A stretch of DNA of 64,000 bases, from assembly GCF_000661915.1 (NCBI RefSeq), contig NZ_CP007509.1, positions 2,373,501 to 2,437,500 on the forward strand. The letters are read 5' to 3'. Below the pieces are notes generated by a model. It made no database searches, had not been told where the DNA came from, and saw only the letters and a program-made list of their open reading frames with translations. The first letter of the stretch is position 1. Each line of letters opens with the position of its first letter. The position numbers and the translations under genes were made by a program. This DNA comes from Stutzerimonas decontaminans. GTDB taxonomy: Bacteria; Pseudomonadota; Gammaproteobacteria; Pseudomonadales; Pseudomonadaceae. Below are positions 1-64,000 of this stretch, piece after piece.

Positions 1-1259
1 CCCCCAGCGCCCGCTATGGCAACGCCCATGATTTCGCCGAGTTCGTCGACGCCTGCCATAACGCCGGCATCGGCGTAATCCTCGACTGGGTGCCGGCGCA
101 CTTTCCCACCGACGCTCACGGTCTGGGGGAATTCGACGGCACGGCGCTGTACGAGTACGCGCATCCGTTCGAGGGCTTCCATCAGGACTGGGATACCTAC
201 ATCTACAACCTCGGCCGCACCGAGGTGCACGGCTTCATGCTGGCCTCAGCGCTGCACTGGCTGCGTGAATTCCACGTCGATGCGTTGCGTGTGGATGCCG
301 TGGCGTCGATGCTCTATCGCGACTATTCACGCAAGGACGGCGAGTGGATTCCCAACCGCCACGGCGGGCGCGAGAACCTAGAGGCGATAGACTTCCTGCG
401 TCATCTGAATGATGTGGTGGCCATAGAAACCCCTGGCGCACTGGTGATAGCCGAAGAGTCGACCGCGTTCCCCGGCGTGAGTAAACCCACCAGCGAAGGC
501 GGCCTTGGCTTTGCCTACAAGTGGAACATGGGCTGGATGCACGACTCGCTGAAGTATGTTCAGGAAGACCCGATCAACCGCCAGTACCACCACGACCAGA
601 TGACCTTCAGCATGGTCTATGCCTATTCCGAGCATTTCGTCCTGCCGATCTCCCATGACGAAGTCGTTCACGGCAAAGGCTCGCTGATCGACAAGATGCC
701 GGGCGACCGCTGGCAGAAATTTGCCAACCTGCGTGCCTACCTGTCGTTCATGTGGGCCCATCCGGGCAAAAAGCTGCTGTTCATGGGCTGCGAGTTTGGC
801 CAGTGGCGCGAATGGAACCACGACCGCGAACTCGATTGGCACCTGCTCGAAGAGGCCGATCACCGCGGCGTGCAAAACTTGGTCCGCGATCTGAACCGCC
901 TCTACAGCCAGGAACCGGCGCTGCACGAACTGGACAGCGACCCGCGTGGCTTCCAGTGGCTGATCGGCGATGACCGTGCCAACAGCGTATTCGCCTGGCT
1001 GCGCAAGAGTTCGACCGGCCATCCGCTGCTGGTAGTTGCCAACTTCACGCCGGTAGTACGCGAGGCCTATCGGATCGGCGTGCCAGTGGACGCCAAATGG
1101 CTGGAGGTATTCAACAGTGATGCCGAATGCTATGGCGGCTCCAACACCGGCAATGGCGGCGGCATGCTCGCCGAACCGATCGAGAGCCATGGTGAGAAGG
1201 TCTCGCTGTCGCTGACCTTGCCGCCGCTCGGCGTGCTGGTATTGCGTCCGCAGGTCTAG
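1..1259 (+). CDS. glgB: 1,4-alpha-glucan branching enzyme, 3' part (5' end outside window)
   Basis: GlgB transfers alpha-1,4 glucan segments to alpha-1,6 positions during cytoplasmic glycogen synthesis. The frame is open from base 3, so the N-terminal CBM48 domain and the start of the GH13 barrel lie upstream of the window. Visible family hallmarks are [14 protein letters not shown] at the beginning, the nucleophile region [16 protein letters not shown], the acid/base region [14 protein letters not shown] and [13 protein letters not shown], followed by the beta-sandwich C-terminal domain. It ends normally with TAG and is followed at once by an intrinsic terminator. The rest of the glycogen/trehalose genes lie 8.6 kb further on in the opposite orientation, so glgB belongs to a separate transcript entering from upstream. 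Confidence 0.96.
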
Positions 1260-1280
1260 GTGCCGCTGCGATGAAAGAAG

Positions 1281-1309
1281 CCGCTCGGGGCAACCTGAGC
1301 GGTTTTTTT
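1281..1309 (+). terminator. intrinsic terminator after glgB
   Basis: Nine-base-pair stem (CCGCTCGGG with CCTGAGCGG, one G-U pair) closed by a GCAA tetraloop and followed directly by seven T residues. It lies 21 bases after the glgB stop codon. This is the clearest rho-independent terminator in the window. Confidence 0.9.
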
Positions 1310-1579
1310 GTGAGAAAGAAGCGGGGTAACGTGAACACTGCCCCTCAAAGGACGGCATGGCGTTCTTGAACGCCTAGAGGGGGAGCGGATTCGGCCAAAG
1401 CATTCGGTCAGCGCTCCGACTGACGCCATGACCCGCATGTGGCGAGCAGGCTAATGATTGATCCGACGGCGCGGCCGTACTCTCATGGTTTTGCTCAAGC
1501 AACCTCTGACGGAGCAGCTTGGCCGCGAAAAGGGAAGCACCGCGGTTTGGGGCTTCCCTGAGAATTGATCCGCGTACCC
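1310..1579. other. non-coding gap between convergent glgB and ybhN-like genes
   Basis: No reading frame here has a ribosome binding site or recognisable product. The gap separates convergent transcripts. I see no repeat, RNA gene or second terminator that I can support. Confidence 0.5.
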
Positions 1580-2587
1580 TCAACCGGTTTCCTGCGACAC
1601 CGCCTGCTGGTCGCCGGTCTGGTTGCTGCTGCGCAGCTTCTTCGCCCGCGCTTCGAGTACTACGTAGACCAACGTGGCGAACAGCAGCGGGATCAGGAAG
1701 TAGATGACCCGATAGCCAATCAGGCCGCCAACGATGGCGCCCTTGCTCATCTCGTCAGCCAGCATGGCAACGAACACCGCTTCGATAACACCGAGCCCGG
1801 CCGGGATATGGGTCACCACGCCGGCGATGCTGCTGATCATCAGGATGCCCAGCACCTCCGGATAGTCTGCCTGCTGCGACAGCATGTAATAGACCACCAG
1901 CGCCATCAGCGACCAGTTGGCCGCTCCAAGCACCAGCTGAACCAGCGCCAGCCGGAGCGACGGCAGATGTATCTCGTGACCGCGAATGGTCCACGAACGG
2001 CGCTTGGAAAAGCCGCACAGCCCCAGATAGACCAGGCACGCCACCAGCAAGCCGCCACCCAGTATCCGCAGCGCGGTAAAGCCGATCTCCCAGCTTGCCG
2101 GCGGCTTGATCCAGCCCATGGCGAAGATCATCCCGGCCAGCCACATGTAGCCAAGCCAATTGGTCAGGATGCTCATGGTGAACACCCGGGTGATCTGCGA
2201 GGGCTTCAGCCCGAGACGCGAATACAGACGAAAGCGCAGGGCGATGCCGCCGACCCAGGCGCTCAGGTTGAGGTTGAACGCATAGCAGACGAATGTCACC
2301 GGCAGAATCTGCCTGATCGGTAGATCGTGGCGCGCGTAGCCTTTGCCCAGCACGTCGAAGAAGCAATACACCACGTAGCTGCCGAACGCTGCCGCGCCGG
2401 CCATCCACAGTGTCTGTGCCTTGTAGTTGCGCAGGGTGCTGTAAACCTCCTGCCAGTCGAGGTTGCGTGCCAGGCCGATCAACAGGCCGACCACAAGGGC
2501 GAAGAAGACGTAGGTCAGGATCTTCTTGATCAGCGGCCAGCGCCGACGCCAGCCGCTTTTCGGCTCGCCTTTGGAGGTATCGCTCAT
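1580..2587 (-). CDS. ybhN: YbhN/UPF0104-type integral membrane protein (LPG synthase TM-domain family)
   Basis: A 335-residue polytopic inner-membrane protein of the lysylphosphatidylglycerol-synthase transmembrane family, without the cytosolic synthase domain. It shows a charged N-terminus (SGWRRRWPLIKKI) and about eight hydrophobic segments, with the family-like stretch SSIAGVVTHIPAGLGVIEAV. A longer frame reaches to 2743, but ATG at 2587 is chosen because it overlaps the clsB stop codon as ATGA and gives the usual family length. It is the last gene of a DUF72-ybhP-clsB-ybhN transcript and matches the E. coli ybhP-clsB-ybhN order. The role is not established; phospholipid handling next to the cardiolipin synthase is inferred from context. 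Confidence 0.85.
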   Translation of the reverse strand: MSDTSKGEPKSGWRRRWPLIKKILTYVFFALVVGLLIGLARNLDWQEVYSTLRNYKAQTLWMAGAAAFGSYVVYCFFDVLGKGYARHDLPIRQILPVTFVCYAFNLNLSAWVGGIALRFRLYSRLGLKPSQITRVFTMSILTNWLGYMWLAGMIFAMGWIKPPASWEIGFTALRILGGGLLVACLVYLGLCGFSKRRSWTIRGHEIHLPSLRLALVQLVLGAANWSLMALVVYYMLSQQADYPEVLGILMISSIAGVVTHIPAGLGVIEAVFVAMLADEMSKGAIVGGLIGYRVIYFLIPLLFATLVYVVLEARAKKLRSSNQTGDQQAVSQETG

Positions 2588-3825
2588 TGTTGTTCTCGCT
2601 GTAGTGGGGCGGGCACCGCGTCGAGCTCTGGCGTGTCGGCGTCGAGCAACTCCAGGCGCGGCTTGTGCTCCGGGAACAGATTCACCAGCCCCGGGAAGTG
2701 GCGCAGGAAATGGAAGATCAGAAAGGCCAGCGGCGCCCGCCACCAGAAACCGCGGATGATCCGTTCCAGTGGAATGCGCCGGCAGTCGGTCTGCAACAGG
2801 TGATCGAGCCGCTCGTGCAGGTGGCGGTTGAAGACATGGTCACGAATGATCAGGTTCGCTTCCAGATTGAGCGACAGACTCAGCGGATCGAGATTGCTGG
2901 AACCCACGGTCGACCATTCATAATCTGCCAACGCGACCTTGCCGTGCAGCGGGCGGCGACAGTACTCGTGGATCTCGACGCCATCGCGCATCAGGTAGTT
3001 GTAGAGCATGCGCGCACCGAACTTGGCGATGGGCATGTCCGGCTCGCCCTGCAGGATCAGCCGAACCCGCACACCCCTTCGCGCAGCATTGCGAATTTCC
3101 CGCAGTACGCGGTAGCCGGGAAAGAAATAAGCGTTCGCAATCAATAACCTGGAGCGCGCATCTCGAATCGCTTGCAGGTAATGTTCTTCGATATCGTTGC
3201 GGTGCTGATCGTTGTCGCGAAGGACGAACAGCGCACGCGCCTCGCCGCGGCTGACACCACCATAGCCCGGCGTCTGCTGGCGCAGACGGCGCCGCCACCA
3301 GCGACGCGGCGTCTTGTCTGGCGCGATCTGGCTCAGGGCGAAATGGTGGATATCGCGCACCACCGGGCCTTCGACCTGCAGGGCGTAGTCCTGCTTGGCC
3401 GCCGGGCCGAAGTCGCCCAGATGATCGGCGGAGAAGTTGATGCCGCCGATGAACGCGGTTTCACCATCGACCACGACGATCTTGCGGTGCATGCGCCGGA
3501 ACACGTTGAGCCGGCGACCCAGCAGCCGCTTGCCAGGATCGAACATATGGATGCGCACGCCGACCCGGGTCATCTCTGCGACGAATTCGCCATGCAGGTC
3601 CGCAGAGCCGTAGCCATCGACGGTCACGTCGACGCTGGCACCATTTTCTGCTGCGGCAATCAGCGCCTTTTGCAGTTCGATGCCTACCTTGTCCTGGAAC
3701 AGGATGAAGGTTTCCAGCAGCACCTCTTTCTTGGCCTGGGCGATCACCTCGAACACTCGAGGAAAGAATTCTTCGCCGTTTTCCAGCAACTGAAGGCGAT
3801 TTCCGTCTCTCCAGTGGTAACTCAT
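2584..3825 (-). CDS. clsB: cardiolipin synthase ClsB, phospholipase D family
   Basis: A 413-residue enzyme of the phospholipase D superfamily that makes cardiolipin (and possibly phosphatidylglycerol) at the inner membrane by phosphatidyl transfer. Two HKD catalytic motifs are visible: [18 protein letters not shown] near residue 115 and [20 protein letters not shown] near residue 300. There is no N-terminal transmembrane pair, which fits ClsB rather than ClsA. The C-terminus has a short hydrophobic stretch ([11 protein letters not shown]). It overlaps both neighbours by 4 bases (ybhP-like upstream, ybhN-like downstream), so translation is probably coupled. Confidence 0.93.
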
Positions 3826-4625
3826 ATATGTATCTCCACCGCTAGGGGCAGATGATCGGACAAGTGCGTCCAGGGTTTGTTACCAAGTATTTGCGCACGG
3901 TGGGTGCTGGCATTACGCACATAGATGCGGTCCAGTCGTAGCATCGGCCAGCGGGCCGGGAAGGTCTTGGCGACCTGGCCATGGGCGACCGCAAAGGCTT
4001 CATGCAGGCCGGCGCAGCGATCGAGCTTTTGCGTGGCCTTGAGCCGCCAGTCATTGAAGTCGCCAGCCACCACCACCGGTGCCCCTTCGGGTAGCGAATC
4101 GAGCAGGTTGCAGAGCAGGTCCAGCTGCTTTTGCCGATGCGCTTCGCGCAGGCCCAGGTGTACGCAGATCGCGTGGAACTCGTCATGCCCGGGAACCTGC
4201 AGAACGCTGTGCAGAAGCCCGCGGCGTTCAGGGCCGGCGATGGAAATGTCGAGGTTCTCGTAGCGGATGATCGGAAACTTGGAGAGCAGGGCGTTGCCGT
4301 GGTCGCCGTCGGGGTAGACCGCATTGCGCCCGTAGGCGAAGTCGGTCCAGATGCTGTCGGCGAGAAATTCATACTGCGGCGTGGCCGGCCAGTTATGAAA
4401 ACGCAGGGCGTGCTTGTCGTGGGTGCCCAGCACCTCCTGCAGAAACACCATGTCTGCCGAGACGCTGCGTACCGCTTCGCGTAGTTCGGGGAGGATGAAG
4501 CGACGGTTTAGCGCGGTGAAGCCCTTGTGGGTGTTGACCGTGAGAATGCGGATCGAATTGACCGCGGTCGCCATGTGGGCGTCCAGGTCGGCGCTTTCGA
4601 TGGGATGGTCTTTATCCAGAGTCAA
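3822..4625 (-). CDS. ybhP: endonuclease/exonuclease/phosphatase family protein (YbhP-like)
   Basis: A 267-residue member of the Mg-dependent EEP fold, which includes DNase I, AP endonucleases and sphingomyelinases. The fold is visible as [11 protein letters not shown] at the start, LQEVLGTH (metal-binding Glu), [10 protein letters not shown] (catalytic Asp/Asn) and [11 protein letters not shown] (terminal Asp-His pair). No signal peptide is seen. It sits between DUF72 and clsB with 4-base overlaps on both sides, as ybhP precedes clsB in E. coli. The start at 4625 is taken from the ATGA overlap; a later in-frame ATG ([10 protein letters not shown]) is possible. The context suggests a lipid head-group or phosphodiester substrate, which is inference. 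Confidence 0.88.
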
Positions 4626-5539
4626 ACCAATGCTCCTTCTAGTTGGCCGGGGGTGGCCTGCAGGTGTTTATCCAGGCCAAGCCGGCTCAGCAGTTGCCGT
4701 GCGTCGTAGGGCGCGCGGACCTTCACATCGTTGTCGAAATAGCAGTACACCTCGCGCGACTGGCGCGGCCGGAGCTTGCTCGCGCTGATCAGGCGCGCAT
4801 CGTCGGGCTGGCTGCCTTCGCTCCAACGCTGGATGCGTTGGCTCCAATCGTCCAATGCCGCATCGGTGTAGCCGCTGGTGTAGAGCTCCTCCGCGCCATG
4901 CAGGCGGATGTAGACGAAGTCGCTGGTGAGGTCTTCGTGGTGCGGCCACTTGCCGGCGGTATCGGCCACCACCAGCGCCACCTTGTATTTACGCAGCAGG
5001 TCGATGAACGCGGGGTCGACGAAGCTTGCGTTACGGATTTCCACCGCATGACGCAGCCGGCGCTTGCGGTCGATGGACAGGTAGCTGCGGCCCTCCATGC
5101 GTGGCTCGCAGCCCTTGGCGACCTCCAGCGCCGCTTCGGTGTCGTGCGGCAGCTGACGGAGGAAGGATTCGAACAGTTCGGGATCGAACTTGAACGACGG
5201 CGGGAACTGCCAGAGTATCGGCCCTAGTTTTTCCTTGAGCTGGAAGATGCCCGAGGCGAAGAAATTGGCGATGGGTTTTTCCACCTCGCGCAGCCTGCGT
5301 ACATGGGTTATGTAGCGCGGGCCCTTGATGCTGAAGACGAAACCCTTGGGGGTATCGGCATACCAGTCGGTATAGCGTTCGGGCGTTTGCAGCGCATAGA
5401 ACGAGCCGTTGATCTCGATGCTGCTTACCGCCCGGGAGGCGAACTGCAATTCCTTTTTCTGCGTCAGCCCCTTGGGATAGAAGTCGCCGCGCCAGGGAGC
5501 ATAACGCCAGCCGGAAATACCGATATGTATATTCGCCAT
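4622..5539 (-). CDS. DUF72 family protein (YecE-like TIM barrel)
   Basis: A 305-residue protein of the DUF72/YecE family, a TIM-barrel group without a settled biochemical role. It starts with the family signature [20 protein letters not shown] and continues with [28 protein letters not shown] and a C-terminal YCYFDNDV. An upstream extension to 5716 is open but has no family sequence, so ATG at 5539 is used. It is the first gene of the minus-strand clsB transcript, and its stop overlaps the next start by 4 bases. It has no known link to cardiolipin synthesis. Confidence 0.86.
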
Positions 5540-5912
5540 GCGCGGGCCTACCGCGCAGCCAGGGGACAGGTGGTCCTGCTGGTCCCGGCTTTCTCGACAG
5601 CCGAGCCACCAGAGAAGGGGTAGACCGCTTTCATACTCACTCCAGCTCGTCCGGAAAAGGTGCTTCCACACTTCGGCGTAGAGGACTGCGCTGCAGGAGA
5701 GACACTGGATACGCAATGGGTCCAGGTGCAGGCAGTCGGATGCCGAGCGTTCGTATACGGGCTGAAATTGCCAGCGCGCACATCTGTTCCGACTTTTCCG
5801 CGTGGTAGCGGTTCACCTTTTTTCTATGCAGACAAGGCGCGCAAGCAGGCGCTAACGCCCGCCGGGGAGGAGTTTTGCCGTGCGCAGGCCGGGCCGCGCG
5901 ACGGCAACGGCT
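5540..5912. other. non-coding region between the DUF72 gene and a LysR gene
   Basis: About 370 bases with no supported gene; the open frames here lack ribosome binding sites and family sequence. It should contain the promoter of the DUF72-clsB transcript (reading left) and the 3' end of the LysR transcript. I cannot point to a clear -35/-10 pair or terminator. Confidence 0.45.
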
Positions 5913-6833
5913 TCAAACTGACTGCAGTGCCCAGGGTTGAGCGCCGGAGAAGGCATCGACCAGATAATCGATCATCACCCGGACCTTGGCCGGGGGGCGG
6001 CGGTCTGGTGGATACACCACGTGGATGCCGCCGAGCCCCACGCAGGGTTGGTCCAGCTCCAGGGCAACCAGCTCACCGCTGCGCAGGGCCCCAGCGACGA
6101 TGAACTGCGGTTGGTAGATCACACCCTGACCACCAACCGCGGCGGCCACCAAGGCTTCACCGTTGTTGGCGATCAGGTCACCGTTGACTGCGATCCGTAC
6201 CTCGGCATTGCGGCCAAAGGGCCAGACCTTGCCTGCGGCGAGGCTCGCCAGGCTGTAACCCAGACAGTTGTGCTGTGCCAGATCGGCGACGCTGCGCGGC
6301 ACGCCTCGCTCGTCCAGGTAACGAGGCGAGGCACAGACCAGCAGCGGGCAATCGGCAAGCCGCCTGGCCTGCATGGGGCTGTCTTCCAGTCTGCCGATAC
6401 GCACGGCCATGTCCCAGCCGCCATCGATCAGATCGACCCTGCTGTCGGTCAGGCCGAGTTCTACCTTCACCGCCGGGTGGCGGCGGCTGAACTCCGGAAG
6501 CAGCGGGGCAATGTAATTCGTGCCGAACGTCAGCGGCACGTTCATGCGCAACACACCAGTTGCCTCGATCCGCTGGGACGCAACGCTGGCTTCGGCTTCC
6601 TCGATTTCCGGCAGGATGCGCTGGCAGGCTTCCAGGTAGTTGCTGCCAGCCTCGGTAAGGCTGAGGCGTCGGGTGCTGCGGTGAAACAGCTTGACCCCCA
6701 GCCGGCTCTCTAGCGCATCGACATGCTTGCTGGCCATCGCCGGTGACATGTCCAGGTGACGTGCCGCGGCGGAGAGGCTGCCGGCCGTAGCGGCGCGGGT
6801 GAAGACGCGCATGCTGGTGATTCGGTCGAGCAT
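5913..6833 (-). CDS. LysR-family transcriptional regulator
   Basis: A 306-residue LysR-type regulator. The N-terminal winged helix-turn-helix (DRITSMRVFTRAATAGSLSA, then HLDMSPAMASKHVDALESRL) is followed by the effector-binding domain (VLRMNVPLTFGTNYIAPLLP onward). It belongs to the CrgA/DmlR-like subgroup by eye. It is divergent from the extradiol dioxygenase gene, with about 100 bases between the two starts, the normal arrangement for a LysR protein controlling its neighbour. The effector is unknown. Confidence 0.92.
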   Translation of the reverse strand: MLDRITSMRVFTRAATAGSLSAAARHLDMSPAMASKHVDALESRLGVKLFHRSTRRLSLTEAGSNYLEACQRILPEIEEAEASVASQRIEATGVLRMNVPLTFGTNYIAPLLPEFSRRHPAVKVELGLTDSRVDLIDGGWDMAVRIGRLEDSPMQARRLADCPLLVCASPRYLDERGVPRSVADLAQHNCLGYSLASLAAGKVWPFGRNAEVRIAVNGDLIANNGEALVAAAVGGQGVIYQPQFIVAGALRSGELVALELDQPCVGLGGIHVVYPPDRRPPAKVRVMIDYLVDAFSGAQPWALQSV

Positions 6834-6933
6834 TGCAGCTCCTGCTATGAGTAAAAACTGTTAGTGCATTTCGCCTGGTTCTCACACTCGGGAGTGTAGC
6901 CCATGCTTGTCCCACTTCATCTCGGAGCAGGCA

Positions 6934-7752
6934 ATGATGACTTCCAGCAAACCAGCCCCTATGCCGACGTTGTTCGTGCCTCATGGCGCCGGGCCTTGCT
7001 TCTTCATGGAGTGGAACCCGCCGACTGCCTGGAACGCCATGGCCGATTTCCTAAAGGGCATCGCCGCGACACTGCCAGCCAAGCCGACTGCCATCGTGCT
7101 GATATCCGGCCATTGGCTGCAGCCGACTTTCAGCGTGACCAGTGCCGCTCGGCCCTGGCTGATCTACGACTATCACGGCTTTCCGCCGCATACCTATGAG
7201 TTGCGCTACTCGGCGCCGGGCGAACCGACCCTGGCCGCACGTATCGCCACCTTGCTCGAAGGCGCTTCGCTCGGTGGCCGTGAGGATGCGCTGCGTGGCT
7301 TCGACCACGGCATGTTCATCCCGCTGAAGCTGATGTTCCCGGATGCGGATGTTCCGGTGGTGCAGCTCTCGTTGCGCAGCGACTTCGACCCGCTGGCGCA
7401 CATCGAAGCCGGTCGTGCCTTGCAGGTACTACGCGACGAAGGCGTGCTGATCGTCGGCAGCGGCATGAGCTTTCACAACATGCGCGGTTATGGCGACCCG
7501 CGTTTCGCTCCGATTTCAGACGAATTCGATCATTGGCTCAGCGCTGCGGTCGAATCCGCGCCCGAGCAACGCGACCTCGCGCTGCAACGCTGGGAACAGG
7601 CGCCGTCGGCACGCCTGTGTCACCCACCCAGGGCCGAGGAACACCTGATCCCGCTGCTGGTGGCTGCCGGCGCGGCTGGCGATTCGATCGGGCGCAAGGT
7701 CTTCAGCGACCGCGTCATGCACACCACGCTGTCGGCCTACCGGTTCGGCTGA
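6934..7752 (+). CDS. class III extradiol ring-cleavage dioxygenase (YgiD/DODA-like)
   Basis: A 272-residue member of the LigB/DODA family, which opens catecholic rings with a single metal. Visible elements are TLFVPHGAGPCFFMEW (first metal histidine), VLISGHWLQPTFSVT, GFDHGMFIPLKLMFPDADVP and VGSGMSFHNMR, all in family order. The frame is open from a TTG at 6907, but GGAG at 6924-6927 is correctly spaced for ATG 6934 (or 6937). The substrate cannot be read from sequence; members act on DOPA-like or other catechols. The divergent LysR gene is the likely regulator. Confidence 0.88.
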   Translation: MMTSSKPAPMPTLFVPHGAGPCFFMEWNPPTAWNAMADFLKGIAATLPAKPTAIVLISGHWLQPTFSVTSAARPWLIYDYHGFPPHTYELRYSAPGEPTLAARIATLLEGASLGGREDALRGFDHGMFIPLKLMFPDADVPVVQLSLRSDFDPLAHIEAGRALQVLRDEGVLIVGSGMSFHNMRGYGDPRFAPISDEFDHWLSAAVESAPEQRDLALQRWEQAPSARLCHPPRAEEHLIPLLVAAGAAGDSIGRKVFSDRVMHTTLSAYRFG

Positions 7753-7780
7753 CGCGCACATTTAATCGAGGGGGAACACC

Positions 7781-8620
7781 ATGTACCGATCCCATAGCCG
7801 AATCACGGCGAGCAATCCGTCGCGCCTGATCAAGCGCCTGTGCAATCACTGGCGGCACAAGTTTGCCGTGCAGCTGGACGAGCAGGGCGGCGATATCGAA
7901 CTACCGCTCGGCCGCTGCAGCCTGCGCGCGAGTGAGGGCTGTCTGCACGCGCAGTTGGAGTCTCCCGATCAAGCCAAGCTGCCGCAGTTCCAGAAGGTGG
8001 TCGCCGAGCACCTGGAGCGCATGGCCGGCGACGAGCCGCTGGTAATCCTCTGGCAAACCGAGGCGGGTGCCGCGCCAGCCGTGCAGAACGCCGAAAACCG
8101 GACGCTCGATTCGAGAAGCCGCTACGGCACCGTTTCGCGCACATTCCACTGGCTGATGGCGCTGTTGATCGTCTGGCAGTTTCTCAAACTGGGCGACCGC
8201 ATCGGCGAAGGTGAGCACTGGGTCGGACAGACCCTGGTGCCCTGGCACGTATCGCTGGGCGCCGTGTTGATGGTCCTGGTGTTGCTGCGTATCGTCTGGT
8301 CGCTGAGTCAGCTCAAGCAACGGCCGCTACACGAGCCAGCGACTGCATGGCTGGTCAAGGGCGGGCACCTGGCGCTGTACGGCTGCATGTTGCTGATGCC
8401 GATCAGCGGCGTGCTCTACCTGGTCGGCAATGGCTACGGGCTTAGGGTATTCGGGCAGCAGCTGGTGGAGAAAGGCCCGGAGGTCGCCTGGGCCGCCTCG
8501 CTCGGCAGCGTGCATTCACCGCTGGCCTGGCTCACCGTTCTGCTGGTGCTCGGGCATATCGGCGCGGCGCTGTATCACCGCCTGGTCAAGCGCGACGACA
8601 TCATGCAGCGCATGCTCTAG
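7781..8620 (+). CDS. DUF2218 domain fused to a cytochrome b561-type membrane protein
   Basis: A 279-residue two-part protein. Residues about 1-92 match the small DUF2218 family (RSHSRITASNPSRLIKRLCN, then ERMAGDEPLVILWQ). Residues about 108-279 are a four-helix cytochrome b561 (YGTVSRTFHWLMALLIVWQF, then VPWHVSLGAVLMVLVLLRIV, then LLVLGHIGAALYHRLVKRD) with the histidines expected to bind two b hemes. Such b561 proteins carry electrons between quinol and periplasmic acceptors such as superoxide. The two domains are normally separate genes; no stop or frameshift separates them here. The gene follows the dioxygenase by 28 bases and has a GAGGGGG ribosome binding site. Confidence 0.87.
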   Translation: MYRSHSRITASNPSRLIKRLCNHWRHKFAVQLDEQGGDIELPLGRCSLRASEGCLHAQLESPDQAKLPQFQKVVAEHLERMAGDEPLVILWQTEAGAAPAVQNAENRTLDSRSRYGTVSRTFHWLMALLIVWQFLKLGDRIGEGEHWVGQTLVPWHVSLGAVLMVLVLLRIVWSLSQLKQRPLHEPATAWLVKGGHLALYGCMLLMPISGVLYLVGNGYGLRVFGQQLVEKGPEVAWAASLGSVHSPLAWLTVLLVLGHIGAALYHRLVKRDDIMQRML

Positions 8621-8629
8621 GCCCTGGCT

Positions 8630-9481
8630 TTACTGGCCGCTCAGCGCAAAGTTGGGCAGCGAGTTCACCGGCTGGTTGAAGCGGAAGGGAATCGACAACA
8701 TCGAGCTGCCGTAGGCCTTCTGCACCACGAAGTGCAGGTGTGGCCCGGTGCTGCGGCCGGTATTGCCGGACTTGCCCAACAACGTGCCGACCTTGACCTG
8801 CTGCCCCGGCTTGACCCGCACCGACCCGCGGCTCAGATGCAGGTAGGCGCTATGGGTGCCGTCTTCGTGTTCAATGCGCACGTAGTTGCCGGCCGGGTCC
8901 GGGAAGCGCCCGCCCTGACCGTTGCGAATCTTCACCACAGTGCCCGCCCGCGCCGCCACGATCGGGGTGCCGACAGGCATGGCGATATCCACCGCATAGC
9001 GGCCGCTGGGCGAGTTGTGGCTAAAGTCGCCGCCAGCGCCTTGGGAAATGCGGAACGGCCCGCCTTGCCAGGGCAGCGCATAGGCCGGCCCTTCGACCGA
9101 GACCGCGTCAGGTTGGTCAGGCTCCGGCGAGAACAGCATTGCGTAGCTGAACGAATGCTTGAACATGATTGGTCCGCCTGCCTGGCGCTTGCTCAGCGTC
9201 GCCACGCGGACCCGGCTGTTGGCCGGTACGGTCTTGCGAATCACACCATTACCGACGCCGGCCACATTGACCATGCGCGTCAGGCGCAAGGTGACCTCGA
9301 CCGGCACTTCCAGCGTGTTGCTGACATCCATCGCCTTGCCGCTGCCGGCACGGTTGATGAACAGGCGCACCGAGCCCGGTTTGTCGGCTTTTACCTGGTT
9401 GCTGGAGGCCATGGCCGGCACCAGGGGCGACAGCCCGAGCAGTAATAGAAGGGGATAAAAAAGCGGTCGCAGAGAGAGCAT
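8630..9481 (-). CDS. M23 family metallopeptidase, exported (LytM-type)
   Basis: A 283-residue exported protein with a signal peptide (FYPLLLLLGLSPLVPAMA). The C-terminal half is an M23 domain with the zinc-site elements FSHNSPSGRYAVDIAMPVG and GNTGRSTGPHLHFVV. The active members cut peptidoglycan cross-links; inactive ones activate amidases, but the metal ligands here look intact. The N-terminal half is a beta-rich region of unknown role. It is convergent with the b561 fusion gene, with only nine bases between stops. The ribosome binding site is weak. Confidence 0.88.
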   Translation of the reverse strand: MLSLRPLFYPLLLLLGLSPLVPAMASSNQVKADKPGSVRLFINRAGSGKAMDVSNTLEVPVEVTLRLTRMVNVAGVGNGVIRKTVPANSRVRVATLSKRQAGGPIMFKHSFSYAMLFSPEPDQPDAVSVEGPAYALPWQGGPFRISQGAGGDFSHNSPSGRYAVDIAMPVGTPIVAARAGTVVKIRNGQGGRFPDPAGNYVRIEHEDGTHSAYLHLSRGSVRVKPGQQVKVGTLLGKSGNTGRSTGPHLHFVVQKAYGSSMLSIPFRFNQPVNSLPNFALSGQ

Positions 9482-9854
9482 GACGTGTGATCCATCACGG
9501 AAAAGACAGGCTGCCGGCGACGAGCAGAACGAATCCGTTGGGTTAGTTAAGGGGCCGCGCTGGTTTTGGGACTTGAGTCACGCGACGAGGTTCACTACCG
9601 CATGTCGTTTTTCGACATCGGCGCGGAAGCGACTTTAAAGCTGGTGCGACACCCTTACGGCCCAACTGGGCGCGCCTTGAAAACAAGGTGACGTAGCCGA
9701 TGTCAGTGCCAGGGGACACGGAACGGCCTGTAAGGGCGCCCGGCGCCCAGCCCTGGGACGCCGAGCAATGGCCTGGCTCCAAGCAAACTGTGGGATGGTG
9801 CGAGTGGCGTATTGGCGACGGACGATGGTTCCGCGAACCGTCGTGCAGATAAAC
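9482..9854. other. non-coding region upstream of the M23 peptidase gene
   Basis: About 370 bases without a supported gene. A perfect small palindrome (ATGTCG, TTTTT, CGACAT) lies at 9602-9618, upstream of the peptidase, and could be an operator or a small hairpin. No RNA gene is recognisable. Confidence 0.4.
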
Positions 9855-9884
9855 GGCGCCCGAACCCTGTTGGGTCAGGGCGCC
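9855..9884 (-). terminator. probable terminator of the glg/tre operon
   Basis: Seven-base-pair GC stem (GGCGCCC with GGGCGCC) with a second inner pairing of CCC with GGG, lying five bases after the glgX stop on the minus strand. The run after it is only GTTTATCT, so termination may be partial. Confidence 0.55.
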
Positions 9885-9889
9885 TTCGA

Positions 9890-12040
9890 TCACTCGTCGG
9901 ACTTGATCAGCTCAAGCAACAGCAGCGAGCGGCCCGTCACGGCGTATTCGTCGTTGAAGTCGAAACGCTCGGGTCGCGCGGTCGGGTGATTGGTGTCGAT
10001 CAGACGATTCCAGTAAATGCCTTGCGGCACCTCCGGCAGCGTGAAATTCACCAAGTCGTGATGTGCGTTGACGATGATCAGCAGCGTCGCATCCGAGCCG
10101 GCACGCCTGATGCCGGTGGGTTGAGCTCGGCCGTCGAGCAGCATGCCCATGCAGCGGTTGTGCGCGTCTTCCCACTGCTCGATGGACATTTCTTCAGCAT
10201 TCGGCGCCAACCAGGTGACATCCTTTACGCCCAGTTCCTCGTTGAAGGCACCGACCAGGAAGCGACTGCGGCGCAACATCGGGTAGCGCTGGCGCATGCG
10301 GATCAACTTGCGGGTGAAACCCAGCAGTCCGTAGCTGTCCTCGCTGATATCCCAGTTGACCCAGCCAATCTCGCTGTCCTGGCAATAGGCGTTGTTGTTG
10401 CCGTGCTGGGTGCGGGCGAATTCATCGCCGGCAACGATCATCGGCGTGCCCTGGGAGAACAGCAGCGTGGCGAGGAAATTGCGCATCTGCCGATAGCGCA
10501 GTTCGTTGATATCCGGATCCTCGGTATGCCCCTCGATCCCGTGGTTCCACGACAGGTTGTTGTCGCTGCCGTCGCGGTTGTCCTCGTCATTGTCTTCGTT
10601 GTGCTTGTGGTTGTAGGACACCAGGTCCTTCAACGTGAAGCCGTCATGGGCGGTGACGAAGTTGATCGAGCTGAACGGACGTCGCCCGCGCTGGTTGAAC
10701 AGATCGCCGGAGCCGGTAAGGCGGCTGGCGAAGTCGGCCAGCTGGCCATCGTCGCCTTTCCAGAACGAGCGCACCGTATCGCGGAACTGGTCGTTCCACT
10801 CGGCCCAGCCCGGCGGGAAGCCGCCGACCTGATAGCCGCCGGGGCCGCAATCCCAGGGCTCGGAAATCAGTTTGGTCTTAGCCAGCACCGGGTCCTGACG
10901 ACAGGCGACGAGGAAGCCGTGACGTTCATCGAAACCATCGTGTTCGCGGCCGAGGATAGTCGCCAGATCGAAGCGGAAGCCGTCCACGTGCATCTCGGTC
11001 GCCCAGTAGCGCAGCGAGTCGGTGACCATTTGCAATACGCAGGGGTGGCTCATGTCCAGCGTGTTGCCGGTGCCGGAATCATTGATGTAGTAGCGCTTGT
11101 CGTCCGGCATCAGGCGGTAGTACGAGGCGTTGTCGATGCCGCGCATGGAGAGGGTCGGGCCGCGCTCGTTGCCTTCGGCCGTGTGGTTGTAGACCACATC
11201 GAGAATCACCTCGAGGTCGGCGTTGTGCAGGTGCGCGACCATCTCCTTGAACTCGGTGATCTTGCCGCTGGCCAGATACTTCGGGTGCGGTGCAAAGAAG
11301 GCGATGCTGTTGTAGCCCCAGTAGTTGGCCATGCCTTTTTCCAGCAGGTGCTGGTCCTGCACGAAGGCATGGATCGGCAATAGCTCGATCGAGGAGACGC
11401 CAAGTTTGCGGATGTAGTCGATCACTTCCGGCGTTTTGAAGCCGGCGAAAGTGCCGCGCACTTCGTCCGCCACCGCCGGGTGGCGCATGGTGTAACCACG
11501 CACATGGGTCTCGTAGATGATCGTCTTGTCCCAGGGCACCTGCACTGGGTGATCGCGGCCCCAGGTAAAGGCCGGGTCGATGATCTTGCACTTGGGTACG
11601 AAGGGCGCGCTGTCGCGCTCATCGAAACTGAGGTCACCGTCAGGATGGCCGATGGTGTAGCCGAATAGCGCTTCCGACCATTTCAGTTCGCCCACCAGTT
11701 GCTTGGCATAAGGGTCGATCAACAGCTTGTTCGGGTTGAAGCGATGGCCGTTTTCCGGGTCGTACGGACCGTGAACACGGTAGCCGTAGATCTGGCCGGG
11801 ATGGGCATCCGGCAGGTAGCCATGCCAGATCTCGTCGGTGTACTCGGGCAGCTCGATGCGCTCGAGTTCTACCTCCCCACTGGCGTCGAACAGGCACAGC
11901 TCAACCTTGGTGGCGTGGGCGGAGAAAATGGCGAAATTGACCCCCAGGCCGTCCCAGGTTGCCCCAAGAGGGAAGGGCAAGCCCTCGCTGATCCTGGATG
12001 GAGTCGACACCTGTGGCACGTAGGGCTTTTTCTTACTCAT
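9890..12040 (-). CDS. glgX: glycogen debranching enzyme
   Basis: GlgX is a 716-residue isoamylase-type GH13 enzyme that removes short alpha-1,6 branches from glycogen in the cytoplasm. It has an N-terminal CBM48 domain (PLGATWDGLGVNFAIFSAHA), the catalytic nucleophile region MHVDGFRFDLATILGREHDG, the acid/base ISEPWDCGPGGYQVGGFP and the third carboxylate in NFVTAHDGFTLKDLVSYN. Length is normal. The start is supported by GGAG five bases upstream. It is the last gene of the glgA-treZ-malQ-treY-DUF2934 transcript, 98 bases after the DUF2934 gene. The short branches it frees can feed TreY/TreZ and MalQ. Confidence 0.96.
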   Translation of the reverse strand: MSKKKPYVPQVSTPSRISEGLPFPLGATWDGLGVNFAIFSAHATKVELCLFDASGEVELERIELPEYTDEIWHGYLPDAHPGQIYGYRVHGPYDPENGHRFNPNKLLIDPYAKQLVGELKWSEALFGYTIGHPDGDLSFDERDSAPFVPKCKIIDPAFTWGRDHPVQVPWDKTIIYETHVRGYTMRHPAVADEVRGTFAGFKTPEVIDYIRKLGVSSIELLPIHAFVQDQHLLEKGMANYWGYNSIAFFAPHPKYLASGKITEFKEMVAHLHNADLEVILDVVYNHTAEGNERGPTLSMRGIDNASYYRLMPDDKRYYINDSGTGNTLDMSHPCVLQMVTDSLRYWATEMHVDGFRFDLATILGREHDGFDERHGFLVACRQDPVLAKTKLISEPWDCGPGGYQVGGFPPGWAEWNDQFRDTVRSFWKGDDGQLADFASRLTGSGDLFNQRGRRPFSSINFVTAHDGFTLKDLVSYNHKHNEDNDEDNRDGSDNNLSWNHGIEGHTEDPDINELRYRQMRNFLATLLFSQGTPMIVAGDEFARTQHGNNNAYCQDSEIGWVNWDISEDSYGLLGFTRKLIRMRQRYPMLRRSRFLVGAFNEELGVKDVTWLAPNAEEMSIEQWEDAHNRCMGMLLDGRAQPTGIRRAGSDATLLIIVNAHHDLVNFTLPEVPQGIYWNRLIDTNHPTARPERFDFNDEYAVTGRSLLLLELIKSDE

Positions 12041-12138
12041 GAAATCTCCAAAGGCGGATTCCGGAAAGCGTGCCGAGACGGGTGTCGGCGCGAACGATCA
12101 TTCGACCGATCCAACGCCGACAAGATGCCTGCCGCCGG

Positions 12139-12486
12139 TCAGCTTTCCTTTTTCGCCCGCGGGGTGCGTGTTTTCTTGATGGTTTCAGGCGTGCCGGCCT
12201 TGGCATCGGTGCCGGCCTTGGGTGCGGCACGACCGCCGCGGGGCTTGGTTGCCGAGGCGTCCTTGGTTTCCTTCGAGTCCTTGGCTTTGCCTTTTGGTGT
12301 CGCGTCGGTCGGCTTGGTAGCGGTTTTGCGTGGGCGGCTGGCTGGCTTGGCAGCGGCGGCGCCGTGCTCGGCTTCGACCAGCTTGCGAGCCATTGCCCAG
12401 TGGCGTTCGTCTTCCCCTTCCGGGCAGCCCTCGGATTGCCAGATCTGATAAGCGAACTCGCGGATACGTTGCTCTTCTGAACTCAT
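12139..12486 (-). CDS. DUF2934 protein with a Lys/Ala/Pro-rich tail
   Basis: A 115-residue protein. The first 45 residues are the DUF2934 module (RIREFAYQIWQSEGCPEGED, then HWAMARKLVEAE). The remaining 70 residues are low-complexity and strongly basic (Lys, Arg, Ala, Thr, Pro), with the look of a disordered or nucleic-acid-binding tail. Its ATG overlaps the treY stop by 4 bases, so it is translated with the trehalose enzymes. The function of DUF2934 is unknown; its position suggests a structural or regulatory part in glucan metabolism. Confidence 0.82.
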   Translation of the reverse strand: MSSEEQRIREFAYQIWQSEGCPEGEDERHWAMARKLVEAEHGAAAAKPASRPRKTATKPTDATPKGKAKDSKETKDASATKPRGGRAAPKAGTDAKAGTPETIKKTRTPRAKKES

Positions 12487-15293
12487 TGTTGGGATTCTCC
12501 ATTTGCGGTCATAGACGTATGCAGGACGGCTACCGATAGTCCATCCAGAACGCGCGCAACCTCTAGGCTGGCTTGTTGGGATGAGACTGTCGTTCCGTCG
12601 AAAAGTCGCTCGAATTCACTACCGTCCAGCGCCTCGGGCAGTGCGATCCGGGTATTGCCCCAGCGCTGCGGCGGAATGCTCGGTACTTCGCTATCACCCA
12701 GCAGACTCGCTGCCAGCCGCGGCACCACCACCAACAGCCACTCGCCTTCCAGCTCTCGGGCGAATGCAAGCAGTTGCTCGGCCTTCTCACCACTTACCGC
12801 AAGCGGCAGATAACGGCCTTCGGTGAACAACCGAGGATGGCGCCGACGCAGCTGCAATGTGCGGCGGATCACAGCTTGCTTGATGCGACCGTCGTGCCAG
12901 CTTTGCAGCAACTCCTCCAGCGCGGCGGTGCCGCCAACACTTTGCTGCCGCGCAACGAAGTCCACTGGCCGCCGGTTATCGGGATCTACCAGGCTGAAAT
13001 CCCAGTATTCCGCGCCCTGATAAAGGTCGGGCACGCCCGGGGTGGTCATGCGCAGCAGGCTTTGCACAAGGCTGTTCAATGCACCGGCAGGCGCCAGTTC
13101 AGCGGCGGCAGCGGCGATTTCGTCCCGTATTGGTGCACCTTCGGCGGCGAGCAGCAGGTACTCGATATGCTGGCGGCAAGCGCCTTCGTAATCGCTGTTG
13201 GGGTCGCTCCAGGTGGTGCGCAGCTTGGCTTCGCGCAAGGCTTTTTCCTGCCACTGGAGGATGCGCGTGCAGTACTGCTGCATGGCTTCCTCGTCCTCGG
13301 ACCTGAGGTCGAGCGGCCAGCTGCCGAGCAGAATCTGGAACAGCATCAGCTCATCGGCGGGTGAGGGCGCCGCGCCGTCATCAAGCTGCTGGATCTGGCT
13401 GGCGGTCATCTCGCGCCAGCGCCGCACCTTGCCGGCGAACCATTCGGCACGCTCGCTGATCACGGCGATGCGCGCACGGGTATCCTCGCCACGCTTATGG
13501 TCGTGAGTCGCGGTGGTCAGCATGTTGCGTGGGAAGTGCTCGGCACGCTGCAGGCACTCGTCGTGGAATGCCTGCAGCGGTGCGCTGAAATGTTGCGGGT
13601 CGAAGCCCACATCGTTGCGCGACAGCAGAATGCCGGAGCGGTAGCAGGCAGTGTCCTCAACGGCCTTTGCCGCCGCCGGTGAGGTCAGCTGCTGAAAGCG
13701 GGTGCAGGCGTAGCGACGAATCTTGCGCAGGCTGCGTGGCAGTTGCCGCAGGCTTTCACCCCCGAGCCAGAGCTGCAGATGGTCGAGCAGCGGCCAATCG
13801 GCTTCGCTCAAGGTCGTCTTCGCGCCTTCCAGCGCCTGTTGGAAGAACGGCTCGTCGGCTTTACGGCGGCCCGGTGCGGCAATGTAGGTGCGATACACTG
13901 GGAAGTGAATGATCAACTCCAGCAGTGCGCGGCGAATCGCGCCGAGGGTGATATCGCGGGTCATCACGTCGCCGCGGGCAACCTGTAACAGCGCCTGCGC
14001 CACCGTTTCGAAATCGCCCGCCAGTGGGCCGGTCAGCACCAGCTGCCGAGCCTGACGGGCTTCCTCCATGAAATCGGTGGTGCGCCCACTGGTCTCGCTC
14101 CACAAGGAACAGAGCAGCGACTCGCCGGCCGGGTCATGTTGCAGCAGCGAAACCTGGTTCATGAACTCGTAACCGGTGGTGCCATCCACGCCCCAGTCAT
14201 CGTGCAGCCGCTCGCCGCCGGCGAGAATCTTCTCGACGTAGATCGGCACGTGATCCTGCGCCGCGTCCTGCGGACGCCCCGCGTTCAGTCGATCAACGCG
14301 CCGACGCAGGCGTCGGCAATAGCCGCGCGGATCGGCCAGGCCGTCGATATGGTCGATGCGCAGACCATCGACGAGGCCATCGGCGATCAGCTCGAAAATC
14401 TTGGCGTGGGTTTCCTCGAACACAACCGGACGCTCGACGCGCAGGCCGCCGAGCTCGTTGATGTCGAAAAAGCGTCGCCAGTTGATGTCGTCACCAGCGG
14501 TGCGCCAGCTGGCCAGCCGATAATGCTGGCGCTCGAGAAGGCCGTGCAGGCGCTTGAAGCCGTCGTCAGTGGTCGAGTCGTAGCAACTGAGCGCCTGCTC
14601 CAACGCCTGGCGCGTGCTGGCGTCCTGCAGCTGTTCGGCCAGGTCGGCGCGCAGCAGGCGAGCGGTCTGGTAGGGGGCCGGTTCTGTCTTCAGCGCATCG
14701 AAGTGCTGCGCCAGGGTACGTAGCTGAGGATTGTCGGCAGCGCGCAGTACCTCGCCATAGCTCGGCGGGGTGATGGGGAAGCGGTGCTCGTAGTGCTCGG
14801 CGTAGAGCGCGCCATTGTCGATATCCAGACGCAGCTTCACGGTGCCTTGCTGCAGCGCCTCGCCGTAGTCGCTGCCCAGGAAGGGCACGAGGAGCTGGCC
14901 TTCGAGGAGGGGGTCCGGCGAATTCCATTCGATGTCGAAGAACTGCGCATAAGGGCTGCGACGGCCCCATTCGAGCACGTCCAGCCACCAAGCGTTGCCC
15001 GAGCCACCAACGGCCATGTGGTTGGAGACGATGTCCAGAATAAGCCCCATGCCCTTCGCGCGCAGGGCTTCGACGAGGCGCTGCAACGCCGGTTCGCCGC
15101 CCAGTTCAGGGTTGATGCGGGTCGGGTCGATCACGTCATAGCCGTGCATGGAACCGGGGCGGGCGGTCAGCAATGGGGACGCGTAGATGTGGCTGATGCC
15201 GAGTTCCGCGAAGTAGTCGACCAGCGCAGTAGCGTCGTCGAGAGTGAAGTCGCGGTGAAACTGCAGTCTCAGGGTTGCGGTTAGGTCTTTCAT
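12483..15293 (-). CDS. treY: malto-oligosyltrehalose synthase
   Basis: TreY is a 936-residue GH13 enzyme that converts the reducing-end alpha-1,4 link of a maltodextrin to alpha,alpha-1,1, giving maltooligosyltrehalose. Visible are the start LTATLRLQFHRDFTLDDATA, YASPLLTARPGSMHGYDV, the nucleophile region DGLRIDHIDGLADPRGYC, the acid/base IYVEKILAGGERL and TTATHDHKRGEDTRARI. Length is slightly above the usual 750-900 because of extra helical segments in the C-terminal half. Both ends overlap neighbours by 4 bases (malQ and DUF2934). It works with TreZ, encoded two genes upstream. Confidence 0.96.
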   Translation of the reverse strand: MKDLTATLRLQFHRDFTLDDATALVDYFAELGISHIYASPLLTARPGSMHGYDVIDPTRINPELGGEPALQRLVEALRAKGMGLILDIVSNHMAVGGSGNAWWLDVLEWGRRSPYAQFFDIEWNSPDPLLEGQLLVPFLGSDYGEALQQGTVKLRLDIDNGALYAEHYEHRFPITPPSYGEVLRAADNPQLRTLAQHFDALKTEPAPYQTARLLRADLAEQLQDASTRQALEQALSCYDSTTDDGFKRLHGLLERQHYRLASWRTAGDDINWRRFFDINELGGLRVERPVVFEETHAKIFELIADGLVDGLRIDHIDGLADPRGYCRRLRRRVDRLNAGRPQDAAQDHVPIYVEKILAGGERLHDDWGVDGTTGYEFMNQVSLLQHDPAGESLLCSLWSETSGRTTDFMEEARQARQLVLTGPLAGDFETVAQALLQVARGDVMTRDITLGAIRRALLELIIHFPVYRTYIAAPGRRKADEPFFQQALEGAKTTLSEADWPLLDHLQLWLGGESLRQLPRSLRKIRRYACTRFQQLTSPAAAKAVEDTACYRSGILLSRNDVGFDPQHFSAPLQAFHDECLQRAEHFPRNMLTTATHDHKRGEDTRARIAVISERAEWFAGKVRRWREMTASQIQQLDDGAAPSPADELMLFQILLGSWPLDLRSEDEEAMQQYCTRILQWQEKALREAKLRTTWSDPNSDYEGACRQHIEYLLLAAEGAPIRDEIAAAAAELAPAGALNSLVQSLLRMTTPGVPDLYQGAEYWDFSLVDPDNRRPVDFVARQQSVGGTAALEELLQSWHDGRIKQAVIRRTLQLRRRHPRLFTEGRYLPLAVSGEKAEQLLAFARELEGEWLLVVVPRLAASLLGDSEVPSIPPQRWGNTRIALPEALDGSEFERLFDGTTVSSQQASLEVARVLDGLSVAVLHTSMTANGESQQ

Positions 15294-17365
15294 CGATGCG
15301 CAGCTCCACGATGGTTACGACGGGCCTGCGCAAAGGACGCCAGCCGACGGCTACTGGCCGGGCTGTCGAGCAATGTTGCACTGTCGCCGGGATAACGGCG
15401 ACGCCAGTTGGGGTGGGTTTCGACGATGCCGGGCATGTTGGTCTGTTCTTCCAGACCGAGCGCATCTTCCACCGGAACCAGTACCAGCGGCGCGGGGGTG
15501 TGCGCCAAGAAGCAGATGGCGGCATCGACCGCCTCCTCGGCGTTCAGCAGCACGTCCGGGTTCTTGCCGCTGTACTCGCACAATGCGCGATTCAGCCCTG
15601 CGCGTTCTTTCTCACGCGCTTGCCACTGGGCATCACGGTCCGATTCGGGCACCTGGCCGACCTTGATGCGCCAGTCGATATCGTGACCGTGCCACCAGCC
15701 CGTCAGGGTCGGGATATCGTGGGTGGTACTGGTTGCCAGCGCCTGCGCCGGGTACTGGGCAGGCGTCTGGAAATGGCCGTCGTGCTGTTCGAACAGCAGC
15801 ACCCGCATGCCGAGGATTCCCCGTGCCGCGAGTACGTCACGCAGGCCGTGGGGAATGGTGCCGAGGTCTTCGCCGAGGATCACCGCCTGGTGGCGCCAGG
15901 CCTCGAGGCAGAGCAGGCGCAGCATGTCGTCGAAGGGGAAGTTGAGGTACACACCGCGCTTAGGATCGGCACCGGCAGGTACCACCCAGAGCCGCTTCAG
16001 CCCCAGTACATGGTCGATGCGCATGCCGCCGGCATGGGCGAGGTTGGCCCGCAGCATTTCGATATAGGCGCGAAAGCCGTTCTGCCGCAGGCCCCAGGGT
16101 GAGAAAGCGGAAATGCCCCAGTTCTGGCCATCGCGATTCATGATGTCCGGCGGCGCGCCAACACTCAGCGATGCCAACAGCTCGGCCTGGCGGCTCCAGG
16201 CCTGACTGCCGCCGCCATCGGCGCCGACGGCGAGGTCGGAAATCAACCCGATGCGCATGCCGGCGCTGCGCGCGGCGACCTGGGCACGTTCCAGGCCGCG
16301 GGCCATCAACCACTGGCCAAAGGCGTGGTAACTCACCTCATCGGCGTGCTCGCGAGCGAATGCCTCCACGGCCGGGCTGGATGGATCGCGATATGCGCTT
16401 GGCCAATTGTTCCAGTGCTGGGGATGGCCTTGCGCGTCGCGCAAATGAGTGTGCAGGGCTTCGAAGCGGCAGTGGTTTTCCAACGCCTCGCCACCGCTCG
16501 CGCGGAAGCTGTCGAAATCCACCTGCAGGGGGTTGCCGCCCTTGCTGAAGTCATCGAACAGCTGCCGCAACAGGCGATGCCGCGATCGCGCCACGGCCGG
16601 CCAGTCGATCAGCTCCAGGCGCTCGAGCCGTTTCAATTCCTCGCCTAACCCGCAAGTCTCGATGGCTTGGCGCAACGGCCGCTCACCAAGGATCGACCCG
16701 GGCGCGGCGTGCAGCACGTTGAAGAACAGCCGGCTCGACGGTGAGTAAGGGCTGTACTGGTCGATATGTGCGCCGAACATGGCGTGCACCGGGCTGATTC
16801 CAAGCGCATCGGCTCCGTGGGCAGCGGCGTTGCTGACCAGCGCCTCCAGTGCCTGGGTGTCGCCCAGGCCACCATCGTCCGCGCGGCGCAGCCCGTATAA
16901 CTGCACCGTCAGGCCCCAGGCGTCCACCCCGGCGATTTCGGCGACTGTGGGGCAGGAGAGCGGGGCGATAGCCACGGTCAGCTGATACTTGTCGATGGTC
17001 AGCCGGTAGTAGCCAGGCGTGTCGACCGCTGGCAGGCGCGCCTGGTCGTCGAGCGTGCCCTGCTGCACGCCGCCATCTTCTGCCTGCAACTCGAAACGAC
17101 TGGACGCGGAAAAGTACGCGGAAAGGTCCAGCGTTGCGTGCTGATCGCAGGTCAGCAGCGGTGGCACGCCGCCGTGATTGTTCTTGTGCGCGAGGATTTC
17201 CAGGCTGGTGTCGATGTCTGCGTCGGTCTCCGCCGCCAATCCGAGGCAGCTGAGCACCTCGCGCAGGACGGTGGGCTCGACTCGCTGCTCGCGGTTATCG
17301 GCATCGACCCAGTCGATAGATAGTCCGGCGGCTTCCGCCAGTCGGATCAGGGATTCGTCGCTCAT
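15290..17365 (-). CDS. malQ: 4-alpha-glucanotransferase (amylomaltase)
   Basis: MalQ is a 691-residue GH77 enzyme that moves glucan segments between maltodextrins, recycling short chains into substrates long enough for TreY and glycogen phosphorylase. It has an N-terminal extension of about 130 residues as in the E. coli-type enzymes, then GLTVQLYGLRRADDGGLGDT, the nucleophile region MRIDHVLGLKRLWVVP, the acid/base AVILGEDLGTIPHGLRDV and TTHDIPTLTGWWHG. It lies between treZ and treY with 4-base overlaps at both ends, which implies tight co-expression. Confidence 0.96.
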   Translation of the reverse strand: MSDESLIRLAEAAGLSIDWVDADNREQRVEPTVLREVLSCLGLAAETDADIDTSLEILAHKNNHGGVPPLLTCDQHATLDLSAYFSASSRFELQAEDGGVQQGTLDDQARLPAVDTPGYYRLTIDKYQLTVAIAPLSCPTVAEIAGVDAWGLTVQLYGLRRADDGGLGDTQALEALVSNAAAHGADALGISPVHAMFGAHIDQYSPYSPSSRLFFNVLHAAPGSILGERPLRQAIETCGLGEELKRLERLELIDWPAVARSRHRLLRQLFDDFSKGGNPLQVDFDSFRASGGEALENHCRFEALHTHLRDAQGHPQHWNNWPSAYRDPSSPAVEAFAREHADEVSYHAFGQWLMARGLERAQVAARSAGMRIGLISDLAVGADGGGSQAWSRQAELLASLSVGAPPDIMNRDGQNWGISAFSPWGLRQNGFRAYIEMLRANLAHAGGMRIDHVLGLKRLWVVPAGADPKRGVYLNFPFDDMLRLLCLEAWRHQAVILGEDLGTIPHGLRDVLAARGILGMRVLLFEQHDGHFQTPAQYPAQALATSTTHDIPTLTGWWHGHDIDWRIKVGQVPESDRDAQWQAREKERAGLNRALCEYSGKNPDVLLNAEEAVDAAICFLAHTPAPLVLVPVEDALGLEEQTNMPGIVETHPNWRRRYPGDSATLLDSPASSRRLASFAQARRNHRGAAHR

Positions 17366-19137
17366 TTGGCTTTCTCCAGATACAGCTTGGCCATACGAGG
17401 CGGCAATTGGTCGTGCATGTCCGGGTTCGCTTCGCGACTGGCGAACAGCAGTTGCGCAGCGCTAGACGAGGCGGGCAATGGAGCAGCTTGTTCGCCAAGG
17501 TTCAGCTCAAGGCGCAATTGACAGCCATCACCCAGCTGCCAGCGGGCAAGCACGGCGGCTTCGCCGAGCACGCTGCAGCCGAGGAAGGCGCTACCGGGCA
17601 GGCGCGGCACGATCTCGGCATGGCGGATGCTCAGCAGCTGGCGGTACAGCGCGTGCCACTCTGCGTGGCCGGGCTGTTCACAGGCACTGAAATCCGGCCG
17701 CGAATCTTCGAACGTTGATACGGCGTTGGGGTCTGGGATGCGCTCGCGGGTGGCTTCGTCGGCAAACTCGGAAAATTCGGCAAATTCGTTGCGGCGGCCT
17801 TCGCGCACCGCATCGGCCAGCTCGCCGTGATGACTGGTAAAAAACAGGAAAGGCTGCCGCGAGCCCCATTCCTCGCCCATGAACAGCAGCGGGACCATGG
17901 GGGAAAGCAGCAGGACGGCAGTGGCAGCCCTGAGCGCGTCGGCATCGGCCAGCGTAACCAGGCGATCGCCAAAGGCGCGGTTGCCGGTCTGGTCGTGGTT
18001 CTGCAGGAAAAGCACGAAGGACGTCGGCGGTAGATGGGCGCTGGGCTCTCCCCGGGATTCGCCCCGGCGGTTGTTCTGCCCCTGATAGATGAAGCCTTCA
18101 CCGAGAAAACGCGCCAGTTTGGTCGTCGAATCCTGGTGGTAATCGGCGTAGTAACCCTGGCTCTCGTCGGTCAGCAGCGCATGCAGCACGTTGTGACCGT
18201 CGTCGTTCCACTGCGCGGTAAAGCCCTGGGTAAGCAGGCTGGAGCGGTTGTCTTCGTTCTCCAGCACCAAGTGCACATGGCGGCCCGGTTCCACGGTGGC
18301 GTGCACGCGCTCGGCCAGTTCGGTGAGGAAGCTGCGATCGGGGATGGCATGCACGGCATCGAAGCGCAGCCCGTCGAAGCGGTAGTCCATCAGCCACATC
18401 AATGTGTTGTCGATGAAGAAATCGCGAACTTCGCGGCGGCGAAAGTCGATGCCGTCGCCCCAAGGCGTCTGCTGATCATGGCGGAAGAAGTGTTTGGCGT
18501 AGCGGCCGAGGTAATTGCCGTCCGGGCCGAAATGGTTGTAGACCACATCGAGGAATACCATTAGGCCCAGGCCGTGGGCGGTATCGATCAGGTGCTTGAG
18601 CTCTTCCGGGCTGCCATAGGCGGCTTCCGGCGCGTAGGGCAGCACGCCGTCGTAGCCCCAATTGCGGTCACCGGGAAACTCGGCGATGGGCATCAACTCG
18701 ATTGCCGTCACGCCCAGTTCTGCGAGCCCAGCCAGGTGCGCTTCCATTGCGGCGAAACCGCCGTACAAACCGACATGGGTTTCGTACAGCACGGTCTCGT
18801 GCCACGGCCGGCCTAGCCAGCCGGTGTTGCGCCACAGGTAGTTGTTGTGGGTGTCGACCACCAGGCTCGGTGCGTGTACATCGCCGGCCTGTGCACGCGA
18901 GGCGGGGTCGGGCACATGCAGTTCATTGTCGATGAGAAACCGGTAGAGCGTACCGGCCCCGTATGGTGCCTCAATGCTGTACCAGCCATCCTGCGCGGCG
19001 GTCATTGGCAGCGTTTGTGCGCCTACAACGATCAGACTGACACTCTGTGCATCGGGAGCCCAGAGTCTGAAACGGGTTGTCCCGTCGTCCAGCAACTCCG
19101 GACCGTGATGCCCGACATAGGCACGCTGCTTCTGCAT
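17362..19137 (-). CDS. treZ: malto-oligosyltrehalose trehalohydrolase
   Basis: TreZ is a 591-residue GH13 hydrolase that releases free trehalose from the TreY product. It opens with a small beta domain (TRFRLWAPDAQSVSLIVVGA), followed by the barrel with VTAIELMPIAEFPGDRNWGY, the nucleophile region FDGLRFDAVHAIPDRSFL, acid/base HLVLENEDNRSSLL and FLQNHDQTGNRAFGDRL. Length is typical. A GAGG sequence eight bases upstream supports the ATG at 19137. It follows glgA by 12 bases and overlaps malQ by 4. Confidence 0.96.
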   Translation of the reverse strand: MQKQRAYVGHHGPELLDDGTTRFRLWAPDAQSVSLIVVGAQTLPMTAAQDGWYSIEAPYGAGTLYRFLIDNELHVPDPASRAQAGDVHAPSLVVDTHNNYLWRNTGWLGRPWHETVLYETHVGLYGGFAAMEAHLAGLAELGVTAIELMPIAEFPGDRNWGYDGVLPYAPEAAYGSPEELKHLIDTAHGLGLMVFLDVVYNHFGPDGNYLGRYAKHFFRHDQQTPWGDGIDFRRREVRDFFIDNTLMWLMDYRFDGLRFDAVHAIPDRSFLTELAERVHATVEPGRHVHLVLENEDNRSSLLTQGFTAQWNDDGHNVLHALLTDESQGYYADYHQDSTTKLARFLGEGFIYQGQNNRRGESRGEPSAHLPPTSFVLFLQNHDQTGNRAFGDRLVTLADADALRAATAVLLLSPMVPLLFMGEEWGSRQPFLFFTSHHGELADAVREGRRNEFAEFSEFADEATRERIPDPNAVSTFEDSRPDFSACEQPGHAEWHALYRQLLSIRHAEIVPRLPGSAFLGCSVLGEAAVLARWQLGDGCQLRLELNLGEQAAPLPASSSAAQLLFASREANPDMHDQLPPRMAKLYLEKAK

Positions 19138-19149
19138 TAAACAACCTCT

Positions 19150-20700
19150 TCAGATTAAAAGACGAACCTCGCGGCGCTCTCCGAGCAGTTGCCGGTAAAG
19201 CGTGTCATAGGGTTCGATGGCATGACGCCAGAAAAATCCACCCGCCATCGCACGGCAGCGCATGGCGCTCAACAATTGCGGGTGCTGATGGATTGCCAGC
19301 GCGCGCTGCACCGCCTGGCGGTAGCTGGCCACGTCGGGCTCGTTGAACAGAAAGCCGGTGATGCCATCTTCGATCGAGTCAGCCAGCCCACCCGTGCGCC
19401 GTGCGACTGGCAACGAGGCATAGCGCTGGGCATACATCTGGCTGAGACCGCACGGCTCGTAGCGCGACGGCATCAGCAAGAAATCGCTACCGGCGAACAG
19501 GCGCCGTGCATCGGTCTCATTGAAGCCGATATGCGCCGCAACTCGGCCGGGATACTGGGCCGCGAGCTGCCGGACCTGGTCCTCGATGTGATGATCGCCC
19601 TGACCCAGAATCGCCAATTGGCCGCCGCCTTCGACGATGGCATGGGCCACATCAAGGGTCAGATCCACACCCTTTTGATGTACCAGGCGCGAGACAACGG
19701 CGAATAGTGGGGCCTGGCAGCGCTCGAGCCCGAAGGTCTCCCGAACATAATCGGCATTCGCCTCCTTGCCGCTCCAGTTGCGCGCGCTGAAGCCACTTAC
19801 CAGATAGGGGTCGCTTTGCGGCTCCCAGCTCTCGTCGATGCCGTTGAGCAGCCCACTGAGAAGGCCCTGGCGGGCTTTCATGCTGAGGAAGCCTTCCATG
19901 CCACAGCCGAATTCGGGTGTGGTGATTTCTTCAGCGTAGGTAGCGCTGACCGTAGTCACCCGGTTGGCATAAGCAATACCGGCCTTGAGCAGCGAGAGCC
20001 TGCCGTAGAACTCCATGCGCTCGGGGTCGCAGGCTTCCACCGGTATTCCCAGTGGGCGCCGCTGCGCCATGTCGATATTGCCCTGGTAGGCGAGGTTGTG
20101 AATGGTGAACACGCTTGGCGTATTCAGCCCGCGCCAGCGCATGTAGGCGGGCGTCAGGCCGGCCGGCCAGTCATGCGCGTGGACCAGTTCAGGTGCCCAG
20201 CGGATGCAGGCAGTGCCGGCAGCAATTTCAGCGGCGGCAAGGCCGAGGCGCGCGAAGCGCACCGGATTGTCCGGCCAGTCGTTACCCTGACCATCACCGT
20301 AAGGTGAGCCTTCACGCTCGTAGAGTTCGGGGCAGATGAGTACATAGATGATCAGGCCGTCAGGCATGTCCATGCGCCCAATTCGGCAACCCGGTATTTC
20401 GGCATAGCTATTCAGCGAGCCGACCATCCGGATGGCGTGACCACTGTTGATCACCTGCGAGTAACCGGGGATCAGTACGCGCACGTCGTGTCGTGCGCCA
20501 AGAGCCCTAGGCAGCGCAGCAGACACGTCTGCGAGCCCGCCGGTCTTGACCAGGTCGGTCAGCTCGGAGGTAACGAAAAGGATCTTGCGTTTGTCATCGT
20601 GGCTACTGCGGATCTGCAGGGCAGGGCGCGTAACCGTGGGCACAGCGGATTGGGCCTTCGGTAAACCAAGAGGCCGAGCGTTCACAGCGGCAATACTCAT
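19150..20700 (-). CDS. glgA: glycogen synthase (ADP-glucose type)
   Basis: GlgA is a GT5 glycosyltransferase of 516 residues that elongates alpha-1,4-glucan from ADP-glucose. The ADP-glucose contact motif KTGGLADV is present (VKTGGLADVSAALPRALG), as are LVHAHDWPAGLTPAYM, FTIHNLAYQGN, VSRLVHQKGVDL and the C-terminal RRTGGLADSIEDG. A GTG one codon upstream is in frame, but GGGGAG spaced six bases from ATG 20700 favours that start. A 24-residue N-terminal extension precedes the domain. It leads the minus-strand glucan/trehalose operon. The upstream region has an inverted repeat GCATA-N7-TATGC at 20750-20766 that may belong to the promoter. No glgC is in the window. Confidence 0.94.
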   Translation of the reverse strand: MSIAAVNARPLGLPKAQSAVPTVTRPALQIRSSHDDKRKILFVTSELTDLVKTGGLADVSAALPRALGARHDVRVLIPGYSQVINSGHAIRMVGSLNSYAEIPGCRIGRMDMPDGLIIYVLICPELYEREGSPYGDGQGNDWPDNPVRFARLGLAAAEIAAGTACIRWAPELVHAHDWPAGLTPAYMRWRGLNTPSVFTIHNLAYQGNIDMAQRRPLGIPVEACDPERMEFYGRLSLLKAGIAYANRVTTVSATYAEEITTPEFGCGMEGFLSMKARQGLLSGLLNGIDESWEPQSDPYLVSGFSARNWSGKEANADYVRETFGLERCQAPLFAVVSRLVHQKGVDLTLDVAHAIVEGGGQLAILGQGDHHIEDQVRQLAAQYPGRVAAHIGFNETDARRLFAGSDFLLMPSRYEPCGLSQMYAQRYASLPVARRTGGLADSIEDGITGFLFNEPDVASYRQAVQRALAIHQHPQLLSAMRCRAMAGGFFWRHAIEPYDTLYRQLLGERREVRLLI

Positions 20701-20997
20701 CACGATCTCCCCAGAGCCCCGGCGTTCCAGGTGCCGGCGCTAGCTACGAGCATATTTTTCCTATGCAACGATCTGATGACCGCCGCATACCATGAACACG
20801 ACCAGGCTGAGTTTTCTTATAAGGAGCTGCCGCGAGGACAGATAGGGCTGCACTGGCCCTACCAGAAACCAGACCAAACGTCGCGGTAGAAGTTCTTAAA
20901 GTAGACCAATAACGCATCACCGGAACTCTGACTTGGCCAATTCGCTCCGAATAGCAGGGCCGCGAAGGCATGACCCAGAACTGGCGGAGCAAGAACC

Positions 20998-21504
20998 ATG
21001 CAAGAGATCGAGCAAGTCGTTGCATTCCTGCGGCGTGAGGGCCTCAAACTGACCACTGCAGAGTCCTGTACCTGCGGGTTGATGGCTTCGCTGATGGGGG
21101 ATATTTCAGGCTGCGGCAAGGCTCTGGACAGCGGCTTTGTGGTCTATTCACCGGAAGCGAAAAACCGTCTGCTCAGCGTCAGCTTCGAGACGATTGAGAA
21201 ATTTGGTCTGACCAGCGAAGAGGTGGCGTGCGAGATGGCCATCGGTGCGCTGAAAAGCAGCATCGCCAGCCTGGCCGTTGCCAATACTGGCGTCGCGGAT
21301 GACAACCAGGAAGATGAAGGCGGTACGCAATGCTACGCCTATGCACTGATTCGGGGCGGTCGACAGGTGGTAGTGAGCGAAACGGTGCAGTTCGACGGCG
21401 ACCGTGTGGAGATCCGCAAGCAGGCCGCCCGGCACGGCCTGACCCAGTTGCCGGAACGCTACGCGCAGTTACTAAAAAAGCTGGAGGAGGGCGCGGGGCA
21501 GTAG
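20998..21504 (+). CDS. CinA C-terminal-domain family protein (NMN amidase-like)
   Basis: A 168-residue stand-alone CinA C-terminal domain. This family includes PncC, which deamidates nicotinamide mononucleotide to nicotinate mononucleotide in pyridine-nucleotide recycling. Family elements are TTAESCTCGLMASLMGDISG near residue 20, FVVYSPEAKNRLLSV and VANTGVADDNQEDEGG. The usual GxxGP segment reads NTGVADDNQ here, so activity is not certain. GGAG lies eight bases before the ATG. It is convergent with the mechanosensitive channel gene, 12 bases apart. Pseudomonads carry several such paralogues. Confidence 0.82.
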   Translation: MQEIEQVVAFLRREGLKLTTAESCTCGLMASLMGDISGCGKALDSGFVVYSPEAKNRLLSVSFETIEKFGLTSEEVACEMAIGALKSSIASLAVANTGVADDNQEDEGGTQCYAYALIRGGRQVVVSETVQFDGDRVEIRKQAARHGLTQLPERYAQLLKKLEEGAGQ

Positions 21505-21516
21505 TCACCTCGGCCG

Positions 21517-22629
21517 TCACACCGGCGGCTGACGCTCCGGCTCGACATGTTCAGGCTGTGACATATCGACGCGCCGCTTGTGGCCGACGCTCAGATCCGC
21601 CCGAAGCTGCGGCAGCGATTGCGGATACTGGCGCTGGATGAAGCCCAGCAGGTTCTCGCGGATGTGGCAACGTAGATCCCAGTTGCGCGACGAGTCCGGT
21701 GAGCTCACCAATGCCCGTAGCTGGATGGATTTCTCACTGGTATCGGTTACTTGCAGCACGCAGACACGGCCATCCCACAGCTCCGGGACCTCCTTGCACA
21801 GCCGGCGCAGCTCCTCGCGCAACGGCTCCAGCGGGAGCGAGTAGTCGGCCCAGAGAAACACCGTGCCGATCAGGCTGGAGCCGCGACGGGTCCAGTTCTG
21901 AAACGGCTTTTCGATGAAGTATTGCAACGGCACCACCAGGCGGCGGTCGTCCCAGATGCGCACGACGACATAGGTGCCGGTAATTTCCTCGATGCGCCCC
22001 CATTCGTTTTCGACGATGACCACGTCGTCCAGGCGAATCGGTTGGGTCATGGCGATCTGTAAACCCGCGATAAGGTTGGCCAGCACGGGTCGCGCGGCGA
22101 AACCAACGGCAAGGCCGGCAAGCCCCGCCGAGGCCAGCAGGCTGGCGCCGAACTGCCGGGCACCAGGAAAGGTCATCAGCATTGCCGCAGCACCGACCAG
22201 CAATACGAAGAACGCCAGCGTACGCAGCAACACGCGCGACTGGGTCTGGATCTGCCTGGCGCGCAGATTGTCTACCACATCCACCGGGTTGCGGAGCAGG
22301 ATGAACTGCTGCAAACCGCGTAACAGACGCATTACCAGCCAGGTCAGGGTGGCGATGATCAGCAGCGTGGTGACGTGGCGCGCGCCATTGATCAATACCA
22401 GGTCATCGGATGCGGATGTCCAGACACCCTGCAGCCCAACCAGCGGCAGCAGTACCCGGATGGGTTTTTCCAGTTGCTCCGACAACTCGCGAGTGAACAG
22501 AAACGCCCGGGCCAGACGCAGCATCAATGCGGTCAGCAGACGACCGAACAGGCTGAGCACTAGCACCACGAACAGCGCTGCCGCCAGCGTACGCAGTGCC
22601 GGCTGGCTGATGTACTGCTCCCATTGCAT
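21517..22629 (-). CDS. small-conductance mechanosensitive ion channel (MscS family)
   Basis: A 370-residue inner-membrane channel of the MscS family, which opens under membrane tension after osmotic down-shock. Four to five hydrophobic segments precede the pore-lining, glycine/alanine-rich helix (GASLLASAGLAGLAVGFAAR). The beta domain follows (IRLDDVVIVENEWGRIEEIT, then VVRIWDDRRLVVPLQYFIEK). It resembles the YnaI/YbdG-like larger members in length. The C-terminal part is alpha/beta and ends with an acidic-basic tail. It is a single gene on this strand. Confidence 0.92.
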   Translation of the reverse strand: MQWEQYISQPALRTLAAALFVVLVLSLFGRLLTALMLRLARAFLFTRELSEQLEKPIRVLLPLVGLQGVWTSASDDLVLINGARHVTTLLIIATLTWLVMRLLRGLQQFILLRNPVDVVDNLRARQIQTQSRVLLRTLAFFVLLVGAAAMLMTFPGARQFGASLLASAGLAGLAVGFAARPVLANLIAGLQIAMTQPIRLDDVVIVENEWGRIEEITGTYVVVRIWDDRRLVVPLQYFIEKPFQNWTRRGSSLIGTVFLWADYSLPLEPLREELRRLCKEVPELWDGRVCVLQVTDTSEKSIQLRALVSSPDSSRNWDLRCHIRENLLGFIQRQYPQSLPQLRADLSVGHKRRVDMSQPEHVEPERQPPV

Positions 22630-22830
22630 GAGATAGGCAGGAAGTTCGATAGCGCTGGCTCCGGTTTACCGTTCGTCAGGCCAGTGACAGACGCGAGCGG
22701 GCAAAAGTTCAGGCCGTTGCGTCTGTTCGGCGCGCCGGTCGGGTAGGGGGAACTCTTGCAGGCATGGTCTTTCACAAAATCAAGCGGTCCAGATTCGACC
22801 CCCGATTTTCCAGACCTAAGGAGTGATCCC

Positions 22831-23361
22831 ATGCAAAGTGCACAAACCGGCAACGACGTCCGCACCGAACGCCTCATCGAATGGCTGCGCGATGCGCACG
22901 CCATGGAAGCGCAGGCCGAAACCATGCTGAACAAGCAGGCCAGCCGTATCGAGCATTACCCCGAGCTCAAGGCCCGGATCGAGCAGCACATCACCGAGAC
23001 GCAAAACCAGGCCAAGCTGATCGAGAGCTGCCTACAGCGTTACGACAAGTCCTACTCAGGCCTGAAGGACTTGGGCGGCAAGATGATGGCGATGGGGCAA
23101 GCGATGGGCGGAATGATGGTCAATGACGAGATCGTCAAAGGCGCCCAGATGGGCTATGTGTTCGAGAACCTGGAAATCGCCTCCTACAAGATTCTCATCG
23201 CCGCCGCGGAAGCGGTGGGCGACATGCAGACGAAGGAGGTGTGCGAGCGCATTCTGGTGGAGGAGGTGGCGATGGCCGACTGGCTCCGTGATCACCTCGC
23301 CGAGCTGACGCAAGCCTATCTCACCCGGGCTGCCGAGCCCAACGTCGAAGCCAAGCGCTAA
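22831..23361 (+). CDS. ferritin-like DUF892/YciF-type protein
   Basis: A 176-residue all-helical protein of the YciF/DUF892 group, a ferritin-like four-helix fold linked to stress responses. Family features are LIEWLRDAHAMEAQAETMLN at the start, HITETQNQAKLIESCL in helix 2, and repeated Glu/His residues that could bind a di-iron pair (for example YVFENLEIASYKILIAAAEA). The start at 22831 is supported by AAGGAG eight bases upstream; the open frame extends further up without family sequence. It is a single-gene unit with its own terminator hairpin. Confidence 0.88.
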   Translation: MQSAQTGNDVRTERLIEWLRDAHAMEAQAETMLNKQASRIEHYPELKARIEQHITETQNQAKLIESCLQRYDKSYSGLKDLGGKMMAMGQAMGGMMVNDEIVKGAQMGYVFENLEIASYKILIAAAEAVGDMQTKEVCERILVEEVAMADWLRDHLAELTQAYLTRAAEPNVEAKR

Positions 23362-23374
23362 CCGCTTCATCGCA

Positions 23375-23399
23375 AGCCCGGCCGGCATCCGGCCGGGCT
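23375..23399 (+). terminator. hairpin terminator after the ferritin-like gene
   Basis: Perfect 11-base-pair stem (AGCCCGGCCGG with CCGGCCGGGCT) with a CAT loop, 13 bases after the stop codon. There is no T-run, so it may slow or stabilise rather than terminate completely. Confidence 0.6.
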
Positions 23400-23463
23400 C
23401 TCACCCTGTCACTTCACGAACCGGCACATACCCAACCAGGCATGTGTGCGGTGGAAGCTGCAA

Positions 23464-23748
23464 ATGAAACCACGCCCGTTAGTCAAAACACTCACATTTG
23501 CCGTGCTGCACTTCGCCACGGCATTCATCGTTGTTTATGCCCTTACCGGCAGCCTGGTGATAGGCGGTGCGGTCGCACTCATCGAGCCGCTGTGCAACAC
23601 CTTGGTGTTCTACCTCCACGAGCGCGCCTGGCAGCGCTTCGGCCGCCAGAAGGCGACCCCATCGCACAGCTATGGCCACGACGTATTTCTGAAGTACATG
23701 TCCCGCGGACGAGCTTCCAGCGGGCGTATCGCCAGAACGCCTCGCTGA
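23464..23748 (+). CDS. DUF2061 family small membrane protein
   Basis: A 94-residue protein with the DUF2061 pattern: RPLVKTLTFAVLHFATAFIV as the first membrane segment, then GSLVIGGAVALIEPLCNTLV and FYLHERAWQRFG. Two transmembrane helices are visible, and the C-terminal 30 residues are basic. A GTG six codons upstream is in frame, but the family begins at the ATG at 23464. The function of the family is unknown. It is convergent with the DUF1652 gene, 15 bases away. Confidence 0.83.
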   Translation: MKPRPLVKTLTFAVLHFATAFIVVYALTGSLVIGGAVALIEPLCNTLVFYLHERAWQRFGRQKATPSHSYGHDVFLKYMSRGRASSGRIARTPR

Positions 23749-23763
23749 AACCCCCTGCTGTAG

Positions 23764-24039
23764 TCATTTCAGGCAATCGCCTACCTCGGCGTCGGCGCGC
23801 AGGGTACTGCGGGTGGCACACATCTCGATGCGCAACTCCTGAGCCAGACGTACGAGATTGGCGGCATCGCGGCACTGCTCATAGGAAATACCCAGAACAG
23901 TCAGCTCCTCATCCGGGGGTTCACGGTAGAGACGTACGCTTAGCGAGCTGTCGGGCTCTGCGCGGCATTCACACTGAAATGGCCGCAGGTAGGTGTGCAG
24001 GATGGCTTCGATTTTGAACAGAGGAAGACGAGTATTCAT
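23764..24039 (-). CDS. DUF1652 family protein
   Basis: A 91-residue cytoplasmic protein resembling the Pseudomonas DUF1652 family (IEAILHTYLRPFQCECRAEP, then LSVRLYREPPDEELTVLGIS). It contains six cysteines, among them a Cys-x-Cys in the N-terminal half, which is unusual for so short a protein. The function is unknown. The ribosome binding site GGGAGG lies four bases before the ATG and can pair with an upstream CCUCCU (see the separate regulatory entry), so translation may be controlled. Confidence 0.78.
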   Translation of the reverse strand: MNTRLPLFKIEAILHTYLRPFQCECRAEPDSSLSVRLYREPPDEELTVLGISYEQCRDAANLVRLAQELRIEMCATRSTLRADAEVGDCLK

Positions 24040-24043
24040 AAAT

Positions 24044-24061
24044 CCTCCCTATATAAGGAGG
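24044..24061 (-). promoter_or_regulatory. predicted hairpin hiding the DUF1652 ribosome binding site
   Basis: On the minus-strand transcript, CCUCCU (24061-24056) pairs with GGGAGG (24049-24044) around a UAUAUA loop: five Watson-Crick pairs plus one G-U. GGGAGG is the Shine-Dalgarno sequence of the DUF1652 gene, whose ATG starts four bases later. Such a short, weak hairpin could act as a thermosensor or simply lower translation. The pairing is seen; the function is inferred. Confidence 0.45.
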
Positions 24062-24312
24062 TGACTTGAGCGCAGTACTACTTCCGCTGCGCACCCCAGG
24101 TTTCCCGACGTCTTTCAACCGTAGCAGCGAGCGTCGAGATGTAAATGCGGCGATATGTCCATCGGGCGGATTAAATCCTGAGGGGCTCTAGCAAGCCTTT
24201 TCCGGTCCTTGCCACTCATCGGAACCCGTCGGGCGGGCCGCACGCCGCTTGCTGAACTCATACCAGCGGGGAATGACCAAATTAAGTACGAAGTCCTTTG
24301 CGGAGAACCGAG

Positions 24313-24606
24313 ATGAAAAGACTGATGCTCACGGCAATCCTGAGCGCGTTGATCGCCACTCCAGCCATGGCTCAATTTCCTGCCGGGACGCCGAGGGACG
24401 ATACAGGTTCGCGACCCAGCCCGATGGGCAATCCGACACCACAGGAGGAGGTCGAAACCCGCAAGGATCATGAGGGCCGCACAGTCACTGAAGATGGCCG
24501 GCCAGTGGCGCCGCAGCCCGACAAGGAGAACTCCACCGATCCGACGCGTCATTCGGCGCCCGGCGGCCCGAACGATACCTCCACCGATGCAGGCAAGCTG
24601 GAGTGA
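24313..24606 (+). CDS. small exported hydrophilic protein, unknown function
   Basis: A 97-residue protein with a clear signal peptide (MKRLMLTAILSALIATPAMA, cleavage after AMA). The mature part is very hydrophilic, rich in Asp, Pro, Thr, Gly and Glu, with no cysteine, and is probably disordered. I do not recognise a family. The start at 24313 is chosen because the signal peptide begins there; a few upstream codons are also open. It is followed after 39 bases by ligD on the same strand, but a functional link is not evident. Confidence 0.68.
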   Translation: MKRLMLTAILSALIATPAMAQFPAGTPRDDTGSRPSPMGNPTPQEEVETRKDHEGRTVTEDGRPVAPQPDKENSTDPTRHSAPGGPNDTSTDAGKLE

Positions 24607-24645
24607 CAGCCTGACTAGGCAGCTCAGCGTCCGCGGAGAACGAAC

Positions 24646-27210
24646 ATGGCGCTCGATGACTACCAACGCATGCGCGACTTCGCTGCCACACCAGAGCCGT
24701 CTGGCAAGGCGCGGCGAAAGACGGGCAAAGCCCAGGCGCTGCAGTATTGCATCCAGAAACACGACGCCACGCGGTTGCATTACGACTTTCGCCTGGAGCT
24801 GGAGGGCACGCTGAAGAGCTGGGCGATCCCCAAAGGCCCGAGCCTGGACCCCGGCGTGCGTAGGCTGGCGGTGCACGTGGAAGACCACCCGCTGGAGTAC
24901 GCCACGTTCGAGGGCACCATACCGGCCGGGCATTACGGCGCAGGTGATGTGATCGTCTGGGATCGCGGCGTGTGGATACCGCAGGGTGATCCGCAGGAGG
25001 GTTATCGCAAGGGCAAGCTCAAGTTCAGCCTCGAGGGCGAGAAGCTCGCCGGCAGCTGGAACCTGGTGCGCACCCACATGGATGGCAAGGAGGAGCAGTG
25101 GTTCCTCATCAAGTCCCGTGACGAGGCCGCGCGCGAGGAGGGCGAGTACGACGTCGTCACCGCCGAGCCGAACAGCGTGCTCAGCGATCGCACGCTGGTC
25201 CCACGCAAACGCGGAGCGGCCAAGGCTCGCGTTGCGGAAGTGCCGGCCAAGCCAGTCAAGGCGCCGGCAAAAAAACGCGCGCCACGCAGGCAGAGCCAGG
25301 CGGCAAAGCTGGAAGGGGCCGTTCCGGACGAATTTCCGGAAACATTCAAGCCGCAGCTGGCGACGCTGGTGGACGCCGTGCCGAGCGGCGACTGGCGCTA
25401 CGAGATCAAATTCGACGGCTACCGCATGCTCGCCCGTGTCGACGCCGGCAAGGTCGCGCTGTTCACCCGCAACGGCCATGACTGGACGGCGAAGATGCCA
25501 CAGCAGGCCGCCGCGCTTGCCGGCCTGGGGCTTGAATCCGGCTGGCTCGACGGCGAAGTGGTGGTGCCGAACGAGGAGGGCGCTCCGGACTTCCAGGCGT
25601 TGCAGAATGCGTTCGAAGCCGGACGCAGTGGGAGCATTCTTTATTACCTGTTCGACGTGCCCTATCTGAACGGCATGGACCTGCGCGATGTGCCGCTGGA
25701 ACAGCGTCGCGCGGCGTTGCGTGAAGTGCTGGAAGGCAGCGACAGCGAATTACTGCGTTTCTCCGAGGATTTCACCGAGCAGCCGGACAGCATTCTGGAA
25801 AGTGCCTGCCAGATGAAGCTCGAAGGCCTGATCGGCAAGCGAGCAGGCAGCTCCTATACCTCCAGGCGCAGCAGCAGCTGGGTCAAGATCAAGTGCAGCA
25901 ACCGGCAGGAATTCATCATCGTCGGCTACACCGAGCCCAAGGGCACGCGCACCGGGTTCGGCGCCCTGTTGCTGGGGCTGCATGACGACAGCGGAAAGCT
26001 GTTCTATGCAGGCAAGGTCGGCACAGGCTTCAATCAGGCCACGCTGAAAAGTCTGCACAAGCAGTTGAAGAAGCTGGAAACCGATAAAAGCCCTTTGGCC
26101 ACGGCGGCACCTGCTGCCGATGTGCGGGGCGCGCAATGGCTCAAACCCGAACTGATGTGCGAGGTTGCCTACGCGGAGATGACCCGCCAAGGCGTGGTCC
26201 GCCATTCGGTGTTCCATGGCCTGCGCTCGGACAAGCCCGCCGACGCCATTACCCATGAGCGAGCCAAGCCCGCCAGTCGTAGCAGCAAAGCCGAGCAGCG
26301 GCAGACAGACCCCATCGGCAGCGGGCGGATCAAGATATCCAGTCCCGAGCGGATCATCGATCCCAGCAGCGGCATCACCAAGATCGAACTGGCCCGCTTC
26401 TACGCGCAGATCGCCCCCTGGGCCCTGCCGCAGCTGCGAGCGCGCCCGCTGGCCCTGGTGCGCGCCCCGGAGGGCATCACCGGCGAGCTGTTCTTCCAGA
26501 AGCACGCCGACAAACTGGCCATCCCGCACATCACTCAACTCGACCCGGCGCTAGACCCGAAGCACGGTGCGTTACTGGTGATCGACAGCGCCGAAGCGCT
26601 GGTCGGCGCCGCGCAGATGGGCACCATCGAGTTACATAGCTGGAATGCGATAGCGCCAGAACTGGAGCACCCGGATCGCTTCGTGCTCGATCTCGACCCG
26701 GACCCGGCGCTGCCCTGGAAAAGCATGCTCGAAGCCACTCAGTTGACCCAGACATTGCTGGACGAGATCGGCCTGGCCTCGTTCCTCAAAACCAGCGGGG
26801 GCAAAGGCATCCACATTGTCGTGCCGCTCGATCCCGTACACGGCTGGAGCGAGGTAAAGGCGTTCAGTCAGGCCATCGCCAAGTACCTGGCCAAGCTGCT
26901 GCCGTCGCATTTTTCGGCGGTCAGCGGGCCGAAGAACCGGGTCGGACGCATCTTCATCGACTACCTGCGCAACAGCCGTGGCGCCAGTACGGTCGCCCCC
27001 TATTCGGTGCGTGCCCGCGAGGGTCTGCCGGTTTCCGTGCCCATCCACCGCGAAGAACTGGCGGACCTCAAGGGTGCCAATCTCTGGACCGTACGCAACC
27101 TGCTGGAGCGTCTGCAGGAGCTGGGCGACGACGATCCCTGGGCGGATATGACGCGGATCAGGCAGACCATCACCGCACAGATGCGCGAGCGTCTTGGCAT
27201 GCCGGCTTAA
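24646..27210 (+). CDS. ligD: multifunctional DNA ligase D (phosphoesterase-ligase-polymerase)
   Basis: An 854-residue LigD, the end-processing and sealing enzyme of bacterial non-homologous end joining. The domain order is that of Pseudomonas: 3'-phosphoesterase at about 20-190 (HYDFRLELEGTLKSWAIPKG, then FEGTIPAGHYGAGDVIVWDR), a basic linker, ATP-dependent ligase with the adenylation lysine in EIKFDGYRM near residue 255 and WLDGEVVVPNEEG, and an archaeo-eukaryotic primase-type polymerase with FVLDLDPDPALPW near 680 and KTSGGKGIHIVVPL. GGAG is correctly spaced before the ATG. The partner Ku is not in this window. It is probably a growth-phase or stress gene, as in relatives. Confidence 0.96.
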   Translation: MALDDYQRMRDFAATPEPSGKARRKTGKAQALQYCIQKHDATRLHYDFRLELEGTLKSWAIPKGPSLDPGVRRLAVHVEDHPLEYATFEGTIPAGHYGAGDVIVWDRGVWIPQGDPQEGYRKGKLKFSLEGEKLAGSWNLVRTHMDGKEEQWFLIKSRDEAAREEGEYDVVTAEPNSVLSDRTLVPRKRGAAKARVAEVPAKPVKAPAKKRAPRRQSQAAKLEGAVPDEFPETFKPQLATLVDAVPSGDWRYEIKFDGYRMLARVDAGKVALFTRNGHDWTAKMPQQAAALAGLGLESGWLDGEVVVPNEEGAPDFQALQNAFEAGRSGSILYYLFDVPYLNGMDLRDVPLEQRRAALREVLEGSDSELLRFSEDFTEQPDSILESACQMKLEGLIGKRAGSSYTSRRSSSWVKIKCSNRQEFIIVGYTEPKGTRTGFGALLLGLHDDSGKLFYAGKVGTGFNQATLKSLHKQLKKLETDKSPLATAAPAADVRGAQWLKPELMCEVAYAEMTRQGVVRHSVFHGLRSDKPADAITHERAKPASRSSKAEQRQTDPIGSGRIKISSPERIIDPSSGITKIELARFYAQIAPWALPQLRARPLALVRAPEGITGELFFQKHADKLAIPHITQLDPALDPKHGALLVIDSAEALVGAAQMGTIELHSWNAIAPELEHPDRFVLDLDPDPALPWKSMLEATQLTQTLLDEIGLASFLKTSGGKGIHIVVPLDPVHGWSEVKAFSQAIAKYLAKLLPSHFSAVSGPKNRVGRIFIDYLRNSRGASTVAPYSVRAREGLPVSVPIHREELADLKGANLWTVRNLLERLQELGDDDPWADMTRIRQTITAQMRERLGMPA

Positions 27211-27376
27211 TTCGCCGTTCGTCTAAACATCCATCGAGCTACACCTACGGGGCGATACTCGGGCAGCGCCGCTCGGCAAACAATCGGTGCGTTCTGGGGA
27301 GTGGCATGGGTGAGGGAGGCGCCAGGCAAGGCCAGCACGATGTCGGCCAACGACAATGTCCGAAGGAGTTTCCTGC

Positions 27377-28420
27377 ATGTTCGCGCACAAACCGCTTATC
27401 GCCTGCATTCTGCTCGGCTCGCTGCCTGGTCTGGCGCTGGCACAGGCCATAACCAGCCAGACCGGCAGCGACAACCAGATCATCCTCGAGCAGACCGGCC
27501 CGAACTCGGCTACCCAGTTACAGGAGGGCACACTGAACTGGTCCCGCGTGGTCCAGGACGGCGACAACAACCTCGCGCTCACCGACCAGCGCGGCTATGA
27601 CCTGCAGGCGCAGATCACACAGACCGGCAGCCAGAACCAAGCCAACGTCTATCAAGCCAACCTGGATTTCAGCAGCGATGCGCAAGTCGAACAGCTGGGT
27701 ACAGTCAATCTTGTCGAACTGGTGCAGCAGGATGGCAATGGCAACAATGCCATACTCCACCAGCTGGGCGCTGGCAACGTGCAGCAGATCAACCAGACCT
27801 TCTACATCAATTCGCTGGAAGCACGCTCTGAGGGCAACGACAACCTGATCGAGGTGGTGCAGAACGGTGGGGGAAGTGCACAGCTGAGCCAGCTGGGCGA
27901 CGGCAACCGTCTGGATATCCTCCAGGAATCGCCGGCCTACGGCAGCTCAACCCGGGTGACCCAGATCGGCGACATCAACCAGGCGGCAGTGTCGCAGGTC
28001 GGAGGACGCTACTACACCGGCGAGGTGCGGTTGGTGCAGCGCGGCGCATCCAACCGTGCGGAGGTGACGCAATGGGCGGGCTTCAGCACCGTGGAATACA
28101 CCCAGGAGGGTATCGGCAACGAGCTGAATGCACAGCAGGGCACGCGTAGCGGCATCATCAGCGGCAGCTCGGTGGGCAACGACAACCGCGTCAATATCAG
28201 CCAGGATTACGATGGCCCTGTACTCGACATTGCTCAAAACGGTTCGGCCAACGAAATCGATGTGGTGCAGGATGCCGCCTATGGCACGGCTTCAATCAGC
28301 CAGACCGGCGATGCCAACGTCGCCGTGCTTAACCAAGTGACGACCTTCGACGTGCAGCCGCCGAACACCAGCATCGTCCAGAACGGCACGGGCAACAGCA
28401 CGTCGATCAGCCAACGCTGA
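27377..28420 (+). CDS. secreted curlin-repeat protein (CsgA/CsgB-like amyloid candidate)
   Basis: A 347-residue exported protein with signal peptide (LIACILLGSLPGLALAQA). The mature chain is built of Gln/Asn/Gly-rich repeats of about 20-24 residues in the curlin style, for example ITQTGSQNQANVYQANLDFS, AQLSQLGDGNRLDILQE and ASISQTGDANVAVLNQV, roughly 12 to 14 in all. Curlin repeats stack as beta-strands and form functional amyloid. E. coli CsgA has five repeats; this protein is about twice as long. No csgE, csgF, csgG or second curlin gene is adjacent, so it is an orphan. AAGGAG eight bases before ATG 27377 fixes the start. Confidence 0.82.
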   Translation: MFAHKPLIACILLGSLPGLALAQAITSQTGSDNQIILEQTGPNSATQLQEGTLNWSRVVQDGDNNLALTDQRGYDLQAQITQTGSQNQANVYQANLDFSSDAQVEQLGTVNLVELVQQDGNGNNAILHQLGAGNVQQINQTFYINSLEARSEGNDNLIEVVQNGGGSAQLSQLGDGNRLDILQESPAYGSSTRVTQIGDINQAAVSQVGGRYYTGEVRLVQRGASNRAEVTQWAGFSTVEYTQEGIGNELNAQQGTRSGIISGSSVGNDNRVNISQDYDGPVLDIAQNGSANEIDVVQDAAYGTASISQTGDANVAVLNQVTTFDVQPPNTSIVQNGTGNSTSISQR

Positions 28421-28430
28421 GCCGTGTGGA

Positions 28431-28451
28431 CGCGGCCGTCAAACGGCCGCG
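28431..28451 (+). terminator. GC hairpin after the curlin-repeat gene
   Basis: Nine-base-pair perfect stem (CGCGGCCGT with ACGGCCGCG) with a CAA loop, 10 bases after the stop. No T-run follows, so it is only a probable terminator. Confidence 0.5.
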
Positions 28452-28565
28452 CTACGTTCGCAATGGCCGCTAATTCTCCGTAGTACCCTTGACGCGCTAC
28501 GGCCTGGGCCAGTGACGATTCCAGCGTGAGCGCCATGCAGTGGTCGCCGGCCATGCATGCTTTCA

Positions 28566-29741
28566 CTAGCTGCGAGCGCGCTTCATGCATGCGAGGTGCC
28601 GATCATTGACTCGGTTGGCGAACCAGGCGGTGGTCAGGTTGCGGGTGATCTTCGGGCTTTCCAGCCGGATTCCCGGCAGCACCGCCCGAGGCAGGGGCTT
28701 GCCGGCGCGCTTTTCGGCCAGCGCGAAGACCTTTTCATACAGGTCGGTTTTCTCGAAACCATAGGTGTCACCACGCTCCAGCGCATTGCGAATGGCCGTC
28801 TCGCTCATGTCCAGCTTGCCCGCCAGCGCGCGAACCGCACGTTCGGTCTGACCGGCCTTGCTGCTGCCGTGAATGATCAGGTCGCCGTCGAGAGCCAGCT
28901 TGATGCCACTGGCACGGCTCACCGCGGCCTGAAACGCGGCGTTGCGACTGGCGTACCAGCCGGCATTGAAGTCGGCGAAGCGGTACAGCGGCTGCCGATA
29001 GCTAGTCGGGTAGTCGAGCAGGTGGGCGATGCCGAAATACATGCCACCGCGGCGCGTGAAGACTTCGTCACGGATCGATCTTTCCCGTTCATAGGGGTAG
29101 GTCCATCTGCGGTCCTCGGCAAAGGCGATGCTGACCTGCATCGGACCACCGGTCTTGACCGGGTTGAGCGTGCCGAACAACTGCTTGCCGAGCGGCATGA
29201 TGCCGAGGAAGTCATCGAAGATCGCGCTCAGCTGCTCTTCGGTGCGCACGGCCGCGAGACGCTGGCTATAGGTCTTGCCGTTGGGTGACTTCACGTCCAG
29301 CGCCGCATCCACCACGAACCGCGGGACGTGCAGGCGGCCGGCACGACGATAGATTTCCTCCCGCGCGATCTTCGCCAGGCCGGGGACGGGCGGGGTCGCC
29401 TGGAATGTCGACTCCTGCACCGTCACGGCCAGGACCGAGCAGATGTTCTCATCGTTCGGTGGGATATCCAGCGAATCGAAGGCTGTATAGATGTCCTGAG
29501 CCCAACCCTGGCGATCGGGAATGTTGGCGGGGATCAGGCGAGCGATCTTGGCCCGGACTTCTTCCGGCTTGGGCGCTGGAGTCTCCGGCTGCTGGGTTCC
29601 ACAACCGGCAAGACCGAGCAACGCCGCGGCGGCGATTGCCGCTAGGAGCGGGCGATTGTTGCCAGTAATTGGTCGGGCAGCGGCAGGGCAGCCGGATGGG
29701 CCTGAGCAAGCGGTGCGGCAGGTTGAGATCGGAATGGTCAT
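28566..29741 (-). CDS. DUF1615 family lipoprotein
   Basis: A 391-residue predicted lipoprotein of the DUF1615 family. The N-terminus carries a long hydrophilic leader, then LLAAIAAAALLGLAGC, where LAGC is a lipobox and the Cys near residue 47 is the likely lipid anchor. The mature domain begins EVRAKIARLIPANIPDRQGW. Family sequence runs to the end (RRGGMYFGIAHLLDYP, LALDGDLIIHGSSKAGQTE). No catalytic role is established. The 30-residue leader before the hydrophobic segment is unusual, and a later non-ATG start is possible. It stands alone on the minus strand. Confidence 0.83.
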   Translation of the reverse strand: MTIPISTCRTACSGPSGCPAAARPITGNNRPLLAAIAAAALLGLAGCGTQQPETPAPKPEEVRAKIARLIPANIPDRQGWAQDIYTAFDSLDIPPNDENICSVLAVTVQESTFQATPPVPGLAKIAREEIYRRAGRLHVPRFVVDAALDVKSPNGKTYSQRLAAVRTEEQLSAIFDDFLGIMPLGKQLFGTLNPVKTGGPMQVSIAFAEDRRWTYPYERERSIRDEVFTRRGGMYFGIAHLLDYPTSYRQPLYRFADFNAGWYASRNAAFQAAVSRASGIKLALDGDLIIHGSSKAGQTERAVRALAGKLDMSETAIRNALERGDTYGFEKTDLYEKVFALAEKRAGKPLPRAVLPGIRLESPKITRNLTTAWFANRVNDRHLACMKRARS

Positions 29742-29910
29742 GCGGTCCTGAATGTAATGAGCGCCTGGGGCTCGGACAGTAAAACAGCCGAAACCGTTCT
29801 GGCTCTTTCAGAAGCCGCGGTTCAAAACCGATTGATTCGCTTGCCAAACGCAGGCGTGCACCGCGCTGCGACGCACCGTCATTGGGTGTCGGGAAACATC
29901 CGCGCAGGGC

Positions 29911-30147
29911 TCAGAAATTGTGACAGTCCGGGCCCTGGCGCAGGTACGTGGTTTCGTGGGTGTCGCCCTTGGAATCCACATAGGTCATCTTGGCCTTCAC
30001 GACCTCGCAGCCGCCAGCAGGTACATCCATGGATATGACCTTGGCGATGTCCAGTTTGTCGCCATATTGATAGGCCTTGGGTTCATCGGCGGCATACGCC
30101 AGCTGGGCACTGAGTACCAGGCCGGCAATCCAGATCAGTTTGTTCAC
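29911..30147 (-). CDS. DUF2790 small exported protein
   Basis: A 78-residue protein of the Pseudomonas DUF2790 family. It has a signal peptide (NKLIWIAGLVLSAQLAYA) and a short mature domain, YGDKLDIAKVISMDVPAGGC and then YVDSKGDTHETTYLRQGPDC, with two cysteines that may pair. The start is GTG at 30147 with a strong GGAGG upstream; the longer open frame to 30354 lacks family sequence. Family members are often induced by metals or stress, but the function is unknown. Confidence 0.82.
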   Translation of the reverse strand: MNKLIWIAGLVLSAQLAYAADEPKAYQYGDKLDIAKVISMDVPAGGCEVVKAKMTYVDSKGDTHETTYLRQGPDCHNF

Positions 30148-30433
30148 AGGTAACCTCCAGAGCGCCTGCGGACCCAGGTCGCTGCGACGGGGGCGACGGC
30201 AGGCATTTCTTGCGTGCTGCGCCTGCCGGATGGCAGACGCCGGGAAATAAACGAGGCTGCCACGAGGGAAAGCAGCCAAAAGGTGGCAGGACGACCGATC
30301 GAAGGAGCGCTCGACCGACGAAGGAGCGGACTGACTTCTAGCGTCCATTGCCACTCGACAATTTTAGTGGGCGACCGGGACGGGAAAAACCGCGCCAGCG
30401 GTGAAGCACCTTTACCCACCGCGCAACAATCGA

Positions 30434-31369
30434 TCAGGCCCAATGCGCCGGGTCCTGCAAGATGCGGTGGTATTCGGCGAATGCGCGCGGCAGCTCCAGC
30501 GCGAGAAAGTCGACCCAGGTCTTTATCTTCGCGTCGAGAAAACGCCGGGACGGGTAGAGCGCATGGATCTGCTTTTCCTGCAGGCGGTAGCGGGGCAACA
30601 GGCGCAGCAGTGCGCCGCGCTGCAGGGCCGGAGCCGCGACATAGTCGGGCAGCAAGCAGATGCCCATGCCGGCTTCTGCTGCACTGGCCATGGCTTCAGC
30701 CACGTTGACCTTGAACGCTTCGCCGGGGCGAATCACGTCCTCGACACCGTCCGCGACGAAGCGCCATTCGTCCGCGAAGACCGGGTCCGCCAGACGCAGA
30801 CAGCGGTGCCGCTGCAGGTCACGCGGTTGCTGCGGTACGCCATGCTGCTCGAGATAGCCGGGCGCCGCGCAGACAACATTGCCAACCTCGCCCAGTCTCT
30901 GGGCGATCAGCTCGGAATCCGGCAGCTCGCGGGAAAGCGTGATGATGACGTCGAGTCCGGCTTCCAGCAGATCGGGGTGGTGTTGCGAAAGTGTCAGGTC
31001 GAGGCTGACTTCGGGGTAGCGCTCACCGTATCTTCCGGCCAGCCCTGCCAGCAGCTGGATGCCCAGCCCCGTCGTCGACTGCACGCGCAGGCGCCCGCGC
31101 GGGGTCAGATGGGCCCCGCAGGCTTCCTCCTGTGCCTGGTCCAGCTGCGCCAGGATCTCGCGCGATCGTTCGAGAAAACGTGCGCCGACCTCGGTCAGCG
31201 CCAACCGCCGCGTGGTGCGGTTGAGCAGCCGCGCATGGAGGTGGTTCTCCAGCTCCGCAACCAGGCGGGAAACCTGCGCGGTGGACGTGTCGGCCAGCTT
31301 CGCCGCGGCGGTGAAGCTGCCGGCGTCGACTACCCGGACGAATACCCGCATCGCTTGCAGCATGTCCAT
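30434..31369 (-). CDS. LysR-family regulator of the adjacent efflux operon
   Basis: A 311-residue LysR-type regulator: helix-turn-helix in MLQAMRVFVRVVDAGSFTAA and TSTAQVSRLVAELENHLHAR, then the effector domain with LRVQSTTGLGIQLLAGLAG. It lies 18 bases after the outer-membrane factor gene on the same strand, with AGGAGG placed for its ATG, so it is probably the last gene of the efflux transcript rather than a divergent regulator. The effector is unknown; in AaeXAB-type systems aromatic acids are typical inducers. Confidence 0.9.
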   Translation of the reverse strand: MDMLQAMRVFVRVVDAGSFTAAAKLADTSTAQVSRLVAELENHLHARLLNRTTRRLALTEVGARFLERSREILAQLDQAQEEACGAHLTPRGRLRVQSTTGLGIQLLAGLAGRYGERYPEVSLDLTLSQHHPDLLEAGLDVIITLSRELPDSELIAQRLGEVGNVVCAAPGYLEQHGVPQQPRDLQRHRCLRLADPVFADEWRFVADGVEDVIRPGEAFKVNVAEAMASAAEAGMGICLLPDYVAAPALQRGALLRLLPRYRLQEKQIHALYPSRRFLDAKIKTWVDFLALELPRAFAEYHRILQDPAHWA

Positions 31370-31387
31370 CGACTAGAACCTCCTGGG

Positions 31388-32860
31388 TTATTGGCCAGCC
31401 ACGCCCGGCGATGGATTTTCAACACGCGCCGATGCCTCTTGCGCGCCTTGCCAGCCGCCGCCCAGCGCGAGGAACAGGTTCACCTGATCCTGCGACAGCT
31501 GGGCCTGGGATGCCGCCAGAGCGGCTTCGGCCGTTGCCAGCGTGCGCTCGGCATCGAGACTGTCTAGATAGGCCAGCCGTCCTTCCTGATACAGCCGGCG
31601 CGTGTGGTCCGCGGCGGCTCGCGCGGCATCGCGTGCTTCGCCCAGCGCCTGGTCACGATGCAGATCGTGGGCGTAGTGCGTGAGCAGGGTCTGGGTTTCG
31701 CGCAAGGCGTCGAGCACAACGCCGTCGAAGCGGGCGAGGGCGGCAGCGGCTCCGGCCTCGGTGGCGCGAACGCGCGCGCGATCGACCTGGGTCGGAAAAT
31801 GCCAGCTGATCGACGGGCCGAATTCCCAGCGACGGGTTACCGGATTACCGAGGTGTTCGAGCATTCCGGTGTAACCGGCCGCAGCGCCGAGACTGACCTG
31901 CGGATACATCATCGCCGTGGCGACGCCGATCTGTGCCGTAGCGGAGGCGAGTGCGCGCTCGGCCGCACGGATGTCCGGACGGCGCTTGAGCAGGGCGGTG
32001 CCATCACCCATCGGGATCGCCTGGCGCAGTTGCGGCGGGTGACTGCAGGCGGTAACCGTCCCGGGAAGGTCTCCGGGCGTGCGGCCGAGCAGGGCGGCGA
32101 GCTGATACAACGCGGCTGCCTTCTTCGATTCGAATGGCGGCAGCTCGGCACGCAGAGCCTCCAGCTGAGCGCGGGCGCGGGCCACATCGACTTCGTTGCC
32201 ACGACCGCCCTCGAACAGCCGCTCGGCAACATCCAGCTGTCGCAGCTGAATCGCCAGTGAATGCTTCGCTATCGTCAGTTCCTCGCTGGCATGACAGGCC
32301 GTCATGTAGCTGCGTACCACCCCGGCCACGGCAGTTATGCGGGCCTTGTCGAGCAGCGCGGCACTGGCGTCGGCATCGGCCCCCGCAGCTTCCGCGGCGC
32401 GATGCAGCTGACCGAACAGATCGAGCTGGTAACCCACGCTGAGGCCGACGTCGGCGAGGTTCATCACGGGAAGTTTTTCCTCCAGGGCCAGGGCTTCGCT
32501 GGACAGCTGGCCGCGTGCAACCGAGCCGTTGCCGCCGACCACGACCTCCTGCGCGTGGTGCGCCATCTGGAAGTCTTCATAGGCGCGACGCAGGTTGTGA
32601 TACGCCTGGCGCACGTCGGCATTGCCGATCAGGGCTTCACTCACCAGCTGATCGAGCATCGGGTCGTCATAGAGCTGCCACCAGTCGTCCGGCAGCGGCG
32701 CCTGTTCGACCCGCTCGTTGCCGACCAGATCAAGGGGTTTCTGTGCAGCGGCCTGCAAGGCCACGGCTTGGTCTGGCACGCGGTAGTCCGGGCCCACCGC
32801 GCTGCATGCGGCGAGCAGCACAGTCAGCGCGAACGGCAGTACATATACCGCACGACTCAT
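31388..32860 (-). CDS. outer-membrane efflux lipoprotein (TolC/NodT family)
   Basis: A 490-residue outer-membrane factor that forms the exit duct of a tripartite pump. The signal peptide ends in a lipobox (LTVLLAACS), giving a lipid anchor. Two repeats of the TolC fold are visible: DDWWQLYDDPMLDQLVSEAL starts the first, and RRPDIRAAERALASATAQIG the second. GYQLDLFGQLHRAAEAA is the conserved NodT segment. Its ATG overlaps the membrane-fusion gene stop by 4 bases. It is the outer component for the FUSC/HlyD system encoded upstream. Confidence 0.93.
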   Translation of the reverse strand: MSRAVYVLPFALTVLLAACSAVGPDYRVPDQAVALQAAAQKPLDLVGNERVEQAPLPDDWWQLYDDPMLDQLVSEALIGNADVRQAYHNLRRAYEDFQMAHHAQEVVVGGNGSVARGQLSSEALALEEKLPVMNLADVGLSVGYQLDLFGQLHRAAEAAGADADASAALLDKARITAVAGVVRSYMTACHASEELTIAKHSLAIQLRQLDVAERLFEGGRGNEVDVARARAQLEALRAELPPFESKKAAALYQLAALLGRTPGDLPGTVTACSHPPQLRQAIPMGDGTALLKRRPDIRAAERALASATAQIGVATAMMYPQVSLGAAAGYTGMLEHLGNPVTRRWEFGPSISWHFPTQVDRARVRATEAGAAAALARFDGVVLDALRETQTLLTHYAHDLHRDQALGEARDAARAAADHTRRLYQEGRLAYLDSLDAERTLATAEAALAASQAQLSQDQVNLFLALGGGWQGAQEASARVENPSPGVAGQ

Positions 32861-33756
32861 TGGCTAACCGTCGCTGATGTGTCACGCGGCCACGGCAGCA
32901 CGGACAGCGTCGCGGTACGGCCGACCACCAGGCGGATGTCGCTCTGCTGGCCTTCGTCCAACACCACGCGAACCGGAATTCGCTGCGCCAGGCGCACCCA
33001 GTTGAAACTCGGGTCGATATTCGGCAGCAGCGAGTTGCCGCGCACTCGGTCGCGATCCTCGATGCCTGCGGCGATGCTCTGCACATGGCCGCGCAGATGC
33101 TGCGCTTCGCCCATGATGCGGATGTCCACCGGCTGTCCGATTTCAATGGCGTGCAGCTTGGTTTCTTCGAAGTAGCCTTCGACACGCAGTGAATCGGTGT
33201 CGACGATCGACAGTACCGGCGTACCGGTTTTCACGTAATCGCCCACGCGCATTGTCTGGTCACCGAGATAGCCATCCACCGGACTGAGCACGGTGGTGCG
33301 TTCGAGATCCAGACGCGCCACGCCGAGGGTTGCTTCAGCCGTAGCCAGGGCGGCAGCGGCGCGCTTGACGTGGGTGTCGCCAATTTCCACGGTTTCCGCA
33401 GCGATCAGGTCTTTCAGCACCCGATTGCGCTTGGCTTCGCGTTGCGCCTGGTCCAGCTGCGCGCGGCGCTCGAGCACCGCGGCACGGGCTTCTTCGACGG
33501 CCAGCTCGAAGCGTGCCTGATCGATCACGAACAACACCTGGCCGCGGCTGACCTTCTGGTTGTCGCGCACGTGCAGTTCGGTCACCAGCCCGGAAACATC
33601 CGGTGCGACCTGAATGATGTCGGCGTGCACGTGGCCGTCGCGGGTCCAGGGCGCCTCCATGTAGTAATCCCACAGGTGCAGGCTGACGACGACGGCGATG
33701 ACAACCGCCAGCAAGGTCAGCAGCACCGAGCCGGCGGCGGGTATCCATTTATTCAC
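32857..33756 (-). CDS. HlyD-type membrane fusion protein (AaeA-like)
   Basis: A 299-residue periplasmic adaptor of an AaeAB-type efflux pump, anchored by one N-terminal helix (VLLTLLAVVIAVVVSLHLWD). The lipoyl-like domain (DVSGLVTELHVRDNQKVSRG and VLSPVDGYLGDQTMRVGDYV) is split by a coiled-coil hairpin rich in Ala, Glu and Arg (about residues 95-160). It bridges the FUSC transporter and the outer-membrane factor. The stop overlaps the next gene, and it starts three bases after the DUF1656 gene. Confidence 0.93.
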   Translation of the reverse strand: MNKWIPAAGSVLLTLLAVVIAVVVSLHLWDYYMEAPWTRDGHVHADIIQVAPDVSGLVTELHVRDNQKVSRGQVLFVIDQARFELAVEEARAAVLERRAQLDQAQREAKRNRVLKDLIAAETVEIGDTHVKRAAAALATAEATLGVARLDLERTTVLSPVDGYLGDQTMRVGDYVKTGTPVLSIVDTDSLRVEGYFEETKLHAIEIGQPVDIRIMGEAQHLRGHVQSIAAGIEDRDRVRGNSLLPNIDPSFNWVRLAQRIPVRVVLDEGQQSDIRLVVGRTATLSVLPWPRDTSATVSQ

Positions 33757-33759
33757 GAT

Positions 33760-33963
33760 TCACATCCGGGGTAGGAGATTGAACAGGGCCCCGAGCACGA
33801 TGATGTACAGGGCGACGTTAAACAGCGGCGGATGCCAGACCCAACGGTAGAAACCGGCACGCTGCAGCGCGGAGGCGAGCAGGCTCTTGACGCCGTAGGC
33901 GGCCAGCATGGCGACCAGCAGTACCGGCACATAGACGCCGTACACATCGAGGTGACCGGTCAT
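33760..33963 (-). CDS. DUF1656 small membrane protein (AaeX-like)
   Basis: A 67-residue inner-membrane protein with two hydrophobic helices (YVPVLLVAMLAAYGVKSLLA and LFNVALYIIVLGALFNLL). DUF1656 proteins accompany AaeA/AaeB pumps, and the E. coli member is AaeX. Its role in the pump is not defined. It overlaps the FUSC stop by 4 bases and lies directly before the adaptor gene. Confidence 0.9.
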   Translation of the reverse strand: MTGHLDVYGVYVPVLLVAMLAAYGVKSLLASALQRAGFYRWVWHPPLFNVALYIIVLGALFNLLPRM

Positions 33964-36017
33964 GCGTGCGCTCCAGCGTGGGAGAGGCCGGCTTCGGGTG
34001 GCGGGCCTCCCCGGGCTCTGGCCGGCGCATCAGCGAAAAGCGCCAGGCGCAGGCCGTGCACCGCCTGCGCCGCCTGGTATGCGATAGGCGAAGCGTCGCG
34101 CTGCAGAGCGAGCAATGCGGCATCGAGGGCGTCGCGTAAGCCCTCCGGTGCGGGCAGTTGGCTTCGCGCCGCGGCGCAGGCAAGGAAATGCGCGCGGATC
34201 ATGCCCAGCAGCGGCTCCAGCTCATGCTGGATCGCGGGCGTCGGCCGCAGTTCGCGCAATTCGAGCAGGCGAAAGCCGACGCGCAGCTCGCGCGTGGCAT
34301 CGTTCAGCGCCAGGCAGTCGTCATCCAGCTGAGCCAGGCGTGGCAACAGCTGGGCGATACGATCGATGAAACTCGAGGCGTCATCGGCTTCGTTGCGCGA
34401 GCGCCGCATGTCTGCCAGCGTCGCAAGGCTCAGCCAGCCGTGCTGCACCAGTCGCCGCACAGCCCAGAGCGTGCCAAAGGGCCGGGTCAGGCGGGCCCAG
34501 ACGAAGGCGAAGACCACGCCCAGCGCAGTGGACAGCGCGATGTCGGCGAACAGCTGAAAATCAGCGTGGTAACTGTCCTGAAGCGTGATGTTGGAGATCG
34601 TCTGCACAGCAATCACGATCACCGTCCCGGCGTGTTGCGGCCGAGCGGCGAGGGTGCCGAGCAACAGCAGCGGCACGGCGAGCAGGATGGCCAGGCTGCC
34701 GAAATCATGCACGTTGGGCATCAACGCGAAGAGGTAGATGCCGGCGGCCATGGAGGAGATCAGCGTGGCGACCAGAAACGACTTGATGAACGGCGCCGGG
34801 TTGTCCTGACTGGCGAAGAAGCAGCCTGCTACCGCGGCGATGAACACGCCGCTATAGCCGTGCTCCCAACCGGAAACGAACCACAGCATGCTTAGGCAGA
34901 ACACCGACAGCGCTACCGAAGCCGCGGTGAATGCCAGTAGGCCGTAGTCATAGTGGCGTGGCCCGCCGACCAGTTGCTGTACGTGATAGCGCAGCGGCGG
35001 TGCCGCCTCGGCGTGGTCCTCATGAAACTGCTGATAGAGATTGAGGCAGTCCTGCCACAGGTCGATCAACGCACGCAGCTGGCGCAGGCCGCTGTCGATC
35101 GCCAGGGCATGCGCCGGATGGCTATCGCCCAGCCAGGCTGCGAGCTGCAGGCTGCGTGCGCGCAGATGTTCGCCGTGCCCAGCCTCGGCATCGGACTGAA
35201 TCCAGCGATCCACCTCCTGCAGGTAATCCACCAGTTCCGGTAGCAATCCCTGTAGCTCAGCCTGGAGCCGGTGCAACGAGTCCGCGGTTGAGATCAGCTG
35301 CGGCATCAACATCGCCATGCGCGCGCGAAATTCGCGAGCATGGATGGTCGAGAGATGACTGCTGCTGTCATAGCTCAGGTGGCTGATCAATCCATCCAAA
35401 CCCATAACATCCACCAGCAGCGCATTCAGCGCACGCTGGTCGGCTTCGCCAAGGTGCTGGGTACTGAGCATCCGGCTGACGGCGCCGCGCCCATCGCGCA
35501 GCAGCACGTGCATCTTCGCCGCGAGCGTCGGGGCGATGCGGCTGGGAAACAGCACGGCGTTCACCACGCTGGCGCAGACGATACCGAGCAGAATCTCCTC
35601 GGAACGCGCCAGGGCGACATCGAAGATGGTCGCTGGGTGATTGACCTCGGCAAGACTGATCAGCGGCACCGTATAGGCGGCGAGCAGAAAGATGTAACTG
35701 CGTGGCGAGCGGTCCAGCAACGAGAGAAAGAGCAGGGCCCCGATCCACAGCGAGATTGCAAGGCTCAACATCACCGGCTGTTGAGCAAACGTCGGCAGCA
35801 GCACGACCGACCCGGCTGCGCCAAGCAGCGTGCCAAGCGCGCGATAGATCGCTTTCGAGCGTGTCGCCCCGGACAGCGGATGCGATACGACGTAAACCGA
35901 GGCCATTGCCCAGTAAGGATTTTCGAGCGGTATCGCCAGTGCGATGTACAGCGCGAGCAAGGAGGCAATCAGCGCCTTGGCCGAGAACAGCCATTCGCGC
36001 CAGGTTGGCATATTCAT
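33960..36017 (-). CDS. FUSC-family efflux transporter (AaeB-like)
   Basis: A 685-residue inner-membrane pump of the fusaric-acid/aromatic-acid exporter family. Two sets of five to six transmembrane helices are visible (LIASLLALYIALAIPLENPY and YDYGLLAFTAASVALSVFCL begin them), each followed by a large cytoplasmic helical domain. The motif PYWAMASVYVVSHPLSGATR is typical. The open frame runs to 36125, but ATG at 36017 (with another two codons later) matches the family start. It is the first gene of the pump transcript, with the AraC-type gene divergent. Likely substrates are aromatic carboxylic acids, which is inference. Confidence 0.92.
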   Translation of the reverse strand: MNMPTWREWLFSAKALIASLLALYIALAIPLENPYWAMASVYVVSHPLSGATRSKAIYRALGTLLGAAGSVVLLPTFAQQPVMLSLAISLWIGALLFLSLLDRSPRSYIFLLAAYTVPLISLAEVNHPATIFDVALARSEEILLGIVCASVVNAVLFPSRIAPTLAAKMHVLLRDGRGAVSRMLSTQHLGEADQRALNALLVDVMGLDGLISHLSYDSSSHLSTIHAREFRARMAMLMPQLISTADSLHRLQAELQGLLPELVDYLQEVDRWIQSDAEAGHGEHLRARSLQLAAWLGDSHPAHALAIDSGLRQLRALIDLWQDCLNLYQQFHEDHAEAAPPLRYHVQQLVGGPRHYDYGLLAFTAASVALSVFCLSMLWFVSGWEHGYSGVFIAAVAGCFFASQDNPAPFIKSFLVATLISSMAAGIYLFALMPNVHDFGSLAILLAVPLLLLGTLAARPQHAGTVIVIAVQTISNITLQDSYHADFQLFADIALSTALGVVFAFVWARLTRPFGTLWAVRRLVQHGWLSLATLADMRRSRNEADDASSFIDRIAQLLPRLAQLDDDCLALNDATRELRVGFRLLELRELRPTPAIQHELEPLLGMIRAHFLACAAARSQLPAPEGLRDALDAALLALQRDASPIAYQAAQAVHGLRLALFADAPARARGGPPPEAGLSHAGAHA

Positions 36018-36183
36018 AGAGTTCGTTTTTTGGGGCGTGGGCCAGAGGCGGGAGAGGGCGCGGCCATTCACGCAGCAACACAGATGGTTACATTTAACGT
36101 CAAAGACGTATGACAAACTGAACAACCACTAGGACGAACAGTGCATTTGTTCGTGCCGGATAGCGGCACGACGGCAGGCAATC

Positions 36184-37074
36184 ATGAGTAAACGCATTCC
36201 CAACTATGCCTTGTACGGCCAGGCTGCATTGCCCGCATGGCAGGACCTGCTGCATCTGGAATGGATCAGCGAGCGCGGCGACATGCATCAGCGGGAAATC
36301 AAGCCGCATCAGCATGACTCGCTACTGCAGATCGTCTACATACGAAATGGCGAGGGCGAAGTTTCGCTGGAGAACAGCCGCATGGGCTTCCGTGCGCCGT
36401 GCCTGATCCTGCTGCCGCAGCGTACCGTGCATGCCTTTCGCTACAGTCCTGAAACGGACGGGCCGGTCATCACGGCAGCACAGCGACCGCTGGAGTCAAT
36501 GGCGCGGATTCTGTCCAGTGACCTGCTGGCCTTGATGCAACGTCCGGCAGTGGTGTCGCTGCCGTGGGATGCAGACGGCAACGAGCCGGTATGGCCGCTA
36601 ATCCAGCTGATCCAGGCGGAAGCGCACAGCCAGGAACGCGGCAATGTCGCCGCCGGGCATGCGTTGTTGCTCGCGTTGCTCGTACATGTCGTCCGGCTGG
36701 AACAGCCAGTGTCAATCCCTCGACCAGCCAATGGCAAGCGGTCCCAGCTGCTTGGCCAGTTTCGCGAGTTGGTCGACACGCATTTCAAACAGCATTGGCC
36801 GCTTGGTCTTTACGCCGAAGCGCTAGGAGTCACTCCAGCCACACTGGGCCGAGCCTGCCGTGAAGGCCTTGGTGAATCACCGACGGCGATCATCAGCGAG
36901 CGAGTCGTTCGCGAAGCACAACGGCAGCTGGCGTACACAGCGCTCGACATCCAGCAAATCGCCCGCGAACTTGGCTTCGCCGATGCAGCGTATTTCAGCC
37001 GCTTCTTTCGCAAGCAGGTCGGACTCAAGCCCAGCGAGTTTCGCTCGGCGTTTCGGCATGCGGGAAAGCCATAG
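36184..37074 (+). CDS. AraC-family transcriptional regulator
   Basis: A 296-residue regulator: an N-terminal cupin-type sensor (IKPHQHDSLLQIVYIRNGEG) and a C-terminal AraC double helix-turn-helix (LYAEALGVTPATLGRACREG and DIQQIARELGFADAAYFSRF). Overall it resembles the PobR/HpaA-like regulators of aromatic-acid pathways. It is divergent from the FUSC pump gene, with 166 bases between starts, and is therefore the best candidate regulator of the pump. The effector is likely an aromatic acid, by analogy. Confidence 0.9.
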   Translation: MSKRIPNYALYGQAALPAWQDLLHLEWISERGDMHQREIKPHQHDSLLQIVYIRNGEGEVSLENSRMGFRAPCLILLPQRTVHAFRYSPETDGPVITAAQRPLESMARILSSDLLALMQRPAVVSLPWDADGNEPVWPLIQLIQAEAHSQERGNVAAGHALLLALLVHVVRLEQPVSIPRPANGKRSQLLGQFRELVDTHFKQHWPLGLYAEALGVTPATLGRACREGLGESPTAIISERVVREAQRQLAYTALDIQQIARELGFADAAYFSRFFRKQVGLKPSEFRSAFRHAGKP

Positions 37075-37114
37075 CACACAGAAAGGGGCAACTCTGGCGC
37101 TGCAACAGCATTGA

Positions 37115-37213
37115 TTTGGCTGCCTCGAACAGCTGGTCGAGCACAAGGGCGGGCTCAAGCAAACGCGGCAGACCATCCCTGAGCAGATGCGTGGGCGCCT
37201 GGAGCCGCGTTAG
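37115..37213 (+). pseudogene. short remnant resembling the C-terminus of LigD
   Basis: A 32-codon open stretch after an in-frame TGA, with no start codon or ribosome binding site, ends with TAG. Its last residues, TRQTIPEQMRGRLEPR, resemble the end of the LigD in this window, IRQTITAQMRERLGMPA; over 39 bases I count 28 matches. This suggests a decayed fragment of a second ligase/primase-type gene. The match is short, so chance is possible. The rest of the 37075-37456 gap shows no gene. Confidence 0.35.
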
Positions 37214-37326
37214 CACACGACCGTCCCCCTAGTCAGGCTCTGTAAACGTCGCCAGTGCAAGCGCTGGTGGACATTTTGTCGCAGCTGTTCGTTGAGCCAA
37301 AACAATCAAGACGGTCTACTCTGTGC

Positions 37327-37342
37327 ATACCCCCACGGGTAT
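37327..37342 (+). promoter_or_regulatory. CsoR/CstR-like operator (ATACCC-N4-GGGTAT)
   Basis: Perfect 6-4-6 inverted repeat ATACCC-CCAC-GGGTAT, 114 bases upstream of the DsrE-like gene. G-tract palindromes flanked by AT of this kind are the binding sites of CsoR-family repressors, which sense copper, persulfide or formaldehyde. No CsoR-family gene is in the window. The match is by eye. Confidence 0.5.
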
Positions 37343-37456
37343 ATGTGAGCGATATATGCCTGACGTTTCAGGGATAGCGGACTTCCCGTGCCGCCACTTG
37401 AGTTATCCCGACAACCTGCACGAATGCCAGCCTGACTGGCTCAAGGAGAAGCGAAG

Positions 37457-37873
37457 ATGAAGAAATTTCTTGCCGCCGTTGCCCTGGCAAGCCTGAGTTC
37501 CTTGGCGATCGCCGAGCAACAGCCTGTGATGGTGATACTTAGTGACGCGAGCCCCATGACCCAGGGAATGGCGATGGTCCTAGCCAACCAGATGCAGGCG
37601 CAAGGTGCGCAGGTCGATATTCTGCTTTGCGACCAAGGCGCCGATCTGGCCCTGAAGGACGCAGGTGGCGACACCCTGAAACCCAATGACGTGACGCCGG
37701 CGCAACTGTTGAGTGCAGCCATGAGCAAGGGCGCAACCGCGTCGGTATGCGCGCTATACCTGCCTAACACTGGCCATACTCCGGACAAGCTCAAGGACGG
37801 CGTAGCAGTTGCCAAGCCCGACGCAATGGCCAGCGCAATGCTGGAGCCCAGCCGGAAAGTGTTCAGCTTCTGA
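37457..37873 (+). CDS. periplasmic DsrE-like protein
   Basis: A 138-residue exported protein with signal peptide (KKFLAAVALASLSSLAIA). The mature domain has the DsrE/YchN fold pattern: VMVILSDASPMTQGMAMVLA, then GAQVDILLCDQGADLAL and a C-terminal ASVCALYLPNTGHTPDKLKD. Two cysteines occur, and the second (ASVCALYLPN) is at the position where DsrE-type sulfur carriers keep the reactive Cys. DsrE relatives transfer sulfane sulfur; a periplasmic one could handle persulfide or polysulfide. GGAG precedes the ATG by nine bases. The upstream CsoR/CstR-like palindrome supports a sulfur or metal role, which is inference. Confidence 0.8.
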   Translation: MKKFLAAVALASLSSLAIAEQQPVMVILSDASPMTQGMAMVLANQMQAQGAQVDILLCDQGADLALKDAGGDTLKPNDVTPAQLLSAAMSKGATASVCALYLPNTGHTPDKLKDGVAVAKPDAMASAMLEPSRKVFSF

Positions 37874-37879
37874 CAAGGC

Positions 37880-37917
37880 GTGTCCGACACGAGTGACTGT
37901 GCGCTCGTGTCGGGCAC
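37880..37917 (+). terminator. long hairpin after the DsrE-like gene
   Basis: A 14-base-pair stem with one G-U pair (GTGTCCGACACGAG with CTCGTGTCGGGCAC) and a 10-base loop, six bases after the stop codon. No T-run. The remaining 37918-38255 stretch has no supported gene. Confidence 0.6.
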
Positions 37918-38065
37918 CGGATCGGATCAGTTTGGCGCACCGAGCGAAAGTCGAGCCGGATAAGAACGGGCAAGAAACCGAAGCAGTGAAAGCAGGTAGT
38001 TCAGGTGAGTGCATGCGCGATAAAGAGCAATACAAGATAGGACCAGAGGTGAAGCCGTAATTTCG

Positions 38066-38081
38066 CATAATCTATATTATG
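38066..38081. repeat. AT-rich inverted repeat CATAAT-N4-ATTATG
   Basis: Perfect 6-4-6 palindrome in a locally AT-rich patch, 174 bases before the SLAC1-type gene. It may be an operator or a promoter element; I cannot assign a binding protein. Confidence 0.3.
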
Positions 38082-38255
38082 TTAAATAGCTTATAGACCC
38101 ATTGCGCTTTAGGACGGCGCTCGACGAATCGCCCCACTCAGAAGACTTGAGCCAGCCAGCTTGTCTCCGCGCATTTCCAGGCCTTGCATGGAAGCAGCTC
38201 GGTGGTTTCGCAGGACTCACGCCGTTAGTTTCCGGCCTGGAAGCCGAGGCTCGCT

Positions 38256-39236
38256 ATGGATACCACCATTGATACCCGCGTCGATGCGCCACATCGACTG
38301 GCTCACTTTCCGGTCGCCCTGTTCGCCAGTGTAATGGGCATCGCCGGCCTTTCGATCGCCTGGCTCAAGGCCGCCCAGACGGGGCTGGTGCCCGAAGCCA
38401 TTGGCGGTGGCGTGCGATGGCTAGCCACTGGCCTGTTCGCATTCCTGCTCTTGGTCTATGTAATCAAGCTGTTGCGGCACCCCGCAGCGGTGATGGCCGA
38501 ACGAGCGCATCCGCTCAAGCAGAACTTCTTTCCTGCAATCTCCGTCGGTGTTCTCCTGCTCGCCGTTGCATGGGCTCATGCAGCGCCGAGCGTGGCGCAA
38601 TGGCTATGGAACATCGGTGCGGCATCGCACCTGATCTTCACGCTGCTGGCGATGACCGGCTGGATCCATCACACCCACTTCGAGATCAAACACGCCAATC
38701 CGGCCTGGTTCATTCCTGTAGTGGGCAACATTCTGGTTCCGGTAGTTGGCGTGGGCTTCGCCCACAGCGACATCAGCTGGTTCTTCTTCAGCATCGGTCT
38801 GATCTTCTGGCTCGTGCTACTGACCATCGTGCTGTACCGGCTGTTCTTCCACGAGCCGCTACCAGTGCGCCTGACACCAACCCTGTTCATCCTCCTCGCC
38901 CCGCCATCGGTCGGCTTCCTTGCCTATCTGGCGTTGACCGACAGCCTCGATGCCTTTGCCCGCATTCTGTACTTCACTGCGTTGTTTCTCGGCCTGCTGC
39001 TAGCCAGCAATGCTGTGCGCTTTTACCGCGTGCCGTTTTTCATCTCCGCCTGGGCATACTCGTTCCCGTTGGCGGCGCTGACGCTGGCGACGTTCGAGAT
39101 GGCTGCCCGGACCGGCTTGCCCTTTTATGGATGGCTGAGCTGGGCCTTGCTGGCGGTACTGAGCGGCGTGGTTGCCATACTTGCAGGGAAAACAGTGACA
39201 GCGGCCTTCGGAGGCAGGATCTGCGTGCCCGAGTGA
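38256..39236 (+). CDS. SLAC1/TehA-type anion or dicarboxylate transporter
   Basis: A 326-residue inner-membrane protein with ten hydrophobic helices, in the TehA/SLAC1 voltage-dependent anion-channel fold. The start HRLAHFPVALFASVMGIAGL and the segment PAWFIPVVGNILVPVVGVGF are characteristic. Characterised relatives move sulfite, malate, nitrate or chloride; the Pseudomonas versions are commonly labelled C4-dicarboxylate or sulfite-type exporters. No signal peptide. The neighbouring DsrE-like and octaheme cytochrome genes favour a sulfur oxyanion, which is inference. It stands alone on the plus strand with 235+ bases on either side. Confidence 0.88.
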   Translation: MDTTIDTRVDAPHRLAHFPVALFASVMGIAGLSIAWLKAAQTGLVPEAIGGGVRWLATGLFAFLLLVYVIKLLRHPAAVMAERAHPLKQNFFPAISVGVLLLAVAWAHAAPSVAQWLWNIGAASHLIFTLLAMTGWIHHTHFEIKHANPAWFIPVVGNILVPVVGVGFAHSDISWFFFSIGLIFWLVLLTIVLYRLFFHEPLPVRLTPTLFILLAPPSVGFLAYLALTDSLDAFARILYFTALFLGLLLASNAVRFYRVPFFISAWAYSFPLAALTLATFEMAARTGLPFYGWLSWALLAVLSGVVAILAGKTVTAAFGGRICVPE

Positions 39237-39485
39237 ACGAACGGTAAAGGGGCTGCAGCCCGGTAAGTTCCGGTCTGATCTGTCTTGGCGAGGCGCTCCT
39301 CGTAGTTGCTGCGTTTGACTTGGAGCCTGCTGCTGCGTCGGGATGTACGTATCGCGGGAGTCGATGGCTGAGCGTGGTGATATGCGAGGGCGGTCCAGTC
39401 CAGCAAACGCCCGCCGATTGCCGCGCACGGAATGAACTATCGTTAGGTAGAGCCTTGTACCCTGCCCCCCATGGAGACGGGACCT

Positions 39486-41069
39486 ATGACAATCTTGCGC
39501 CGAGGTTCCGCCTGGTTACTGTACCTAGCTCTCCTGGTTCCTGTTTCGCTGCTCGCTGCCACGGCCGACCATAGCCAGTTCAAGGCGCTGCAAAGGCCTT
39601 TCGCAAGTGGCGAGGACGTCACGCGCGCCTGCCTGCGCTGCCACACCGAGGCGGCAAAACAGGTTATGGCTACCCGTCACTGGACTTGGGACTACACCAA
39701 TCCGGACACCGGCCAGCGCTTGGGCAAGAAGACCATGCTCAACGGTTTCTGCATAGGCGACCGGTCCAACGAGGCCTTCTGCCAGTCCTGTCACGTCGGC
39801 TATGGCTGGAAAGATGCCAGCTTCGATTTCTCCGATGAGAGCAAGGTCGACTGCCTGGCCTGCCACAACACCGGCAACTATGTGAAGCTCGCCGGTTTGG
39901 CCGGTCACCCGCCGCTGGTGCGCACCGAAACCTCGCCCGGCTCAGGCAAGTTCGCTGAGCCGGTAGACCTGGCGGCAGTGGCGCGCAACATCGGCGTCAC
40001 CTCACGCCGCACCTGTGGCACTTGCCACTACTATGGTGGCGGCGGCGACGGCGTGAAACACGGCGATCTAGACTCTTCGCTGAACGATCCGCCGCGCAGC
40101 CTCGATATACACATGTCCAGCGACGGCCCGGACTTCAGTTGCTCCACCTGTCATGTTGCCGACCAGCACAAGATCGCCGGTAGCCGCATTAGCGTGACTG
40201 CGGCGGATCCGCATGCGCCGATCCTGCGCGGCGAGCGCAGCGCGCGTAACCCGTCCACCTGCCAGTCCTGTCATGGGGAACGTCCGCACAAAGCTTCGGT
40301 AGTGCATGCCAGCCGGCTCAACGACCACACTCGTACCCTGGCCTGCCAGACTTGCCATATTCCGACCTTCGCCCGAGGCGGCGTGCCAACCAAGATGGCC
40401 TGGGACTGGTCCACCGTTGGCAGACTGGACAGCGAGGGCAAACCGTTCTTGACCAGAAACGCCAAGGGCCACGTGATCTACGACAGTCGCAAAGGCGACT
40501 TCGTCCTCGGCGAGGATGTGGTGCCGAACTATGTCTGGTTTGATGGCACCGTCACCTATGTACAGCCGGACACCCGGATCGATCCGAGCAGCCGCGTGCC
40601 GATCAATGTCTTTCACGGCACAGCGGGCGCTGCGAATGCTCGCATCTGGCCGGTCAAGACGTTCCATAGCCGTCAGCCATACGACAGGGTCCACATGACC
40701 TTGCTGGTACCACATACCGCCATCCCGGACGACACTGCCCTCTGGTACAACTTCGACTGGGCCAAAGCGCTGCAGGCCGGCGCAGATGCCACCGGCGCGC
40801 CCTACAGCGGCCAGTACGGCTTCGTCGACACCTCGATGCTGTGGCCGATCACCCACATGGTCGCGCCCAAGGAACAAGCCCTGGACTGCGCCCAGTGTCA
40901 CTCCAGCCAGAGCCGCTTGGCGGCGGTTCCCGGAATCTGGTTGCCGGGCAAGGAACGCAACTCGCTGCTGGACACACTCGGCTTCAGCCTGGCTGGCCTC
41001 GCCCTGCTAGGCGTGCTGGTCCACGGCCTGCTGCGCATCGTCGCGCACCAGCGCAGACGGAGGTACTGA
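39486..41069 (+). CDS. octaheme c-type cytochrome (tetrathionate reductase family, Otr-like)
   Basis: A 527-residue multiheme cytochrome with eight CxxCH heme sites in order: CLRCH, CQSCH, CLACH, CGTCH, CSTCH, CQSCH, CQTCH and CAQCH. Relatives such as Shewanella Otr reduce tetrathionate, nitrite and hydroxylamine in the periplasm. The N-terminal helix (AWLLYLALLVPVSLLAA) and a C-terminal helix (GFSLAGLALLGVLVHGLLRI) can anchor it to the inner membrane. The earlier ATG at 39471 is in frame, but GGAG nine bases before ATG 39486 favours that start. The cytochrome b partner begins one base after the stop, so this is a quinol-linked pair. Confidence 0.92.
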   Translation: MTILRRGSAWLLYLALLVPVSLLAATADHSQFKALQRPFASGEDVTRACLRCHTEAAKQVMATRHWTWDYTNPDTGQRLGKKTMLNGFCIGDRSNEAFCQSCHVGYGWKDASFDFSDESKVDCLACHNTGNYVKLAGLAGHPPLVRTETSPGSGKFAEPVDLAAVARNIGVTSRRTCGTCHYYGGGGDGVKHGDLDSSLNDPPRSLDIHMSSDGPDFSCSTCHVADQHKIAGSRISVTAADPHAPILRGERSARNPSTCQSCHGERPHKASVVHASRLNDHTRTLACQTCHIPTFARGGVPTKMAWDWSTVGRLDSEGKPFLTRNAKGHVIYDSRKGDFVLGEDVVPNYVWFDGTVTYVQPDTRIDPSSRVPINVFHGTAGAANARIWPVKTFHSRQPYDRVHMTLLVPHTAIPDDTALWYNFDWAKALQAGADATGAPYSGQYGFVDTSMLWPITHMVAPKEQALDCAQCHSSQSRLAAVPGIWLPGKERNSLLDTLGFSLAGLALLGVLVHGLLRIVAHQRRRRY

Positions 41070-41070
41070 G

Positions 41071-41667
41071 ATGACCGAACGCCTCTACCTATTCACCCGC
41101 TTCGAACGCTTCTGGCACTGGTCGCAGGCGGCGCTGATCATCACCCTGCTGTTCAGCGGCTTTGCGATTCACGGCAGCCATGCCCTGCTCGATTTCCGCA
41201 CGGCAGTCGAAGTTCATGAAATGGCCGCTTGGCTGCTGATCGCCCTGTGGATTTTCGCCATCTTCTGGCACTTCACCACAGGGCAATGGAAGCAGTACAT
41301 CCCGACCCTGACCAACATCCAGCGGGTGACGCTTTACTATGCCCACGGCATCTTCACCGGCGCCCCGCACCCCTACAAGGTTACCCGCAAGCGCAAGCAC
41401 AACCCGCTGCAGCGCATCGCCTACCTGGGCGTGCTGGTGCTGATCAATCCACTGATCTGGGTGAGCGGCCTGTTCTATCTGTTCTGGGGGCGTCTGGAGG
41501 CTCACGTGCCTGACTGGCTGGGCTTGGAGCAGGTGGCCACAGTGCATACCTTCGCGGCCTTCCTGATGCTGATTTTCCTGATCGTACATGTGTACCTGAC
41601 CACCACCGGGCATACACCGTTGGCGCACATCCGCGCGATGATCACCGGTTGGGAGGGACGCGACTAA
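41071..41667 (+). CDS. cytochrome b561/hydrogenase-type diheme membrane subunit
   Basis: A 198-residue inner-membrane cytochrome b with four helices (HWSQAALIITLLFSGFAIHG and TFAAFLMLIFLIVHVYLTTT begin and end the bundle). Histidines in FERFWHWSQ, EVHEMAAW, FWHFTTG and HTFAAF-VHVYL are the expected heme ligands, as in the b-subunits of NiFe hydrogenases and formate dehydrogenases. It should pass electrons from the quinol pool to the octaheme cytochrome encoded just before it. The coupling (TGA then ATG one base later) supports a two-subunit complex. Confidence 0.93.
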   Translation: MTERLYLFTRFERFWHWSQAALIITLLFSGFAIHGSHALLDFRTAVEVHEMAAWLLIALWIFAIFWHFTTGQWKQYIPTLTNIQRVTLYYAHGIFTGAPHPYKVTRKRKHNPLQRIAYLGVLVLINPLIWVSGLFYLFWGRLEAHVPDWLGLEQVATVHTFAAFLMLIFLIVHVYLTTTGHTPLAHIRAMITGWEGRD

Positions 41668-41966
41668 CCTCGGCGCTGGTCACTCGCCGCCGCCACGAAG
41701 GGACATTGGCCCCAGCCATTGCGCAGCGGATCGCTTCAGCGCATCTCGGGTGCAGAGCCTGGTGCTGCACGTAGGGCCTGCCCCAATGCGCTGTCACGAT
41801 CGACGTAGCCGCATCAGGCGGCCGCTGGTTCCGAGCCCCCTTCTCGCTCCGTGCAGCATCGCCGCAGGCTAGCCGAAGCAGCAGGTCGTAGCCCTCACCA
41901 GGGCGTGGTCGAAGCGGATAAAAGGCGCTCAGTGATTAAGGCGCTCCTTAGTGAGCCCGGCGTCGC

Positions 41967-42587
41967 TCAGCCCGCCAGCGGCTTGCGTGCTACCAGGTCG
42001 ATCAGCGCCGACATTCCGCGATGGCGGGTTCCCTCCTCAATGTGCACGTCATATTCGGCCAGATGCAGTATCTCCAGCCCGGCGAAGGCCTCGCGAAGCA
42101 GTCCAGCCGTATAGAGGTGGGTCGGGTCCTGCGGGCCGCCGGTGCCGTATTGCAGTTGCTCGAGCCGATAACCTTCGAGCAGCAGCAGGCCCCCTGGCTT
42201 CAGCGCGCGCTGCATGTTGGCGAACATCTGAGCACGCGCGTCAGGCGCGGCGAATTGGATGAATATCGCGACGATGGCGTCAAAACGCTCGGTTCCCCAG
42301 TGCCAGCTCAGCAGGTCAGCACACTCATGGGTGAGGCTTACGCCCCGTTCCGCGGCCAGTAGGCGTGACTTTTCGATCGCGCGTGGTGCGGCCTCCACCG
42401 CCAGCACATCGAGCCCCTGCTCTGCCAGCCAGACGCCATTGCGACCCTCGCCGTCGGCTACCGACAGGACCTTCATCCCAGGCGTGAAACGCGCTGCCTG
42501 ACTTGCAAGAAACGCGTTGGGCTCCTTGCCGAACAGGTAGTCATCCTCTTTGAAGCGCTCATTCCATTGTTCGATCTGCGGGTCCAT
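41967..42587 (-). CDS. class I SAM-dependent methyltransferase (TehB-like)
   Basis: A 206-residue Rossmann-type methyltransferase. The SAM site is VLSVADGEGRNGVWLAEQGL, followed by the acidic loop VLAVEAAPRAIEKSRLLAAE and the post-motif LKPGGLLLLEGYRLEQLQYG. The start MDPQIEQWNERFKEDDYLFG is typical of TehB/SAM-methyltransferases active on small molecules such as tellurite, thiols or thiopurines. The substrate cannot be assigned. It stands alone, about 180 bases from the ACP gene of the oxygen-responsive block, and is probably not part of it. Confidence 0.88.
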   Translation of the reverse strand: MDPQIEQWNERFKEDDYLFGKEPNAFLASQAARFTPGMKVLSVADGEGRNGVWLAEQGLDVLAVEAAPRAIEKSRLLAAERGVSLTHECADLLSWHWGTERFDAIVAIFIQFAAPDARAQMFANMQRALKPGGLLLLEGYRLEQLQYGTGGPQDPTHLYTAGLLREAFAGLEILHLAEYDVHIEEGTRHRGMSALIDLVARKPLAG

Positions 42588-42769
42588 AAGGCTCTCCGAA
42601 ACTGTTCATGGCGACGACATCGGAACGCAATATACCCCCTGCCGTATTGAAACAGGCAACCCGCGCGGTGGTACTCAAGGGCGGCAACCCAAGCGCTCGG
42701 CATGCAATCGCCGGCTCTTCAAAACTGAGCAGTTCGGGTGTGCGTTCTTGCAGCGACTAAGCAGGCGAG

Positions 42770-43030
42770 TCAGTTGTGCGCGCCCTCCTCCAGGCGCTTT
42801 TGCAGGTAGCTGACCACCGAATCGATGCTGATCAGCAGCTGATAATCGGCCTCTGGAATGTTCACACCGAGGCGCTGATGCAGCGCAGAGATGTAGCGCA
42901 ACCAATCCATCGAATCGAGGTCAACCTCATCGCGCAGCAGACGGTCGGGGCGTAAGGTTTTCACATCGACCTCCGGCGCGATGTGTTGCAGCGCCTCGAG
43001 TGCGATGTCGCGAATCTGCGCTTCTTCCAT
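42770..43030 (-). CDS. stand-alone acyl carrier protein paralogue
   Basis: An 86-residue acidic protein with the acyl carrier pattern: IRDIALEALQHIAPEVDVKT, then LRDEVDLDSMDWLRYISALH. The serine of DLDSMDW is the expected 4'-phosphopantetheine site (family DSL/DSM). It is not the fatty-acid AcpP: the recognition helix differs and no fab genes are near. It starts 12 bases after the E2 gene and is the last of the acs-E1-E2-acp transcript. It may hold an acyl or lipoyl intermediate for the complex, which is inference. Confidence 0.87.
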   Translation of the reverse strand: MEEAQIRDIALEALQHIAPEVDVKTLRPDRLLRDEVDLDSMDWLRYISALHQRLGVNIPEADYQLLISIDSVVSYLQKRLEEGAHN

Positions 43031-43042
43031 TTCGTTCTCCTG

Positions 43043-44203
43043 TCACAGGCTGTCGGGGCTCTGTAGCAGACGGCCCACCTCGACGAGAAACCGCGCGCCG
43101 TAATGGCCGTCGCTCGCCCTGTGATCGGCTGCCAGGCTCAGTACGACGGTTGGCATCACGCAGAGCGAGCCGGCTTCCACCCATGGGCGCTCGGCGATCC
43201 GCCCAACGCCTACCAGCGCGACCTGCGGCGGATAGATGACACCAAACACGCTGTCGACGCCCTGCTCGCCTAGCTGGGTAACGGTTAGCGTGACGTCACT
43301 CATTTCCGAGCTGCGCAATGACCCACTGCGCGCACGTTGTATCAGGTCGGCTAATCCATCCATCAGTTGCGGCAACGATTTTTCCGCAACGTCATGCAGC
43401 GCAGGTGCAACTAGGCCACCCTGACGCAAGGCGATGGCCACACCAAGGTGGATGCCCTCGGCTGGCCGAAAGCCGTCGTCACGCCAGTAGCCATTGAGCA
43501 ATGGATACTGGCGCAACGCCAGCGCCACAGCCTTGAGTATCACCGCACCGGCGAGCAAGCGCTGCTCTGGTGGCCGCTCGGCGTTATAGGCCTGGAGCCA
43601 GCTGCTGGCGGCGCCGAATGCAACGGTTTCGCTCAGGTAGTAATGCGGAATCTCGCGCTTGGATCGGCTCATGGCGGCGGCGATCGCCTGGCGCATCGCG
43701 GCGTTGCGATCTACCGGTGCAGCTTTCGGCGAAGCGGCTTCCACATCTTCCAGCGTAATGGTGCCGTGAGGGCCACTGGCGCTGAGCGCCTCCGGGTCGA
43801 TACCCAGTTCAGCGGCTCGTTTGCGGGCGGCAGGGGATATACGAGCTCGCGTTGCGCCTTGCTGAACAGCGGTAGCGGCTGCCGGTTGTGGCTCCCCTTG
43901 TGGTACAGCGGCTTTCGGGCCTTGTACCAGCACCGCAGCCTGCGCTAATGCAGCTTCGCGGGATTCGCCGGGTTCAAGCAGCGTCGCGATGGCGGTGCCG
44001 ACCGGGATCTTGCAGCCTGGCTCGATCAGTAGTTGCAGCACTTCGCCGGTTTGCCAGCATTCAACGTCCACCGCAGCCTTGGCGGTATCGACCACGGCGA
44101 TTACCTCGCCACGTTCGATTCGCGTCCCGGGCTTCACCTTCCATTGCAGCAGCGTGCCTTCATCCATGTCTGCGCCCAGTGATGGCAGTTTGAAAACGAT
44201 CAT
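43043..44203 (-). CDS. dihydrolipoamide acyltransferase (E2) of a 2-oxoacid dehydrogenase complex
   Basis: A 386-residue E2 with one lipoyl domain (lysine in VVDTAKAAVDVECW near residue 43), an E1/E3-binding domain (RARISPAARKRAAELGIDPE) and the catalytic acyltransferase domain ending in LSLAADHRASDGHYGARFLV, where His and Asp of the DHRxxDG motif are intact. A GTG two codons earlier is in frame, but GAGG lies before ATG 44203. It follows the E1 beta gene by 27 bases. No E3 gene is nearby, so E3 must be shared with other complexes. Confidence 0.93.
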   Translation of the reverse strand: MIVFKLPSLGADMDEGTLLQWKVKPGTRIERGEVIAVVDTAKAAVDVECWQTGEVLQLLIEPGCKIPVGTAIATLLEPGESREAALAQAAVLVQGPKAAVPQGEPQPAAATAVQQGATRARISPAARKRAAELGIDPEALSASGPHGTITLEDVEAASPKAAPVDRNAAMRQAIAAAMSRSKREIPHYYLSETVAFGAASSWLQAYNAERPPEQRLLAGAVILKAVALALRQYPLLNGYWRDDGFRPAEGIHLGVAIALRQGGLVAPALHDVAEKSLPQLMDGLADLIQRARSGSLRSSEMSDVTLTVTQLGEQGVDSVFGVIYPPQVALVGVGRIAERPWVEAGSLCVMPTVVLSLAADHRASDGHYGARFLVEVGRLLQSPDSL

Positions 44204-44230
44204 GCACACCTCATAGCCGAGATCGGCGCG

Positions 44231-45205
44231 CTAATGCAACAGCTGGCGGGCCGCCGCGATGATGGACGAGACCTGTGGCAGGGCCGCATCTTCCAGATGC
44301 TTGGCGTACGGAATCGGCACCTCGGCGCTGCACACGCGTGCCGGTGGCGCGTCTAGTTCGAAGAAACCCTGCTCGATAATGCGCGCGATGATCTCCGCCG
44401 ACAGGCTGCCGCTGCGCCAACCTTCGTCGACCACCAGAACGCGCCGCGTCTTGCGGACCGACTCGAGGATGGTCGCGTCGTCCAGCGGGCGCAGCACACG
44501 AAGGTCGATGACTTCCGCCGCGATGCCCTCTTTTGCCAGCTCTTCGGCCGCCTGCAGCGCCTTGGGCAAAGTGCCGCCGTAAGCGATCAAGGTCAGGTCC
44601 CTGCCCTGCCGTCGCACACGAGCCGAGCGAATGTCCACCGTTGGAGGTGCCTGCAGCTCATCCTCCAGGTTGTACAGCTGGGCATGCTCGAAGATCAGCA
44701 CGGGGTCCGGGGCCTGCAGCGCGGGCCAAAGCATGCCGCGGGCATCCTCGACCGTAGCCGGGGCAAGGATAATCAGGCCGGGAATATGGGCGAACCAGCC
44801 TTCCAGACTATGGGAATGCTGCGCTGCCAGTTGCCGCCCGGCCCCGGTGGCCATGCGCAACACCAGCGGAACGGAAAACTGCCCGCCGGACATGTGCCGA
44901 AGCGTCGCGGCGGTGTTGATCAGCGGATCGAGGGCCAGCAGGGCGAAGTTCACCGTCATGACCTCGACGATCGGCCGCATACCACCGAGTGCCGCGCCAA
45001 TACCGGCACCGACGAACGCCAGTTCGGACAACGGCGTGTCGCGGATGCGCGCCTCGCCAAATTCGGCCAGCAGGCCTTTGGACACGGCATAGGTGCCGCC
45101 GTAGCGACCAACATCCTCGCCCATCAGAAAGACCCTTTCATCGCGCTGCAGGGCTTCACGCAGCGCTTCCTGCAGGGCCTCGCGGTAGCTGATCCGGGTA
45201 GTCAT
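44231..45205 (-). CDS. 2-oxoacid dehydrogenase E1 component, beta subunit
   Basis: A 324-residue E1 beta (transketolase-like) starting [20 protein letters not shown]. Features are [20 protein letters not shown], a middle [20 protein letters not shown] with the conserved histidine, and the C-terminal domain [21 protein letters not shown] much longer open frame upstream overlaps E1 alpha; ATG at 45205 overlaps the E1 alpha stop as ATGA. With E1 alpha it decarboxylates a 2-oxoacid (pyruvate or a related acid) using thiamine diphosphate and hands the acyl group to E2. Confidence 0.94.
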
Positions 45206-46193
45206 GGCTGCACCTGCGGTGTGTATACGTCGCTGCACAACTGCTCGATGGGTTCGAGCGTGCCGGCCTCCGCGTAGGCTACGGCGTCCTCTACTTCCTG
45301 CCTCACGGCAGCCTCTATCGCCAGAAAGCCCGGCTCGTCCAACAGGCCCTGCGCCTTCAGTCGGGCGCTGTAGGTGTGGATCGGTCCGCGCTGCTTCCAC
45401 TGCTCCACTTCGGCCTTGTCGCGATACAGCTCCGGGTCGAACATCGAATGGGCGCGGAAGCGGTAGGTCTGAAACTCCAGGAAATACGGGCCCTGACCGC
45501 TGCGCACGTGCGCCACCGCCGCTCGGGTGGCGTCGTGCACTGCAACCACATCCATGCCGTCGACGGCCGCGGCGGTCACCCGATACGCCGCAGCCTTGGC
45601 GCATAGATCGGGCTGCGATTGCGAGCGGGCCAGCGCAGTGCCCATTGCATAAAGGTTGTTCTCGCAGCAAAACAGCACCGGCAACTGCCACAGCGCCGCC
45701 AGGTTCATTGATTCGTGGAATGCGCCTTCGGCCATCGCCCCCTCGCCGAAGAAACAGGCACTGATACGTGAACCCTTCTGCATCTGCTCGGCCAGCGCCA
45801 GACCGACCGCCAGTGGCAGGCCACCGCCGACAATGGCGTTCCCACCGAAGAAGCGCGTGCAAGCGTCGAACAGGTGCATGGAGCCGCCGCGCCCGTGCGA
45901 GCAGCCCTGCTGGCGACCATACATCTCGGCCATGATCGCCTTCATCGGCACGCCCTGGATCAGCGCGTGGCCATGTTCACGGTAGGTGGCTATAACGGCA
46001 TCGTCCGCGGCCAGCGCATGCAGGCTCCCGACCGCCACGGCCTCCTCGCCGATATAAAGGTGCAGGAAACCGCGAATCTTGCCCTCGCCATACAGCTCGG
46101 CGGCGCGCTCTTCCATGAGCCGAATGCGCAACATGTCGCGCAGCAGGCCCAGCGCCAGCTCCGACGGATAGATCACGGCAGACGGCTTGCTCA

Positions 46194-46194
<1 letters not shown>
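45202..46194 (-). CDS. 2-oxoacid dehydrogenase E1 component, alpha subunit
   Basis: A 330-residue E1 alpha of the acetoin/pyruvate dehydrogenase type. The thiamine-diphosphate site is seen in [20 protein letters not shown] through [15 protein letters not shown], and the phosphorylation-loop-like region in [40 protein letters not shown] and [11 protein letters not shown] match the family. A GTG one codon upstream is in frame; ATG 46194 shares a base with the acetate-CoA ligase stop (TGATG). Whether the substrate is pyruvate or acetoin cannot be told from sequence. Confidence 0.94.
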
Positions 46195-47957
<1,763 letters not shown>

Positions 47958-48056
47958 CCCCCAGGAAACTGTGGAGTAAACGCTGCCGTGCGCAGACGAT
48001 GCATTGAAGCGTCACCGCAACTGTTAAGAAGGCTAGAACCAAATCGGGGCAGTGGA

Positions 48057-48070
48057 TTGATTACGATCAA
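48057..48070. promoter_or_regulatory. perfect FNR/Anr box within a 24-bp palindrome
   Basis: TTGAT-TACG-ATCAA matches the FNR/Anr consensus (TTGAT-N4-ATCAA) at all ten conserved bases. The symmetry extends to ten-base arms (48052-48061 with 48066-48075). It lies in the divergent region between the acetate-CoA ligase and kinase genes, so it can serve both arms. On the minus strand, TAGCCT at 48035-48030 is at a spacing that fits FNR class II activation, but is a poor -10 match. Confidence 0.8.
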
Positions 48071-48236
48071 TCCACGTAAAGCTATAGCGCCTCATGGTCT
48101 TCAGGCCGAGAGGAACCCGACATGGTGGCGGGCAACGCTGCCGAGCGCAGCTAGACTCGCAGATGGCAGCGCATAGCGAGGTGTCGGCTGCGCTGGATAG
48201 GACTGACAAGCCGGCGCGAACAACTGTGAGGGATGG

Positions 48237-49304
48237 ATGAGCGGTCAGCAGGAAGTCATCGAGTTTCTGTCCCGTGCCGAAAGCTACGGCGCTCTGGGCG
48301 ACACGGTCGAGCGCATCGAAACCCATGGCTCGCTTGTCTTTCTGTGTGGCGAGCGGGTCTACAAGCTCAAGCGCGAGATTGCCTATGCGTCGCTGGACTT
48401 CCTGACGCTGCAAAAGCGCGAGCGCGCCTGCCACGCCGAGTTGCTGCTGAACCGACGCACTGCCCCGGGCATCTATCTCGCGGCGCGCTCGATCACGCGG
48501 GACAGTGCTGGTCGGCTGGCCTTCGATGGCAAGGGCGAGGTGCTGGATTGGGTAGTGGTGATGCGTCGGTTTCCGCAGTCCGCCCTGTTCGAGCGCATGG
48601 CCTTGGCAGGCGAGCTGACGCCCTCGCTGATGCAAGCCCTGGGCGTGGAAGTCGCGCGCTTCCATGCCGGAGCGGAGCGGATGCCCGCCTTTGGTGGCAG
48701 CACCGGCATACATCGGTCAATCGAGAGCAATCACCATGAGCTGTGCCGCCACCGCTGGCTGCTCGATGCGGATGCGGTGCAGGCGCTGTGTCACGACCAA
48801 CTGACCCTGCTCGATCAGCTCTCGGCAGAACTCGATCGGCGTCGCCACGAGGGTTACGTTCGGCGCTGTCATGGCGACATGCGACTGGCGAACATCTGCC
48901 TGTTCGAAGGGCGACCTACCCTGTTCGACGGCATCGAGTTCAGCGACGAGATCGCCTGCATAGACATCCTGCACGACCTCGCTTTCGTGTTGATGGATCT
49001 TCAGCACCACCAACTGGCCGACCTGGCTCCGCTCGTGTTGCGCGCCTATCTGGATGAGAGTGGCGAAGCGGAAGATTGCCGGCCGTTACCGCTGTTCCTA
49101 TCGGTCCGCGCAGCGACTCGCTGCTTTACCCTAGCCAGCAGCGCTCAGCGCCAGACCACGCCCGAGGCTGCCGAAGCCAAGGCCGCACAAGCGCGCATGC
49201 TGTTGCAGCAGTCCCGCATCTATCTGCTTGATCACCAGGCGCTGGGCCTGGGTTATCCGCAGGTGACGTCCATTCCTTCCGGTTCGCCCAGGAGACATCC
49301 ATGA
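48237..49304 (+). CDS. APH-fold kinase-like protein, unknown substrate
   Basis: A 355-residue protein of the aminoglycoside-phosphotransferase fold. The N-lobe shows LVFLCGERVYKLKREIAY, with the lysine expected to hold ATP. The catalytic loop is RCHGDMRLANICLFEGRPTL and the metal motif is LFDGIEFSDEIACIDILHDL. It resembles the N-terminal half of a family annotated as aminoglycoside phosphotransferase fused to a P-loop ATPase, but that second domain is absent. Its stop overlaps the PRPP synthetase start (ATGA), so a small-molecule substrate, perhaps linked to ribose or nucleotide metabolism, is a fair guess. Resistance is not implied. Confidence 0.83.
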   Translation: MSGQQEVIEFLSRAESYGALGDTVERIETHGSLVFLCGERVYKLKREIAYASLDFLTLQKRERACHAELLLNRRTAPGIYLAARSITRDSAGRLAFDGKGEVLDWVVVMRRFPQSALFERMALAGELTPSLMQALGVEVARFHAGAERMPAFGGSTGIHRSIESNHHELCRHRWLLDADAVQALCHDQLTLLDQLSAELDRRRHEGYVRRCHGDMRLANICLFEGRPTLFDGIEFSDEIACIDILHDLAFVLMDLQHHQLADLAPLVLRAYLDESGEAEDCRPLPLFLSVRAATRCFTLASSAQRQTTPEAAEAKAAQARMLLQQSRIYLLDHQALGLGYPQVTSIPSGSPRRHP

Positions 49305-50254
49305 ACACCCGCCCTCCTCTGTTGTTCGCACTGCATGGCACCCAGGATTATGCTGCCCGCGTCGCCCGGCATATGGGGCTCGAGCTGGCTGAGCTCGAAG
49401 AGCGCGCCTTCGAGGACGGCGAGCATAAGAGCCGCGCCCTGACACCGGTGGAAAGCCGTAACGTCGTAGTTTTCCACTCGCTATATGGTGACGACGAGCG
49501 CAGCGTGAACGACAAGCTCTGTCGCCTGCTGTTCTTCTGCGGCGCGCTCAAGGATGCGGGCGCTCGCCAGGTTCAGGTGGTCGCGCCCTATCTCTGCTAT
49601 GCGCGCAAGGAGCGGCGCACCCAGTTTCAGGACCCGATCATCACCCGCTATGTTGCGGCACTGTTCGAAGCCTGCCGGGTGGATCAGTTGACCACCATCG
49701 AGGTGCACAACCTGGCCGCATTCGACAATGCGTTTCGTATCACCACCCGGCATATCGAGAGCGCTGAGCTGTTTGCCGCGCATTTTGCTCGCCTGCCCGA
49801 AGACGCAGAACTCGTGGCAGTCTCTCCCGACGCCGGCGGTGCCAAGCGCGCGGAATCCTTTCGCCGCGCACTGGAGCGGCATACCGGACGCGCCGTCAGC
49901 AGCGCTTACATGGAGAAGTACCGCAGCAACGACATAGTGACCGGGGCAATGCTGGTGGGAGACGTACGCGAACGGATCGCAATCATCGTGGATGACCTGA
50001 TCAGCACTGGCGGCACGCTGCTGCGTGCCGGCGAGGCCTGTCGCGAGGCAGGCGCGCGGCAAGTACATGCGGCCGCAGCGCACGGCTTGTTCACTGGCGG
50101 CCCTGAAATACTGGAAAGCCCGATATTCGACCAGTTGGTGATCACCGATACAGTGCCGCCATTCCGCCTTGCCCCAGACCTGGTTAGCGGGCGCCTGACG
50201 ATTCTGGATTCCAGCTCCATGGTTGCAGCTACGCTCGGCGCCCAGTACCGCTGA
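49301..50254 (+). CDS. divergent ribose-phosphate diphosphokinase (PRPP synthetase) paralogue
   Basis: A 317-residue member of the PRPP synthetase family, which makes 5-phosphoribosyl-1-diphosphate from ribose 5-phosphate and ATP. Visible are VVAPYLCYARKERRTQF (ATP/ribose phosphate region), LVAVSPDAGGAKRAESFRRA and the PRPP loop IAIIVDDLISTGGTLLRAGE. It differs from housekeeping Prs in the flexible loop and in the C-terminal allosteric region, so feedback control by ADP may be lost. GGAG lies six bases before ATG 49301, which overlaps the kinase stop. It is followed by the fnr-type gene after 87 bases. Confidence 0.89.
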   Translation: MNTRPPLLFALHGTQDYAARVARHMGLELAELEERAFEDGEHKSRALTPVESRNVVVFHSLYGDDERSVNDKLCRLLFFCGALKDAGARQVQVVAPYLCYARKERRTQFQDPIITRYVAALFEACRVDQLTTIEVHNLAAFDNAFRITTRHIESAELFAAHFARLPEDAELVAVSPDAGGAKRAESFRRALERHTGRAVSSAYMEKYRSNDIVTGAMLVGDVRERIAIIVDDLISTGGTLLRAGEACREAGARQVHAAAAHGLFTGGPEILESPIFDQLVITDTVPPFRLAPDLVSGRLTILDSSSMVAATLGAQYR

Positions 50255-50341
50255 GCATGGCTGGCCTTCACGCCTGTCTGCATTTCTTGGCTACAGTCAT
50301 GCAAAAGAGCCAAAAAATACCAGCACGATCAGGAGATCGTC

Positions 50342-51091
50342 ATGGAAGCAAGCAAGGATGGCTGTGAGGCCGCCCCGCTGATTTGCCGTGAATGTGCACT
50401 ACGTGGCGTCTGCCTGCCGGCGACGCTGTATGACCCCGATCTGAGTCGATTTGAGAACATCATCCGCCACAACCGCCGTGTGGCCCGCCACAAGCATCTC
50501 AGGCGCGCCAGCGAGCCGGCCAATCAAATTTATGCCCTGCGTAGCGGCGCCCTGAAAACCTACATCGTCAGCAACGACGGCCGCGAACTGGTAACCGGAT
50601 TCGTCCTTCCCGGCGAGCTCGTCGCTCTGGATGCCTTCGCTGGTGGCCGATCGGCCAGCCATGTCATGGCGCTGGAGCCCTCGCTGGTGTGTGGCATCCC
50701 TGTTGCGGAGCTGGAGGAGCTGCTGACGGGCAGCGCTCGCCTACGTAAGCGCCTGTTCAAATTCATCAGTCACGAACTGCAGATCGAGCAGGCCCATCTT
50801 CGACATAACCGCGAAAGCGCCGGGCAACGGTTCCTCGCCTTCTTTCTTGATCTCTCGGCTCGCCATGCGCGGCGCGGGCTATCTCCAACCCGCTTCACCC
50901 TACCGATGACGCGCGCGGAGATCGGTAATTATCTGGGCCTGACCACCGAAACCGTCAGCCGCCTGTTCACGCGCTATCGCCAGCTTGGACTGATCGACAC
51001 TACAGGGCGGGATGTGCAGCTGCTGGACGTACGCTCGCTGGCAATAGCCCGCGATGCGTCGGCGCAGCGAATCTCCTGCTTGGCTGGATGA
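50342..51091 (+). CDS. Fnr-type oxygen-sensing regulator (Crp/Fnr family)
   Basis: A 249-residue Crp/Fnr regulator. Cysteines at 15, 18 and 24 (CRECALRGVC) and 117 (SLVCGIP) reproduce the spacing of the E. coli Fnr cluster ligands 20/23/29/122 exactly, so it should hold an oxygen-labile [4Fe-4S] cluster. The cyclic-nucleotide-binding-like barrel is followed by a dimer helix and the helix-turn-helix TRAEIGNYLGLTTETVSRLF. Its Glu-x-x-Ser-Arg (ETVSR) is the pattern that reads TTGAT-N4-ATCAA. Two perfect boxes of that type flank this gene block, and one near-box lies just after it. It is probably a second Anr specific for this region. Confidence 0.93.
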   Translation: MEASKDGCEAAPLICRECALRGVCLPATLYDPDLSRFENIIRHNRRVARHKHLRRASEPANQIYALRSGALKTYIVSNDGRELVTGFVLPGELVALDAFAGGRSASHVMALEPSLVCGIPVAELEELLTGSARLRKRLFKFISHELQIEQAHLRHNRESAGQRFLAFFLDLSARHARRGLSPTRFTLPMTRAEIGNYLGLTTETVSRLFTRYRQLGLIDTTGRDVQLLDVRSLAIARDASAQRISCLAG

Positions 51092-51107
51092 CGCGTTGGG
51101 CGAACGG

Positions 51108-51121
51108 TTGACGCCTGTCAA
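51108..51121. promoter_or_regulatory. symmetric FNR-like site before the lon-like gene
   Basis: TTGAC-GCCT-GTCAA is a perfect 5-4-5 palindrome that differs from the FNR/Anr consensus by one base per half. It lies 16 bases after the fnr stop and 101 bases before the lon-like start, so it could be a weak or modified site for the same regulator. Confidence 0.4.
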
Positions 51122-51222
51122 GGCCGAGCCTGCCCATGCGCAAATAATCGATGCACCTGCCGGCCTCGCCGCCGAGCAAAGGCAACGCTGCATGAATGCG
51201 GTAACAGACCTGGAGATTCGAT

Positions 51223-53634
51223 TTGCAGCCCTACGAATTATCCGCAGAACGGCTCTACCAGATCTGCGATGACAGCCTGCTTGATTTCGAGACCACCTCC
51301 GACCTGCCCGATCTCGACGACATTCTCGGACAGGAGCGTGCGCTGGGTGCCTTGCATCTTGGCGTCGGCATGCGTCACGAGGGTTACAACCTCTATGTGA
51401 TGGGCTCGCCTGGCCTAGGCAAGCACGCCATCGTGCGCAATCTGCTGCAACAGCGTGCCACCAAGGCCGCGCAGGCGCAGGACTGGTGCTACATCAACAA
51501 TTTCCGCGCGCCACATAAACCGCTTGTGCTTTGTGTGCCGGCCGGCTTTGGTAACACGCTGCAAACCGATATGCGCCGGCTAGTCCGTACGCTGCTCAGC
51601 GCGCTGCCGGCCGCCTTCGACAGCGACGATTATCGCAACGCCGTGCAGACCATCAAGGATGAATTCAAGGCGCGCGAGGAGGCGCTTTTGGGCTCGCTGA
51701 GCGAGCAGGCGCGCCAGGCGGACATCATGCTGATGAGCACGCCCAGCGGCTATACGCTGGCACCGCTGCTCAAGAGCGGAGAAGTGATGGGCCCAGTCGA
51801 GTACGAGCAGCTTTCCGCCGAGGAAAAACAGCGCATCGAGCGGAGTAGCGAAACGCTGCGACTGGCCCTGCGCCAGGGCCTGCAGCTGGTCGCCAGCTGG
51901 CATCGAGAGCACGACAAGCGTATCGAGCAGGTCAATCAGGAAACCACCCGCGCCACCGTCGACATCCATCTGGCAGAGCTGCAGTCGTCCTATCAGCAGT
52001 TGCCCGGAGTGATGGCGTTCCTCGCCGAGGTCAGGCTGGACATAATCGAGCGAGGCGAGGACCACTTCGCCAACATCGAACCGACCAAGGTGCTTGGCAG
52101 CCAACGCCTCACACCGTTCAACCGCTACTTCGTCAACGTGCTGGTGGACAACTCCGCCAGTTCCGGCGCGCCGCTGGTCTACGAGGACCACCCCAGCTAC
52201 CAGAATCTCGTCGGTCGTATCGAGCATCTAGCGCAGATGGGAACGCTGCTCACTGACTTCACGCTAATCAAGAGTGGCGCGCTGCATCGAGCCAACGGCG
52301 GCTATCTGGTGCTCGACGCACGCAAGCTGCTGAGCCAACCATTCGCCTGGGAGGCGCTCAAAAGGGCCCTGCAGGCTCGCGAGCTGCGTTTGCAGTCGCT
52401 GGAGCAGACACTCAGCATGGCCAGCACGATCTCTCTTGAGCCGGATCCGATTCCGCTGGACGTCAAGGTGGTGCTGGTGGGCGATCGCCGCCTCTATTAC
52501 CTGCTGAACCAATACGATCCGGAGTTCTCTTTGCTGTTCAAGGTGGAGGCCGACTTTGCCGAGGACTTCGAACGCAGCCCGCAGAACACCTTGCTATACG
52601 CCCGCCTGCTAGCCACGTTGCAGCGGCGAGAGAAGCTCAAGCCACTGGAGCGAGGCGCTGTGGCGCGGCTGATCGAGCATGCGTCAAGACGCGTGGAGGA
52701 TGCCGAACGGCTGTCGCTGCACCTGGCGAGCATGCTCGACATGTTGCGCGAGTCGGATTTCTGGGCAGGCGAACGCGGTAGCGAGCGGGTCACGCGAGAA
52801 GATGTCGAGCGCGCCCTGGGCGAATCCCTGCATCGCGCCGACCAGATACGTGAGCGCATGCACGAGGCCGTGCTGCGTAATCTGCGCCTGATCGAAACCA
52901 GCGGCTCCAGCGTGGGGCAAATCAACGGGCTGGCGGTGGTGCAGCTGGGTAATCATGCCTTCGGCCACCCGGTACGGATCACCGCCACGGCTCGACTGGG
53001 TGACGGTAAGGTCGTTGATATCGAGCGCGAAGTAGAGCTGGGTGGTGCGCTGCACTCCAAAGGCGTGATGATTCTGTCCGCCTACCTGGCCAACCGTTTT
53101 GCGCGTGAGGCCCCCTTGTCACTCGCGGCCAGCCTAGTCTTCGAGCAATCCTATGGCCCGGTCGAGGGCGACAGCGCTTCGGCCGCCGAGCTCTGCGTGC
53201 TGCAATCGGCCCTCGCCGGGCTGCCCCTACGTCAGGATCTGGCTATCACCGGCTCGGTCAACCAACACGGCAACATCCAGGTGATCGGCGGCGTCAACGA
53301 GAAGATCGAAGGCTTCTTCGACATTTGCCGCGCACGCGGGCTGAGCGGCACTCAAGGGGTGATCGTTCCGGAGGGCAACGTCAAGCATCTGATGCTGCGT
53401 CAGGACCTGCTCAACGCCGTGCGGGACGGGCAGTTCCATGTCTATGCGGTAAGCGAAGTCGACCAGGCGATGGAGCTGTTGACCGGGCTCCCAGCCGGCG
53501 CAGCCGATGAGACTGGCGGTTATCCACCAGGCAGCGTCAACGCCGCAGTGAAGCAACGCCTGGACGAGCTCAGCTACCTGCGGCGTCGTTACATTCAATC
53601 AGAAGGCACTGGTCGTGATCATTCGGACCAGTGA
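51223..53634 (+). CDS. Lon-like ATP-dependent protease (LonB/YcbZ-type)
   Basis: An 803-residue AAA+ protease of the Lon-like type related to Pseudomonas AsrA (PA0779). The N-terminal Lon-specific segment is followed by a P-loop in YNLYVMGSPGLGKHAIVRNL, where the usual Ser/Thr after Gly-Lys is His. A long coiled-coil insert runs about 160-270. Walker B is diffuse. The S16 protease domain ends the protein, with catalytic Ser in VEGDSASAAELCVLQSAL and Lys in IGGVNEKIEGFF. The start is TTG at 51223: GGAG seven bases upstream, and family sequence (LSAERLYQICDD) begins directly after it. The stop overlaps the next gene by 20 bases. Confidence 0.9.
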   Translation: MQPYELSAERLYQICDDSLLDFETTSDLPDLDDILGQERALGALHLGVGMRHEGYNLYVMGSPGLGKHAIVRNLLQQRATKAAQAQDWCYINNFRAPHKPLVLCVPAGFGNTLQTDMRRLVRTLLSALPAAFDSDDYRNAVQTIKDEFKAREEALLGSLSEQARQADIMLMSTPSGYTLAPLLKSGEVMGPVEYEQLSAEEKQRIERSSETLRLALRQGLQLVASWHREHDKRIEQVNQETTRATVDIHLAELQSSYQQLPGVMAFLAEVRLDIIERGEDHFANIEPTKVLGSQRLTPFNRYFVNVLVDNSASSGAPLVYEDHPSYQNLVGRIEHLAQMGTLLTDFTLIKSGALHRANGGYLVLDARKLLSQPFAWEALKRALQARELRLQSLEQTLSMASTISLEPDPIPLDVKVVLVGDRRLYYLLNQYDPEFSLLFKVEADFAEDFERSPQNTLLYARLLATLQRREKLKPLERGAVARLIEHASRRVEDAERLSLHLASMLDMLRESDFWAGERGSERVTREDVERALGESLHRADQIRERMHEAVLRNLRLIETSGSSVGQINGLAVVQLGNHAFGHPVRITATARLGDGKVVDIEREVELGGALHSKGVMILSAYLANRFAREAPLSLAASLVFEQSYGPVEGDSASAAELCVLQSALAGLPLRQDLAITGSVNQHGNIQVIGGVNEKIEGFFDICRARGLSGTQGVIVPEGNVKHLMLRQDLLNAVRDGQFHVYAVSEVDQAMELLTGLPAGAADETGGYPPGSVNAAVKQRLDELSYLRRRYIQSEGTGRDHSDQ

Positions 53635-54316
53635 AACCGAGGTTCGGCGCCGGGTGTTGCTGGCGCTAGAACCCGCTGGAATCAACCCGAACTCGTTGCA
53701 GATCGCTATACAACTGTCCCGCGACTTGCGCGCAGAACTGACCAGCCTGCTACTGGAGGATGTGGCGCTGCTGCGTGCCGCCGCCCTACCCTTCGCCCGT
53801 GAAATTAATCGCAGCGGCGTCGAACGTGTGCTGGACCCGACGACGCTCGAGCGGGACCTGCGGGTGCGTGAAAGCCGATTACGGGAGGAGCTGGCGCGAC
53901 GGCTCGAGCCCAGCGGCATCGTCTGGTCTTTGCGACGTCTGCGGGGGGCTGGGCTGGAAATGCTCCTGAGCGAGATTGGGCAGCGCGATGTCATGGTGTT
54001 CGGGCGCGCGCAGTGCTCGCCATGGAACACGCAATCGCCGGCCCAGCATGGCGTATTGCTTTATCGGGAATCGTCAGCATTGCAATCGGCAGGTGCTGCG
54101 CTGAAATCGCTCGACCAGGACGGGCACCTGCCTGGGCTGGCCTGGGAACCAATGCGCTGGACCACGGCGGAACAGTCGCTGCCTTTGCTGCTGCGCCGTC
54201 AACCGCGGCTGGTCTTGCTGGCTGGCGCGGTGAGCGACTGGCCCGACGCCGAACTTCGGCAGCTTACCGGACGCCTGGACTGCCCTATCCTGCTGGCTCC
54301 GTCAGTCGAGCGCTGA
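53615..54316 (+). CDS. universal-stress-like protein, unknown function
   Basis: A 233-residue cytoplasmic protein. The N-terminal third resembles the Usp/KdpD-type alpha/beta domain (VRRRVLLALEPAGINPNSLQ, then RDLRAELTSLLLEDVALLRA), while the ATP-binding G-loop is not recognisable. The rest is Arg/Leu-rich with a second half-fold ending CPILLAPSVER, as in a degenerate tandem Usp. The start is GTG at 53615, with GAAGG nine bases upstream, inside the lon-like 3' end, so translation is coupled. It belongs to the oxygen-responsive block by position. I am not certain of the family. Confidence 0.66.
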   Translation: MIIRTSETEVRRRVLLALEPAGINPNSLQIAIQLSRDLRAELTSLLLEDVALLRAAALPFAREINRSGVERVLDPTTLERDLRVRESRLREELARRLEPSGIVWSLRRLRGAGLEMLLSEIGQRDVMVFGRAQCSPWNTQSPAQHGVLLYRESSALQSAGAALKSLDQDGHLPGLAWEPMRWTTAEQSLPLLLRRQPRLVLLAGAVSDWPDAELRQLTGRLDCPILLAPSVER

Positions 54317-54335
54317 GCCAGCCGGGTCAGCTGGG

Positions 54336-55949
54336 TCAGCCTGGCAGCGGCGGTTCGCGGTCCTGCGCATCCGGCACTTCGATCATGGTCGCCTCGGTCA
54401 GCAGCAGCACGCTGGCAATCGAGACGGCATTTTCCAGGGCAATCCGTACCACCTTGGTGGGGTCGATGATCCCGGCGGCGTACATGTCCACGTATTGGTT
54501 TGCGGCGGCATCGAAACCGACGCTGCCCTGCTCGGCCAACAGCCGAGCGACCACGACGCCGTCGTCGACCGCTGAGTTGTCGGCGATGGTGCGTACCGGC
54601 GCTTCCAATGCGCGCCGCAGGATCTGTAGTCCGGTCCGCTCGTCGCCCTCGGCACTGGCTTCCTCAGTGGCTATGGCTGCTACGGCACGCAGCAGAGCCA
54701 GGCCGCCACCCGGCACGATACCTTCGGACATGGCCGCTTTGGTGGCGGCAATTGCGTCATCCAGCGCATCCTTGCGGGCTTTCATCTCCGATTCGGTCGG
54801 CGCACCGACGCGAATGACTGCCACCCCGCCCGATAGTTTGGCCAGGCGTTCCTGCAGCTTTTCGCGGTCATAGTCGCTGGCGCTCTTCTCGATCTGGGTG
54901 CGAATCTGCTGCATGCGCGCGTCAATCGCGGCACGACTGCCTGCGCCACCGATCAGCGTCGTATGCTCGCGGTCCACCACCACACGCTGCGCATGGCCGA
55001 GCTGATCAAGCCCAACCTGCTCCAAGGCGATCCCGACATCGGCCGATACCAATTGCGCTCCAGTAAGCACCGCGATGTCCTGCAGCATATCCTTGCGCCT
55101 GTCGCCGAAGCCTGGCGCCTTTACTGCTACTACCCGCAGCACGCCGCGAATGTGGTTTACGATCAGCGTGGCAAGCGCCTCACCCTCGATATCTTCGGCA
55201 ATCATCAGCAGCGGTCGACCGCTTTTCGCAATGGTCTCCAGCAGCGGAATCAGATCCTTGAGCAACCCGACCTTCTGCTCGCATAAAAGTACGAAGGCGT
55301 CCTCCAGCACTGCCTCCATTTTCTCGCTATCAGTGATGAAATACGGCGAAACGTAGCCACGGTCGAACTGCATCCCCTCAACGACGTCGAGCACGGTTTC
55401 GGTGGTTTTGGATTCCTCGACAGTGATGACGCCTTCGTCCCCGACGCGCTCCATGGCATCAGCCACCAGTTCTCCGGTCGCAGGGTCGTTGTGTGCGGAG
55501 ATGGCGGCGATCTGCGCTTTTTCCTTGCGCGTTTTCACTGCACGGGATTGCTTGTGCAGCGTTTCGACGGTAACGCGCAGACCTCGGTCGAGCCCCCGTT
55601 TGATATCGATGGCGCTGGCGCCAGCCACGACATTGCGGATGCCTTCGGTCAGGATGGCGTGAGCCAGAACCGTCGCCGTGCTGGTGCCGTCACCGACTGC
55701 GTCGCCGGTCCGCTCGGCGGCCTGGCGCAACATTTGCGCACCCAGGTTCTCCTCGGGGTCTTCCAACTTGATCTGTTTGGCGATCGTCACGCCGTCATTG
55801 CATACCTTGGGCGCACCATAGGCGCTCTGAATCAGCACGGATTTCGACTTGGGACCGAGGGTGATGCGGATTGCCTCGGCGAGTTGATTGGCGCCCTGCA
55901 GCACTTTCTCGCGCGCAGCGCTACGGAACAGCAGTTTCGTGTGGCTCAT
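54336..55949 (-). CDS. GroEL paralogue without GGM tail
   Basis: A 537-residue group I chaperonin subunit. It keeps the ATP motif [15 protein letters not shown], the apical-domain segment [20 protein letters not shown] and the hydrolysis aspartate (second Asp of [12 protein letters not shown]). It differs from housekeeping GroEL in the apical domain and at the C-terminus, which ends [11 protein letters not shown] and lacks the Gly-Gly-Met repeats. No groES is adjacent. ATG 55949 is chosen because AGGAGG lies nine bases upstream and family sequence starts there. It reads toward the lon/Usp genes and has a perfect FNR box 58 bases before the start. Confidence 0.93.
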
Positions 55950-56006
55950 GAAACGCATCCTCCTGTGCAATGACCAGCAGCTTTGTTCAGCACGGAGGCG
56001 TTGTGT

Positions 56007-56020
56007 TTGATCGGAATCAA
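56007..56020. promoter_or_regulatory. perfect FNR/Anr box before the groEL paralogue
   Basis: TTGAT-CGGA-ATCAA matches all ten conserved bases. It is 58 bases from the chaperonin start (minus strand) and 92 bases from the copper chaperone start (plus strand), so it could serve one or both. Flanks are not symmetric. Confidence 0.78.
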
Positions 56021-56111
56021 CGTCCATGCTGCAGTCGTGCACTGAAACGTAGCGCGTCGCACCAAGCGGCGTAAGATGACGCCATCTTTCACTTGGAATC
56101 GGAGTTTTTAC

Positions 56112-56618
56112 ATGCTGCTTCGCTTACTGGCCGCAGGTGCCATCACCGCCCTTTGCATGCCTGCGATCGCGCAGGAACACCACCACGACCATCAAGCGCC
56201 TGTGGAAGCAGTTGCGACTGAACTCGCTGTCAGCCAGGCCTGGTCGCGCGCAATGCCGCCAAGCGCGCCCACCGGTGCGGTCTATTTCGTTCTGGAGAAT
56301 CGCGGTGATCAACCGCAACGGCTAGTTGGGGCACAGACGCCACGGGCCGTGAAGACCGAACTGCACACCCATGTGCATCAGGGCGACATGATGAAGATGC
56401 AGCAGATCGAGTCGGTCGACGTGCCCGCTTCGGGCAAGGTTGAGTTCAAGCCGGGCGGAAACCACGTCATGCTGTTCGGACTCAAGCAGCCGCTGGTCGC
56501 TGGCGAGAGCTTTCCGCTGACGCTGCAGTTCGAGAGTGGCGCCGAGGTCACCACCGAAGTAAGTATCGAAGTTGATGCCCCCGCTGCTAGCGGCGCGACG
56601 CAGGGCCATCATCACTGA
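56112..56618 (+). CDS. periplasmic copper chaperone PCu(A)C-type
   Basis: A 168-residue exported protein with signal peptide ([20 protein letters not shown]). The mature domain is DUF461/PCuAC: the copper motif is visible as [20 protein letters not shown] and [11 protein letters not shown], giving His and Met ligands in the expected order. Histidine clusters near the start (EHHHDH) and end (GHHH) may add metal sites. Relatives deliver Cu(I) to the CuA or CuB centres of heme-copper oxidases, including cbb3. ATG 56112 is chosen because GGAG lies seven bases upstream. The FNR box before it could tie it to oxidase biogenesis at low oxygen. Confidence 0.9.
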
Positions 56619-56626
56619 TTCATCTG

Positions 56627-56649
56627 GCGTGCCGGGCAACCCGGCACGC
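56627..56649. terminator. shared hairpin terminator between copper chaperone and gor genes
   Basis: Perfect 10-base-pair stem (GCGTGCCGGG with CCCGGCACGC) with a CAA loop, between two convergent stop codons. It likely serves both directions; T-tracts are weak. Confidence 0.7.
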
Positions 56650-56660
56650 TCTTCCCGCCC

Positions 56661-58019
56661 TCAGATTGCCGCGGGCGTACGCATGGTGACGAACTCCTCG
56701 GCCGCTGTCGGGTGGATGCCCATGGTTTCGTCGAACACCTGTTTGGTCGCACCCGCCTTCAGTGCCACGGCCAGCCCCTGCATGATCTCACCGGCGTCCG
56801 GCCCAGCCATGTGGCAGCCCAGTACGCGGTCGGTTTCGGCGTCCACTACCAGCTTCATCAGGCTCCGCTCGAGGCTGTCCGTCATGGTCAGCTTCATCGG
56901 CCGGAAGCGGCTTTCGAAAATGGTGACCTTGTAGCCCTTTTCGCGGGCTTGTTCTTCGGTGAGGCCGACTGTCGCCATGTTCGGCAGACTGAACACTGCC
57001 GTCGGGATGGTCGCGTAATCCACCTTGCGGTATTGCTCTGGCTTGAACAGCCGTCGCGCAACCGCCATGCCTTCGGCCAATGCCACTGGCGTCAGCTGGA
57101 TACGACCGATCACGTCACCGATCGCCAGAATCGACGATACCGAAGTGCGGTATTCATCATCGACTGCGATGTATCCGCGAGCGTCCAGCGCCACGCCTGC
57201 TTGTTCCAGACCCAGGTTGTCCAGCATCGGACGGCGCCCGGTCGCGTAGAAGATGCAGTCCGCTTCGAGCGTGCGGCCATCTTCCAGCGTGGCCAGCAGG
57301 CTGCCATCGGCCTGCTTGTCGATATGCACGATGTCGGCGTTGAACTGCAGGTCCACGCCCTTCTTGATCATTTCATCCTTCAGGTGATCGCGTAGCGCCC
57401 CATCGAAGCCGCGCAGGAACAATTCGCCACGATAGAGCAGCCTGGTATCCGCACCGCAGCCATGGAAGATCGATGCGAATTCAACTGCGATGTAGCCGCC
57501 ACCGACGACCAGCACGCGTCGCGGCAGGGATTCGAGGTAGAACGCTTCGTTGGAGGTAATCGCATGCTCGCGACCGACAATTTCCGGAACGTGCGGCCAG
57601 CCGCCGGTCGCAATCAGAATATGCTCGGCACTGTACCGTTTGCCTTCAACCTCGACGGTATGCGCGTCCACCAGACGAGCGTGTGCCTGCAGCAGGGTCA
57701 CGCCGCTGTCCACCAGAATGCTCCGATAGATGCCGTTGAGCCGCTGGATCTCACGATCCTTGTTGGCAATCAGGGCTTTCCAGTCGAAGGTAGCGCCGTC
57801 GATGGTCCAGCCATAACCCTGCGCCTGGCCGATGTCCTCGGCGTAGTGCGCGCCGTAGACCAGCAGCTTCTTCGGTACGCAGCCTACGTTCACGCAAGTG
57901 CCGCCCAGGTAGCGGCTTTCGGCAACCGCTACCCGGGCACCGAAACCCGCAGCGAACCGCGCCGCACGAACGCCACCTGAACCCGCGCCGATGACGAAAA
58001 GATCGAAGTCGTAAGCCAT
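56661..58019 (-). CDS. gor: glutathione-disulfide reductase
   Basis: A 452-residue flavoprotein that reduces glutathione disulfide with NADPH in the cytoplasm. FAD site [20 protein letters not shown], the redox-active pair in [20 protein letters not shown], the NADPH site [20 protein letters not shown] and the C-terminal His-Glu in [13 protein letters not shown] are all present. The Lys-Lys after the second cysteine separates it from lipoamide dehydrogenases. ATG 58019 follows AAGGAG by ten bases; the longer open frame is spurious. It is a single gene on this strand. Confidence 0.96.
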
Positions 58020-58089
58020 GTAATGTTGTCTCCTTCTGTAGCGACAGCATAACCCACGCATCCGCTCTGGTTCACCGAAGGAGTGCCCC

Positions 58090-58512
58090 ATGCGCCCTAC
58101 CCTTACCCATCTCGCGCTGCACGTGCCTGACCTGCAGGCCTGCATCGCCTTCTACGAACGCTTCTGCGGCATGCACGTGTTCCACGAACGCCCTGGCAAA
58201 GGCTCACGAATCGTCTGGATGGCCGAGCCTGGCAAGGAGCGCGAGTTCATTTTCGTGATGATGCCGGGCGGCAAGGATCGGGCGCTGGCGATGGACGACT
58301 ACAGCCATTTCGGTTTTGCGCTGGCCAGTCGGGAAGAGGTCGATGAGATCGCCGATCGGGCACGCGAGGACGGCTGTCTGATATGGGAGCCGCGCGACGA
58401 GCCCTATCCGGTGGGCTACTACTGCGGACTACGCGACCCGGCGGGCAATTATGTCGAGTTCAGCTTTGGCCAGCCGCTCGGGCCAGGCGCTGAAGACATG
58501 CCGCAGCCCTGA
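58090..58512 (+). CDS. VOC-family protein (glyoxalase/dioxygenase fold)
   Basis: A 140-residue vicinal-oxygen-chelate protein built of two beta-alpha-beta-beta-beta modules ([20 protein letters not shown] and [20 protein letters not shown]). Metal ligands would be His7, a middle His and Glu in [10 protein letters not shown]. It resembles lactoylglutathione lyase-type proteins, and its position next to gor (divergent, 70 bases between starts) supports a glutathione link. The exact substrate is open. AAGGAG lies seven bases upstream. Confidence 0.86.
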
Positions 58513-58516
58513 AACG

Positions 58517-58544
58517 AATTGGGCCACCCGGAGGTGGCCCAATT
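58517..58544. terminator. hairpin between the VOC gene and galU
   Basis: Perfect 12-base-pair stem (AATTGGGCCACC with GGTGGCCCAATT) and a CGGA loop, between convergent stop codons at 58512 and 58548. Probably a bidirectional terminator; the A/T-rich base of the stem replaces a T-run on either strand. Confidence 0.75.
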
Positions 58545-58547
58545 GGC

Positions 58548-59387
58548 TCAGAACGCCTTACCGGTTAGGTAGAAGTGCTCATAACAGAAGTTGGTCGCCG
58601 CGATGTAGCCCTCGGCGCTACCGCAGTCGAAGCGCTGCCCCTTGAACTTGTATGCGAGTACGCAGCCATCCTGGGCCTGGCGCATCAGCGCGTCGGTGAT
58701 CTGGATTTCGCCACCCTTGCCCGGCTCGGTCTGCTCGATGAGATCGAAGATGTCCGGGGTCAGAATGTAGCGGCCAATGATCGCCATGTTGGACGGCGCG
58801 TCTTCCGGCTTGGGCTTCTCGACCATGTGGCTGACGCGGTAGATGTCGTCGCGGATCATCTCGCCGGCAATTACGCCGTACTTGCTGGTCTCTTCCGGCG
58901 GAACTTCCTGAATCGCCACGATCGAACAGCGGAACTGGTTGTACAGCTTGACCATCTGCGCCAGGACAGGATCACCGTCCAGGTTGATGCACAGATCATC
59001 CGCCAGCACCACGGCGAACGGCTCGTCGCCGATCAGCGGGCGGCCGCTAAGAATCGCGTGGCCGAGGCCCTTCATTTCAACTTGGCGGGTGTAGGAAAAA
59101 CTGCACTCATCGATCAGGCGGCGAATACCAACCAGGTATTTTTCCTTGTCGGTGTTGCGGATCTGGTGTTCCAGCTCATAGCTGATATCGAAATGGTCTT
59201 CCAGCGAGCGCTTGCCGCGCCCGGTAACGATCGCGATCTGGTTAAGCCCAGCCGCCAGTGCCTCTTCTACCCCGTACTGAATCAGCGGCTTGTTCACCAC
59301 CGGCAGCATTTCCTTGGGCATGGCCTTGGTTGCGGGAAGAAAACGTGTGCCATATCCGGCAGCGGGGAAAAGGCATTTTTTGATCAT
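58548..59387 (-). CDS. galU: UTP-glucose-1-phosphate uridylyltransferase
   Basis: A 279-residue nucleotidyltransferase making UDP-glucose for LPS, exopolysaccharide and trehalose-6-phosphate synthesis. The N-terminal signature is KKCLFPAAGYGTRFLPATKA, followed by MPKEMLPVVNKPLIQYGVEE and the C-terminal GQRFDCGSAEGYIAATNFCY. A longer frame is open upstream, but ATG 59387 gives the standard GalU length. The gene stands alone; 586 bases upstream contain its promoter and that of the chemoreceptor. Confidence 0.97.
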   Translation of the reverse strand: MIKKCLFPAAGYGTRFLPATKAMPKEMLPVVNKPLIQYGVEEALAAGLNQIAIVTGRGKRSLEDHFDISYELEHQIRNTDKEKYLVGIRRLIDECSFSYTRQVEMKGLGHAILSGRPLIGDEPFAVVLADDLCINLDGDPVLAQMVKLYNQFRCSIVAIQEVPPEETSKYGVIAGEMIRDDIYRVSHMVEKPKPEDAPSNMAIIGRYILTPDIFDLIEQTEPGKGGEIQITDALMRQAQDGCVLAYKFKGQRFDCGSAEGYIAATNFCYEHFYLTGKAF

Positions 59388-59973
59388 GTGAGTCCTTGAA
59401 ATGAAGGTTCCAGTCGATGCACTGCTTGTCGATATAGCAGCTGCCTTGCGGTGTTGCTCGGTCTTGCCGGCGTAGAGCCTACGACCACCGTTTTCCATAT
59501 GGGTTCGCAGCGAGCGCACTGAGCGAATGCAGAAAATATGCCCGCCACCCGAAGCGCTTCCATGATCGCGATCCAGACGGGTCGGCAACGCTAATATCGC
59601 TTTGCCATTCTGTAAAGCTGGACCCTGCGCTCTTTCATCCGCACCAAGGTGAAGCATGGCGCTACACGCATATCTATCTGCATGCCGTTACAGCCAGATT
59701 GCATCCTTGCGCACGAGACGCTCCACTGACCTGCGTCATTGAAAGCTGTATTTGCGTCCTCATTGCTCTGCTGATGCACTCGAGATCGACCGGAACGCAA
59801 TACCATAGCGTGCCCGATAATGGCGCATAGCTAGCATTAGCGTCGATCTTCAAGAAATTCGCCAGCTCGCCGATAGGGATTGAGATTGCTAGCCCATCGC
59901 TGCGTCGTGGGAAAAAAGAACAATAGTGCGCCATGGCAGCTACCTCCGTGTGGCAGTAGTACTAAGGAAGAAC
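59388..59973. other. intergenic region between divergent galU and chemoreceptor genes
   Basis: This 586-base gap is long for the window. It holds one small minus-strand frame with a strong ribosome binding site (listed separately). It also contains the promoter of galU and that of the plus-strand receptor, neither of which I can define. No FNR box, repeat or RNA gene was seen. Confidence 0.45.
59674..59934 (-). CDS. possible small protein, unknown
   Basis: An 86-codon frame whose ATG is preceded by GGAGG eight bases upstream, a strong site for a random frame. The product (start [20 protein letters not shown]) is mixed in composition with four cysteines and no signal peptide or membrane segment. 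Codon use is less GC-biased at third positions than in neighbouring genes, which could mean a recently acquired gene or simply non-coding sequence. I do not recognise a family. Confidence 0.3.
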
Positions 59974-61593
59974 ATGAACAGCTCCGCCTCTCGACAGATG
60001 TCCGTGCAGACCAAAATCAATCTGGCCCTGGTATTGGTGCTGGTGGCGATCATGTCCGCCTCCTTGTTCATAGCCGCCAGTACGGAAAAGCGCCTGGTCC
60101 TGCAGGTGGTGGAGCAGCAGACCAAGGATGCCGCCGACTCCTATTTCGATAGCATCAACACCATGATGCTGACCGGCACCATGGCGCAGCGTGAGGTCTT
60201 GCGAAACAAGATCCTCGCGCGCCCGGGTGTAATCGATGCACGCATCATCCGGGGTGAGGAAGTCACCAAGGTGTTCGGTCCAGGCTTCGCACACCAGGCG
60301 CCTGCCGACGCGCTGGATCGGCGCGCGCTGAGTGGCGAGGAGATTATCGAGGTCAACAAGCAGAACGGCGGCCGTGTGCTGACCGTCATCAACCCCATCC
60401 TCGCGCACGCTGATTACCGGGGCACAAACTGCCTGACCTGCCACCAGGTCAGCGAAAATGCAGTCATGGGCGCTGTGCGCATCAGCTATGACCTGAAAGC
60501 GCTGGATCAGGAAGTCGATCGCAACATCATGATCAGTGGTGCGATTCAGTTGCTGTTGCTGGTCATTGGCGTGGTGGTCATGTGTATGACCGTGCGCCAT
60601 GTGATCATTCGTCGCATCACCGCCATGCGCCACACCATGAATGCCATGGCCGAAGATGAAGATCTCAGCCGCAGCGTTGCTGTAGGCGCGAAGGACGAGA
60701 TCGGCGCGATGGGCGATGCCTTCAACCGCATGATCGGCAAGTTCCGCCACAGCCTGGAAGCCGTTGCCGGCGTCACTCATCAGCTTACGGACGTGTCCGA
60801 GCGCGTTTCCCATGTCGCCGAGAAGACCCTGGCGGCAGTCAACGAGCAGCGCAACGAAACCGATATGGTCGCCTCGGCGATGAACGAGATGAGCGCGACC
60901 GTGCAGGAAGTGGCACGTAACGCCAACCAGACCGCCACCGCCTCTACCGGGGCCGATACCGAGTCCAAGGCCGGGGTGAAGGTCGCGACCGAAGCGCTTG
61001 ATGGCATTGAAGTGCTGATCGCCGAGATCGAGAAGGCGGCGCAAGTGATTCAGCGGGTCGAAAGCGACAGTGCCAGCATCGACATGGTGCTCGGTGTGAT
61101 CAACGGCATCGCCGAACAGACCAACCTGCTCGCCTTGAACGCTGCCATCGAAGCGGCACGCGCCGGCGAACAGGGTCGCGGCTTCGCGGTGGTTGCCGAT
61201 GAGGTGCGCACCCTCGCTTCGCGTACACAGAAGTCCACCGAAGAAATCCAGGCGATGATCGAGCAACTGCAGAGTGGCGTACGTAACGCCGTGCAAGCCA
61301 TGAGCGAAGCGCAATTGCGCGCCCGCTCGGGTTCGCAATGCGTCGAGAAGGCCGCGCAAAGCCTTGGTGTGATCGCCGATGAAGTCGGCACCATCAACGA
61401 GATGAACACCCAGATCGCAACGGCCGCCGAGCAGCAGAGCGCGGTTGCCGAAGAGATCAACCGCAACATCACGACCATCAGTCGCATCGCCGACACCACC
61501 TCGGCGGACGCAACACAGACTTCGCAGATCAGCGATGAGCTGGTGCGCCTGGCGACCGAACTGAACCGACTGGTCGGCCAGTTCAAGCTCTGA
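59974..61593 (+). CDS. methyl-accepting chemotaxis protein with a c-type heme motif in the sensor domain
   Basis: A 539-residue receptor. A first transmembrane helix ([20 protein letters not shown], about 15-35) and a second near 185-205 ([17 protein letters not shown]) bound a periplasmic domain of about 150 residues. Near its end is [20 protein letters not shown], a CxxCH heme c site at residues 153-157. A HAMP linker ([20 protein letters not shown]) and signalling domain follow, with the hairpin tip [27 protein letters not shown] supports ATG 59974. The heme could sense oxygen, NO or redox state. No CheR-binding tail is seen. Confidence 0.92.
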
Positions 61594-61600
61594 CCACAGC

Positions 61601-61623
61601 GGCGCGGCCTTCCTGGCCGCGCC
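61601..61623 (+). terminator. hairpin after the chemoreceptor gene
   Basis: Nine-base-pair stem (GGCGCGGCC with GGCCGCGCC) with a TTCCT loop, seven bases after the stop codon. The sequence after it is not T-rich. Confidence 0.55.
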
Positions 61624-61816
61624 CGGTGCGCATTTCTAATCGCCCAACGGTGCGGTTCGGAGTGCCGCCGGGACGCTATTCTTGATCTGAGACAGTCGGC
61701 GCGCCGGAGCGAATCGTCCATAATCCGCGCCCATGACCTGCCTGAGCCGGAAACACCCAAGGGTGACACCGCGTTCCGCGCCCGACTCCGAATTCAACCC
61801 TTAGGTGAAACGAACA

Positions 61817-63205
61817 ATGGACCAACTGCCGAGCTTCAACCGGGCCCTGGTCGAGAAGTACGACCGTCCCGGTCCTCGCTATACCTCCTACCCTACTGCC
61901 CCGCAGTTTCACCAGGCCTTCGCCCAGGACGATTACCGCGCCGCTGCTGCACGCAGCAATCAAACGCAACCGCCCAAGCCGCTCTCGGTGTACATCCACA
62001 TCCCGTTCTGCAAGAGCCTTTGCTACTACTGCGCCTGCAACAAGATCATCACCCACAAGACCGATCGCGCCGTCGAGTACCTTGAATACCTCAAGCGCGA
62101 GATCGCCATGCAGGGCGAACTGTTCGATCGCTCGCGCAAGCTGACTCAGCTTCACCTGGGTGGCGGCACGCCAACCTACTTCACCAGCGAGCAGCTGGCC
62201 GACCTGATGGCGAGCCTGCATCATGCGTTCAACATGGATGACAGCGACAACCACGAGTTCTCGCTGGAAGTCGACCCGCGCACCGTCACGCCCGAGCAGA
62301 TCCATGGCCTGCGCAGGCTCGGCTTCAATCGCCTGAGCTTTGGCGTGCAGGATTTCGACGAGCAGGTGCAAATTGCCGTCAATCGCATCCAGACCGAGGA
62401 GCAGACCCGCGAGCTGGTCCAGGCCGCCCGGGACGCGCAATTCAAGTCCATCAGCGTCGATCTGATCTACGGCCTGCCCCTGCAGACGGTGGCCAGCTTC
62501 GACACCACGCTGGACAAGATCATCGACATCCGCCCCGATCGCATTGCGGCCTACAGCTACGCCCACCTGCCGGAGCTGGTGCGTGCGCAAAAGCTGATTC
62601 GCCCCGAGGACATGCCGCCGCCAGAGCGCAAGCTCGAGCTGCTGGAGCTGACCATCCAGCGCCTTACCGCCGCCGGTTACGTCTATATCGGCATGGATCA
62701 CTTCTCCCTGCCGGAAGACGAACTCGCCCTGGCTCGTGCCAATGGCACGCTGCAACGCAATTTCCAAGGCTATTCAACGCATGCCGACTGCGACCTGATC
62801 GGGCTGGGCATCTCCTCCATCGGAAAGGTCGCCGACAGCTACAGCCAGAACGTGAAGGAGCTTTCGCAGTACTACGCCCGCCTCAACGAGGGCATGCTGC
62901 CCGTGCATCGCGGCTACAAGCTGAGCGAAGACGACTGTCTGCGCCGCGACGTGATCGTGTCGCTGATGTGCCACAGCCGCGTCGACTACGCGCAGATCGA
63001 GCGCAAGCACGGCATCAACTTCCGCGAGTATTTCGCCGAGTCGCTGGCCAAGCTGGCTGAGCCGGTTGCTGACGGCCTGGTCGAGTTGCATGACGATGCG
63101 CTGGTCCTGTTGCCGCAAGGGCAGCTGATGATGCGCAACGTAGCGATGGCCTTCGACGCCTATCTCGGTGGCGAGCAACGCGGGCGCTTTTCCCGTACGG
63201 TCTGA
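61817..63205 (+). CDS. hemN: oxygen-independent coproporphyrinogen III dehydrogenase
   Basis: HemN is a radical-SAM enzyme (462 residues) of anaerobic heme synthesis that decarboxylates coproporphyrinogen III to protoporphyrinogen IX. The N-terminal RPGPRYTSYPTAPQFHQAF and the cluster motif IPFCKSLCYYCACNK (Cys-x3-Cys-x2-Cys-x-Cys) are intact, as are HLGGGTPTYF and the C-terminal domain. GTG four codons upstream is in frame; ATG 61817 is the family start. In relatives it is Anr/Dnr-controlled. Upstream I see only one FNR half-site (TTGAT at 61682), not a full box. Confidence 0.96.
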   Translation: MDQLPSFNRALVEKYDRPGPRYTSYPTAPQFHQAFAQDDYRAAAARSNQTQPPKPLSVYIHIPFCKSLCYYCACNKIITHKTDRAVEYLEYLKREIAMQGELFDRSRKLTQLHLGGGTPTYFTSEQLADLMASLHHAFNMDDSDNHEFSLEVDPRTVTPEQIHGLRRLGFNRLSFGVQDFDEQVQIAVNRIQTEEQTRELVQAARDAQFKSISVDLIYGLPLQTVASFDTTLDKIIDIRPDRIAAYSYAHLPELVRAQKLIRPEDMPPPERKLELLELTIQRLTAAGYVYIGMDHFSLPEDELALARANGTLQRNFQGYSTHADCDLIGLGISSIGKVADSYSQNVKELSQYYARLNEGMLPVHRGYKLSEDDCLRRDVIVSLMCHSRVDYAQIERKHGINFREYFAESLAKLAEPVADGLVELHDDALVLLPQGQLMMRNVAMAFDAYLGGEQRGRFSRTV

Positions 63206-63226
63206 TCCCGTATCCCTGGCGTGTGT

Positions 63227-63246
63227 GGGCGGCAATCGGGCCGCCC
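63227..63246 (+). terminator. hairpin after hemN
   Basis: Seven-base-pair stem (GGGCGGC with GCCGCCC) with a six-base loop, 21 bases after the stop codon. No T-run, so a probable rather than certain terminator. Confidence 0.45.
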
Positions 63247-63351
63247 GTCCACCTTCCGCCGATCGCCTTAGAATTGCCAAAACCTGCTGAAGCTGTATAA
63301 ATAGCCAGTCTTTGAGCGGGCCGCCCACGCCCCAGCTTCAGCGGATGTGCA

Positions 63352-64000
63352 ATGCGTCAGGCCCTGGAAAATCCCTTCTACTATCTCAACAACTTTCAGC
63401 AAGTGCTGGCCTGGGTTAGCCGTCACCACAGCGATCTGCTGGACGAAGCCGAACGAGACTTCATCGACCGTTTCGCACTGTTGCCCCAAGCCTCCCAGGC
63501 GCTGCTGGTACGCATGGTGATGCGCAAGGGCACGCTGTTTCGCGCGGGCAAGCTGCGCTATCCCGAGATCGGCTGCCCACGCCACGCAGCTCTGCCGCTG
63601 ATCGAGCACGGCTGGATCGACGCGGAGCGTGCATTGACGCTGGAGCAGCTGTTCGCACTGATGACCAAAGGCGAGCTGTTGCAGGTGTTCGAAGCTGCGG
63701 CATCCGCCAACCTACGCAAAGCCGAGCTTTTGGAAAGCTTGCGGGCCGTCCATGACACGGCAAAGCCTTTTCAGGCGTGGTGCAGGCACATCGAAGATGC
63801 GGTTTTCGCGCTATGCATCGACGATCTCTGCGAGCGGCTGCGCCTGCTGTTCTTCGGCAATATTCATCAGGATTGGTCCGAGTTCGTTCTGGCCGATCTC
63901 GGAATCTATCGCTACGAGCAAGTCGCCTTTTCGCCTACCTCGCGCGCCTTCACCTGCCGCACCGATCTGGATGCCTATCTGCACCTGCATCGCTGCCGCG
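63352..64000 (+). CDS. FAN1-like VRR-NUC nuclease, N-terminal part (truncated by window end)
   Basis: The first 216 residues of a protein like Pseudomonas FAN1, a structure-specific nuclease for interstrand-crosslink repair. Visible is the N-terminal DNA-binding region: NPFYYLNNFQQVLAWVSRHH, then QALLVRMVMRKGTLFRAGKL and RYPEIGCPRHAALPLIEHGW, then RLLFFGNIHQDWSEFVLADL. The catalytic VRR-NUC domain lies beyond the window. ATG 63352 is chosen because family sequence starts there. The frame runs open to the last base. It follows hemN on the same strand. Confidence 0.88.
   Translation, partial: MRQALENPFYYLNNFQQVLAWVSRHHSDLLDEAERDFIDRFALLPQASQALLVRMVMRKGTLFRAGKLRYPEIGCPRHAALPLIEHGWIDAERALTLEQLFALMTKGELLQVFEAAASANLRKAELLESLRAVHDTAKPFQAWCRHIEDAVFALCIDDLCERLRLLFFGNIHQDWSEFVLADLGIYRYEQVAFSPTSRAFTCRTDLDAYLHLHRCR

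Follow-up and report, generated by a model that had tools for sequence, protein, structure and literature searches.

A candidate accessory island for low-oxygen survival with predicted FNR boxes in Stutzerimonas decontaminans

Genes of the region

The window analysed here, a 64-kb stretch of DNA from Stutzerimonas decontaminans, carries two divergent gene arms and several stress-related genes between positions 42770 and 56020. On the minus strand, an AMP-forming acetate-CoA ligase gene (ACS; 46194..47957; over the NF003313 cut-off) is followed by genes for pyruvate dehydrogenase (PDH) E1 alpha (45202..46194; PF00676, over the TIGR03182 cut-off) and E1 beta (44231..45205; PF02779/PF02780, over the NF006667 cut-off), a dihydrolipoamide acyltransferase, E2, with one lipoyl domain and an E3-binding domain (43043..44209; PF00198, PF00364, and PF02817), and an acyl carrier protein (ACP; 42770..43030; PF00550). 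The solved structures closest to E1 alpha are those of PDH E1 alpha, and E2 has both the lipoyl lysine of DTAK and the HRASDG motif; E1 alpha, E1 beta, and the lipoyl and catalytic motifs of E2 together are those of an E1-alpha/beta type PDH complex. No lipoamide dehydrogenase (E3) is encoded among the 12 genes of the region, and E2 retains its E3-binding domain. The LDSMD motif of the ACP, which holds the phosphopantetheine serine, is kept in all 16 aligned sequences, the window's included.

The opposite arm, on the plus strand, comprises genes for an APH-fold small-molecule kinase (48237..49304; PF01636) and a PRPP synthetase (PRS; 49301..50254; over the TIGR01251 cut-off). The PRS has the sequence expected of a PRPP synthetase, retaining the PRPP-binding loop (DDLISTGGT) and the K-x-R of the catalytic loop. 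For the kinase, a model predicted with a pLDDT of 90.0 placed 5-methylthioribose kinases at the top of the Foldseek list (TM ~0.45-0.49); assigning a substrate from the fold was rejected, as choline and antibiotic kinases score no differently from these top matches, whose TM is under 0.5.

Further along the plus strand lie genes for an Fnr (50342..51091), a LonB/LonC-like protease (51223..53634; PF13654, PF20436, PF20437, and PF05362) with TTC1975/endopeptidase La as the closest solved structure (4fwd; E 1.8e-99), and a putative divergent tandem universal stress protein (Usp; 53615..54316). The initial assignment of the last as Usp-like agrees with its predicted model, which matches tandem Usps in Foldseek (3ab8; E 1.7e-8, TM ~0.4-0.5) and has the Usp fold, although the profile search returned no Pfam match; a family search returned nine proteins including itself, three of them with PF00582. 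A chance open frame was rejected because the protein has homologues that are 80, 73, and 57% identical to it and because its model is that of a tandem Usp. The second GroEL gene (groEL2; 54336..55949, minus strand; over the TIGR02348 cut-off) most likely starts at 55949 (MSHTK...), which was preferred to a start at 56042. It is followed by a PCu(A)C copper chaperone gene, pcuAC (56112..56618, plus strand; PF04314), which probably starts at 56112, and by Gor (56661-58145), outside the island.

The preliminary description of twelve contiguous and coupled genes is accurate: all 12 were found where it had placed them, and the overlaps between APH and PRS, ACS and E1 alpha, E1 alpha and E1 beta, and Lon and Usp are evident in the coordinates. 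Its broader statement that the genes duplicate housekeeping activities holds for the three products compared with their paralogues, namely GroEL2 (52% identical to the genome's other GroEL), the Fnr (40% identical to Anr), and the PRS, which at 29% identity to the genome's other PRS is indeed divergent. The region is fully syntenic in Stutzerimonas sp. S1 (L002). Foreign base composition was considered and dropped, since G+C content (0.62-0.65 across the island vs 0.58-0.63 outside) is uninformative.

Predicted FNR boxes and a separate Fnr

Perfect FNR boxes of the form TTGAT-N4-ATCAA lie at 48057..48070 (TTGATTACGATCAA), in the gap that separates the divergent arms (99 bp from ACS and 166 bp from the APH kinase gene), and at 56007..56020 (TTGATCGGAATCAA), 57 bp upstream of groEL2 and 91 bp upstream of pcuAC. 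The latter is intergenic because GroEL2 most likely starts at 55949. A symmetric variant, one letter off in each half-site, lies between the Fnr and Lon genes (51108..51121; TTGACGCCTGTCAA). All three, as first reported, were found, and these predicted sites upstream of genes are kept in a relative: they align in Stutzerimonas sp. S1 with the half-sites kept, save for one letter in each at 51108, and the spacers changed, the 48057 box being aligned with a perfect box and the 51108 variant with the perfect box TTGATCCTCATCAA. The 56007 box is conserved both there and in genome G080.

Across the whole 4.83 Mb genome there are eight perfect boxes, as opposed to one match to a reversed control pattern, and two of the eight are those at 48057 and 56007. 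The probability of at least two of eight boxes falling in any pre-set 40 kb is ~0.002, a value to be read with the region having been picked after the fact. Other perfect boxes of the genome adjoin a NirQ/NorQ-family gene, a NorC-like cytochrome gene, and an Hsp20 gene. This Hsp20 gene, with its own box, lies near C1:2281052; the 64-kb window itself has no Hsp20 match, and in Stutzerimonas sp. S1 an Hsp20 gene lies within the island.

The copper chaperone, which the preliminary description had set at the edge of the group, is present, but it is best regarded as a resident neighbour and not as part of the core, because pcuAC adjoins Gor in 12/12 same-genus genomes examined and has an upstream box only where APH-PRS is present. 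Specifically, the single genome of the 12 with APH-PRS is the only one with a perfect box upstream of pcuAC, and none of the 11 same-genus genomes without PRS has one within 500 bp upstream, which led us to reject the 56007 box as an old copper-chaperone site.

The Fnr has the sequence features of a [4Fe-4S]-sensing FNR-type regulator: three N-terminal cysteines in a C-x2-C-x5-C arrangement (CRECALRGVC), a fourth (VCGIP) aligned with 5cvr, and an E-x2-S-R recognition helix (ETVSR). The residue after the second cysteine is Ala, vs Ser in Anr. In a phylogenetic tree the protein is separate from Anr and belongs to a clade with 17 rows and a support of 100/99, and members of this clade are mostly near PRS. 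The extra Fnr mostly lies close to genes possibly under its control. The Fnr proteins of seven PRS loci (L021, L024, L025, L058, L063, L065, and L070) fall outside the clade.

Linkage of the two arms in other genomes

The neighbourhood comparison that the preliminary description had proposed revealed conserved linkage, contrary to the lack of co-occurrence that it had named as refuting. Among 119 Pseudomonadaceae genomes, PRS (E <= 1e-60) was found in 14 and E1 alpha (E <= 1e-130) in 14, with both in 10, a co-occurrence with P ~ 8e-9 (5e-8 without the genome under study). In nine of these 10 the two genes share a contig and are no more than 25 kb apart, and in G017 they are on separate contigs. 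We also surveyed 80 PRS loci with flanks of up to 10 kb, shorter on some contigs. These were picked by PRS similarity and include many close relatives (two records, G080/L003 and G020/L006, belong to both sets), and the counts are conditional on PRS and non-independent. Near PRS we found APH in 49 loci, phosphoribosyltransferase in 46, alpha/beta hydrolase in 30, Hsp20 in 23, Usp and nicotinate phosphoribosyltransferase (NAPRT) in 22 each, Fnr in 20, ACS in 19, and GroEL and E1 alpha in 15 each; Lon (5/80) and the window's Usp family (1/80) were rare. The most widespread part of the island is the PRPP synthetase with its APH kinase.

The neighbours of APH-PRS elsewhere hint at a role in NAD upkeep. 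In three loci (L007, L010, and L013) a NadE gene ends ~18 bases before APH-PRS, with perfect boxes upstream; on a Methylocella plasmid NadE directly precedes PRS; and on an Azospirillum plasmid NAPRT adjoins PRS, together with Hsp20, Usps, and a Crp/Fnr gene. Neither NAPRT nor NadE of the type seen in these loci was found in the 64-kb window. The genome's one NAPRT lies at C1:1172841, and its only match to the NadE of the other loci is weak and partial (26%, E 9e-6). In a Tn-seq study of the anoxic survival of Burkholderia cenocepacia H111, the reported hits include nicotinate and adenine phosphoribosyltransferase (PMC9104464).

A low-oxygen reading and its alternatives

Based on the data presented above, the region is probably an accessory genomic island that serves survival at low oxygen and is subject to FNR-type regulation, with the look of a portable kit for oxygen shortage. 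When oxygen becomes scarce, Anr, the local Fnr, or both would bind the inter-arm box and the box by groEL2, and the local Fnr may change the oxygen level at which the response sets in. At the acetyl-CoA node, the ACS-PDH-ACP arm would process pyruvate and acetate, with E3 for the local PDH presumably borrowed from elsewhere. The APH-PRS arm would provide a source of PRPP separate from the housekeeping enzyme, and this PRPP would probably serve NAD(P) maintenance via nicotinate phosphoribosyltransferase and NAD synthetase. Protein protection and clearance may fall to GroEL2, the Lon-like protease, and the Usp. The low-oxygen programme proposed in the preliminary description is in keeping with the linkage, the box enrichment, the boxes kept in Stutzerimonas sp. 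S1, and the Fnr clade near PRS; it fits less well with relatives whose arms are box-free and with the rare linkage of Lon and Usp. The NAD genes absent here and the seven Fnr proteins outside the clade were also counted against it.

The strongest competing explanation, which we consider doubtful, is that the metabolic core (ACS-PDH-ACP plus APH-PRS) acts as a general unit for nutrient or stress adaptation that is only sometimes FNR-controlled, with low oxygen as one trigger of several. It would account for G033 and G044, where the two arms lie side by side with NAPRT and CapA-like genes, and where the 20 kb examined lack both perfect boxes (0/10 of each genome's) and matches to Fnr, Usp, or Hsp20, as well as for the 34/80 PRS loci that have no perfect box. 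Against it, the other 46 loci have at least one, and the 80 together have 103 perfect boxes vs 0.6 expected (the enrichment is for perfect boxes; imperfect ones were counted); moreover, Hsp20, Usp, and Fnr genes recur near PRS. The share of a genome's perfect boxes found within 20-40 kb around PRS varies (G115, 7/16; G086, 6/16; G020, 4/17; G100, 4/18; G070, 3/11; G080 and G056, 1/9 each). G056 retains APH-PRS and E1 alpha/beta but just a fragment of ACS; neither E2 nor ACP was detected, and the one box counted there falls outside.

A more specific proposal sees the island as an NAD-maintenance circuit that pays for itself during anoxia: the second PRPP synthetase would feed nicotinate salvage, PRS would free AMP and phosphoribosyltransferases PPi, and the ligase would remake ATP from both by working backwards on acetyl-CoA that the local PDH and carrier protein provide. 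The reactions of these families are established, and ACS and APH-PRS flank one box here and are linked in other genomes. However, the direction of the ligase is unreadable from sequence, its ordinary role is acetate scavenging, and a literature search on reverse ligase operation found nothing; we regard the circuit as improbable. Finally, a chance series of stress and metabolic genes that act independently, each box serving a single gene, would suit the rarity of Lon and Usp linkage and the resident status of PCu(A)C, but is largely refuted by the PRS/E1 alpha linkage and by the full synteny and conserved boxes in Stutzerimonas sp. S1, and is the least credible of these readings.

Comparison with known systems

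A literature search found nothing on this gene set as such and partial parallels at most. The preliminary description had pointed to partly similar stress clusters in beta-proteobacteria, and the described relative is the lxa locus of B. cenocepacia (BCAM0275-BCAM0323), reported as 50 genes with six USPs and an alpha-crystallin that are involved in anoxic persistence (PMC6127331). Our comparison relied on this published description and on matches to the BCAM0308 family. Like lxa, the island links genes for stress and for metabolism that are connected with oxygen limitation. Unlike lxa, with several Usps and Hsp20, the window encodes a single divergent Usp and lacks Hsp20 as well as any BCAM0308-family match at E 1e-3; by tblastn, a family member lies near PRS in 7/80 loci, and that of L058, the one of the seven tested, reaches the NCBI lxa_BCAM0308 cut-off.

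By gene content, the PRS loci also seem analogous to the mycobacterial DosR regulon, described as having a core of Usp, alpha-crystallin, and a YfiA-like factor, with class II RNR and nicotinate phosphoribosyltransferase at its periphery (PMC4428469). All five recur as PRS neighbours, as does a nitroreductase-like family that is DosR-like but below the NCBI cut-offs; when traced through control genomes, none of the matching controls was a mycobacterium. Most of these neighbours are absent from the window, FNR boxes and Fnr genes stand here in place of DosRST, and PRPP synthetase and a PDH-ACP operon are not named in the passages describing the regulon (PMC4428469).

For single components, Pseudomonas putida has the extra FNR proteins PP_3233 and PP_3287, reported to be less reactive with O2 than ANR (PMC4505428). 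They are similar to the local Fnr in being a second Fnr beside Anr with a four-cysteine sensor, although both were left out of our tree. The groEL of Pseudomonas extremaustralis has a predicted Anr box that was described for this species alone out of five compared (PMC6588701); groEL2 is similar to it in having a predicted box nearby. Across these comparisons, one recurring part, the second PRPP synthetase with its kinase, ties together scattered low-oxygen loci (lxa, FNR-linked Usp genes, and DosR-like sets), and APH-PRS thereby gains a testable role, NAD upkeep once respiration stops.

Gene content and recurrence of the island

All twelve genes of the island (approximately 42770-56618) were located as the preliminary description had them, contiguous and with typical domain content. 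The genes for the acyl carrier protein (ACP), the PDH subunits E2, E1 beta and E1 alpha, and the acetate-CoA ligase (ACS) lie on the minus strand and are transcribed away from a divergent promoter region; those for the APH-fold kinase, divergent PRPP synthetase (PRS), Fnr, Lon-like protease and Usp-like protein lie on the plus strand, and groEL2 (minus strand) and pcuAC (plus strand) share a second divergent region. The GroEL start is most likely at 55949, which would make both perfect FNR boxes (TTGAT-N4-ATCAA, at 48057 and 56007) intergenic. In the carrier protein (42770-43030), LDSMD surrounds the attachment serine in 16/16 aligned sequences and the remainder is variable, a constancy that suggests a dedicated partner, possibly E2. 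The Usp-like protein had no Pfam match, and a search of 5.8 billion sequences, in which the best 7995 word-sharing candidates were scored, returned nine proteins at E <= 1e-3, itself included; its predicted model, built on a 9-row alignment (mean pLDDT 74.7), has its matches among tandem universal stress proteins. Immediately to the left of the island (39471-41667) are genes for a multihaem cytochrome c (PF11783) and then a cytochrome b-like membrane protein, a pair also found in Stutzerimonas sp. S1.

When 84,980 species genomes were scanned with PRS, 87 relatives were obtained, from which 80 loci were kept. Neighbouring families were counted by tblastn (E 1e-8, 40% coverage) within flanks of at most 10 kb, several contigs being shorter, and since 31 of the 80 loci are from Pseudomonas or Stutzerimonas, these counts are not independent: APH 49, phosphoribosyltransferase 46, alpha/beta hydrolase 30, Hsp20 23, Usp 22, nicotinate phosphoribosyltransferase (NAPRT) 22, Fnr 20, ACS 19, GroEL 15, E1 alpha 15, E1 beta 14, PolX 14, E2 12, CapA-like 12, hibernation-factor-like 10, ACP 8, Lon 5, class II RNR 5 and PCu(A)C 3. 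The window's own Usp family appeared at one locus.

Conserved co-occurrence was borne out among 119 Pseudomonadaceae genomes drawn regardless of PRS, where PRS (E <= 1e-60) and E1 alpha (E <= 1e-130) were each present in 14 and together in 10 (hypergeometric P = 8e-9, or 5e-8 without the genome under study, uncorrected for phylogeny). The two genes lay within 25 kb on one contig in nine of these ten. Within the genus, PRS was found in 2/13 genomes (own included) and E1 alpha in 1/13, and the island is therefore accessory. In Burkholderia savannae, a plasmid classified as conjugative has acsA-pdhA-E1b-E2-ACP alongside Hsp20 and NamZ-like genes, and PRS is absent from the displayed stretch around them. 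ACS-PDH genes also lie close to a PRS of island type in two proteobacterial MAGs and a Cupriavidus (L035, L048, L074), and a contig labelled as a Klebsiella pneumoniae MAG carries such a PRS, unexpectedly and possibly through a binning error (L077).

One proposed member of the module did not hold up, the copper chaperone, given that pcuAC adjoins Gor in 12/12 same-genus genomes examined. A perfect box upstream of pcuAC is present in G080, which has APH-PRS, and in none of the 11 other same-genus genomes, one of which carries a site with two mismatches in a comparable position. Most likely, this box arrived with the island and the copper chaperone did not.

FNR boxes and the local Fnr

The perfect boxes reported in the island are two of eight in the whole 4.83 Mb genome, versus one for a reversed control. 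The others are by a NirQ/NorQ-family gene, by a NorC-like cytochrome gene, approximately 70 bp upstream of an Hsp20 gene, by an OsmC-like/amidohydrolase pair, by a PqqD-like gene, and downstream of the end of an acyl-CoA dehydrogenase gene. The probability of two of eight sites falling inside a pre-set 40 kb is approximately 0.002, for a region that was picked after the fact. Stronger evidence comes from Stutzerimonas sp. S1, whose gene order is the same except for an added Hsp20: all three box sites align, the two perfect sites having identical half-sites and different spacers, and the symmetric variant at 51108 (TTGACGCCTGTCAA) corresponding to a perfect box. The Hsp20 gene of that island (8247-8789 of its locus) lies ahead of the kinase; the Hsp20 of the window's genome is 140 kb from the island, with its own perfect FNR box and just 44% identity.

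The view of the island as oxygen-responsive stands in part. Across the 80 PRS loci (1.41 Mb), 103 perfect boxes were observed versus 0.6 expected from shuffles, but these fall in 46 loci, with 34 having none. Around PRS (40 kb in G115, 30 kb in G086, 20 kb in the remaining genomes), boxes as a fraction of all those in the genome numbered 7/16 in G115, 6/16 in G086, 4/17 in G020, 4/18 in G100, 3/11 in G070, 1/9 in G080 and G056, and 0/10 in G033 and G044 (G080 and G020 duplicate the records of loci L003 and L006). G033 and G044 retain ACP-E2-E1b-E1a-ACS divergent from APH-PRS, with NAPRT and a CapA-like gene, and have no perfect box in the 20 kb examined around PRS; thus, FNR linkage of the module is common, not universal. 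G056 retains APH-PRS, NAPRT, CapA-like, E1 alpha and E1 beta genes and an ACS fragment, with E2 and ACP undetected at the PRS locus. The three box-poor genomes (loci L099-L101) belong to one genus, and in G056 the ACS arm is decaying.

In the local Fnr, both the cysteines of the cluster and the recognition helix ETVSR are retained. In a 38-row tree that carried a long-branch warning, and from which near-identical sequences were dropped (a duplicate of the window's sequence remains in one row), it falls in a 17-row clade (support 100/99) separate from the Anr of the same genomes. Fnr genes near PRS at seven loci (L021, L024, L025, L058, L063, L065, L070) lie outside this clade, which means that PRS is accompanied by Fnr proteins of more than one lineage. 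A second Fnr of the local kind (48-53% identity) was found in five of nine chosen genomes, within 15 kb of PRS in four and elsewhere in G100; in this search it was absent from G033 and G080, both with PRS. The residue following the second cysteine is Ala in the local Fnr and Ser in Anr. Because other FNR proteins react differently with oxygen when this position is changed (PMC4505428), a shifted oxygen threshold is plausible.

PRPP synthetase, kinase and a probable NAD link

The most useful new point is a PRPP/NAD branch with a kinase that lacks an assigned function. Longer relatives of this APH kinase are fused to an AAA_33 domain (PF13671). PRS, at 29% identity to the genome's other PRS gene, is probably active, since it retains the PRPP loop and catalytic K-x-R. 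Its partners elsewhere include NAPRT (22 of 80 loci) and, at many loci, other phosphoribosyltransferases. At three Pseudomonas loci (L007, L010, L013; about 6900-8920), a NadE gene preceded by perfect boxes lies a short way upstream of APH-PRS; NadE immediately precedes PRS on a Methylocella plasmid, and NAPRT adjoins it on an Azospirillum plasmid. An NAD synthetase gene is likewise present at L113, the locus of the second Fnr in G100. Together, NAPRT and NadE make up the Preiss-Handler route to NAD. Neither NAPRT nor NadE is in the island of this genome, where NAPRT is located elsewhere and the PRS-associated NadE type gives a weak partial match, and for this reason PRPP could also serve other phosphoribosyltransferases in this organism. 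Two phosphoribosyltransferases, one for nicotinate and one for adenine, are among the anoxic-survival determinants of B. cenocepacia H111 (PMC9104464), and the ribose-phosphate pyrophosphokinase bll3116 of Bradyrhizobium, listed with the microoxia-induced products (PMC6515984), is a candidate parallel to PRS.

Comparison with known low-oxygen systems

A literature search, with most subscription journals outside its scope, found no publication describing this set of genes. Among described systems, the lxa locus (PMC6127331) comes closest. What connects the two is the BCAM0308 family, an lxa feature, which occurs at 7/80 PRS loci but is absent from the window, which also lacks the several Usps with Hsp20 of lxa; given these two differences, we do not call the island an lxa locus, although it probably works like one. 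In gene content, the wider PRS-locus family is similar to the DosR regulon as well, as PMC4428469 summarises it. The island is real, conserved and often FNR-linked, and is probably a low-oxygen system of an already known type.
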